DNA of 64,000 nucleotides, from positions 30,333,536-30,397,535 of the forward strand of contig CM037869.1 in assembly GCA_021292105.1 (NCBI GenBank), in the 5' to 3' direction. The notes under the pieces were generated by a model, which saw only the letters and a list, made by a program, of their open reading frames with translations, did no database searches and was not told where the DNA came from. Positions 1 to 64,000 of this stretch are shown in pieces. Origin of the DNA: Anadara kagoshimensis (taxonomy: Eukaryota > Mollusca > Bivalvia > Arcoida > Arcidae). The position numbers were made by a program, and so were the translations under genes. Numbering within the stretch: the first letter of the stretch is position 1; every line of letters starts with the position of its first letter.

Positions 1-39
1 TTATCTAAATCCAGTTGTTTATTAATTATGAAATTGTTG

Positions 40-330
40 GTATTATATTGTTTTGTTGCTGTTGAATGTTGCTTAACCTCTCATCAGCAATTTTTCAACT
101 ATTTTCGATGAGAACTACTTTATCAATCTCTATGGATTAATCTATGAACAAGTTTGTGTTTGCATGTGAAGTGTGAGTACTGTTTTATGGTCTGCCTTGT
201 ACCAGCCTGCACTCAGGGGACTTCAAGATGCTAGCTCACCTAAGTCAATATGCGGCATACAAACATACCATTCTCCCAGTCACATTATACTGACACCAGA
301 TTAACCAGTAAAGACCAACGGCAAGGAAAA
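40..330. repeat. Dispersed repeat R1, copy 1
   Basis: Shares blocks such as 'TCTCTATGGATTAATCTAT' and 'TTTTATGGTCTGCCTTGTAC' with 3790-3940 and 12190-12425. No coding capacity or terminal repeats identified; probably a SINE-like element. Confidence 0.7.
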
Positions 331-489
331 CTCACATGTGGTCTGAGTGGGACTCAAATGTACAGCAGTTTGAGACCCTGGATTTGTAGAATAAAGTCTT
401 ATCTATACAGCCAACATGGCTTCTGTGTTGGCATCATGAGTTGTCATTATCTTTGTAAGTTCATGCTTGTAAGTGTAGCAAGGTTGTAT

Positions 490-640
490 ATAGTACCATA
501 TTTATAATAGAGTGATTTACTGCCAGACTTTCTGGACCAAAGCTTTTAACCTTGTGGTAGATTGTTTGTATTTCACACAGAAGGATCAGGTTCAATTCCC
601 AGCCAGGGCACTCTGTGAGGACCAGGGCGGCTCTTAACTG
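490..640. repeat. Dispersed repeat shared with 34195-34317
   Basis: Both copies open with 'AGAGTGATTTACTGCCAGAC' and end near 'GGGCAC..TGTGAGGA/AGTGAGGA'. The internal 'AGGTTCAATTCCCAG' is box-B-like, so a tRNA-derived SINE is likely. Confidence 0.65.
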
Positions 641-1264
641 TACTGGAATGTGTAGATGACACCTGGAAATTCCACTTATGGCTCGCATAACAATTTTCAC
701 CTGCCGAACTGATGATTTTACAATTTTGAAAATAAGGCAACAAGTTTTGTCCTCAGGACTTGGATTGTTTTAGGTGTTTCGAGTCCCTCTATGCTGTTTC
801 ATAGGTTAATATTTCTCAGTTGGGACATGTAAATTACAATCAATGATCTCTTGGTTGTATATACCCATTATATGTATTACTTAAAGATATATGTATAAAT
901 GGTTTTATTGTGAGTTAGCTCATATTTCACTTGGGGATGTCATATATTGTTACAATACAATTTCAAAATGCCTAGGGAAGATTTTGGATGTAATAGAATG
1001 TGTCAGAAATTGCATTTTAAGGATATTTCATAATTAATAGTTATACAAGGGAACTATTATTACCACTATCAGATACTGCAGACTCCTGGAGGCTGTTAAT
1101 CTATATACATGTAGGTGACTCACTAATAACTAATTACTTATCACTGTCCATACATTGATTTTGTGTCCGAGGTGAAGTTTGAGGGTCTTAGTACAGCTTT
1201 TAGCCCAATTAATGATGATTAAGCCATAGTGATTTTATTGTGCAGTTTTCCTTTCATGAATCAC

Positions 1265-1516
1265 CCAAATTTTTTGAAGGGGCAGCAATGGCCAAGTGGT
1301 ATAAAATGCACATTTTCAGACCACAGTATTTCTCATTGCCTAGGGTTGAATCCCACTCAAGCAGATTCAATTTTGATTAAAAAAGTTTGGCAACAAGCTT
1401 TCAAAAGTTTGGTGCTAGTCCCCTATACTTCCACCATTCCTGAGATGTCACTGTGACAGCCTTGATTTAAGCCAAAGAATCTTGACTCCGGGGAGCATAA
1501 AACACAGTTACTCCAT
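1265..1516 (+). repeat. tRNA-derived SINE (family S1)
   Basis: Box A-like 'ATGGCCAAGTGG' and box B-like 'GGGTTGAATCCC' about 75 bp apart, then the family tail 'AATCTTGACTCCGGGGAGCA'. Matches the copies at 3618, 16245, 42871 and 61990. Confidence 0.7.
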
Positions 1517-1864
1517 GCCATTCTGAAGTTTTCATATTCTCAAACTTGGGTGGTCACATCAGGCTTAAATTCATTAACTGTGAGGTTCCAAAAGTCATAG
1601 TACCTGATGTAAATAACCAGAACCATGGCACTGTCGCAATAGATAATATAATAAGTACTTGAAGACCATTTAATATGGAGATTTTTATTTGCTACAACAA
1701 TTATTTGCTCATCTGTTCATCTGTCATGATGTGACTAATGATGTTTGGAATGTGATTCATTGAGGTTTGGGTTAATTTTATTGGTGTCTGCAGACATAAC
1801 CCCATTGACACAATTGTCACCATGCATCAGGGACAAATGTAACTGTGTGACCTAGATCTCTGTT

Positions 1865-2100
1865 TCAGCAGCCTATTGTCTCCTTGGTCACAAAATTGTA
1901 TCAGCAGACTATATATATTGTCTCCTTGGTTACAAAATTGTATCAGCAGACTATTGTCTCTTTGGTTACATAACCATAAAAACAAGATAAGTGATAATGA
2001 CTCTCCTTGGTTACATAACTGTCTCCTTGGTTACATGTATCAGCAGACTATTGTCTCTGTGTGGTTACATAACTATGAAATCAAGATAAGTGATAATGAC
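1865..2100 (+). repeat. Imperfect short tandem repeats
   Basis: The phrases 'TCTCCTTGGTTACA' and 'ATCAGCAGACTATTGTCTC' recur several times with variable spacing. An open frame through it is repeat-encoded (SPWLHN-type peptide) and not a gene. Confidence 0.75.
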
Positions 2101-2759
2101 ATGGGATAATCTTGAATCAAAGGAAAGATTAAATTATCGGAAAAAGGAAAGTAAATGTCATAATTACCTAGTGTAATCAAGTCAATATTAATTTATGTAT
2201 AATCCTAATATTAGCTTTATGATAACATCAGAAGTAGCTGTTAATTATCACCATCACTAAATCTCTTTATACTTAGGATCAGAAGAATTTTTTTAACATG
2301 AGAAATAATTTTCATAACAATTTGTAACAGAAAAAGGAAAAATGCAGCATTTAATAAAACCAGGGTTAATTGAATGCTGGACCCTCTATATTCTAGTGGA
2401 ATGCTCTAGTCGGACCAAGCTTCAATGACTGAAAATTTCCATAACAGTTTTCTCAGCAACTACTAATTGCAGCCACTTGAAATTTTGTATGCTAGTTCAG
2501 TAGGAGGTCCCATGCCACAAGTACTGATTTCAGGTCTGCCACAAAGCAGGGATATACTAAGTGAGCAGTAGCTCACAGATTTCTTGTTTGGTACAAAATT
2601 ATAAGGGAAACTGAAAATCTTATTTACATGTACAAGTTTGAAATTAAAAATTTTAGTCAAAGTTCTAAATTTATAATTGGAATGCATTTCATCAAGTTAT
2701 GGACCTTTTGGACATGTATATTGTTTGAATAGAGTTCCCTTGCAAAAAGTATTAAGTGC

Positions 2760-2795
2760 AAAAAAAAAAATAAATAATAAAAAAAAAAAAAAAAA
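2760..2795 (+). repeat. Poly(A) tract
   Basis: Two interrupted A-runs; a possible retroposon tail, but no body is recognisable upstream. Confidence 0.6.
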
Positions 2796-3374
2796 TGGGA
2801 ACATAATTATAAAGTCTGTTCTTAATTGCACTCTAGATCTGTATTTGCATGGTCAAAATCTCTGTCACAAATGCATGAAAATAAAATTGTATGCCCTATT
2901 TCAGATCATGTTTATTAATTTTATCTCTCAATACATGTGTATATTTAAGGTTTCATTTGATGATGCATATGAGAAATATAAAATTGATGCTACTAAGAAT
3001 TATTAACAGATGATCAATGGAGAATTATTTGTTTATCAGAAATGTAAATTTGTGAGTACCATGGCATCGTATACATGTAGTACCATGTCATCTTCTGACT
3101 TGAAATAAGTATATTGATGTAGTAAAAAACATATAACTTTGTACATAAAAACGTGTCAAAAATATCATCATAAAAAAAATTATCTAAATATTGATGGTAT
3201 AGTATATACACATGTATTATGTATGCAGTAAAATCTGTACAAAGACCACCCATAGGAATTTGGACATAATATTGTATGAGATGCCTTTATAGAAAGGTTA
3301 ATTTTGGCTTTTTCATAAAAAAAAATATTGCAGGGTTTTTACAAATAATAGTGGAGTAATGTATTTTATGTCCA

Positions 3375-3535
3375 AGTATTTCACTAATATTAAGGTGATC
3401 AGTTCTGGGATGGTGGAGGAAACCAGAGCCTGGAGAAAACCACTAACCTTGGTATACTGACAGACTTCTCACACAAAAATCTGTCCTAAGATAGATTCAA
3501 ACCTAGGAATCAGTGAGAGGCAGCAGCAAAAAAGA
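3375..3535 (-). repeat. tRNA-derived SINE S1, reverse orientation
   Basis: 'GGGATGGTGGAGGAAACCAG', 'GAAAACCACTAACCTT' and 'TTCAAACCTAGGAATCAGTG' are the S1 tail-to-box-B order read on the opposite strand. Confidence 0.7.
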
Positions 3536-3617
3536 ATAAAAAACCCACAGAAGTTCTAGTGTTGTAAGATTCTTCTTCAGATTTATTCTTATAACATCAT
3601 AAAGCTTCTGTACTGTT

Positions 3618-3780
3618 CTGGGGCCTCAGTAGCCAAGTGGTACATGCTTACACATCACAGTTCTTCACACCACATAGGTTTGAATCTCACTAAGGACAGA
3701 TCCTTCGTGTGAGAAAATTTAAGTCAGTTCATTTGACACATGTCAGTGGTACGCTTCAGTTTCCTCCACCATCCATTAAT
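3618..3780 (+). repeat. tRNA-derived SINE S1
   Basis: Box A-like 'AGTAGCCAAGTGG', box B-like 'AGGTTTGAATCTC', then 'TTTCCTCCACCATCC'. Lies head-on to the inverted copy at 3375-3535. Confidence 0.72.
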
Positions 3781-3789
3781 ATTAAGTAA

Positions 3790-3940
3790 AAGATGTTGAT
3801 TGTTGCTTAACGTTGCATCAGCAATTTGCGACGAGAACTACTTTTTTAATCTCTATGGATTAATCTATTTAAAGTGTGAGTGTGTTTTATGGTGTGTCTT
3901 GTACCAGTGCACACTCAGGGCAACTTTCAGGTGCTAAGTA
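3790..3940. repeat. Dispersed repeat R1, copy 2
   Basis: Shares 'TCTCTATGGATTAATCTAT' and 'TGTACCAGTGCACACTCAGG' with copy 1. Confidence 0.68.
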
Positions 3941-4924
3941 ATTAATAAAATAAATGGTTCTCAACACTAGAGGAACAGTGGTGGAATGACTTTGTTTCGA
4001 CAGCTATGCTGCCATCATCATTTCTTTTATTAATTTATTACTACTATGGAACTCTGTTGAATACAGCATGGTATACACTAGACTGAACATTACCACAAAT
4101 TATACCTTATGGGTGTTGGTATCTTTTTTTTTATTTTTAAGGTGCTAAGTAAGTTAAAAGTAAAATATTCTTGACTGTGGCGTAAAACTCCAATATCTCC
4201 ATCTAGATCTACAGATCTATGTTGATTACATCATAATGCTTCAGTAATGCTCTAAATAACAACAATTCAGTTATATAAAAAATGGCTGATTTATGGTACA
4301 GCGGTATCACAGATACACCAAGGCATTGATCTCATATATTATGTAACATGTAACAGTTTTTTTTATCAGTTTTCTCTCCACTATCAGTGTTATCAAAGAT
4401 CAATTTTTATTTCAGCTTGGTAAACTTTAGAATACTTCAATCATTCATTTTACTTTGAGATTATCAGGCTTATTTATACATTTGAGAGTCACTGAAAACA
4501 TGCACATCTTTTATGGGGCATAATGGAAACCTGGACTGTACTTGGACTTGGATTTCAGATTGAGCTAGGAACTGGGCTCATGACTGCCATGGAATCTGGA
4601 CTTGGACTTACTATAATATATTCAAGTATTTCCTTAGCTAAATTTGGGAAAGGATTGGTTATTTGGGTATCTTTTCAACATCTTGAACAAATTTTGGTTT
4701 TGGTCTAAGCACTACTGATGAGAAATTGTATTTTGAAATGCCTGTCTAGTGCTGTAAAATCAAAACTGGTATAATATGCATTTTAACATTTATAACTTTG
4801 TTTGACAATGAATACCTCCATATCAACCCTGGATATAATTCAGTTGCAATCATCACTGATGAATGACCATGATATACTGTATATATACTGTTCAGAGTCA
4901 AAGTCCAAATCCAGAGTCCCAAGT

Positions 4925-5255
4925 CCAGAGGTTATAGAGTGTTCGCTTTTTATGTAGGTTGTGTGTTCAAACCATAGTAGTGTCTGTTCAAGACTTGAAA
5001 ATAGGTAAATTGATTATTCTTTCGTCAAGCACTTAGCATTTAGAAATGAAAGTCACAGGTCCTTCTGAAAAGACCTTAAAGTCTGATGTCTGTCATGGCA
5101 GGCATAACACATTTAAGAACCCTCCTTGCACATTGACCTGAGCACAATGCAAAGGTCAAAATTTCTGCCACTTCACTAAAAGCTGGTGATGTCTCAATAT
5201 AAATGAAATGGTCTTGACTGGTATATACAACACCATTCAATCAATCAATGCAGCA
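4925..5255 (+). repeat. tRNA-derived SINE (family S2)
   Basis: Box B-like 'TGTGTTCAAACC', then 'CAAGCACTTAGCATTTAGAA', 'ATGAAAGTCACAGGTCCTTC' and 'AAATTTCTGCCAC'. The same order occurs at 38258-38580 and, reversed, at 5585 and 6150. Confidence 0.7.
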
Positions 5256-5584
5256 TCCAGAGTCCAAAGTCCAGTCAAGGTTTAACATTATACACTTTTA
5301 TGGGGATTAATCAAAATATGAGCATCATGGAGGTCAATGATAAAAAGTAAACATAGTGTAAACACACTACTTTGATTAATAAAAGATAAAAATCTGTGGT
5401 TTACTATCAGTCCATACATGTATTATATGATGATGTTACCACCTGCCTAGATCTAACCATTATTCATATGTCAATCTGATATTTGGTTTTTACATTATTT
5501 GTTTATAAATATATAAAATTGGAAAATCCTATTCATATATCAAAGAGAATGAATGTGTCAGTAGCTTCTTTAATAATTGATTGA

Positions 5585-5870
5585 ATGGGGTTTTACATCC
5601 CAGTCAAGAATATTTCACTTATATCCAGATGTCACCAGTTATTGGTGAAGTGGCAGAAATATTCACCTTTACAGTGTGCTCACAGGGCAATGTTTAAACA
5701 AGGTTCTACTGAAGGACCCTGTGACTCTCATTTCTTAATACAGAGTACTTGGCAAAACAACATTCTCTACCTATTTCAAGACTTGGCCAGACTGCAACTG
5801 GGGTTTTAACCCCAACTTTCCATAAACAAATCGAGCACTATGCCATCTTGGCTACTATAGTGGTGAGTGT
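5585..5870 (-). repeat. SINE S2, reverse orientation
   Basis: Reads 'TTTTACATCCCAGTCAAGAA', 'AAGTGGCAGAAATATTCACC', 'GACTCTCATTTC', 'GGGGTTTTAACCCCAACTTT' (box B complement) and 'CCATCTTGGCTACTATAG' (box A complement). Confidence 0.68.
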
Positions 5871-6149
5871 CTTTGAGGTCTTTGATAAAAGTAAAAACTG
5901 TTTTGATTAATGAAAGATAAAAATCTCTGGTTTACTATCAGTCCATACATGTATTATATGATGAAGCTACCACCTGCCTAGATACACCATTATTCATATA
6001 TCAATCTGATATTTGGTTTTTACATTATTTGTTTATATAAAATATATTATTAGAGACCCTGATGGAAATCATGGACTTTATTCATATATCAAAGAAAATA
6101 AATTTGTCAGTAGCTTCCTTTTCTATTATAATTGATTATATGTGAAGTG

Positions 6150-6405
6150 GCAGAAATTTACAAATTTACAGCCCTCAGGACAACTGCAAAAAGGATTCCA
6201 TGTCTGCAGTGACGCAGAGCATCAGTTTTCAGTTTTTAAGGTCTCTATCAAGAAACCCTGTGACTCTTATTTCTAAATACTGAGTACTTAGCAAAAGAAC
6301 AGTCACTATTCATTATCAAGACTTGGTCACACTCTGAGGGGTTTGAACCCAGATTTGCACATACTAAGTGAGCACCCTACCATCTGAGCTACCATAATGG
6401 CAACC
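6150..6405 (-). repeat. SINE S2, reverse orientation
   Basis: Same order as 5585-5870, ending in 'GGTTTGAACCCAGA' and 'CCATCTGAGCTACCATAATG'. Part of the 540-bp triplication. Confidence 0.68.
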
Positions 6406-6994
6406 ATCTTGGAGGTCATTGAAAAAATATTAACATTGTAAACACACCGTTTTGATTAATAAAAGATAAAAATCTCTGGTTTACTATCACATGTATCAGT
6501 CCATACATGTATTATATGATGAAGTTACCACCTGCCTAGATACACCATTATTCATATGTCAATCTGATATTTGGTTTTTACATTATTTGTTTATATAAAA
6601 TATAATATTAGAAACCCTCAGATAGAAATCATTGATTTTATTCATATATCAAAGAGAATAAATTTGTCAGTAGCTTCCTTTATGAATATCACATTGATCT
6701 GATTGAGTTCAAGGATGTGAGACATATATATAGTCAGGTCATTAAAATTTTGCATAGGGGTGCAACTTTGATGTTACATGTAGTAGGCTGCACCAGGAAT
6801 GTGAACTACTATAGGAAAGAGGTCAGGAATAAATTATGATGTTTTTTAAGAAATTATGTTTTAAGGGAAGAGGGTGGTTCCTTACACCCTCCCCTGAATA
6901 CATGTCTGGATGCTGTGGTATGGTATCTTCATGATCCAGGGTACTAGAAATTGATATGATCATTCTGAAAAGTCATTTTACCATTGATTTCACA

Positions 6995-7065
6995 GTTCTG
7001 GGATGGTGGAGGAAACCAGAGTGTCCAGACAAGACCACTGTCCCTTCTTGAGTTTGGACTTTAAA
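6995..7065 (-). repeat. SINE S1 fragment
   Basis: 'TTCTGGGATGGTGGAGGAAA' and 'AAGACCACTG' match the S1 tail; the rest of the element is absent. Confidence 0.6.
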
Positions 7066-7150
7066 TGCCCCTAATTCAATATGTCCACTGCAGTGTTTAA
7101 CCAGTATTGAACTAGTTCCCCAGAATAAATGTACAGTCCCAAATATTCCT

Positions 7151-7339
7151 TTCATTCATTCATTCATTCATTCATTTATTCCATTGTTCATTCATTCATT
7201 CATTCAAGTGTTTCATCCATTCATTTATTCATTCAATTGTTCACTCATTCATTCATTCATTCAAGTGTTCCATTCATTCATTCAATTATTCATTCATTCA
7301 TTCATTCATTCATTCATTCATTCATTCATTCATTCATTA
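7151..7339 (+). repeat. (ATTC)n microsatellite
   Basis: An almost continuous ATTC/CATT tetranucleotide run with a few variant units. It encodes spurious HSFI repeats in all plus frames. Confidence 0.97.
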
Positions 7340-8150
7340 TGTGTGCAATTACAGTTTATGAATCACAAGTTATTACACTGCAACATTTAGGACAACTAAA
7401 GTGTGCATCCAGATTCATTATAAGTGCTAAATTTACTACAATGACTCGCTGCTGACATTAATATACCATGATTAAAAATCATATGATTGCAGCTTTTTTT
7501 GTTCAAGATTTATCAGTTTCATTTAAATTTTCCTGTCCAGTTGTAGATATTGTAGATTGGTATCATATTATGTTATATCAACAGGAAGTTCGTTTATAAT
7601 ATTGGTGTTGGTGTAGATAGTAATTATTTATTTCCTGTATATTTGACATCATTTTACATATATATTGTATAGTCAAACAACATTGATCTGTTCGCTTGAA
7701 CTTTAATTTAAATATTTTTCATGGATCAGTTAATCAAAATATAGGGAACACAGGTGTGTATTCCGTTAACATAATGAGAAACGCTATATCGAACATTCAT
7801 TAAGAAATGTTAATCATAATACTGCCCATGTCATGAGTTGATTCTCCTACATGAATTTTTCTAATGAAAGGTCAAACGGAGAGGTCAATGTTGTTTGCCT
7901 ATATATATAAGTTATACCAACATTTAAAAATGCTCACAGAGTTACAGTACTGTGACACAGATATGTGAGCTGTGTGTTTCTAGGTAGGCAGTCAATGGTA
8001 CAAATTCCAGAAAAATTATGTGATGTATTGTAACCACTACTTTTCCCGATTTATAATTGAGTTGAAATCTTATGTTATAGTCAGATCTCAGATTAATACA
8101 CCTATATTCCAGTTTTTTTAATTTTTTTTAAAACATTTTTATTTTTAGTA
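7340..8150. other. Non-coding stretch, nothing recognised
   Basis: AT-rich sequence without usable open frames, splice-bounded exons or obvious repeats. Confidence 0.6.
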
Positions 8151-8159
8151 CCAGGTGCC

Positions 8160-8290
8160 ATAAACTATTGTCAAAAAATGCTAGATTTAAGTTAAGGAAA
8201 GTCTTAGTAAAGGAATGATTGTAAAACTACATTTAATTTTAAAAAAATCTTAGTAAGGGTAATGAATATTGTGAAACTGGAGCTCATGGT
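8160..8290. repeat. Fold-back MITE family B, degenerate partial copy
   Basis: 'AAGTTAAGGAAAGTCTTAGT' and 'AAGGAATGATTGTAAAACT' match the right arm of the family-B element at 13768-14027; a second weaker right-arm copy follows (8230-8285). Confidence 0.6.
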
Positions 8291-8397
8291 CCATGAGTGA
8301 AACTTAAAAATTTGGATTTTTTTATCACAAAATAGGGATGGGGTAGTAAAAATATATCTAGCCATATTTCATGTAAGTACTTTGAATAGATGTAATA

Positions 8398-8503
8398 CTA
8401 CAGTCAAACCTGTCTCGTGGCATAATCTATATAAGGGCCACCTGTCCACAAATGCCACTTTTACTGGTTCCTTTTGGTGGCCTATATAAACAGGTTGGAT
8501 GGT
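8398..8503. repeat. MITE family A, truncated copy
   Basis: Starts TACAGTCAAACCTGTCT and carries 'AAGGGCCACCTGTCCACAAA', 'TTTTACTGGTTCC' and 'CAGGTTGGA'. Shorter than full copies (about 185 bp). Confidence 0.75.
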
Positions 8504-8639
8504 AAAATTTTGAAACTTCACCAGTAACTGGTAAACTGGTAATCTCTAGTGCTCAAATCTTAATATTTGACCATTGAATCAATCGAACAGAAAAATCTAA
8601 AGAAATCATAACCCACCCACCCCCCAAAAAGGAAAGAAA

Positions 8640-8765
8640 AGTTAAGACTGGCAAATTAAGCTAAACACATGGACTTTCACCAGGAAAATGAGACAGGATG
8701 TACTGCAAATGTAAGCATTTCTTTTCTAGCTAGCTAACATCTGTCACTTGTGAAAGCAAATTTTG
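8640..8765. repeat. Dispersed repeat R3, partial
   Basis: 'TTTCACCAGG', 'TCTAGCTAGCTAACA' and 'CTGTCACTTGTG' match the R3 copies at 17355, 18540, 30400 and 42192. Confidence 0.55.
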
Positions 8766-9740
8766 GATGTGGACAGACTGCTTCATTTCTTGTGAGAACC
8801 TCATCTCCAGTAAAACCAACTTGTAATCTCAAGGTTTTACATTTTGTGGATAAACAAATGATCACCCAAAAAAAAATCATGAGAAATAATGATAATAATC
8901 AGGTTTTGTTTAGATTAGTGGCTATCTTATCAAAGTTACACAGTCAACGGCTCCAGTCAAATCTTAACACATTCTCACAGTAAAGTTTTTTTGTACAACT
9001 GCTGGTCTTCATATCACAGGTGTCACCTGTGACTGTTTTTCTATTCAGAAAAAAATTACCACATGATCTAAAACCTATAAGATTAAATATGCTGAATGAT
9101 TTGGGAAACATTTACATTATAAATTCATGGAAAAACACTGTTTGCCATGGGAAAATGTAAACTGAATAATTATGTGATTTCTTATCCATGCATACACACA
9201 AATTTTACAGGGAAATATTTCATGTTATGTTAGTGGATCCCATTTGTGATATTTTCACCTGGTACAGTTTTTCATTGTATGGATGTGGGATTTCTTTATC
9301 CTAGGCTGTGATAACTTTTTCCAAACCTAACATCACAATTGCTTACACTAAATTGAATATTATAATATTAATTGTTATACATATGCGAGAATGTCAACAA
9401 AAATTTAACATCATTTTAAGAAGAGACAGATGGTGGCATTAAAACAGAGCATTTGATGCATTAAATATTTGTTTACAATATATGCTTTTATGTTGCAAAT
9501 GAGCTAGAGAAAAAAATCCTACACCAGAAACCGTGCAAGACAATCTCAACTCAGATGGATATTTTCAATGTCCAGAATATCATTTTGAGATAATAATATA
9601 TAATAGTGACTTTCAATTGAAACTATTATTAGATAAAAACTGTGTCTGTACATGTACCTCTGGGCATTTTGATAAAAAGACGACATGATGGAAAGTGAAG
9701 AAAATAATATTAAAAATTTTTATTTTCATTATACTTTCAG
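8766..9740. other. Sequence upstream of the first coding exon
   Basis: No repeat or exon identified. The AG acceptor at 9739-9740 implies at least one upstream exon, which lies unseen in 1-9700 or outside the window. No promoter can be placed from sequence alone. Confidence 0.5.
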
Positions 9741-9920
9741 GTACGCTAAGACTGATAGAGCTCGTCTTCGTGATATCCATACCAGGATGTCCGGAGCATA
9801 CTTCCATAAGGGTATCTCCAGACTCCGAGCGGAAGAACTGTTATTGGCTGCGAGGGATGATGGGAGTTTCCTTGTCAGAGACAGTGAGACATTAAATGGT
9901 GCCTATGTGCTGTGTCTACT
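9741..9920 (+). CDS. INPPL1: Exon 1 of the coding model: start codon and first half of SH2
   Basis: A pyrimidine-rich AG acceptor ends at 9740 and a GTAAGT donor follows 9920. I place the start at ATG 9787-9789 (A at -3), giving MSGAYFHKG; vertebrate SHIPs also begin only a few to about 20 residues before SH2. 9741-9786 would then be 5' UTR. The frame stays open upstream to 9741, so a longer N-terminus from an unseen upstream exon is possible. FLVR (residues 28-31) is the phosphotyrosine pocket. Confidence 0.85.
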
Positions 9921-12900
9921 GTAAGTATACTGGAGTTTGATATATTTTCATATTTTTGTTCGTTTTATTATTGTATGTACAGTCAAACCTGTCTGTAAAG
10001 GCCCCCAAAGTGAACCAGAATAAGTGGCCTTTATGGGAAGGTGGCCCTTATATAGAGGTTCAAGTAACATAAAATTTTACTTGCCTTTAGAAACAGGTGA
10101 TCCTTATATAGAGGTGGCCTTTAAGGAACATTCATCTGTATTGCCATCAACTTGCTCATTCTACAGCTCTACATGTGCAGAAATACTGTGGGCTTATTAT
10201 GGTCCAAGGGTATTTGAATTTCCAACCAGGCCAGAATATCTGTAAATTTGAGAGTCCAGTCAGTTTTTGGCTTTTCTGGGGCACAAATTGAATCTTCTCA
10301 TATTTAATTGTCAGTTTCTTATTACAGTATATTGTGGTGCCATCTTGCTTCTCACATGCAAACATGATTTCATAGCAGCATTTCTAAACTGACTGCCCCA
10401 ATATAAGTAAAAGTCTTGACTATGAAATAAAACACTGTTTATTAATATCAGTATATCAATTTGAGACTAAATTATCCATAAAAAATTTCAGATTATGAGT
10501 TCATTGAAGATATTTGTGCTGTAGTTTGCAGTTTATCAGGTTCTTTAACATATATACTTAATGATAACAATAAATGGATATACATGTAGTTACAGTGTGG
10601 TAAATTATAACATACATATCTGTACTTATCAAAGAAAAAATCTAATCTTATAAAAAATTATGAAAATTGAAAAAAAAAAATAGAAAGTATTTTTAGATTA
10701 CATGATACATATGTATATTACACAAAAAACATCAAATTTTATAAAATAAAAAAAGAAATGAAATGAATCAAAATAGAAAGTGTTTTGATATCTTGACAAG
10801 TGCATTAAACTAAATGCATAGAATTTATAAAAAAACAAGAGGCTCATGGGCCGAAACGCTCACCTGTGACCTTGACCTTTGAACCGGTGAGGTTCATTCA
10901 TATATCAAAATGATCATAAGGCTAATATTCTTATACACAATACAAAAAGTTTAAAGTTTTTGAGATAAATAATCATTTCAGTGCTTGTGTGTATATGTGA
11001 CCTTGACCTTTGAACAAATGACCTTCATTCATATATCAAAATGACCATTGTACTCAGGTGAGCTAAAAATATGGAAGTGGACCGAAAATAGAAGTGTTTT
11101 TGGATTTTGATATGTACATGCATCACAGTGCACTAAAATCAGTAAATTATAAAAACAAAAAACAAAAACTTTTCCAAATGGAACAAATATAGAAACATTT
11201 TCAGAACCATGTACATTACTGTATTTCCTCAGCTAAAATATGCAGTGTTTAAACAAAAAATAAAAACTTGAAAAGGTGGCTGCCTTAAAGTATAAAATTG
11301 TTTTTATAAAAATTATGGAAATGGAGTGAAAATAGAAATTATATTCAGACCCATGTACTAGTATATTATCATATTAATCTTCACATAAAACCTGCACTTT
11401 TAAAAATTTGACAAGATTGGTGCCTAAAAACAATTTTTTTTTTAAATTATGAAAAATTGGCAAAAAAAATAGAAAGCGTTTTAAGATTATCCATTACATA
11501 AATAATGTTATTCATCATACATTGTCTTTGTACCAAGCACAAGTACCTGTTGTAATGGATAATTATAATCTTTAAATCATCAAATTATCTTGTGATTTTC
11601 TCGTCTGTACCCGTGCCAAGTCCTCATGTAACACTCTCACAAATCTGCCTACTTTTACATTTTTAATATTCTGTATAAATTACTTGTATTAATACACATG
11701 TATTAGTGAAGTATTACTATCATATAGTCTTCTGATAGAAGTACATAGCCATAAAAATAAGGCCAAGGTAATAAATGTTTGTGTTTTGTTTACGTGTGGT
11801 ATTAAATGAATACAAGTATCTTGAAGTACATGTATTACTATCATACAGTCTTCTAATAGAAGTACATAGCCATAAAAATAAGGCCATGCTAATAAAGTTT
11901 GTGTTTTGTTTATGTGTGGTATGAAATAATCATAAATACATGTACGTATGTACTTCAAAATTTGTGTACAGTGAAACCTGTCTATAAACACCACTCAAAG
12001 AGACTAAAAAAATTGGCATTATCGATAGGTGCCCTTTATATGCAGGTTCAAATAACATGAATATAGAGGAAATGAGATAAAAAATTTACTGGCTTTTATA
12101 ATAGCAGGTGGTCCTTATATAAAGGTGGCCTTTAAGGTTGGTTTGACTGCAGTAATTTGTCACTTATTCCCTGTTCATAGTTTTATGTTGTTGTTGTAAT
12201 GTTGAATAATGTTGCACCAGCAATATTTCAGCTTTTCATGATAAGATCATTAGGTGTCTATTAATCTCAGAACAGACCCATGTACATGTTAGATGTTTGA
12301 ATGTGTTTTATGGTCTGCATTGTACTAGCACACACTTAGGGTGACTTTACGGTGCTAGCTCACGTAGTCAGTATGTCACAGTCAAGCAGTCATATTTTAC
12401 TGACACCAGGTGAACCAGTCTGTAGTCTGTCCTCTTAATAAGTTTGAGCTTGTTTTGTATGATAAATGTTTTGTACAATGAAGCAAGCTGCTTACAATTA
12501 AATTGTTGATTTGGGGATATTGCATTTGAGCAAAAGCATAAGACAAAAGAGAGAAAAAAGTCAGACATTTGAGTGACCAAGTAATGGACATTTGAGCAAC
12601 AGAATTTTAACCCATTTGAAAACATATTTCAAATATACGAGCGTATGGTAGACATTTGAGTGAATATTTTTTCTTAACCTATTCTTTTAGACAGACTAAA
12701 GTCTGAGGTGGAAGTCAGTGTTAGACGACAAAATTTTTGAAAAGCACCAAATTTAAATCGATAAAATGCATTAAAAGTCTAGCATTAAATTTCCCTCTAT
12801 TATTGTCTGCAGCTTATTGCGTATTATCTTCGGTTGCTGCAGAATCACAACACATTCTTGCTTTACAACACATACATCTCCAAGCTATTTCATAAGACTT

Positions 12901-15900
12901 AAGCATCAATTCTGTAGTGTTAATTGCATAAAATACTCTTTGGACCTTTGTTTGTTTTAACCAATTCTATATCTATCTTGGTTAAATGTTAAATAGTATA
13001 CAGGAGAGTAGATTTAAACTTTTGCTCAATTGTCTTTCCTAAAATACAGGTAATATTTAACATTTGTCGCTCAAGTGTCCACTTGGAGTTTTTAATTTTT
13101 GCTCAAATGTCCTGCGCCCATTTGAACATGGACCAGTATGTTTTTGTTTGATTAATAAACAAACATTACATCATAGCCTAGAGTAAGATTTTATGGTTAT
13201 CTATCATTTTTATTTTTGTGATTTCTAATCATTCATGATGTAACATAACAATTATGTTATGTATAAAATATCTATCATTAATATCATAAATTCTGCTATT
13301 TCTGCAGTTTTATATGTTCATGATGTAATAGTGGAACATGTTTGGGATATGTATAGATAAACGATAGGAAAGCTACTTAATTCTAATAAATTCTGCTATT
13401 TCTGCTGTTTTGTATGCACTGGCTGTGCATTCTTGAGATATATATATATATATATACTAGTATATACGAGTACATGTGGATAAACCACCAAAACTACTTT
13501 ATTAAATTTTGCTGTTTTCAGTTAATAGTTGTGCATTTTTTAGGTGGGATGTATAGATAATTCTCAAGGAAAACAACTTAATTTATTATTTATAAGAAAT
13601 TACCACATTCTAAAAAGATTTACCACTTCAAGTCTGTATACAGACAAATAATAAACCATTAGGAATTAGTGAATTCAAGATGCTTTTAGCTCCTTGGTGT
13701 TTTTCAATCTTTCTCAGTGTTATATTTACTGACTTCTTGCTTGAGTCTATTGTCATTTAAAGCCGCTGGCCGCGGTTTCACAATCATTCCTTAACTAAGA
13801 TTTTCCTTAACTTAAATCTTATCAATTTTCAAATCTTTATAATTTTGTTAATTTTTATGATATTCAGGAATTGAAGGTGTCATTTTTAAAATCACTTCTA
13901 GATTGAAACATTTCTATTTGGTTTTGACAAAAATATTCATCAGTAGTTCAAAAAAGAGATTACCAAAATTTGCTAAATTTAAGTTAAAGAAAATCTTAGC
14001 TAAGGAATGATTGTGAAACCGGGGCCTGGGATGACAATTGTAATGTATACTATAAAAACAGACAATATGTGATGTCAAAAACTATGGAGTGAAGTGAAGT
14101 GAAGTAATGGTGTCCTATGCTCCAGGGACATATCCTCTCTGGGTCTTCAAGGACTCGTGAGGCCGTTCCAGGGAAGATTATTTAAGTTATATTGAGGTGG
14201 TCAGTTCTGGGAGATTGCGAAGGAAACTGAAGTTACCTGAGAAAATCACCAACCTCAGGTAAGTTAACCGACAATCTTCCTCACACTACAATCTGCTTGA
14301 GTGGGGTTTGAACCTAGGCATTGAGAGGAACTGTGGTCTGTAACCTAGGCATTGAGAGGAACTGTGGTCTGTAACCTAGGCATTGAGAGGAACTGTGGTC
14401 TGTAACCTAGGCATTGAAAGGAACTGTGGTCTGTAACCTAGGCATTGAGAGGAACTGGGGTATGTAACCTAGGCATTGAGAGGAACTGTGGTCGGTAACC
14501 TAGGCATTGAGAGGAACTGTGGTCTGTAACCTAGGCATTGAGAGGAACTGTGGTCTGTAACCTAGGCATTGAGAGGAACTGTGGTCTGTAACCTAGGCAT
14601 TGAGAGGAACTGGGGTATGTAACCTAGGCATTGAGAGGAACTGTGGTCTGTAACCTAGGCATTGAGAGGAACTGTGGTCTGTAACCTAGGCATTGAGAGG
14701 AACTGTGGTCTGTAACCTAGGCATTGAGAGGAACTGTGGTCTGTAACCTAGGCATTGAGATGAACTGTGGTCTGTAACCTAGGCATTGAGATGAACTGTG
14801 GTCTGTAACCTAGGCATTGAGAGGAACTGTGGTATGTAACCTAGGCATTGAGAGGAACTGTGGTCTGTAACCTAGGCATTGAGAGGAACTGTGGTCTGTA
14901 ACCTAGGCATTGAGAGGAACTGTGGTATGTAACCTAGGCATTGAGGGGAACTGTGGTCTGTAACCTAGGCATTAAGAGGAACTGTGGTCTGTAACCTAGG
15001 CATTGAGAGGAATTGTGGTATGTAACCTAGGCATTGAGAGGAACTGTGGTATGTAACCTAGGCATTGAGAGGAACTGTGGTCTGTAACCTAGGCATTGAG
15101 AGGAACTGTGGTATGTAACCTAGGCATTGAGAGGAACTGTGGTATGTAACCTAGGCATTGAGAGGAACTGTGGTCTGTAACCTAGGCATTTAGAGGAACT
15201 GTGGTATGTAACCTAGGCATTGAGAGGAACTGTGATCTGTAACCTAGGCATTTAGAGGAACTGTGGTCTGTAACCTAGGCATTGAAAGGAACTGTGGTCT
15301 GTAAATAGCCCACAGCTAATATTCAATGGAGTTCGCCGCTGTACCACGTGATACCTTATAACGTGTCTGCGAAACGCTTGTTTCCAATGGACATGGAATC
15401 GCACAATATGACGTTTTCCCGTAAAAACAATGTTATTCAGGGAATTTCTGACGTTGACGTTTTCCAAAATGTTCCGCACAAACGTTAAGAGGTATTGACC
15501 ACGTGGTACAGCGGCGAACTCCATTCTGAGTAAATATACATGATAGATTTATTCTTTGCAATTACCAGTATATGTAGTACACAGCTACCATGCATCAGAA
15601 AAACCATTGATTTAATTCTGGTTTATCTGACATCAATAAAGATAATAAGATTGACTTTATATTAATGGACACAGGAACTCTGAGATAAAACAAGACCAAA
15701 CAGATAAAAAAATGTTTTATAAGGTCATAACACTCGTGACTGATTGGATTGTTTTGCAAATGCTGAATACAAATGATTTTAAGATTTATTGATTCTTGGG
15801 CAACAAAAACTTAATCAAGAAGGATATTTGGTGGAAATGACATTTAGTTGATATTTCAAGGACAAGACATGGCACTTGGGCAACAAACACTTGATCCACA

Positions 15901-18900
15901 AGCTAGGATATCTGGGTGAAATGGCATTTAGTTGATATTTCATGGACAAAAGAAATCAAAATTGGTACACAGTTTGTGCCCATTTGTATATCGATTGTTT
16001 GCTGGAAAATTATATTAACAAACACAACAAATATGTTCTCTATCAAAACCTCCAACATTTTGTTGATGGTATCTTCAGTATATTTTTGTTTGACAATAAA
16101 ATTTTGACAAAGTGTTTTTGTCGATGAGGTGTCTCATGCACCAATTCCTTAAAAGCAGTTCTTGACTGTTCAAACCTTAAGTAGTTAAATGTGCACCATT
16201 CCATATTGTGATTGGCTATACCATCTAACACTTCACAATTTAAGGCCTTAGTGGACAAGTAATCTAAGGCCTGTGATTTAACAGATCAAAGTGCCTCTCA
16301 CCACTTAGGTCCAAATCTCACTCAGAACAGTTCCTACTGTTAGAAAGTTTTTCAGTTCATTTGTCGAAGGTCATTGGCATTCTCCAGGTGCTCCCGGTTT
16401 CCTCCACCATGCAAGAACTGATCAGCATGATATAATCATTAAATCAAAAACAAACATACCAATCCATGTCCATGAAAGAATCTTGATTGGGGCGTAAAAC
16501 ACCATTACTTAACACCACTCTTACAGAACACAATCAAGGGCGTAGCTGGGTATACGCACATACGACTGTGTGTAAGTTAATTTCTTCAAATATCATATTT
16601 CAAAATGTTAAAAATAATTATATGACAGCTTTATTTTAAACCTTGAAAGCAATACAAATTTAACCCTCGAAACTGAAACTATCATAATGAACGAGACAAT
16701 TTATGCATATGAAACAATGTACAATTCAGTGGTCGTTCAAAATTCGTTTTGCCTATGTTTAGTCGAATACTAAAAATTTATCTGATTTAATCTTATTTTT
16801 TTCTCTTGTAGATAAGGGTCCATATTCATGGAAAATGCACCGTTTTTGTTGTAATTTTTCAAAATTTCCTGGGGGAGCATGCCCCCATACCCCCTAGAAA
16901 AAGGCACATTTTTCACGTTTACATTGCGTAATTTACCAACATGCCCCTGACAATCATGTAACATCAGTTTAAGTGGACATATATTGTGATAAATTGATTG
17001 TATCTAATGGAATCCGAGAACTTATCAAGATACATATAACTGCTGAATACAAATGACCAGAAAAAAACTAGGCTAGACAGATTAATGGAATTACATTAAG
17101 CAGCTAGCTTGTCCATTTTGGAATTTGCGTGAAGAAAAAATTGCATTGACTAAATCATTTACCTGATCTTAGCTTAAGTTTCAGCTAGGGCACTTACAAA
17201 TAAGCCTTACTGAAGATCAGACATTGAAATAAAAAAAATAGCATATAAGCTCTAATGAGGTTTTTACCAACTACAATATATTGATTAAGCAAACATGGTT
17301 ATTTTGACTTAGACATGAAAAATTAGCTGATATAGTGCTATAATCCAAGTAATTATATTAATCAAAAACAAACATACTAACCCATGTCCGAATCACAATC
17401 CAGAAGCAAAGTAAAATCTTTGGAACTGATTAGGTTCGACATGTTAACTTCTATCAGGGATGTGAGGCCAGGTGCTCTGGAAGGGTAACCACCTCCTGAT
17501 TAGCTACATGCACGTGTTTACCAGTAATCAAAATTGTGTGAAAGGAACAGGGAACTATTGGATGTCAAATATATATCCAGGGCAATCCTGGACACAGAGA
17601 CATCAAACTTATCAACAATACTGTGATGACTAAGTAATTTAGCTGTCTATAAATTCTCAGCTTGAGTTGCAGCTGGGGCATTTATACAAAAACTTTATTT
17701 AAAGTTGGGCATTAAGCTCTAATGAGCTTTTTGTTGACAACAATAAATTGTTAAAGCAAGCATCAACATTTTGACTCAGACATCCTGAAAAATAGCTGAT
17801 GCAGCACTAAATACAAACTCACTGTCTCACCTTATTACTTACAAAACAGAAAAATGCAAAATTAATCAAAGTGCAAGATAGACTGCACATCACAGACTTG
17901 ATGAATTCATAAAAACAAAACTAAAAGACAAGAGTTTTTGTGATCCTGATCTTTATAACAGACAGTCAGCCTGATGTTTGAGATTCAAACCTTGATTTAT
18001 GCGGACATTAACAGTTCTATAAGCCTTACAATCATACACATAAAAACTTATATATCAGATGTGTTATTTAAAACACATGTGTTCTGATAATATGTCAAAT
18101 TGTTATTCAAAACATACACAATAAATAGTAACAATATTAGTCATTCTGTTAAACAGATTTTATAATTTTCTGTTTTCCGCAATGTGTGTGTCTGTCTGTT
18201 TCAAGAATTCTTCAGAATTCCTAAGACATATTGCGGAGATATGACATATTGTGAGGTGAAAACAGAACATGAATGATGATTTTACCCTCCTCTGTGTTTT
18301 TCTTTCATTGTGTCATACCCATTGACCTATTGCATTGACTTATTGCTTATTTAACAAGAAAAGGGAAAATGCAGCGACCAGACCGGGACTTAAACCTTCT
18401 TAAATACTAGTGAGATATTCCACCGACTTAATACCTATCAAGCCCATGCAGTCTGCCACACTTGCCTTGTTTAAGTACCAGTATGTACCTTGTAATAGGA
18501 ATTTTAGAGCATTTGCCAGATTCCTCTATATAGTCAATAATCAAAAACAAACATACTAATCCATGATGATGTTAAAATCACAATCTGAAAGCAAAGTGAA
18601 AACTTTGGTTGGAATTTGGTTAATTAAGTTAAACATTTGCACTTCTACCATGGAAGTGATGCATGGTGGTATGGAAGGGTAAGCTAGCTACACCCACTAC
18701 ATGCGAAAAAATCAAAATTGAGAATGAAACACTCGGAACGCCAAGTCGGCAATTTCCACAAATTGTGTTTCGGCTTTACAAATTTTGTATCCTTCCGCCG
18801 TATGGAAATTTGGGATTACTTTTTGACAAGTGTCTGAGGGGCGAAAAGACACCCATTTTTAAACCTATATTGGGACATAATGAAGTAAAGTTTATCGATG

Positions 18901-21900
18901 AAACTTTTGAATTATATGCCGAATAAACAACAGTTTGAGATTTAATTTTCAATTTAGCGATTAGATACTGTTATTTACACATTTTTCGGATTTCTTGATG
19001 ACAATCAATTTCTTCTCGCAATTGCCCCAAAATTTTCGACAATCTTTAAAACTTGGACGAATTTTGTGTACACAAAATTACCACTTTATATTGTGTAGAA
19101 TGTGACATCACACAATTAGAATTAAATTCAATTAAGAATGGTTTCTGAGCACGACCTATTAATATCTTAAAAACCCGAAAGACTGGGTAGTACATTTGGT
19201 TGTCAATGAAAACAAATATGGCTGCCCCCGCGATGATCGATTCTTCAATATCAAGTTTCAAATGACGTTGCAACTAATTTTAATAACACTCACGTGATAA
19301 CGATTTCAAATTCTTTCATAAAAAAACACATAATCAAATTTTACTGTATGTTGATAAATCAAACGACGAACAAAACGGTTAATTTACGTATTCCATTGGT
19401 CAGTGTCAAAGAGCCATTTACGAAAATGAGAGTTATCTCTCTTGTCTTGCATAGAACTTTCTGTCTTTAGAAGTCTTTGCCTTGCCTAACTGAAGCCCCA
19501 CCAATTTGTTTAAAATCTGTATTCCAGTTCAATGCCTGGTCCTGACTTGAGCACCATTACTCTCTCTCTCTCTCTCTCTCTCAGCACCATACTCTCTCTC
19601 TCTCTCTCTCTCTCTCAGAGATGACAAAAAATTCCCATTATCACACATGGGATTGATTTTATGCATTGTGAACAAAGACAAGGCCTATATGACACAGTTT
19701 GACAAACTGAAGAAATGAAAAAACCAATTCCATGTGCATTAATATTGGCACATTTTAGATTTGATGGTTATTTATTTATTTATTTATAAAAATAAATTTA
19801 TTTATTTATATATTTATTTAATTGATTATTTATTTAATTAATTATTTATTTATTTGCCTATCTCACTACAGAATCAGATGGATTTACAAAAGAAAAAGAG
19901 ACATTTATTGCTATAATTAAAGTAATTTTTTGTGAATATTAGGAATGCTAAGTGTATTTTTAAATTTTTAGCTTGCTAACATGCATTTCATTGGATATTA
20001 TATTTTCAAATATATTTATAACATATACTGTGGCATTTGAACACATAGATTTGGACAACTGAATGACCATTGTATATTGGATTTCTATTAACATTTGAAG
20101 AAAAATGACTGTGTTCTGCATTTTCATAATTAAATAGCTACATGAGTAGTGTTTCAGTTACAGATGCAGCAAGAATTCTCATCACTTAATGTCTTTAAAT
20201 TCATTACATGTAAACTTATGGATTGTTTGAATTTTATAATTGTTGTTTTAACATGTCAAACCAATGTTGGGCTGTCAAAAGCTATACCATACATATCATG
20301 TATTCCCATCAAGCCAGCCTATTCTGGCATGGCAGTATCTATGTAGCCTTATATGCACTTATGTTTATCATACCTCAACTGCTCCCCAATATATATACTG
20401 TATAATATAAAGCTAAACCATACTGACACTTCTCTGTCAAGATTTAGTGAAGTTTACATTTGTCCATCAAGATCAATGCACAATTGTGCACTGGCCCATC
20501 ACAGCTATACTGTATACATACAGGCATATAAAGATTTATACTGTATACACTGGCCTGTCAAAGCTATACTGTATATATACAGGCCCGTCAAGATATATAC
20601 TGTATACAAACATGCCCGTCAAGATATATACTGTATACAAACATGCCCATCAAGATATATACTGTATACATACTGGCCCGTCAAGATATATACTGTATAC
20701 ATACTGGCCTGTCAAAGCTATACTGTATACATACTGGCCTGTCAAAGCTATACTGTATAGGTACAGGCCCGTCAAGATATATACTGTATACAAACATGCC
20801 CGTCAAGATATATACTGTATACATACTGGCCCGTCAAGATATATACAGTATACATACATGCCCGTCAAGATATATACATACCGTATACATACAGGCCCGT
20901 CAAGATATATACTGTATACATACAGGCCCGTCAAGATATATACTGCATATATACATGCCCGTCAAGATATATACTGTATACATACTGGCTCCTCAAAGCT
21001 TAACTGTATATATACTGACCTGTCAAAGCTAGAATGTATACATACTGGCCCTTCAAGATGTGTGCATATAGACAGGTCAATAGCTTTATCCCACTGCATA
21101 ATTTTGTTAAAATTATTTGCATCCTTATTATTGGTCCATAATTTTACTGTCACACAATATGTAGGCCTATTCTTTATGGTATTTATATACAATGTTTTTT
21201 GTATAAAATACATATATGCTGGTATTTTGTGACACATTACAGCCTGTCCAGTTAGAGTAGCTCCTTTGGGAGAGGATTTGTTCTGTAAATGGGTTATGGG
21301 TTTGAACACAAAGACCTGAGAAATGGTAGTGGTTATTATTGCCTGGTACTATGCCTTTAGATATGAATATTCTGTAAAAATGATGGTCTTAAGACTGCTG
21401 ACTCCAGTTTAACATTCATTCCTTATTTGAGATTTTCCTCAACTTGAATTTATCAAATTTGAAAGCTGAATACTTTTTTCTGTATTCAAGATGTTCATAA
21501 ATTTAAGGGACATTTTGAAGACCATTCTTGAGGATTTGTTTACATTTATATTCGAATTTTGTTGAAACTGTATTTTCAGTTGCATAAAATTGTTTCAAAA
21601 GTTGTCAGATTTCAATTAAGGAAAATCTTAGTTTAGGAATGACTGTAAAACTGGAACTAAATATGTTTATCAAACACTATACATTTAAAGAATGCTCACT
21701 TTAAATAAAAATAATTGATAAACATGTCCATTTAATGGAATTTACTAATTTTCAGTACCAGTAATCTGACTGATTATTAATTTGTTGATTTTGGAAGCAG
21801 CAAGTTTCATTTTAGATATTTGTGTTTAGCATAACTCAGGTGTTGATTGTTTTAAAAACAAACTTTTAGTGAATATGGATGAGGATTTTATATACCACCC

Positions 21901-24900
21901 TTCTAGTTGCACTGTTTTGTTATGTGACACTACTGGTGTGAAACCTAATCTTCTTATTGAGTTTCAGCTTGGTTCTTGCTATTTTGCACAATTTGTTCTA
22001 CTTACACTTTGGACAGGAAACTGCATTGTAAAACATAAAACCAAATTGGCATTTAATTTTCTGCCAAAGATAATGCCTCATTCAGCAAGCAAAAAGTTTT
22101 TATTCAAATGTAGGTTCCATATGGTTGTTTATAATTTCTTAACAACACCAAGTACTAAAGCTTAGAACAACTGAAAACCATATCTGTTGCACATTTCTAA
22201 ATTTCATTAGGCCTATCAGCCTATGGTGTGTGTGTGTGTGTGTGTGTGTTGACATGCAATGACACTGTTTTTTTAACAGATATGGGGAGCTGTGCCTATC
22301 TTCAGAAAGGCGCAGGCTGAGTGATTATATTGAGACCATATAATGATAAATTTCAAGGCAAAAGTTACAGAAAACATGACAAGCCATTTTGGCATCCTAG
22401 TCCTAGGCCTATAACTCGCACACGCTTAATAAACGGTTGCGCATGTTTTCAAGTGTACCACCAATTCACTGATACTTAATATACACCGTAAGGGGTCAAC
22501 CAACACAATATTTGTGCACGAGATTGGCCTGTGAAATTCAGATTTGTGAAATGAACGATCGAAGCGGCATATGGCCAAATTTAATATGGAGACTGAAAGT
22601 AGGTCCTAAAATTCGGCATAAATCTTGAAAAATCTGACGAAATAGATGCTAATAATCGCCAAAACTTACTTTATTTCAGCCGTAAATACCATTCTGCGTC
22701 TTCTGTGTGTCCAAACTATATATAGAACATAGTTAGGAAGCAGTACTAACAAACTTTCTAGGTCAAATTAGACGGAAAATGGACCGACCCCATCCAAGAT
22801 TCCGGATTGACGGCGGCGTTTTTTTCGCATTTAAAACTTGGACGTTTTTTGTGTACAGAAAATTATTTGATGTATTATATATGGAATTGTACCTTGTAAA
22901 AAGGTCTTTCATTTGGTATAAATATTGTTTCTGAGCACGAGCTGTGTGAGAAATGGGAAGGAATCTTGTGACGGATAACATTTTGAGTTTTAGCCTGTGG
23001 CTCACGTTTCACTATAAATTACGAAATTAAACTGTAACCGGAATTATAAAAAATAGATTTTGTCGGTTTTCAAATATTCTGAATTTTTTATTTTGCATCC
23101 CAATCTATGGTAATCTGTGATACACTCAACACAGTTCCTCATTTTGTGTCGTTCAAAGGTTCGCCATTTTTTGATAAATTTTACATCACATTTGCAAGTT
23201 CACAAATTTTAATGAATCCCTACGCCGACGGGGTTGGCGTTCCGACTGAAAGGAGCATGGAAGTAATAAATCATGATTACTTTTCTAAAATTGATTTATC
23301 AAGGCACTCAGCTCAGGTATGGCAGAGAAAATGGAGTGCCCATAGAAAATTATTGACCAGTCTGACAAACTTTCCCAAGTAGGATTGGAACCTAGGTGGT
23401 GATAAGTGAGGCACTGTGCTTTGTAAGCATGCGCTTGAAGCCCTGTACAAGGTACAGAAGTGTATCTAGAATGCACTGCGGCATTGCCTTTACTTTCTCC
23501 TCTTTACAAAGATGAGCGCCCCATGGTGCCCAAATAATTAAAGCATCAACTGTAATACCATCACACTTCATACAAGTCAATTCCAGGTCAGACAGAACAT
23601 GGTGTCGCAAAGATTTCAGTTGGCATTCAAAAGTCATGGGTTTTCTCTGACTCTATTGGCATTCTGGTTTTCCCCACCATCCAAACAACCAAGAAATTAC
23701 TTCTTCAGTAAGTCATATACTTTTTAAAATACGTTGAACACCATTACACCTGGAACATGTACTCCGTAACTCCATGATAAATGAAGTGAAAAACCATATT
23801 AATACCAGACAAATTGTTATGAAAAGTGTAAAGCATACAATCTATACTTAAATCATGACATAATCAGTCTTATGTTTAGTCAGTTATTGAGAAAAAACAT
23901 TTATGAATGAAATCCAAAAGTCAATCACTATATTATAATACACAGTTGCAGAATTGTTTAAAACACTCAGATATCAGCATGTTTTGATTTACAATCAAGA
24001 TGTTATAACAATATACAGGCCTGCTACAGGGTTGATATTGTCATGATTGTATTATATAACTGTTATAGACTCACTACAAGGGCAATATTGTATTTATAAT
24101 TAAGATGTAATAACAATATACAGACCTGTTATAGGGGCCATATAGTTGTTATAGACTGACTACAGGGTCGATATTGTATTTATAATCAAGATTTGATCAT
24201 GTGATCAGGGTGGAAAAAACATCATGTATCCCTCTGAAAACATTATATCCCACCCTCCTGAACACATCATGAGGTCACAATGATATAACATCATCGATAG
24301 AAAATCAGTCACGGCATTCTAGCGTTTGCCTCCGATGAGTTTGGATAGGAGAAAAATCAATGAATCAGAGAAGGACTGATGTTTTAACCTTCCAGGCTGT
24401 CTTTTTTAAATTTTTTCTTTCTTTCTTTCTTATAATCATGGTTATCTTTCTGGAAATGTGACTTGTTAAGGGGGAACAAATGTATAATATACAACTGTTA
24501 TAGACTCACTACAGGGTTGATATTATATTTATAATCAAGATAATATAACAATATATAGGTTTTCAACAGGGGTGATATTGTAATACATGTATACAACTGT
24601 TATAGACTCACTACAGGGGCGATATTGTTGTAATATACAAGTGTTATAGACTCACTAGGGTGATATTGTATTTATAATCAAGATGGTCGATATTGAGATG
24701 ATATAACTTGTGCGATATATAACAGGTGATATCATAAAAACAATTAAACACATGTATGACTAGAAACAAATGTAATCATGTCAAAATGGTTAGTTTTAAG
24801 ATATACATGAGTAACACTGAAGTTTATATAAGTAATGGTGAATTTAATCAACAAAAATTGGCAGTATTTATTGTTTGTTAGTGTATTGGAGGCTGATTAG

Positions 24901-27900
24901 ACACAGGTGTGATGTGTAGAGATCGCTGTAATCATTCTGATAATTTAAGAAGCTTAATTCTACATCAGCAGGGGATATAGTAATTTGTCACACTTCAAAG
25001 TAATTTTTCGAATAGCGATTGGTTAACTTGGAAGTTAAAAAGATCCAACTGGTAACGCTTTGAAGGGTGACGAAAACGTTATACAGGGCTTTGGCCTGCA
25101 GCTCAGGGTACATAAATCTTTGACGGGGTACATGGGGCCGTGTAACCTACCAAAGCCCTGTATAACTTATATTATTCCACTTGTCCTGTGAGTCTCCAAT
25201 ACCATCCATCACATATTGATTGAACTCTACAGGAATGATTAGTAATATGTGTAGATGTGCATTTCATTTTACTATAACAATCCAATAATTTTTAGGCATT
25301 ATAACCTTTTGAATTTTTTAAATAAATATAAATTCATGTTACAAATACCTCTTGGCAGAGAATCTTGCTTTTACTCAAAACTCTTGTTAAAATGGTGTGT
25401 AATGACAGTTTTCAACCTAGAATTTTTCAAATATAACAAGTATTTTGTGAAGTATCAGACACTTAAAAATATTTATAATGATTGCTAGATTTTCTAGATC
25501 AGTCACACAATCAATAAATTTTGTAGTGCAGAACACCAGTTTATGATTTCCAGTAAATTCCAAGAATTTCGGATGTAAATGTTTCAAATGTGAAGTTTCA
25601 AACATAAAAAATATCTATATAATCATTGCTAGATTTTCTATATAGGAGACAGTTAATAAATTTTGTAAAAATCTCATTTTTAGAATATATATCGGTAATT
25701 AATTTTGAGTGTGTGAATTATAAGAATGCTTACTGTAACTTTATCATAGTAATTAGTTGGCAGGATGGACAGGTGTTTTATGTTGTGATTGTTTTACACA
25801 TGATAGACAACTTTTTGTTTTGATCTTCTTTATATTTTTTATAAGTTTATTTATACTATTTATCCTTTTTGAAATCAGAGTGGGTGAAGGAGTGAGTGAC
25901 TTTATGATGCTAAAGTCCTGCAATAAAACAAGGTGATAAGTTTAGTTCGATAAATGTAGTAATGGTGATTAACACCCAAGGGCAGTCATGATTGTCTAAA
26001 TTATCTTGATAAGTTTTGAAATGGTGGAGGAAACCAGAGTGCTTTGAAAAAACCTGACCAACCTTTGACAAGCTAGCTGACAAATTCTCTCACGTAAGGA
26101 TTAGTTTTGAGTTGGAATCCAATCTAGGCAGTAAGAAGTCTAGTAATCTGCAAGCATATGCTCTAGATCACTCAGCCACCAATTATTTCACCAACAATGA
26201 ATTCATATGCATGTATTAATTTTCTATTTTACAGACATCAGTCTAGAGTACACCAGTACAGAATACTACCAGGACCTGATGGTAAACTGTCAGTACAGGT
26301 AACTAAGTTTTAAATATATGATTATCATTGTTTTATTAACGATTAATCTTTTTTCCGGAGCACCTAGTCTCACTTTCCTGGTAAAAGTTCATATGTTTAA
26401 CTTAATTTAATAATTTTCACAGTTGTACTTTGCTTTCCAGATTAAGATTTTTCTATTTAATGAATGATTTCATCTGTTTTTGTGTACCCATGTGAGAGAA
26501 TGATTTATATCACATTTGAAACTGTCAGTTGTTCTATGTTTTGACACTCACTCAGCAATATTATCATATGTATCTGAAAAGGTCAAACCTGTCTAAAAAT
26601 GTAACCCTAAGGGAACCAGTAAACTTGGACTTTATAGATAGGTGTCCCTTATATATAGGTTCAAATAACATGAATCAAAACCAATTGGCATGGGATAAAA
26701 TTTTACTGGCCTTTAAATTTAAAAGCAGGAAGCCTTTATATTGAGATAGCCTTTAAGGCAGAGTTGACCGTACTTGAATTTTAAAAATTTGACTACTGTC
26801 TATTCCATGTTTTACATTTTGTTTTCTGCCAAGTGACTTCCATATTAATGTGCATCACAGATTTTAACATTGAATTGACTTTCATTCACAGTCTTGTCTT
26901 TTTTTACAGTCTGAAGGTGATATCATAGATGCTAAATATAAAGATTTAAATGAGTTGGTAGCGGATTATGTACATAAACGGGAGAAAAATGGTCTGATAT
27001 CAGCACTTAAGTCTCCTATAGCTCCAGAGAAAAGTTCTGATGACGTCGACACAGGTACATCTATGCATATTCAGTCCAATTCTGGCTTCTGCAAGTTTGT
27101 TTTTAACTTTGATACTACAAAATGAAATTAATTTTTCTTTTCCAGATTAACAAAAATTAAAAAATTGGACATTTTACACATTACACAAATTGTTATGTGT
27201 ACAAAATTTGCATTTCTTATATTTTCCCTTAACAATAATAACAATAGCAAAATTATTGTCATGTCTGATATTTCAATTAATAGAATTTTTAACAACATAA
27301 TATGACATTTAATATTTTACATAGCGAAAGCAAGTAAAAAACTTAAAATTGTTATTGTGTAAGAATACAATTGTCTCCATGTGTCATCCATAATAAAATG
27401 ATGCACTTAAAGCAAATTTTTATATATATAAAAATAACAGAAAAGATCTGACTAAATCTAATGCATAAAATAAAGAAGAATTGAATAACATGTTTTAGAT
27501 AATGAATGACTCTGTCTTATCCGTGGTATGTGAGGACTCATTAATTTATGCTGGGAATGGAATGTGGTGAAGTGATGGAGTTTTATGCCCCAGTCAAGAT
27601 TTATTCACTTACGTTGATTTGACCAGTTCAGTGATGGTGGAGAAAACCAGAATACCCAAAGAAAACCACTGACCTACAGCAAAGAACTGAGAAACACTAG
27701 GATCTGTCACAAGTGGGATTCAATCGTAGGCAGTGAGAAGCGCTATCATCCATAGATTTTAAATTTTTTAAGCTCTTAGCCACCAAGGCCCCTGTGATTT
27801 ACAATGGGAGTTATTGAAATTTATTTTTTTACCTTCAGTGTCTTTTAAAACTTGTTTTATTGCAGAATTTTATGGTGTTTGGTTTAAATACAGTCAAACC

Positions 27901-30900
27901 TGCCTATAAAGGTCACCTATGGGAACCAGTTAAAGTGGCCTTTGTGGACAGGTGGACTTTGTATACAGGTTCAAATATTATGAATGAAGAACAATTGGGA
28001 GGCATTTCTACTGGCCTTTATAAGTAGGTGACACTTATATAGAGGTGGCTTTTAACACAGGTTGGACTGTATGATGATCATGATATTTTTTATTTATTTG
28101 ATGTAGATGATGATGAGTTTGAAGATATAGCAAATTTTAGTCCAGTGACGTCACCTAATACAAAAGATGAGATATATGAGTCCCAGTCACAGAGGATACA
28201 AGTAGAGTTACTGAAAAACTTCTCCAAACTAGATCTGTCTAAGTATGTATAGTAATAGTACAAGGAATTTGTGTAAAACCATAAATTCACTTTTCAGAGA
28301 CATAAAAGATTGATTATCATGGACAAATTTGACCATGATTCAACATTCACTTTTGGGTCCAAAAAGGGTCCTTATCATAGATATACCTCTTTGTGGCAGA
28401 ATTTTCAATAAGCAGAAAAACATCAACAAATATTTATATGGCTTGTGTATCATGAGTCTATGTGTGAACCCTACTGCATGATACACAAAACTTTTTTTAT
28501 ATAGCAACATTATTGTGGTTCTTTAACCCTTTTCTATTTTTGATATACAGGCATTTAGGAACAGTCTTATAAATGCAGTTTTCCCATGATGCATAAGGCT
28601 GAAATAACCCTATGTTTACCATTACAATGGGGTTCACTGGTGATCACATGATCAATACCTCTCAATGTTTGTACAGAATGTTCTTGAAATTGATTACATC
28701 TCAAAGGCCTGGAATAATGTCATTTTTATGGAAAATCTTCAGCTGATGTGATTTCATATCCATTGGAAATATTAGTCCAGCATAAATGTTATGGTGTGTC
28801 AAAGGGTACACTGAAGCATACCATTGTACCTGTAGGATGTAGGATAGGAAGGGGTTAAGAAAAGATTAATAAATGTTAAAACAATAAAGGTTTCTTAAAC
28901 AAATTGTTCACATCACAAATGAACATTTGTTGCATTAATATTAGCTAATTATTAGCTAAGAAAATTTTGAATTCTATTTCAGTTTTGATGGAGAGTTTAA
29001 CAACTTGTTGAAGAATTATGTAGAGAAAGGTATTGAAAGGGATGTTTTAGCCTTGAAAAGAGGAGAGTCAATATTTCCAGATTTTCAGAGAATTCTAGAA
29101 GATTCTGCAAAAGGATTACAAAGGTACACTTCTTCTAATTGAATAAAAATTAATAATTTTATGTTGTAAAATAATGACTAGGTTTATATTTTATTATATA
29201 TTGCAATACGCAAACTGTTCAACAATAACATGACTGAAACAATTTGCATGTATTTACATATGTTTACACACACAAACTCTTTCCTTGAAATGACAGGTTT
29301 GTAAGTGCATTTGTACTTTGGTTGTTTGTGAAGTGTTGATCAGCTGTTCTTTCGAAGTCCCACTGAAATAAATATTTTTATGAACATGATGATTGAGAAT
29401 TATGTCATAATTCAAAGTGATGTAATGTGCAAACAAAACCGCAACATAAAATAGTATTGACATCATGGGTAGTGAAGTTAACATTGGAACAGCTGTGTTG
29501 ATTGGCTGTTCCTTCGAACACCCACTGGAATAAATATTTTTATGAATGAAAATTATGTCATATCATAATGCAAAATAACATTAAGTGCAAACAAAATCAC
29601 ATAATCATAAAAGTATTTACATCATGGGTATGAAGTTAAACATTGGAACAGCTTTGTTGATTGGCTGTTCCTTCGAACACCCACTGAAAGAAATATTTGT
29701 ATGAATGAAAATTGTGTCTTAATGCAAAATGACATAACATGCAAACAAAATCACCAAAGCATAAAATAGCATTGACATCATGGGTAGTGAAATGAAACAA
29801 TGGAACAGCTGTGTTGATTGGCTGTTCCTTCAAACACCCACTGAAATAAATATTTTTATAAACATGAAAAAAAGTGAAAATTATGTTATAATGCAAAGTA
29901 ATATAACATGTATAATGTGCAAACAAAAATCACTGACTTATGAAATAACATTGACATCATTGGTACTGAAATGAAACACTTGAAAAGCCGTGTTGATCAG
30001 CCATTCCTTCAAACACCCACTGAAATAAGTAATAAATTTATGAATGAAAATTATAAAAATCATAATGCAAAATGACATAATGTGCTAACAAAATCATAAA
30101 ATAATATTGACATCATGGGTAATGAAATGAAACAGTGAAGCAGCTGTGTATTATTATATAATAAAGCATAGTTTATAAATTAAAAAAAAAATAAAATCCC
30201 ATCATATTACCGGTTATCTCTCTGTTAGTTTAATCATAAAGCCGATTTGAATATATGGCATTGTTTAATATTATTTACAGGGAGTTAGACAAATTTATGA
30301 AGAAAGTATCTGTGTTTTGTGAATTACTCAATATTCCAGAAATTAATCAGACAAGGAAAGGTAGAAGAACATCTAAAGGGGTAAATATGTCTAATTGTAT
30401 TATCTGTCTCCAAAGCAAACACACCAATTCATGTTCAAATCACAATACAAAACACAAAGTAAAAACTTTTTTTACTGGCAAAGTTAGTTATCTATGTGCA
30501 TTTCCTCAAAGTAAGTGAGACCAGGTGTTCTGGTAGGGTAAGGGCCTCTTGTCTAGCTAGCTACATCAGAAGTGTGTAAAATCAACATTGAGAATGAAAA
30601 GAACATGGAACTATGGATTATTTACGTATCAAGGATAATTTTCAATTTTTGGATACAGAAAAAATAATATTTATCAACAATATTGTGATTACAGCCATTA
30701 AACTTTTTGAGGGCCCTGATAAGCCTTAATTGCAATATCCCTAATTCAACAATTTACATATTTGTATATGCAGCTTGTTCTGTGGGTCCCTGTAGTTTGA
30801 ACAAGCTCTGCCATTGCATATGTTAAAACAATAATACAATAGTGTAATACCACCTTGGTCTCCTTGGATACGAAGGTGATCCTATATATGATCTTTTAAG

Positions 30901-33900
30901 GAAATGATGTCATCTTTCATCGGTTGTGACTTGTGTGTATTGCCAACATTTTGACTGTTTTCCTATAGAGAAAAAAAAAGACATCCATGATTTTTTTGAG
31001 GGCCCTGATAACCCTAGGGTTGCAATATCCCTGGGTCAATAATTTATTTGTTAGCAGCTGGTTTTGTTGTATAAAGTTCCTGTATTGGGAACAAGCTCTA
31101 CCATAGCATATAAATTGTGAAACAAAAACACCACAAGCAACTTCAGGTTTGTTTCTTTTTACAGGGTAATGGTATACCGTCCATGTTAGAGAAAATGTCA
31201 GAATGTAGAGCTGATATCATTGTTCTGGAAAACAAGGTAAATTTATTACACTAGTATTTTATCAGGATTTTTATGAAAAATAAACTTATAACATTGCATT
31301 AAAATTAGAAAAAAATCATTGAAAAGACTGCTAGTAAATTTTACTGGCTATGCTCTGGGTAGAAAGACCTATATACATTCCTTAACTTATTTAAAAACAA
31401 AAAACTTTTTAATAGATCTTTGTGAAACAAACAAGTGTAGAGTAGATGTGCCATGGCTATTTATTTTGATCTTGCACATAGTTGGGAAAACACAAATTTC
31501 CCAGTTGGGATTCATTCCTGGGACACATTCCTGGGATCCCATTTCAGTCATATCTTGTTTTCATTGCTGTTAAACAAAATATTTTTCTGTCAACAGCAAT
31601 ATTTTCAAGAGACATGGCTATGTCTACAACCACATTATATATAACATATTAAGTTCATATTACAATGTCTAGTTGCTACTATAAAATCTGCCATTGTCAT
31701 GATTTCTGACTAGTTGAACATTCCTTCAAGACAACCAGACTTCAGTTTCACAATCAATTCTTAACTAAGATTTTCTTAAAATTAATTCTGGCAAATTTTG
31801 GCAACATTTTACTATAATACAAATTTTAACAAATTAAGAATATGGATCTTGTAAACATAATGTGATCTTCAAAATGACCACTTTAATTTCTTGATATCTA
31901 AAAAGAAAACAAAATTATAAAGGTATCAGATTTGTCAGATTGTGAGTTTAAGAGAGTTTTATTAAGGAATGAAATGTGAAATGGAGCCAGAGAGAAGCTT
32001 TATGGATTAGGTTCAACTAATACCAGTACATATATTTTCAGAGACATTGTATTTCATTTTTTACAGGTCCAAGAAACACTTCGCCTGTTTTCAGTATCAC
32101 AGTATGATTATATAGATATCAATGATGATGAAGATAACACACTTCCAGAAATCTCTTCACCATTTTTATCATCATTGTATGTCACACCACACATTCCAAG
32201 AAGTAATTTTGAGGTAAAAAAAGCTTAATTAGACTGTTTTCTTGATTTCCCTTGTTTGTCTTAAATTACTATTGAATAAAGGTAGTTTCCCTTAAGGAAA
32301 AATGACAAAATTTACCAATTTGAACACTTAAATTTCCAAAACAACAGTGAGAAGTTTAGCAAATCCTTACCCACATTTCAGATACTATCATAATATGACA
32401 ACTTTGCAATGAGGATCTTAGTCATATAGCCAGCAGGTCATGATGCAGTTTGCTATATTTCAAAACATGACATTTCACAGTTTTAAAGGCAGAAGGTAGT
32501 TTTTAACAAAATGTAACAAAATCACTGGATTGTACTTAAGCAGCAACAACTGGTCATGTTTCTCTACCAATCTGTTGCCTAGGCGGTCTAAACACGAGGC
32601 TACAGATCAAAGGGCCTTTCACTGCATAGGTTCTTATTCGACTTGGGACAAATCCTAGTATTAAAGAGTTTGTCAGTTTCTGCTGGTTTTCTTTCGGCAA
32701 AGGGTTCCCTCCACCATCCCAGAACTGACCACCTTGACTGGGACCTGAACACTCATCTCATATATAATATTTTGCATAATATTTTTGTATTGCCACACTC
32801 CACTCCATATCCTCAAATAGATTTAAAATACAGTGAAACTAGTGAAACTCAGATACAGCCGAACCTCTCTTAAAGGCCACCTCTATATAAGGGCCATCTG
32901 TTTATAAAGGCCATTACAATTTTATCCCCATTGCTCTTTATTCATGTTATTTTAACCTGTATATAAGAGCCATCTGTCCACAAAAACCACTTTTACTGGT
33001 TTCCTTTGGGTGGCCTTTATAGATGAGTTTGGCTGTAATTTGACAGTGACATGAGGTATATGACTACAATGTAAATTTGACATAGTGCATTTAAAGTGTT
33101 CAGATTTAAATGAACCAGAAAAAAAATTAAAATTCAGTTTTAATATTTTCTTTTTTCTTTCATCATGTTCATGAACTAAATTGTCATTACATGTGATGTT
33201 TTAATGGACATAAAGCATTTAGAGTGTTCAGTTTTAAATATACCAGAAAAAAAAATTAATATTCAGTTCTTATATTTTCTTTCTTCATTCTTGAACTAAA
33301 TTGTCTTAACATTTGTTTTTTTAACATTTATTACACTGACAGGTGAAGTTATTAAAGCATGGTAAAACAGCTATGAAGATAACATTATCTATAGATATAC
33401 AGGCTGGTAAATTGTTTGCTGTAAAACCATCTAAAGAATCACTGGATTCTAAAAGTGTCTTCACACCAGATAGAAGTAAGTCATTGTATACTGTGTAACT
33501 AAAAATATTTGCAGGTAGAAACTTTCACTTTTTAAAATTCACAAATGTGATTGTGTGTACTTACTTTCACAATTAACTAGCTGGTAGGTAAGCCCATTTG
33601 TATTTTTTAATATGTAGAAAACTTAACAGTGTACTTATTTTTGCTGTTGAAACTTGACAGTGAAAACTTCAAATATCAATACACTGTGAATATTTTTCGT
33701 TATACAGTATTATATTCTTTGATGAAAAATATACATTGTGATTTTTACATTTGCTTATACCATGATTGTTAATTCCAGCATTTGTTTTGCTTGTTATGTA
33801 AAATGAAAAATTTCCCTTCTCCTGTCACTGGAATTTGAATCTTAGTTCATTTGTAATGTGAACACACTACCTTTTCGCCTACAATTATCATGATTATATT

Positions 33901-34359
33901 GTAAGTGAAACAGTATACTGGGTAGTAAGGACTCTTGACTATACATAATACATTATTACTAAACCTGTTTCAATTTTGCAGTTCTAGATGGCCGCTTCCT
34001 TATCAGTAGTGTTCAAACTATACTATGTACCTATATAGCTAAATAACCATTTGAACACTTGTCAGCTATGAATTACCACTGAAGTTTCTTACCACAACAT
34101 GATTTCTGAACTTAAAACTGCAGTGTTTATAGTTGTAGGGAGGGGGGGGGCTGAGCTAGTCGTGGTATTGTTGTGTTGTATATAATATATATAATAGAGT
34201 GATTTACTGCCAGACTTTCTGGTCTGCATCATTAAGCCTTGTGGTAGAACGCTCGCTTTTTACCGGGGTGGACCAGGTTGAATCCTCAGCTGGGGCACTT
34301 AGTGAGGAAGTGTTTTTAGCTCACCTGAGCCTTTTCTGATCACAATTTGTCCGTTGTCT

Positions 34360-34407
<48 letters not shown>

Positions 34408-37400
34408 GTAAACTTTTACATTTTCATCTTCTTCTCACGAACCACTGGGCAGATTTCAACGAGACTTGGTCAGATGCATGTCTTGGTCGGTGCAATTCAA
34501 ATTTGTTCGTGGTGTTGCCATGGCTACCATAACTAGGTCAAGGTGACCTAGGGGTGCAAAAATCTTAAAAAATCTTCTTCTCCGAAAGTATTGATTAGAG
34601 AAAAAATCTGATGTGATATTTGGCTTCTCTAGGGTCTTTAGCCTATAGTTTGTTCATTTTGTGAAATTCGGACAAAAAATAGGTTACGCGTTTTTGCGTT
34701 TAATTTTGAAAAAATCGTAAAATAGCTTCAAATTGTTATAACTTGACTATTTGGCCAGATAATGACATGGGGTTTTCAGTTTTGACATCTTCTTGTTAGT
34801 ATCTTCAAATTGAGGTCAAGGTCAATTATGAAGGTCGTGACCTAATTTTTTTTACCTCTGATTATAATTATTATCTCGAAAACTATAAACTTTTTGTATA
34901 GGCATGTATATTAGAATGTTGTAGGTATTGATACAACAATCATTTTGGTGTATAGAAAAAGGTCATGGGTTCAAAGGTCAAGGTCACAGATGTAAAACAA
35001 TACCAAAATGGTTACTTATCTCGAAAACTATAAACTTTTTGTATAGGCATTTATATTAGAATGTTGTAGGTATTGATACAACGATCATTTTGATATATAG
35101 AAAAAGGTCATGGGTTCAAAGGTCAAGGTCACAGATGCGAAACAATACTGAAATGTTTAATTATCTCGAAAACTATAAACTTTTTGTATAGGCATGTATG
35201 TTAGAATGCTGTAGGTATTGATACAACGATCATTTTGATGTACAGAAAGAGGTCATGGGTTCAAAGGTCAAGGTCACAGATGCGAAACAATACGGAAATG
35301 TTTAATTATCTCGAAAACTATAAACTTTTTGTATAGGCATGTATATTAGAATGTTGTAGGTATTGATACAACGATCATTTTGATGTATAGAAAAAGGTCA
35401 TGGGTTCAAAGGTCAAGGTCACAGATGCGAGACAATACCGAAATGGTTAATTATCTCGAAAACTATAAACTTTTTGTATAGGCATGTATATTAGAATGTT
35501 GTAGGTATTGATACAACGATCATTTTGATGTATAGAAAAAGGTCATGGGTTCAAAGGTCAAGGTCACAGATGCGAATCAATACCGAAATGGTTAATTATC
35601 TCGAAAACTATAAACTTTTTGTATAGGCATGTATATTAGAATGTTGTAGGTATTGATACAATGATCATTTTGATGTATAGAAAAAGGTCATGGGTTCAAA
35701 GGTCAAGGTCACAGATGCGAATCAATACCGAAATGGTTAATTATCTCGAAAACTATAAACTTTTTGTATAGGCATGTATATTAGAATGTTGTAGGTATTG
35801 ATACAACGATCATTTTGATGTATAGAAAAAGGTCATGGGTTCAAAGGTCAAGGTCACAGATGCGAGACAATACCGAAATGGTTAATTATCTCGAAAACTA
35901 TAAACTTTTTGTATAGGCATGTATATTAGAATGTTGTAGGTATTGATACAACGATCATTTTGATGTATAGAAAAAGGTCATGGGTTCAAAGGTCAAGGTC
36001 ACAGATGCGAGACAATACCGAAATGGTTAATTATCTCGAAAACTATAAACTTTTTGTATAGGCATGTATATTAGAATGTTGTAGGTATTGATACAATGAT
36101 CATTTTGATGTATAGAAAAAGGTCATGGGTTCAAAGGTCAAGGTCACAGATGCGAATCAATACCGAAATGGTTAATTATCTCGAAAACTATAAACTTTTT
36201 GTATAGGCATGTATATTAGAATGTTGTAGGTATTGATACAACGATCATTTTGATGTATAGAAAAAGGTCATGGGTTCAAAGGTCAAGGTCACAGATGCGA
36301 GACAATACCGAAATGGTTAATTATCTCGAAAACTATAAACTTTTTGTATAGGCATGTATATTAGAATGTTGTAGGTATTGATACAACGATCATTTTGATG
36401 TATAGAAAAAGGTCATGGGTTCAAAGGTCAAGGTCACAGATGCGAATCAATACCGAAATGGTTAATTATCTCGAAAACTATAAACTTTTTGTATAGGCAT
36501 GTATATTAGAATGTTGTAGGTATTGATACAATGATCATTTTGATGTATAGAAAAAGGTCATGGGTTCAAAGGTCAAGGTCACAGATGCGAATCAATACCG
36601 AAATGGTTAATTATCTCGAAAACTATAAACTTTTTGTATAGGCATGTATATTAGAATGTTGTAGGTATTGATACAATGATCATTTTGAGGTATAGAAAAG
36701 GTCATGGGTTCAAAGGTCAAGGTCACAGATGCGAAAACAATACTGAAATGGTTAATTATCTTGAAAACTATAAAAGTTTTGTATAGGCATGTATATTAGA
36801 ATGTTGTAGGTATTGATGCAATGATCACTTTGATGTAAAGAAAAAATTCATTGGGGTTTAGTATTTATGTTTTCTTTAAATCTATCAGCTAGCCATTAGT
36901 TATCAGGTGAGCGTATAAGGCCCATGGGCCTCTTGTTTTCTGGTGTTTTCATTGCTCCTGTTACATAATTAATTAATGTCTTTTCTGTTTCTTAACTGCA
37001 CAGTTAATTAGATATAAATTCACTTATGTTTTCAGTTTTACAGCTTGTTAAGAGTACAAAGGACATGAGTCGACTTGATGTGATAATAAACAATAACAAA
37101 AAATATACTTACTCCTTTGGTAATGTACATACTAGAGAAAACTTCTGTCAACAGATCATGCAGATGAAGAATCTACACTCTGCCGGGGATAATGTGGACC
37201 AGATCTCTGTATTCATAGGAACCTGGAATATGGGTAAGTTTACTGTTTCTTTGTAAATTTTAAATCTGCTGGTGACATTATGGACCAAATTTTGATATTC
37301 ATAGGAACTTGGAATGATGGGTAAATTTATTTTGTGCAACCATTTCTTTTCTTTGTAAATTTGATTGGACTGGAGTGGAATGGAGTGAAGTAATGAAGTT

Positions 37401-40400
37401 TTATGCCCCAGTCAGGGTTCTTTCACTTATATTGAGATGATCAGTTCAGGGATTGTGCAAAAAGCCAGAGTGCCTGGAGAAATCCTTCAGCAAGCGAAAT
37501 GACAAACTTTCTTACACTTCTTTATAAATTTGAGATTGTTTAATATATAAGTCTGTACCTACTAGTATATTCTGCTGCAGACACTTAGGCAATTGACGTA
37601 TTGCCGTTTATGTCTTTTATTTTCCAAAACTGGCCACCATCACAGTACCAAAGCATCATAGCAACTAATGATGTACTAGCATCAGTGATGTCATTAAATG
37701 ACACGATTTAGTCCGAGTTTTAATTCTTTTGTGTGTAATTCAAGCATGATGGGCCTTTGTCGCAACATTTTGGGCATGGCCAGCAATACATCAATTATAT
37801 TGGGAATGTGAAATATGGACAAATTCAAAACAAAACCATGTATATTAGTATCCATTATCTAGGAAAAATTTTTATTTGAAATATAAAAAAAAACATGTTA
37901 TATGTATCTAGTTAGGGAAAGGATCAAAAACCTTATTTTGATAAAACTAATATTGCTTGCTCTTCTTATACAAATTACTGTAAATGTGGTAATTTTGGCA
38001 ATTTTCTTAATGATAATGTCAGTGAATGTAGCTAAATTATATTCACCTTCAAATTAAATATGATTATAGTGCACAAGGGGATCCATTAGATTTTTAGAAA
38101 TATGGTAATTAAAGTCCACATGATGAACACAATTGACACTAAAATTCATACGTGTTAAAACTATTGTTTAAAGTATAGGATATAATTTGTTTTACATGTT
38201 TTATGTATCTCACTTTCTTCAATATTTATGAATAAAATTCACATTATGTACTGCCTCTTTGATAGCTCAGTTGGAAAAGTGTTCGCTCTGTAAGTGGAAG
38301 ACTTGAAAGTGGAAGGTTGTGGGTTTCATCCCTGGCCAGGTCTGACCAAGACTTGAAAGTGGGTAGTGACTGTTCTTTTGCCAAGCACTTGGCATTACGA
38401 AATGAAAGTCACAGTTCTTTTGGATAGGAACTTAAAATTAACTGGCTTGATGAAGAACTCTGCTGTATAATGCCATCAGCACGACACACGGGCAAAATTT
38501 CTGCACCATTATCTATAGCTGTCAACAGCTCGATATAATTGAAATATTCTTGACTGGAATGTTAAACACCATTACTCAACTCACATTATGTACAATATGT
38601 CTAACTCCTATCTTGTATAACCTTTAGGTGACAGTTTACCTCATAATTCCATTAATTCCTGGTTGAAGTGTTCTGGGTGTGGTAAGCCACGTGAGACAGA
38701 AATTCTGGGATGTCTACCACATGATCTGTATGTTGTCGGAACTCAGGAGAGTGCCATGACGGAGAAAGACTGGGTCAACTTTTTAAAAAATCATCTGAAA
38801 TCCTGTGTGATGGCTGACTTAGAAGTGGTAAGCATATATATGTTATTAAGACTTTAAGATATATGTAACTATTTAAAAATAAAATATATAAAGAATAATA
38901 GAATCCTACACCATTAACAGTGCAAGACAGAGATACCTTGGACCAGGATGAATATTGCCCTGTCAAGAACGCGAGCTTTAGCAAGTTTGCAGTATTGAAA
39001 AGATTCAACTGATACATGTGTATATATCTCTGACACAGCTATTGTTGCAGAATTCTTTTTTTCTCTCACTCATTTGTTACATAAAACACAGTTTTTAAAG
39101 AGATTTTTGTATCAAATGCTGTTTTTATGATATTATCCATTACTTCTAAAACCAGAAGGTTGGAACTTTTAATTAATGCCAACCCCTCAAATGTAACAGC
39201 AAAGTTGTTTGCCTCAAGAAAGATAAACATTTGGAATAAAATTTTGTAAAGAAGTTACCTAGTGTTTGGAAAAATAAAGTGATACCTGAACCTTGTACCT
39301 TTCCAGTACTGATAAACACACATACTTATTTAAGCTATACTCTATAAAAAGAAACATCCGTGAGAGAGAAATATTTGTGATTATTACGGTGACACTTGTA
39401 CCAAGAATAAGTCTTCTCAGCGAAAATTGTTTTTTCCTTTGGTTCACTTTTCCTACAGCCCGAAATGGGGAAAATTTTATACCATGAAATAATTTAAAAG
39501 GTCAACACTGCGAAAGTTATCTACTGTTAATGTTTCTTCTTACACAGTATCAGTATGCTGTTTTATACTTGTTGTATCAGCACATTTTAAGTTTAGTGCT
39601 AGCCTCCACATATGGAATTAGTTTTGTCACATATAAACTAATAGTAAACTTTAAACCCTTAATGTTTACATTCGAAAAATGTGATCTGCAAATTGTTTAT
39701 GATAGCAATCAAGTTTATAACATCTAATATACATGTAGTTTGTTTTTAAACAGGTTGAAGTTTGTACATTATGGGGGATAAGTCTCTTGCTGTTTTTGGC
39801 AGCAATCAAGTTTACAACATCTAGTATATTTTATATTTTAACAGGTTGAAGTTTGTACATTGTGGGGTATAAGGCTTGTGATACTCACCAAAAAACAATA
39901 TCAGCATAGTATTAGCAGAATACAAAGGTCTACAGTCCGAACAGGAATAGCTAATGCTTTAGGTAAATAATAAAACTTATCAGTCTACCATACAAGCAGG
40001 ATTGTGCATCTGACATTAAAATGACACCTGCTTATGTCACTCTGTAGCATGTGAATTATTACTTTTTAGGGTACATTGTCTCAACTGGCTTATAATCATA
40101 TTATTATTAGGAAATTTATTGATGTATAATCATGGTAATAGAAAACTCAGCTTTTCCCTGACCTTTGGGTGTGAAACTGCAGCTTCCACTATAGACAATG
40201 TGTGTACATAATTCTAAAACCAATCACAATATATACTGGTGAGTTGAAAAAATTGTGTCAAATTCACCTGAAATTTCCTGCAATACATCCCCATTTTGAA
40301 ACAAGAACAGAACAGAATCTTGTGAAATCTTGAGAGATTTCAACATGAATCATTTTGAATGGATTCTGGATTTTCCCCCAAGAAATATAGCAAAATAGAT

Positions 40401-43400
40401 TAGGATTAGTAAGGTTTTCAATCTGCTTTAGGCCTATGCTAAAATTAGAATAATAAACTTCTGTCACAATGGTCTGCTGCACTTTCCTTAAGTTCACCAT
40501 GTTCACACCGTCAGTCATATTATATGTCATAATTATGTACAATAATAGAAAAAACCTTACCATCTCTGTTTCATTGCAGGTGTTCATCTAGTTGGTAATT
40601 TGAAATTCAGTGTCTTCAAATACTGCATTTTGGCAAATTTACTGTCGTTGATGATTATGTTAGATTAAAGTTTAACATTTTACCATTCAGCAAGTATGCA
40701 GACCAAAAAGTTTCTCATGTCTAATAATTTATATTTTAATTATATTACAGGTAACAAGGGAGCAGTTGGTATCTCATTTTATTTTAGGGGGACATCATTT
40801 TGTTTTATAAATGCACATTTAACATCAGGTGATGAGAGAATTGAAAGGTATGTATGTGAACAATTATTTTTTAGTTGAAAATGAAAATGAAATATGTAAG
40901 GACCAATCAATATTGTAAATTGAGAACTTTTGTGTTTGTTTCATTTTTACATAAATTTGCAAGAGTAAGAAGACTTGAACTTAAAACTGCCATGAATATT
41001 TGATTTGGATTTAATTCACTTCTATTTTGCACCAAACATCATCCAATGATACAAAAATAAAATTATCCATATAAATGTATCTTGAATTACACGTTTCTCA
41101 AAAATTATTTAAAAGATCTTTATGAAACTTCACAGGAATAATCTTTGGGTGGTTTAGATTTGCCATTGGCTATTTGTACTTTGATTGTTCACATGTTTAA
41201 GAAAACATGAATTTCCCAGTTTGGTTGAGTTGAAGAGGGACACTTTTGAAATGACATCCAATTTTAGTTAAAGTTTACCAGTAATTGTATTTACATTGTT
41301 GTATTTTAGACGGAACCAGAATTACAGGGACATACTGAAGGGTTTATCTCTGGGACAGAAACACTTAGACTTATTTGGTATCACAAATCAGTTCCATCAT
41401 GTATTCTGGCTCGGAGATTTAAACTACAGAGTGGAAGATAAAATACAGGTATTATGATGATCAAACTTACTTACTTACTTACTTATTTCACTCAGTCTGT
41501 TTCAATCACTTCCAGTTGTAAGCATCCTCTATAGCGGCCTCTTCGAATTCTACATAGGTGTCTTTAGCATGCACTGAGACATGGGACCTCAGTTTTGAGT
41601 CTCATTCAAAAGACTATACTAGTATTTAGCTTTTTTACAGCTGTATTATGAGCAGAAGGTAAAAATCATCTCAGTTTTGCAAGTCCTGAGTGAGGTTTGA
41701 ACCCACAATCCTTGACTTCAAAAGACAGTGACACAAATATACCAGTTATGTTCAAATTACAGTCAGAACTGCCTTAAAGGTTACCTATTTAAGGGTCACT
41801 TGCTTTTAAAGACCAGTAAAATAATGTCCCAGTTGCTCTTTATTCATGTTACTTGAACCTGTATATAACAGCAATCAGTCCATAAAGGCCACTTGTATTG
41901 TTTCCCTTAGGTGGCCTTTACAGACAGGTTTGACTGTACAATTTTAAAATTCAAAGTAAAAACTTTAATAACTGACATATTTATTCAACACATGAACTTT
42001 CAACAGGAAAGTGATGATAGGAACTCTAGAAGGGTAAACACCTCAGTTTTTCTTGCTTAGTTAGCTACACCTGTCATCTGTGTATTCAAAATTAAAAATA
42101 AAAGGAACATGGGGCTATGGGATGTCAAATGTATCTGGGATAATTTTGGATACAGAGACATCATACTTATCAAAAATATTGTTATGATGACAGTTTATTT
42201 GCAATCAAAAACAAACATACCAATCCATGTCCAAACCAATATCCCAAAGTAAAAAATTGGAAATTTGGCTAAATGCAAGCACTTTCACTAGGGAGCTAAG
42301 TGATACCGGGAGCTCCAGAAGGGTAAGAACCTCATTTATCTCCTGCTTAGCTAGCTACACCTGTCCCATGTGAAATCACAATTGAGAATGCCAAGGAGCA
42401 TATAGAACTATAGGAACTTAAATATATATATAGCATGATTTTAGATACAGACATCCTCAAGGCATCATACTTATCAACAATATTGTGATGATGGCCAAAA
42501 ATTGTTTTGAAGGCCTTGATAAGCCTTACGGCTTGCAATATCCCTGAGTCCAACAATTTATTTGCAACTGATAAATCTGAGTTGGCTGAAGTTCATCTTT
42601 CCTGAAGACCGTTTTTCTTGAAACAGGTATCACTCAGCATGATAGATTTTTTAAAATAAACAATTATAGTGCTACCACACTGCATTTCTTGCTTGCATTT
42701 TTTATTGCAGAATTATTTGACAGGTTGGATTTTCACTTACAACTTATGAAATAAAAGAAATAAAACTCCTGTATAATTTTAACTGTATGTTTAAACATGT
42801 AATTTTGCCATGAAAATTTTTCGTAACTTTCCAACAAAAAATATGACAGATACATGTAAATGCTCTATACATGTCTCTGTGACCAAGTGGTCTAAAGCGT
42901 GCACTTACATATCACAGTGCCTCTCACCACCAGGGTTTGAATCCCAGTCGGGGCATATCCTAGTGTGAGAAAGTTTGTCAATTTGCTTTCTGTAGGTTAG
43001 TGGTTTTCTCTGGACACTCCAGTTTCCTCCACCATACATGATCTGACTACCTCGTTATAAGTCAAAGAATATTGACTGGGGAATAAAACATCACTACTAA
43101 TGATCCACTTCACTCTGTACATGTCTAATAAAATCATTAATTAAACTTATATTTTGTTATTTTTCAGACAATATTGACCAAGCTAACAGAGAAGGACATT
43201 CAGTATTTGTTGTCAAAAGACCAGCTCAAGAAGACACAGGGAGAGAAGAAAGGATTCTGTGGTTTTAGTAAGTTATCAAATTAATACTTATTTGTTTTTC
43301 TTTAATCTGTTTTTATAAATAGAATATGTCTTACCAAACATGAGAAGGGTTAGATTTGTTTTAGATATGTTTTTCTGATATAATTTCAGTCATATCGAGG

Positions 43401-46400
43401 TTGTCAGTTTTGGAATGTTGGAGGAAACCAGAGTACCTTCAGAACACCACTGACATTTTGTAATTAAAGTGTTAAATTTTCTCACACTAGGATTTGCCCA
43501 AGTGAAATTCATACCTATTAATGAGAGATTCTGGGATTAGTAAGCTTTTGCTTTACATCACACAGACACTGAGAACTCGGCTTGAACAAGATCGATTCTC
43601 ATCATTCAATGTTTAAATAAAAGTTGAAATTTCAAAGTTTATATTAAATGTTTTAATGGTCATTGGAAAAACAAAATGATGATATTGTTTTTAGTTGGTC
43701 AGATTTGCAGACTGGGGAGTTAACAATGCTGTGATACTGATACTGTATTTCCACAAATTCAGTGCACGTGGAAAATGCAAGAAAAAAGTTGTATTTTCCA
43801 ACAATCTTACAAAAAAATTGTCAAAACTTAATACAAAATATACTGACCTAATAGGAAAAAATATTTTTCATTCATGAAAAAGTGAACTTAATTCTGTACA
43901 TAGAGCAATATTTTAACTTTTTAACAAAACAACAAATAAGACTATGTCAAAATTATCCCTTCTGTACCTTCTTACTTGAAACAACTATAAACGTTATGTC
44001 ATAATTGGGATATTCATGATGATCACACCTAGAAAAAAAACGAACAACAATGACCTACCTGATCCTAAATATCCTGATGTAACTTTAAATGAGGCCCAAT
44101 TGGTGTATAAACTTGATCAAATTTTCAAATTGTTTGCAAAATTTCTCTATGTACAGGAGAACTGAACAATAATGTTTTTAATTAAAAATATAATTTAGTT
44201 AGGTCAGTGCATTTTAAATGCATTTTATTGATAGTTTAATGGAAACATTTACAATTAAGAGAAATAAATAATAAAAACCATGTGCACTCAATTCATGGAA
44301 ATACAGTAGCCGAGTATTGTATTTTTGTTTTAGATGAAGCAGAAATATCATTCATGCCAACATATAGACTACCTAGAAGTGAAGTGTGTTGGAGATATGA
44401 CTGGAAAAAAGTCAAGAAAACAGGAGTAAGTACACAAATAGAAATATAACTTTATGGAAGGAATTATACAACCAACCCAACCCTGCAAACTGCAATTTTC
44501 TATTCTGTGCTGACCAAAGCTTGCACAGAACTCGACCAGAAGACCTTAAGCTCTGCAATTACCCTAAATCCAATCCCTAAACTGGGATTAGGAATTTGTT
44601 TTCTTGTTTATGATAAAAAGTTATCTATAATCATGCAGTCTGTTTTATTTATTTATGTGACAGATTTTATATCTTTTTGAATATGTTTTAGTTTTGATTT
44701 GTTGTAAATTACAAATCTTCTACAATATCAAATCTATTCAGATTGCAAAACAAAAATTAAAAATCTGGGGAGAGATTTGGCGAACACTATGGACTGACAA
44801 GGATGGAAACCTAAGAACTAATTTATTACAGCCAGTTTCCTCATAAACGGCATATTTAAGAAAAATTAAACTGAAATTATGATGTGTATTTTATCCTGTA
44901 GGAGAGGATTAATGCTCCATCTTGGTGTGACAGAGTGTTATGGAGATCCTATCCTGGTACTTATATAGAGAATACAGCTTATGGTAAATATTTATATGAT
45001 ATTCAAATTTTAAGTTTTGGACTAAAGTCTGTAGAGAACTTTGTAAAACTTCTAGTTCTACCTCCACATGCTCTAGATTTCAACAATTTTAAAATTATTA
45101 GTAGCCAATTTTTTTGGAATTGTAAAAATATAGTCATTTTTAAAGTGCTTTTTTTAACAAATTAGTTAAAATACTGGTAGATTACCTTTTGAACGAAATT
45201 CTCAGAAATAAGTAGCTAATTGCAATTTGGCTACCTGGAACAGAAGCAAACTATAGCTACCTTTATGTTGCAAGCTAGGGCAAATTATTAACTTTTTCAC
45301 AATTCTTGTTGCAAGGTGCTTGTAAATTATTTAGTACATGAATCAGATTTTTTTCAATATTTCTTTTATTTTTGTTTTTACCTTCCCAGCAAGTTTTCAG
45401 TGTTGAATGGTGAATGATTATGGCAAGCAATTACCGTATCATTATTATATACAACTACTTATATGCATATGAACTAGGATGAAAAGTATGACAGTACATG
45501 TACCGTAATTAAAAACATTTGTACATGTATTTGATTTGCAAATTATTGAGATTTCTATAAGTTACTGTACATTCTTTTAAAATTTTCTGCAAGTTTTAAT
45601 CTTAAATTTGTTTTAACTTTATTTAGGTTGTGCCGAGAGTGTGTTAGGTAGTGACCACAGACCTGTGTTTGCGTCGTTTAACATTGGTATTACATCTGAT
45701 TTTGTAATGAACAGAGATTCTCTAATAGAGGCAGACTCACCTGTAAAAATTGTTTTCCAACAGGTAGAAGCTCAGGTGTGTATTAAAATTATAAAAAATC
45801 AATAATATTAATAATGATAACAGGTTACAACTGAAATGGATGTCATTTCAAAAGTGTCCTCAAAAGGCCAAACTGAGAAATCCATGTTTTCCCCAACCAT
45901 GTGAATGATCCAAATAGGAACAACCAATGGCACATCTACCTAATGTTTGACCCTGTGAAATTTTATTAAGATCTGTTAAAAAGTTTTCGAGAAAAGTTTT
46001 GGACTAAATGTCAATGGATGAAATTGAGAGTTTTAAACTGGTTTGAAACCTGTTATGTGAAAAAATGGAGAGTTTTATAACTGTGCATAGAACTGAAACT
46101 AGATTTAGTGAAAAAAAATATGCCCTTGGTTTTCGTTTAGTTAAATCAGCCACATTGAGTTTGATATCAGAATCTGAATTTGTCAGTTTTTTTCATTGTT
46201 TTACAGGTTAGAACTTGCTGTAAACAACATTTTCAGTTGGAATTCCATTCATCCTGTTTTTCAGGTAAGCAATATAAATTGTGTAAAATGTTTATATTTG
46301 GAGCTATATCAAACAGTTTCAATATCTGCAAGTTTAAATTACCATATGTTTTGAATAATGACAAAAACAATAATAATACTTTTGCAGTCTCTATAATTGG

Positions 46401-49400
46401 TATCTAATGTGAAAATTAGATTTCATGCTAGATATATTTTCATTGTCGAAAGTGAGCATTGAATGTTCTGAATATAACATGAAAAATGTAAATGCAAGGC
46501 AACCATTTCTACTGATATAGACTCTATATGGTTACAGATCATTTAGGTACTTATTTTACAATTAACAAAAAATTAAGCCTTAAAATCTCCTGAGTGAATT
46601 ACACAGGTGCACAAATTATATGGTATTCAGTATTCAATGTATAAATTTAATTGGTGGGGTCATCATGGCTCAAGTCTAAAAAAGGACCTTTTTTCAAAAT
46701 GGACCAACACAATAAAAAAATTATGACAATGTATTTGAACAGATCAGTATTAAGCCAATGAAAAAAAAAATCGAAAGTGACAGAATTAGATTTATTCCAA
46801 ACTCCAATAAGACCAAAAATATCTGTAGCATTGTACCTAAAACTTTTAAAATATTAATGATTCTATATTAGAATTATCTCTGCACAATATTAAATAGCAT
46901 TAAACGAAATATGATGATGGTGGTGATGATGATGATGTTATTTACTTAGATCACTAATGTATTCATTTTAAATTTTAGAGGTGATCACAAGCAAACCTAA
47001 CCATAAATTTGCTGAAAATAGAACAGGATTATACTGCTGCCCTATATGGACCAAACATTTATTAACTGAGGTAAGTAGAATTGATAATTATTTATAATGG
47101 TCTCTTTATCATATACATTTATATAGAGACAAATACAGTTAAACCTCAGTATAATGTCACACAATTACTGTAGCACCTTGATTATTTCCACATTATTTTA
47201 AACTCCAAATATCTTTTTCTTCTATGTTTTTCAATCCACTCCCTTAATTAAATTTGACTGAAAAGTGACAATGAATCAAGTTTTTATTGTATTTAAATTA
47301 ATCATAATGTTGATTAAAAATGTCATTAAAACATAGTAAATTACATATTAAAAAGAAAAACTTATTTCCAATCATGCTACTCATTTTACATTATATTTTA
47401 TTAATAATTAAATGTCATAAATTTGAACGCATAAAATTTTCAATTGAAGTTGTAAGTTTACAAATGATTTTTTTTTTATTCAGATACGACCATTATTTGG
47501 AGACCAGGAATTCCTTGAAGAACAACATATCTTAATAGCAGTTAGAACAAAAGATGGTGACCATGAATCTTATGGTAAGCTAATTATGACATAATATTTG
47601 CAATGATACTGATTCCTTTTATGAAACAACTTTTTAAAACAATCCCCATAACCTCATGGAGATACTCCTGCAGCATGACTGAGTTTGACCTCACAAACAC
47701 AATCTTTTTTCGAAGTGTCAACAGATGTGGGCGGAGCTTCACATGACTTGGCCAAGTTTGACATCACAAGCACAACCTTGGAAAGGATGAGAATAGCACA
47801 AATTCAACACAAAGCGTTTCGCACTTTATTAAATTTGTGCAATTCTCACCCTCTCCATAATTTCATGGTAGAACAAAAGTAAAATTTTATCTCATAAATG
47901 GCTAGTATCTATATTAAATGTTATTTTTTCAAATAATATAATTTTGCCTCAAAAACTTAGTTTAAGTGTGGTGTATAGGAATCACCATGTCTGTCTGTGC
48001 CCATGTTAAATCCTGTCCTCTCCATAATTTTCACATCTGTGAATGGATTTTGATCAAATTGGGCACAAATGTATACCAATATGAGGTGATGTTCCACATC
48101 TGCCATTTACATTTGTATGTCAAAGGTCAAGGTTAAAAGGTCAAATTTAAGATGGGGGCAGTATTCAGCTCTGAAGAGAAAAGTTCTAGTTTGTCCTCCT
48201 AATATTTATGTTCAGAGTTGGCTTTTTTGGTTAAGTCCATTTTTTTACTTTGCACAAGCAAGTTTTACCTTTCTGTGGCAATGAAAGATTCTTAAGAGTA
48301 AACCATAGAAAATATTCAGTTTTGTGAAAGTGATTTTGGTAAAGTTTTGACACCTAAACCACAGTTGAATATGTTTTAAAAATGTGATCAAATTTTCTTA
48401 AAATTGTAAAAGATGATATTTCAAAGTGAATACTATAAGTTCAAGAACATTACAAATCATTGTTAGGTTTTTAGCTCACCTGAGCCAAAGGCTCAGATGA
48501 GCTATTGCAATCTATCACCGTCCGTCGTCCGTCGTGCGTCGTGCGTCGTCCGTCGTCCGTCGTGTGTAAACTTTACATTTTAATCTTCTTCTCCAAAACT
48601 ACTGGGCCATATTTGATGAAACTTGGTGATTATCATGCCTGGGTAACAGCCTTTCAAAATTGTGTTCGGGGTTTGGCCACGCCCATCAAGATGGCCGCTG
48701 TTACTAAAAATAGCAAAAAGACAAAAAAATCTTCTTCTCTGAAACCAAAAGGTGCAGGCAAATTTTGATTGGATATTTGGATTCAGCATACCTAGGAACA
48801 TTAAAATTGTTTTTTCATGAAAATTAGACGAAAATAGGTTACGCGTTTTTTGTGTAAAATTACGTAATTTTTAAAATAAGACATTTATTGTTATAACTTC
48901 ATAACGACTGAAGATAATTGTATGGAGTTTTCACTGTTGATCTTGTCTTGCAATTTTCTTCCAATTGATGTCAAGGTCGAAGGTCAAGGTCATGTCCCAG
49001 TTTTTGACCTTTGATAAAAAATGCTATTTTTTTAACATTTCTTGTGATAATGGCGTAGGATTTTCAGTTATTTGTAGGAATTGACATGATGATCATTTTG
49101 ATACATAGATCAGGGTCATGGGTTCAAAGGTCAAGGTCACAGATATCCAAGAATACCAAAATAGTTAATTATCTGCAAAACTATGAATTTTTTGTATAGG
49201 CATGTATATCAGAATATTGTAGGTAATGGCACAATGGTCATTTTGATATATGAATAAGGTCATGGGTTCAAAGGTCAAGGTCGCAGATGTAAACAAGTAC
49301 TGAAATGGTTAATTATCTCAAAAACTATAAACTTTTTGTATAGGCATGTATATAGGAATATTGTAGGTATTGGCCTAATGATCATTTTGATATATGAATG

Positions 49401-52400
49401 AAGGTCATAGGTTCAAAGGTCAAGGTCATAGAATTGAACGAATACTTAAATGGTTAATTATCTCAAAAACTATAAACTTTTTGGATAGGCATGTATATTG
49501 GAATCTTGTAGATATTGGCCTAACAATTATTTTGATATATGAATGAAGGTCATAGGTTCAAAGGTCAAGGTCATAGATGCGAACGAATACTTAAATGGTT
49601 AATTATCTCAAAAACTATAAACTTTTTGTATAGGCATGTATATTGGAATATTGTAGGCATTTGCACAACAATCATTTTGATATATGAATGAAGTTCATAG
49701 GTTCAAAGGTCAAGGTCATAGATGCAAACGAATACTTAAATGGTTAATTATCTTAAAAACTATAAACTCTTTGTATAGGCATGTATATTGGAATATTGTA
49801 GGTATTGGCCTAATGCACATTTTAATATACAGATGTTTTAGCTGTTTATAAATAATATATTGTAGCTAGACTTTAAATATGTTATATATAGCATACTTAT
49901 ATAACAATTATTATAATTAATTTGCAAAAATACTTGCATATTATTGGCCCTTACTACTGAAAATTTTGATATTCTCTTTTATTAATGTCATTGACCATTG
50001 AACCTCTGCATAAGATATGTACTCTTCCTCAGGTGAGCGTTAAGGCCCATGGGCCTCTTGTTTATTATTCATTTTTAATCAAGATTTTGAACCACTTTTT
50101 CGTTGCTGTTTGGAAACACTGACAACTGACTGTATTTTCAATATTTGTAGGTGAATGTGTTGTACCTCTGAAAAATACATTTGATTTAATGCCACAGGAA
50201 TTTGAGTATCAGCTGCTGCACCAAGGGGAAGTAACTGGAAAATTAAAGTAAGTTTGACATGTTTGAAGCAAGTTTAATTTTATAGTGAATTAGAAACAGT
50301 ATCAGGAATAAAAAATTGAACCATAAGACCTTCATGCCTTTTTAGATATGACATTACACATATACAGTACACATTCCTTCCCTTCCGTAGTTTAGGGGGC
50401 TGGGGGCAACATGAGTGGTCTGATGTGCAAGCTAACAGATTTTAATCCTAATCATGCAGATTGTTGTGTATGTGAAAAAATATCAGTTTGCATTGGGAAT
50501 GATGATGGCTTTCTCCAAGCACTTCAGTTTCCTCCATTCCTTCATGTTTTTTTTTTCCAGACTTAATTGCAGTTTCTTCCACCACCATTACTTTCTTTGA
50601 TTGCATCGTTTAACTCAAATTTAACATGGCAGGCCATTTTAAACCAATAATTTAAAATTTTTAAAATTTTAATATTCCCATTTTGAGTTTATTCATTCTT
50701 GCCAGTGACTTGTTCATTTTGTTTTAATGAATTAACTACAATACTGTATAAGAAAAAACATCATCAGTAAGAAACGTTCATGGTTTGATCTTCTAAAATA
50801 TTGAGTGGTAAGAAATGTTCACGGTTTTGACCGTAGGAAGGGTGTACTAAGGGAAATAAAATATTTTCCCTGAGAAGATATATCCGCGGTACAGGAGTCA
50901 CCATGAAAATAGTGAATATTTTTTCTTTGCAAGTGTTTCTATTAAACAGTTTACCAGTATTAGAACTTGAGTGAAATATTTTGGTAATGCTGCATTCAGG
51001 ATTAACATGTCAAATTTAAATATTTATTTCAGAGGCCAAATGCATGTGTTATCAGGAAAACATCTTGCTGCTAGAAGAAACTCTAAAAAATCTTATGGTA
51101 AGATTATTTATTTTATATAATAAATATTACCTGAGATAACAACTATTTTATTGCATTTGCGTTAAATTAAAAAATGGTATTTTACGCCACATCAGGATTT
51201 TTGTCAATTAAATCAAGTTGGTCGGCTCTGAGATGGTGGAGGAAACTGGAGTGGGTCTATCCTCTAACAATATGGTTACCTGGAGAAAATCACTGACCTT
51301 CAGTAAGGGAACTGACAAACTTTCTCACATTTTAATATGTCCTCAGCGGGATTTGAACCTAGGCGGTGAGAGATGCTGTGTGACCTTTAGACCACTCGGC
51401 CATTGAGGCCCCCTATTATATAATAAATGTTACTGATGATGGTATGCAAAAGGTTTTGAGATAAAAGTGTGCAGTTTTATACCGATGTAAATAAATACAT
51501 ACAGTATTATATACATAGTGTGTATGTACAACCCACCGTATCAGATCGAGTCCTTTTTTTAATAGGGGTATCACTACCAGTCGCGCTTGTGCGACGAGTA
51601 GTGATACGGCTACTAAAAAAAGGATGAGACCTGATACAAAGGGTTGTACATACACACTGAGTATATGGTATTTTTATCTAACATTTCCAACTAGTTTATT
51701 CAATCTATTAAAAAAACAACACTTTATATGAAAAAATTATATTTTACCACAGAAAAACACTGAACTATATTATGAAATATGTTCTGTAGTAATTACATCA
51801 TTATTTACATTTGACAAATCGGAGATTCCCAAATGATGTCACAATGAGAAAGTGCACATGTACTTTACTGCCAATGTTGTATCACCACACTGTGGTGATA
51901 CAAGATTCTGTATCATACGTGTTCGATAAAACTTGTATAATACATTGGCGGTAAAGTGCACGTGCACATTCTCATTGTGACATCATTAGGGAGAATGTAG
52001 AACAAATATCATAACATAGTTCAGTGGTTTACTGTGGTAAAATGTAATTTTTCACATTAAGTATTGTTTTTTATTATTTTAAATAACCTAATTGGAAATG
52101 TTAGATAAAAATATTATATACACAGTGTGTAGGTACAACCCTTCATATCAGGTCTCGTCCTTTTTTTGTAGCTGTATAACTACTCGCGACGAGTAGTGAT
52201 ACGGCTACGAAAAAAGGAATCGACCTGATACTGAGGGTTGTACCTCCACACTATGTATATAATATGTATTTCTCAGAAGTTAACAACCTATCTCTAAGTT
52301 AAATACTCATACATTTGTAACCAAACTAATTTTGTACAGTTTAAAAGCATTATAAACTTGACAACTTTTGCCAGGTACTTAAATTTTTGTGCAAGATAAA

Positions 52401-54989: not shown

Positions 54990-55142
54990 CTAGTGGCACG
55001 GCAGCCACTAGATTATGTTTAATTATGACTAGTGGCACGGCAACCACTGGATTATGTTTAATTATGACTAGTGGCATGGCAACCACTGGATTATGTTTAA
55101 TTATGACTAGTGGCATGGCAACCACTGGATTATAGCCACTGT
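54987..55142 (+). repeat. 39-bp tandem repeat starting at the stop codon, four copies
   Basis: TGACTAGTGGCA(C/T)GGCAACC at 54987, 55026, 55065 and 55104. The first unit's TGA is the stop codon of the gene, so the array forms the start of the 3' UTR. Confidence 0.93.
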
Positions 55143-55184
55143 CATTGTCATTTCTATGTTTTGAACCTATAGAAAACTCCAATT

Positions 55185-55390
55185 GTAGAGACAGAATTAT
55201 CAACAGTCTGGGCCAGATAGATTTTAAATCATGACTAGTGGCATGGCAAACACTGGACTATGTTTAGATTGTCATCAGGGTCATTTCTATGTTTTGAACC
55301 ATAATAATAGATAGATGTTAAATTAAGACTGAACACCACAGCCTCTGCATTGTGTTTAGATCATCAGGGTCATTTCTATGTTTTGAATTT
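55185..55390 (+). pseudogene. Duplicated end of exon 26 in the 3' UTR
   Basis: 'GAGACAGAATTATCAACAGT', 'CTGGGCCAGATAGATTTTAA' and ATCATGACTAGTGGCATGGC repeat 54944-55004 (the last 14 or so codons, stop and first 39-bp unit). A weaker third copy follows ('GATAGATGTTAAATTAAGAC'), with 'GGTCATTTCTATGTTTTGAA' closing each unit. Confidence 0.9.
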
Positions 55391-55652
55391 ATCTCTACCC
55401 AAAGCTGTTGTTCTTTAACTCGTATCAACTTGGTATAAGGAGAAATAACTTGGTAGTGATTGATTTAGAATGCCATCATGGTCATTTGCATGTTTAACAT
55501 AATGCTGAATCACTTTTTGTGATATGTTTGTAGTGCCACAAAGATCTTATATCTTATCGTTTTGCTTCACAATTGTTCATCAGTTGATCTTTCATTACAC
55601 AAATGAATTGTACAGGGACCTAGCTGGCCTGCCCAAATAATTGTTATTATTT

Positions 55653-55654
<2 letters not shown>

Positions 55655-55688
<34 letters not shown>
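55655..55688 (+). repeat. Poly(T) tract
   Basis: Uninterrupted run of about 32 T. Could be a reversed retroposon tail; no body recognised. Confidence 0.9.
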
Positions 55689-55689
<1 letters not shown>

Positions 55690-55944
55690 TTAAGTTGTGT
55701 AAATAATATGTACCAAGTACATGTTGGAATATTTTCATCATACATGATCTGATTATCTCGTGATTTGGAAGCTGTCTCAACTACAAGCTAGATTTGATTG
55801 TCTTGTAGTCTAGAGTCTGCTTCAAATAGAACCTTATACCGGTATATTCAGTAAAAGATATTGTCAACAAACATTTTATATCTTCCTTGGGTAAGAAGCT
55901 GTGGTAGTTTTGATTAATCAGCTTAGTTCTCTGTGGTAGATACC

Positions 55945-56185
55945 CGACCCATTTGCTCGAAGCTTGATTAGTTAAATCAGTGATTATCTGAAAATTAAAA
56001 TCTGAATAAAATCAAAATATCACTATCGAATTGGTATTTTTATTTCAATGTGCTTAAGTTTGATGGAATTTTTATTCAATTTTTGACCAATTTAAATCTA
56101 AGTTCACAATATATCTGAAATTATAATAAGTTCAAATTTTCACCAATCCACTAAACTAATGAAGCTTTGAACAACTGACCCCAGT
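55945..56185. repeat. MITE family D, degenerate copy
   Basis: 'GACCCATTTGCTCGAAGCTT' left and 'GAAGCTTTGAACAACTGACC' right; the same arms as the cleaner copy at 62291-62516. Confidence 0.65.
56005..56010 (+). terminator. Possible poly(A) signal AATAAA
   Basis: First AATAAA after the stop codon, about 1.0 kb downstream, but inside a MITE copy. Others at 56186, 57804 and 63645; the true site cannot be decided without transcripts. Confidence 0.25.
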
Positions 56186-56281
56186 AATAAAACAAGAACA
56201 GATTTGGTATCAACATGAGTGATAGTCAACCATTTCATGTTGACACCATTCATGAACTAATATATTTTATCATGTTGTTTT

Positions 56282-57647
56282 AGCGCACCTGGCCAAAGGC
56301 CATGTGAGCTTATGGCATGGCGAGGCGTGCGTCCGTGCGTGCGTCCGTGCGTGCGTCAGTAAACTTTAATCTTCTCCTCCGAAACTACTGGGCCAACTGA
56401 AACCAAATTTGCCATGGAAGGTCCTTGACAGAGTCTAACTATAGTTTGTTCAAATCATGGCGATCGAATATCCAAGATGGCCGCTGTTACTAAAAATAGA
56501 CAAAATCTAAAAAAATCTTCTTCTGTTGAACCACTCATTGGAGGCAAAAACTGATGTGATATTTGGATTCTACATAGTCTTAACCTTTAAGTTTGTTCAT
56601 TTCATAAAATTTGGTTTAAAAATAGGTTACACGTTTTTGCGTTTAATTTTGAAAAAATCGTAAAATATTTTTAAATTGCTATAACTTGACTATATGACCA
56701 GATAATGACATGGGGTTTTCAGTTTTGACATATTCTTGTAATTACCTTCAAAATGGCGTCAAGGTCAATTATGAAGGTCATGACCTAATTTTTTACTTTT
56801 CTAATATTATTTATTATCTCTAAAACTATAAACTTTTTGTATAGGCATGTATATGGGAATATTGTTGGTATTGATGTAACGATCATTTTGATATATAGAT
56901 TAAGGTCATTGGTTCAAAGGTCAAGGTCACAGATGTGAAAGAAAACTTAAATGGTTCATTATCTTGAAAACTATGAACTTTTTGTATAAGAATATATATG
57001 AGAATATTGTAGGTATTGATACAACGATCATTATGATGTATAGAAAAAGGTCATGGGTCCAAAGGTCAAGGTCACAGTAGCAAATCAATACCAAAATGGT
57101 TCATTATCTTGAAAACTATAAACTTTTTGTATAGGCATGCATATTGGAATATTGTAAGTATTGATGTAACGATCATTTTGATATATAAATTAAGGTCATT
57201 GGTTCAAAGGTCAAGGTCACAGATGCGAAAAAATACTGAAATGGTTCATTATCTTGAAAACTATGAACTTTTTGTATAGGCATGTATATTAGAATGTTGT
57301 AGGTATTGAGACAACGATCATTTTGATGTATAGAAAAAGGTCATGGGTCAAAAGGTCAAGGTCACATTTGCAAATCAAAACCAAAAAGGTGAATTATCTC
57401 GAAAACTATGAACTTTTTGTATAGGCATGTATATTAGAATACTGTTGGTATTGGTGCAATGATCATTTTAATATATAGATTATGGTCATTGGTTCGAAGG
57501 TCAAGGTCACAGATGCGAGTAGCAAGTTTCATAAATATCTAAATATCCACACCAGAGTTATTGCTCCTTAAATGTAGTATTTATTGTGTTTTTTGTGCTG
57601 TAAACGGCCCAGGTGAGCGGTACAGGCCCTATTGGGCCTCTTGTTTT
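56282..57647 (+). mobile_element. Helentron-like element, copy H3
   Basis: Starts AGCGCACCTGGCCAAAGGCC, GCGTCCGT microsatellite (56324-56360), head 'CTTCTCCTCCGAAACTACTG' and 'GGTTACACGTTTTTGCGTTT', about five 145-bp units (motif at 56911, 57056, 57201, 57346, 57491). Ends CAGGTGAGCGGTACAGGCCC, TATTGGGCC, TCTTGTTTT. Confidence 0.86.
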
Positions 57648-58038
57648 CATAATGTGCCTTAGACAAGTCTCAGTATTAAAGGTATTGTCTCTAATCATTA
57701 CACATACAAACATATGTACAAGTACATCATTTATACCATAAATTGGAAAATTTTGTGATTGTTTGATTTTTGTGTAATTTTGCGGAGCAACTAGACATGA
57801 AAAAATAAAGCTTTTGCAAATATTTAATGTTAATAATTTTCACTTGTATTTGTACAGACTCTGTCATCCAACAACGTGGAAATTAAAGTACTGCTAACAA
57901 CTTTATATTTGTGCATACTAACTAAGTTAGTTTTAATGATTTATGTATGCCATTTGTATCAGCCCAGTTTAAATTTAGCTACAGTTTAAAAACACATTAC
58001 AACCACAAACGAGGGTTAATATCTGTAATATTTGAGAA

Positions 58039-58270
58039 TACTGTAAAGGGGATTATTTTTGCGGGATGAAAATTTTGCGATTTCTAAAATCTGACATTTC
58101 GCATGGGTGTAATTTCCGCGTTACTGATATAAGTGAGTGTATATTCTGTATATTATGATATATAAACCTGTATAGTTGTTATTTTCGCATGGGTAAAAAT
58201 TTTGCGGTAATTTCTTTAATGCAAAATAAGCGAAAATTTTACCCACGTGAAAATTTCTCCCTTTACAGTA
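58039..58270. repeat. Fold-back MITE, family C, copy 1
   Basis: TACTGTAAAGGGGATTATTT left, 'AATTTCTCCCTTTACAGTA' right; inner 'TTTTCGCATGGGTAAAAATT' pairs with 'GAAAATTTTACCCACGTGAA'. Confidence 0.92.
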
Positions 58271-58639
58271 AATATTTCGATTACAGTTTTACTTAATCAA
58301 TTTCATCTTATCATAATTGGTGTCAAAATAAAATTGTCACTAAATTTTCCTAGTTTACCATATATGAATACTTCTTGTGAAAATTTAAAAAACATGAATA
58401 TTTGCTGATTTAGAGTATTATATACAAGTTATTAGTTAAATAGAAAATACAACCTTGGTTTTTACATACCGGTATACATTTTTACATTAGCCACATTTTA
58501 TTTTAATATTTTTTAAAATCTGTTTGTATGTAATTTGCATATTATACACGTAGATGTATATAGACATGATAGATGATCAATGCAAATTTTTGTTTAATTT
58601 TATTCATGTTTACTATCACCATAAAGTCCATCCTTTAGC

Positions 58640-58740
58640 TAGTCCGACTAATCAGCCCACTAAACTCCCATTTTGATTTTTGAAACCCCAAACAAGTCAA
58701 AAATTAAAATGGTGGTTTAGTGGGCTGATTAGTCAGACTA
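58640..58740. repeat. 101-bp hairpin with 44-bp arms
   Basis: Left arm TAGTCCGACTAATCAGCCCA..., right arm ...TGGGCTGATTAGTCAGACTA; only about three mismatches in 44 paired bases, 13-base loop. Possibly a very small MITE; a hairpin RNA is also conceivable. Confidence 0.88.
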
Positions 58741-58897
58741 TCCTTTTGCATAATACATGCATATAGGTACACATAATATTTAAATTTAAATTTAAAATTT
58801 AAAATGTAGTATTAAAGAAAATACCAGAGAGATTATTCAGAAAAAAAACTGTTTTATATTTTATTTACATATAGATAATGAAGAATCAGTATTATAA

Positions 58898-59131
58898 TAC
58901 TGTATATTGCTTTATTTTCACGGTGTCAAATTTTCGCAGTTCAACGATGACTAGTGTATTCGCGGCATCATATTTTCGCGGTCTTATTGGATTAATGGAA
59001 AACGACTCTACGAAGATTAATGGGCTGGTAATGCCAGTGTCTATTCACAGTGTTTTAATTTTCGCGGGAATACACTTAACCGCGAATATAGAGAAAATAA
59101 AACCACAGCGAAATATAAGCATTATACAGTA
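58898..59131. repeat. MITE with TACTGTATA / TATACAGTA ends
   Basis: 'TACTGTATATTGCTTTATTT' left, 'AAATATAAGCATTATACAGTA' family right end (shown in part); inner 'TTTCACGGTGTCAAATTTTC', 'TTCGCGGGAATACACTTAAC'. CpG-rich relative to surroundings. Confidence 0.85.
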
Positions 59132-59136
59132 CTTGC

Positions 59137-59331
59137 ACAGTAAAACCTCATTATAATGCCCCTCAATAACTCTGTCACCTTGCTTATCACAACATAGTTT
59201 TGAAGTCTCAAAAGCTTTTTTTTTCTATGTTTTTAGAATACTTGCCTGATGTATTGCCAAACTCCATTATCATGTTTTTAATGCCAGAATTTGACTGAAC
59301 AAATAGTGATGATAAATCAAAGTTTTACTGT
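59137..59331. repeat. MITE with ACAGTAAAACC / GTTTTACTGT ends
   Basis: ACAGTAAAACCTCATTATAA left, 'AAATCAAAGTTTTACTGTA' right. Abuts the family-A element at 59331. Confidence 0.82.
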
Positions 59332-59513
59332 ACAGTCAAACCTGTCTATAAAGGCCACCCAAAGGAACAAGTAAAAGTGGTCTTTATGATCAGGTGCCCT
59401 TTATATACAGGTTCAAATAATATGAATAAAGAACAACTGGGATACAATGCCACTGGCCTTTATAAACAGGTGGCCCTTATATAGAGGTAGCCTTAAAGGC
59501 AGGTTTGACTGTA
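59331..59513. repeat. MITE family A, best-preserved copy
   Basis: TACAGTCAAACCTGTCTATA left and GCAGGTTTGACTGTA right; TA at both ends suggests a TA target. Internal halves AAGGCCACC / GGTAGCC and CCCTTTATATACAGGTTCAA / CCCTTATATAGAGG complete the palindrome. Confidence 0.92.
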
Positions 59514-59514
59514 C

Positions 59515-60085
59515 TTAATTATATGTAAATGTTTGTTATTTACCACCCTTTGTATATTTATATATAACTTATGTATACAATTGTAGTAATGGTACATGTG
59601 TACCAAAATGTCTTCTTTTTAAACAACTGGTGCCTGACAGCATGATGTTTGTGACAACAATAACTGCATGAAAATGGCCTAAATTTTATAATTTCCTTAC
59701 CAAATAGAAGAGTTTTATGTTTATCTTATATTTATGATGTCATAATGATGCAACAGTTGACGGTACTTTGTTATACAGAAATGTTAAATAGTTTCACAAG
59801 TTAAAAATTTTGGTGCCTATAGTATCTTGCTATACCTATTGCTTTGGTGCTAAAAATATTAATATTTGTCAGGAACAATTTATCAAATCATCATACATAC
59901 AGTATTTTAAGTACATTTGAGTTTAAGTGTTATTTTGAATCTTTTCTAAGCAATTAGGTACCAAAGTTTTCAACAATTGGACCAAAATAAGGATGGGCAA
60001 CAAAGCTTTGAACAACTGAGTCTATATGGGGATGGGCAACAAAGTTTTGAACAGACTTCTAATTAGAATGGCCAAGATGTGAAAT
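59515..60085. other. 3' flank sequence with a short repeat
   Basis: 'GGATGGGCAACAAAG.TTTGAACA' occurs twice (59991, 60030). Nothing else recognised. Confidence 0.5.
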
Positions 60086-60090
60086 TTTAG

Positions 60091-60383
60091 TTACAGATAA
60101 ACCTGTCTACAAAGGCCACCAAGGGAACCAGTAAAAGTGGCCCTTATGGGCAGGTGGCCTTTATATACAGGTTAAAATAACACAAATAAAAAACAATTGG
60201 GATACAATTTTACTGGCCTTTATAAGCAGGTGACCCTTATATGGAGATGACCTTAATGGGCAGGTGGCCTTTATATACAGGTTCAAATAACATGAATAAA
60301 GAACAATTGGGATACAATTCTACTGGCCTTTATAAGCAGGTGACCTTTATATAGAGGTGGTCTATAAGGCAGGTTGGACTGTA
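60091..60383. repeat. MITE family A with internal duplication
   Basis: 'TTACAGATAAACCTGTCTAC' left, 'GGCAGGTTGGACTGTA' right. The inner block 'GGGCAGGTGGCCTTTATATA' to 'ACTGGCCTTTATAAGCAGGT' is present twice (60148-60240, 60256-60350), making it about 110 bp longer than other copies. Confidence 0.88.
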
Positions 60384-60524
60384 TTCATGTGTTCCAATAT
60401 TAGAAATCACAGGGTGAACATATATATATATAGAGTGTATAAACGATTATATTATTAAATGTCTCACAATCATCCATAGATCATGATATGATGATATAGA
60501 ACCTTTATTTGACTTTGATTTTTA

Positions 60525-60672
60525 CTCCAAAGCAGATTTTTTATTTTAGACAGGCTCAGTTTTTACTTCAGTGCAGATTGTTTTGTTTTAAACAGATTTC
60601 TGATTTTATTTCAATGCAGATTTTTATATTTTAGACAGATTTCATTTTTTACTCTAAAGCAGATTTTTTTCT
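60525..60672 (+). repeat. Degenerate ~57-bp tandem repeat
   Basis: 'GCAGATTTTTTATTTTAGAC' and 'TTTTACTTCAGTGCAGATT' variants recur three to four times. Confidence 0.75.
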
Positions 60673-60834
60673 ATTTCTTATTTAAAGTGATGTATGTTTT
60701 TATATTTTGTTAATATATAGTGCTTGATTAATGTACACTGTTTGCAATTATGTTACTATGGTTACGTGTATATATGTAATTTATTTAATGATTAATTTTT
60801 ATGTACTGTTTTTTAATTGATATGGGAGAGATAT

Positions 60835-61020
60835 CGGTGATTTTCATGGTGACTCTCCTACCGGAAATATATCTTCTCACAAGTTCTTGGTGAATTTTTT
60901 TCCCATGGTACATATCCCTTCACGTCAAAACCGTGAAAATTTCTTACCACAAAAAAGTTTAGAAGATCAAAACCATGAACTTAGTTTTCTACGACTAATG
61001 TTTCTTCTTATACAGTTATT
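60835..61020. repeat. Dispersed repeat K
   Basis: 'ATTTTCATGGTGACTCTCC', 'ATATATCTTCTCAC', 'GTCAAAACCGTGAA', 'AGATCAAAACCATGAACTTA', 'AATGTTTCTTCTTATACAGT'; inverse of 50745-50935. Confidence 0.78.
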
Positions 61021-61189
61021 ATTTACTAGTATTTTCTTGTGAAACTTGACGACCAATATTTCATACTAAGTGGTTAAGTCACAGGGTCATAAATTGAAGG
61101 ATGTGGGTCCCAAACCAGCTAAATTAGAAGTGAAATCACAATTAATAGAGGGTTGGAAAACTGGAACCAGATAAATATGCATGGCCAAA

Positions 61190-61418
61190 TACTGTAATGG
61201 GGATTATTTTCGCGGGGTAAAAATTTCGCGATTTCTGAAATCTTGATTTCACGTGGGTGTAATTTTTGCGTAACCAATATAAGTGGGAGTATATGGTATA
61301 TGTATGATATATTAACCTGTATAATAGATATTTTCATGTGGGTAACATTTTCGCTGTAATTTCTTTAGCTTGAAATAAGCGAAAATTTTACCCACATGAA
61401 AATTTCCCCTTTACAGTA
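61190..61418. repeat. Fold-back MITE, family C, copy 2
   Basis: TACTGTAATGGGGATTATTT left, 'AATTTCCCCTTTACAGTA' right; same inner arms as 58039-58270. Confidence 0.92.
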
Positions 61419-61613
61419 TGCTTGGATTAACCTTACAGTTAAATGTCACCCTATTTAACATGTCAATGAGAATGTTGTTCTCGCACATGTCTCAATCAGT
61501 ACGTCACATCACTGAAACTATAAGTGTTGACCAATAACCTGATGAGTCATCTGACTTCCTAGCTTTGATACATACAATGACCTAAGTGTTGACTAAGAGT
61601 ATTTATTTATTAT

Positions 61614-61823
61614 GTCCCAGTTTTACAATTATTTAACAAATTTGAAATCTTAATAAATTTGTTAATTTTAAAGCTTTATCTGGAATTTAAGGTATCATTT
61701 TGAAGATCAAGCTTGTAACATTTGTAGTCAGTTTTGTCAAAATGTTAATATTTGATTGCCAAAATTTGTTTTATAGAAGATAAGGAAAATTGTTTTGAAG
61801 GAATGATTGTGAAACTGGGGCCA
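61614..61823. repeat. Fold-back MITE family B
   Basis: 'GTCCCAGTTTTACAATTATT' left, 'GAAGGAATGATTGTGAAACT' then GGGGCC right. Confidence 0.8.
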
Positions 61824-61989
61824 GATGGTATAAAAGGTGAACAATACAGTAAATTTAATTGTTATAAGGCACATATTTACTTTGTCAGATCCATGCAAGT
61901 TCACAAAATCACTTAATAGTTCAAGTATCAACTTTGGTACTTACAGTTACATTTCTTTATTAAATACAAACAACTCCGTCTTTATTCTT

Positions 61990-62185
61990 GGGCTATAGTG
62001 GCCAAGTGATCTAAAGAACATGCTTATATAGCACTACCTATGCTCGAATCTCACTCATGACAGATCCTAGTACTAGAAAGTTTTCTACAGACACTCTTGT
62101 TTCCTCCACAATCCCTGAAATGACTGACATGATGTAAGCCAAAGAATCTTAACCTGTGGGTAAAACTCCCATTTCTCCACTCCTC
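61990..62185 (+). repeat. SINE S1
   Basis: 'TAGTGGCCAAGTGATCTAAA', 'TGCTCGAATCTCACTCATGA', 'TTTCCTCCACAATCCC', 'AAGAATCTTAACCTGTGGGT'. Confidence 0.75.
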
Positions 62186-62290
62186 TTGATTGATTTCCAA
62201 ACTCTTTTTGATGATAAAGTTTGATGGGCTGTAGTAAATTGATTTAATACGACAAACAATGTACAACCACCCATCCAATGTTATCTTACA

Positions 62291-62516
62291 GGGCCCAATT
62301 GTTCAAAGCTTCATTAGCTTAAAATTCAAGATATTTAATGTAAAAATATTAAAAATACAGCTTTAACAGTTTTTATTTGATTATAACTATTGCATCTGTG
62401 TGTATTGACTTTTCAACAGAAATTTTAGATATATTGCCTAAAATACATAATTCAAATTTCCACTAACCAACTGCAATGAACCGTTTAAGCGAACAGAGCT
62501 TTGAACAACTGGGCCC
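62291..62516. repeat. MITE family D, reference copy
   Basis: GGGCCCAATTGTTCAAAGCT left, AGCTTTGAACAACTGGGCCC right; about 226 bp, non-coding interior. Confidence 0.92.
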
Positions 62517-63140
62517 AGAAGATTTATATTTTAATTAGTTATAGTTACTTGCCAATATATTTATTTTACAAAATGATGTGCCGGTAGATCTGATTTTTCC
62601 ACATACTCCTGGAGACATTTTATTAAAATTTCTGTTGAAGTGCTTACCTGTAGTCATAATAGTCAGTAAAATATACTGCATGTTGGACCTGACTTGATCA
62701 TTTGATAGAGGGCCGAGTAGTGTTCAACTAAAAGAAGGTACTAGGGTAAAACCTGTTTTGGAAAGTGCATAATTATTTCTGTTTAATTCTTACTTAGAAT
62801 CTATCTATTTGAATTATTTTATTATACATGTTTAAACTTAATGCCTTGTATTGAGATGACATTGTAATAAAGGGGGGAGGGGCTGTCTAAACTGATCTGA
62901 CCCCTGTGTATATAATTGACGTATCACCGGCCACGTCCATAATGTTCCATCAAATGACCGGATGCTTGATTTACACCCAAAAAGAATGAAAACTCGGTCT
63001 GAATAGCACCATTTAATGACGTCACTGACACTAGTACGTCATTAGTTGCTGTGACGCTGCTTTGGTACCGTGATGGTGGCTAGTGTCGGAACATTGTGAG
63101 CGTCAATTGTGCTACATCCTTAAGAATATGTAACCATGTA
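62517..63140. other. 3' flank, nothing recognised
   Basis: Slightly richer in GC and CpG from 62880 to 63110 than the rest; no open frame or element identified. Confidence 0.45.
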
Positions 63141-63144
63141 TCAA

Positions 63145-63475
63145 TAGTCTTCATCTGGATCAGTTTAGTTGGGATCTTGGTGCTTTCATCTGGATCAGTT
63201 TAGTTGGGATCTTGGTGCTTTCATGTGGATCTATTTATAGGCAGGGGATCTCTGTTTTATATGGATCAGTGACAGGAGATCTCAGTCCTCATGTGTATCA
63301 GTTTAGATAGAGGATCTCAGCCTCCAGATGGCATGTATTAATCAGTTTAGACAGGAAATATTTGTCTTCACGGTGATGAATTTAGACAGGGTATCTCCAT
63401 ATTACCAGTAATATGGACCAGTTTAGACAGGGGATCTCTCTTCTGTTAGAGATGTGAATTATTTTAGACTGGTAT
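63145..63475 (+). repeat. Degenerate 35-40-bp tandem repeat
   Basis: 'CATCTGGATCAGTTTAGTTG' plus GGATCTTGGTGCTTT occurs twice exactly at 35-bp spacing, then diverged units built on 'CAGTTTAGACAGGGGATCTC' (about eight in all). Confidence 0.82.
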
Positions 63476-63644
63476 CTCATTACAGAATCTAGTTTGTTTT
63501 TGATGTGTAATTTGTATACATGTATGTACATGTATATACTTGCACATAAAGTTGACCACATTTTGTACAGTAATTGTTAAAGAATTTCAAGTTATAACCT
63601 TGTTTATATATATATTATATATACCTATATACATTATTTTTTTA

Positions 63645-63650
63645 AATAAA
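63645..63650 (+). terminator. Possible distal poly(A) signal AATAAA
   Basis: AATAAA after a T-run, followed by T/G-containing sequence. Would imply a roughly 8.7-kb 3' UTR or belong to another transcript; weak. Confidence 0.25.
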
Positions 63651-64000
63651 AACTTTTTAAATGAATTTACTTGATTGATGATTTCCGATCTATCCCCACA
63701 TTAGTACTAGATGTTCACCCTGCCAATGATTAATTAATAGATACTGGTCAGGGATTTTTCTGGGTATCCACAGGGTCCGGTAAAGGGACATATTCCCAAT
63801 ACAAAAAAACATACATTTTTCCCAATTCTGTAGTAAAAAATTCCCAATTACCGGTAGCTATGTTTATCAATTTTTTGAGAGAAAAAAAATTCACAAGATC
63901 ATCAACATCATATTCGGAGGATATCTCGTTCTGATAACGATTTCATCTATATTAACCCACATTTTGCTGGATGATTTATATAGAGACAAAAGAGACGGCA

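Follow-up and report, generated by a model that had tools for sequence, protein, structure and literature searches.

The closest described systems are the "mirages" of amphioxus, tandem copies that lie across an exon-intron boundary, at either the 5' or the 3' end of an exon, and leave the exon proper intact (PMC3087553; this paper and the others cited are drawn on in excerpt). Their units measure 10-72 bp in Adh3, 60 and 108 bp in PGBD5, and 150-160 bp in the globins. According to the excerpts, many of the copies retain AG or GT, regular splicing was reported from RT-PCR to be undisturbed by the repeats, and exon-end duplications are possibly general in cephalochordates. A tandem genomic duplication with intron gain has been described in potato RdRp (PMC4974935), and the creation of introns from AGGT-bearing duplications has been treated by Rogers 1989, Zhuo 2007, and Gao and Lynch 2009, as cited in the excerpts of PMC3087553 and PMC4974935. 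Our search of openly licensed literature, molluscs and bivalves included, gave no report of mollusc mirages among the matches listed, which is weak evidence of absence.

The window, that is the whole 64-kb stretch of DNA analysed, holds a gene for a SHIP-type inositol polyphosphate 5-phosphatase (coding span 9787..54989, plus strand). The gene model has 26 exons spread over 45 kb, introns of at least 413 bp, and a CDS of 3336 bp for 1111 aa; the phases agree and the sole stop is terminal. The product matches PF00017, PF24150, PF22669, PF24147, and PF00536 of Pfam above cut-off and comprises SH2, two SHIP C2, 5-phosphatase, and SAM domains, and its residues 409-867 align collinearly to human SHIP2 (5okm, E 1.5e-130). 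The combination of SH2, SHIP-specific C2, and 5-phosphatase domains places it in the INPP5D/INPPL1 family, and the SAM domain is as in SHIP2. A search of the assembly found one full SHIP locus, and one scan of genome contigs returned no SHIP orthologue.

Adjacent partial tandem copies are found at the donor end of exon 10, the acceptor ends of exons 12 and 25, and the stop end of exon 26:

37036..37233, plus strand: exon 10 of the exon model; of the two donor-end copies, this one is intact
37256..37329, plus strand: decayed intron 10 copy of the donor end of exon 10 (77% over 74 columns)
39694..39785, plus strand: upstream copy of the intron 11 end and exon 12 start (80% to 39791-39876)
39845..39962, plus strand: exon 12, placed by phase and ungapped alignment to SHIP2; the downstream acceptor is taken as used
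53337..53433, plus strand: exon 25 copy A, exon start and intron end (94.8% to copy B)
53434..53529, plus strand: exon 25 copy B unit (B to C 93.5% over the core)
53521..53733, plus strand: exon 25 of the exon model
54756..54989, plus strand: coding part of exon 26, with the SAM domain and the stop codon TGA (54987-54989)
54982..55133, plus strand: 39-bp VNTR of 3.9 copies, from the last codons into the 3' UTR (TRF, 96% matches)
55170..55266, plus strand: 3' UTR copy of the end of exon 26, stop codon included (88%, shift 245)
55309..55387, plus strand: further diverged partial copy of the exon 26 3' UTR unit (76% over 84 columns to 55215-55298)

The four copies, as asserted in the preliminary description, are real, with identities of 77-95% that lie beyond dinucleotide shuffles. 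Twenty block-wise shuffles of this kind gave no ungapped local match scoring at least 20, compared with 214 in the real sequence; thus, none of the four is a chance similarity. Off the exons, tblastn recovered the copies of exon 26 (E 2e-4), exon 10 (E 0.001, residues 403-424), and exon 12 (E 0.40), together with two chance-level matches (E 4.5 and 6.0), the exon 25 copy not being separated from its exon. K2P distances between copies are 0.05-0.37, with the proviso that array copies may be homogenised.

The exon 10 copy derives from 37170-37242 (identity rising to 80% in a 65-column core) and has one extra base immediately before the copied donor. In the exon 12 pair it is the downstream copy, 39791-39876, that carries the real acceptor; the first base of the copied acceptor is 39754. 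The units at exon 25 are 96-97 bp in size, with the copied acceptor and exon start at 53425-53481. The acceptor end was described as having two extra copies; this holds for the exon start, but the acceptor has only one, and no acceptor scoring at least 0 was found upstream of copy A in the splice-score scan. The source of the exon 26 copy is 54925-55021, and the VNTR sits between source and copy.

How does this arrangement compare with the known systems? Copies at exons 10, 12, and 25 run across a splice site and hold both exonic and intronic sequence, as amphioxus mirages do; exon 26 differs, the duplication there covering the stop codon and 3' UTR with no splice site inside. The real exons are intact and the extras lie in introns: the 1111-residue frame is open, and use of a copied site gives a stop. 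Unlike the amphioxus cases in the excerpts, the copies are in another animal, with three in one gene and one at a stop codon; at exons 10 and 12 the event left just two copies, 77-80% identical. As in potato RdRp, a duplication crosses an intron-exon boundary and carries 3' splice signals along, and the potato gene has a second, 83-bp duplication in one of its introns, which we count as a likeness (PMC4974935, excerpts); however, for SHIP the analysis predicts neither an intron nor an exon that would be credible as new. Introns made from AGGT duplications likewise involve an internal short tandem duplication within a gene, but none of the 25 SHIP introns shows similarity between donor and acceptor flanks that beats the best of 100 shuffles, and intron 24 ties.

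Are exon ends, or this gene, duplicated more often than chance would have it? A uniform scan of the 64 kb for non-simple tandem loci found 33, 23 in the gene and 10 outside it. Before counting, 62 low-complexity pairs were removed (in 7140-7338, 19558-19618, 19768-19861, and 34360-34409), part of the array at 7140-7336 remaining in the count. A short locus has a probability of about 0.16 of straddling an exon. Four of the 18 gene loci of at most 500 bp do so, with 2.91 expected (P 0.33), and four of all 23, with 5.32 expected; without intron 1 the short loci give 4 vs 2.36 (P 0.18), and over ten settings P is 0.22-0.33, so the claimed excess of exon ends is not borne out, the power being low enough for 18 short loci to be compatible with an excess of as much as roughly two-fold. 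Copied DNA takes in 4 of 52 exon ends (7.7%) and 18.4% of intron bases (6.1% for short loci). The 7% coding fraction, the yardstick of the preliminary description, was rejected because its target size is wrong: a locus must only overlap an exon edge, and the target is exons plus locus span.

The idea of a duplication-prone locus fares no better, since the density in the gene, 0.50 loci per kb, equals the 0.54 of the rest of the window, and its difference from the 0.38 per kb (105 loci) of 34 other stretches of the same genome, 278.4 kb in total, is not significant (P = 0.13). The preliminary description named equally frequent duplication of intron interiors as an outcome that would refute over-representation at exon ends, and the window count, 4 observed vs 2.9 expected, is of that kind. 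In the control, known exons are straddled by 5 short loci (6.7 expected) and by 9 of all loci (10.9 expected), where exons are profile matches and not gene models, unmatched exons are uncounted, and low-complexity pairs were likewise removed, their number uncounted. Exons with such copies make up 11 of 82 control matches and 4 of 26 in SHIP (Fisher P 0.75), or 8 of 79 (P 0.49) when three relic copies, judged by eye, are left out, although the choice of stretches holding several exon matches could favour exons with copies. The relics are two in L012 and one in L013, paralogues that share one array; the eight exons thus represent about seven events, and one is a copy of an entire exon. Neither the window nor the sampled genome shows a significant excess or lack of exon-end duplications relative to chance.

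Exon-end copies and arrays of the SHIP type are found in myosin and kinesin genes. Arrays in this genome run to as many as 14 identical donors or, at acceptors, 8 sites, with the real one counted in. Copied sites of other genes look equally strong and follow no evident plan.

The three spare splice sites of SHIP, at exons 10, 12, and 25, retain GT or AG. Scores are rough, coming from matrices of 25 sites each, all from this gene, in which the real donors of exons 14 and 25 score -0.1 and -1.9. With its own site left out, the copied donor GTAAAT after 37320 scores 7.3 vs 9.3 for the real donor of exon 10, and the copied acceptor of exon 12 scores 8.0 vs 9.8; no acceptor scoring at least 0 lies within 37160-37340. 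At exon 25 the copied and real acceptors differ by a single base across 23-base sites and score 3.8 and 3.4 when the matrix excludes the real site (10.1 and 10.0 in the scan with it inside). Use of the copied sites is predicted to end the protein after 430, 521, and 980 residues, the last for exon 25 and ahead of the SAM domain, and each predicted stop is more than 50 nt upstream of the last junction.

The arrangement looks like an ordinary case of mirages, that is splice-site-bearing repeats, at chance frequency. Very probably, short local tandem duplications accumulate genome-wide regardless of exons, those of SHIP being by-catch and their spare sites probably mostly silent. The genome would gather duplications whose periods range from about 30 to about 300 bp and whose copies number from two to many, with roughly 70-98% identity, at about 0.4-0.5 loci per kb and placed without detectable regard to exons. 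Since loci typically cover about 200 bp and 45 kb of gene hold 26 exons, some three exon ends would be expected to be caught; four are seen. The copy that remains attached to the body of the exon would be kept under selection, and the others, neutral as we infer, would stay behind in the intron or 3' UTR, where they would decay (exons 10 and 12) or remain alike by being young or homogenised (exons 25 and 26). The suggestion that duplications are tolerated because one copy is used may be right: it fits the anatomy, with one copy on the exon body and stops from copied sites, and the analogy of the amphioxus RT-PCR results.

What would keep the spare sites silent? With introns as long as these, 413 bp or more, the spliceosome may pair the sites nearest each other across the exon. 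Such exon definition favours the inner donor, whereas for acceptors it merely lowers the preference for the upstream site (PMC9225289, excerpts), a point against the copies at exons 12 and 25 being wholly silent. It would thus protect well against donor copies and more poorly against acceptor copies. Rare use of a spare site would give a premature stop, and the mis-spliced mRNA would presumably decay.

The same weakened preference would suit a regulatory role, in which exon 25 (and exon 12) makes deliberate use of its additional acceptor, and a shortened or NMD-targeted mRNA tunes the enzyme level or drops the SAM domain. The near-identity of the exon 25 acceptors and exon starts, and the predicted stop before SAM, point this way. 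Against it stand the planless copied sites of other genes and the report that amphioxus repeats of this kind, including one at an acceptor, leave regular splicing undisturbed (PMC3087553, excerpts); we consider deliberate use quite unlikely. A composite picture, in which about one exon in ten has splice-site-bearing end copies, so that the spliceosome must routinely choose between near-identical neighbours by position alone, while the spare acceptor of SHIP exon 25 escapes this rule and makes a regulated mRNA for a shortened, SAM-less protein, is unlikely. That exon ends or the SHIP gene are a preferred target, for example of transcription- or splicing-linked breaks, with the four copies a true cluster, is very unlikely: short loci in the window are somewhat above expectation (4 vs 2.4-2.9, and likewise in all ten settings), but the excess is not significant, it vanishes when all gene loci are taken (4 vs 5.3), the control is slightly under expectation, and densities in the gene and outside it are equal.

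Assembly of haplotype pieces in tandem is a highly improbable source. Arrays are prone to mis-assembly, as for one amphioxus gene in a draft genome (PMC3087553, excerpts), and this assembly has near-identical pairs of other genes 0.2-2 Mb apart; however, the copies of exons 10, 12, and 26 differ by 12-23%, too much for alleles, and only one full SHIP locus was found. Judging from the sequence, error is unlikely at these three exons, and conceivable in the copy number of the exon 25 units or the 39-bp VNTR. We give almost no credence to an intermediate of intron gain, in which a copied acceptor and a donor in the copied exon start would together create a small additional exon and an intron. The layout at exons 12 and 25 fits, with a copied acceptor end lying upstream of the real one (cf. 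excerpts of PMC4974935), but only one of six GT options at exon 12 is in frame and open (6 nt, donor score 2.8), as are three of twelve at exon 25 (6, 12, and 24 nt; 3.5, -2.7, and -7.0), and the best donors, after 39823 (4.9) and 53458 (5.4), shift the frame.

For SHIP itself the copies are an ordinary finding; taken as a sample, they provide a base rate. In the sampled parts of this genome, of an animal other than amphioxus, duplications of exon ends look common, as the figures of 8/79 exons (about seven events) and 4/26 in SHIP suggest. Natural arrays of near-identical splice sites lend themselves to testing the rules of exon definition and are a raw material from which new introns could arise. 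The spare acceptor of exon 25 merits attention for its near-identity to the real one.

A DNA search also returned short matches (22-60 columns, E <=0.01) of exons 9, 16, 18, 23, and 24 or their flanks, which belong to none of the four duplications; that of exon 9 is part of the neighbouring tandem locus 33079-33324.

Short tandem duplications are present at four exon ends of the SHIP gene, as the preliminary description had claimed for exons 10, 12, 25 and 26. The copies align at 77-95%, and shuffled sequence gives no repeat matches comparable to them. At exon 10, the last 64 bp and the first intron bases are copied once downstream (77-80% identity, with one base inserted), and at exon 12 the end of the intron and the start of the exon are copied once upstream (80% identity). 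Exon 25 has about two and a half copies of a 96-97-bp unit that likewise joins the end of the intron to the start of the exon (93.5-95% identity). The last codons of exon 26, its stop and the start of the 3' UTR are repeated 245 bp downstream (88% identity), and a 39-bp VNTR sits between the exon end and this copy. Two extra copies had been described at exon 25, and these stand, but they do not bring two spare acceptors: no acceptor with a score lies in front of copy A (53337-53433), thus exon 25 has one.

Do such duplications cluster at exon ends? The window was scanned for local repeats that are not simple sequence, with shifts of 30-500 bp and at most 150 bp separating the copies. Of the 33 tandem loci obtained, 23 lie inside the SHIP gene, a density of 0.50 per kb, and the other 10 amount to 0.54 per kb outside the gene. 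It had been argued that random duplications would mostly miss the exons of a gene that is 93% non-coding. This expectation fails, because a locus of about 200 bp straddles an exon as soon as it overlaps a single edge; in a gene of 26 exons, this gives each short locus a probability of 0.16. When the 18 short loci of the gene were placed at random, a mean of 2.9 straddled exons, and 33% of trials reached the observed four or more. For all 23 gene loci, four were observed against 5.3 expected; with intron 1 left out, the expectation is 2.4 (P 0.18). When score threshold and gap were varied in ten ways, P stayed within 0.22-0.33; the observed number exceeded the expected one every time and the events are few, so a modest excess at exon ends may still exist. 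Of the 52 exon ends, 4 fall in copied DNA; among intron bases the share is 18.4%, or 6.1% when only short loci are counted. This comparison of introns with exon boundaries does not support over-representation at SHIP exon ends.

The identical scan, which on a rerun again yielded 33 loci in the window, was applied to 34 control stretches of the same genome (278.4 kb), 30 picked for myosin or kinesin exon matches and four at arbitrary positions. These contain 105 tandem loci, or 0.38 per kb, a density that does not differ significantly from that of the window (P 0.13). At least 15 bp lie in tandem copies in 11 of 82 control exon matches, or in 8 of 79 when three judged to be relic copies themselves are set aside; the proportion is approximate, since these exons are known from profile matches, not from gene models, and match-rich stretches were preferred. 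The SHIP proportion, 4 of 26, is similar (Fisher P 0.75 and 0.49, respectively). Straddling in the controls amounts to 5 short loci against 6.7 expected, and 9 of all loci against 10.9. By eye, the control cases look the same as those of SHIP:

L003: donor-end copy
L007: acceptor-end copy
L011: donor-end array, 14 matching donors including the real site
L017: donor-end array, 4 donors including the real site
L031: donor-end array running to the end of the stretch, at least 9 donors including the real site
L012 5935-6719: acceptor-end array in a myosin gene, at least 8 acceptors including the real site
L013 4762-5607: acceptor-end array in a myosin gene, at least 5 acceptors including the real site

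L012 and L013 are paralogues (about 87-93% identity over aligned parts) whose arrays lie upstream of the same exon; this array is common to both, so the eight exons represent about seven events. One of these events is of another form: at L009 835-1231, a myosin P-loop exon has a diverged upstream copy (70%), seemingly of the whole exon, and the two may be alternative exons. Two points keep their interest: duplications bearing splice sites have a high base rate in the genome as sampled, and the way in which one of several near-identical splice sites is chosen can be put to the test.

Tandem repeats spanning an exon-intron boundary have been named "mirages" in amphioxus, where globin genes are described with units of about 150-160 bp at either exon end; units of BflGb6 are 81-100% identical, with 6 and 3 copies in two haplotypes, and RT-PCR is reported to suggest that regular splicing is undisturbed (PMC3087553). 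Similar cases are described elsewhere (PMC3902484). SHIP exons 10, 12 and 25 have the structure of mirages, whereas exon 26 does not. Literature searches limited to CC-licensed papers found no paper on mirages in molluscs. A boundary-spanning duplication in potato RdRp is described as able to produce a new intron (PMC4974935). The SHIP duplications do not pass as intron gains: only micro-exons (6-24 nt, with weak donors) would be open and in frame.

How might the spare sites be tolerated? A duplication across an exon edge always leaves one copy joined to the exon body, and this copy is the exon; the spare ends up in intron or UTR by plain geometry, with no need for selection. All three spare SHIP sites retain GT or AG. 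On a rough matrix built from the gene's other sites, copy and real site score 7.3 and 9.3 for the exon 10 donor, 8.0 and 9.8 for the exon 12 acceptor, and 3.8 and 3.4 for the exon 25 acceptor. Use of the spare site is predicted to end the protein after 430, 521 and 980 residues, respectively, and the 50-nt rule would make each mRNA a typical target of NMD. It is plausible that the duplications are tolerated because one copy is used. In L012, five upstream acceptors score 12.0 and the one adjoining the exon body 6.6; if the latter is used, the choice is not made by strength.

Under exon definition, the sites closest across the exon would be paired, leaving spare copies silent. For human genes whose flanking introns are long, such sites are reported to be favoured, and in a minigene with two identical donors the inner one was used exclusively; for acceptors, exon definition only made the upstream site less strongly preferred (PMC9225289). 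Given these results and the length of the SHIP introns (at least 413 bp), exon definition would be a good explanation for the presumed silence of the exon 10 donor copy and a weaker one for that of the exon 12 and 25 acceptor copies. The nearly identical acceptor pair makes exon 25 the best place to seek mis-splicing or regulated splicing.

The SHIP model, assembled from open frames, splice signals and phase, has 26 exons (9787-54989, + strand). Coding sequence makes up 3336 bp (7.4%) of the 45.2-kb span and forms a single open reading frame of 1111 residues. Pfam finds SH2, both SHIP-specific C2, 5-phosphatase and C-terminal SAM domains, and human SHIP2 (5okm) aligns end to end with residues 409-867 (E 1.5e-130); the predicted product is a SHIP2-like inositol 5-phosphatase. 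The tetrapeptide YVNV is encoded twice within exon 25 (53521-53733); YxN is a Grb2 SH2-binding motif. One full SHIP locus was found in the 1.115-Gb assembly, in which the window's contig measures 59 Mb. A relic of exon 11 lies on another contig (L036, G000:C16:38413700-38414500), with 66% protein identity and one stop; its DNA aligns with window 38651-38730 at 81% over 83 columns.

Other repeats in the window are:

34870-36854, 49072-49829 and 56801-57518: three arrays of one 145-bp satellite family, two of them within introns (9 and 21) and one downstream of the SHIP gene; the single units compared are 83-87% identical
14302-15304 and 20461-21068: minisatellites of equal 31-bp period (32 copies, 96%; 18 copies, 83%), with no mutual match between pieces of about 300 bp
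26582-26715 and 27893-28020: dispersed repeat, 77% identical between these two and present near 12.0 and 59.4 kb as well; translated frames that resemble one another around VKPVYK recur at several sites

Elsewhere in the assembly, many profile matches occur in pairs on one contig, separated by 0.2-2 Mb and with scores that are equal or almost so, which suggests unpurged haplotypes or recent large duplications. Examples are:

C3:56906439 and 57272284
C7:24336582 and 25243447
C15:7334392 and 8008909
C8:28542253 and 28773166

Nineteen kinase-profile matches of equal score, with frames mostly of 280 aa, lie within about 83 kb at C2:37381619-37464610, with weaker kinase-profile matches among and around them.
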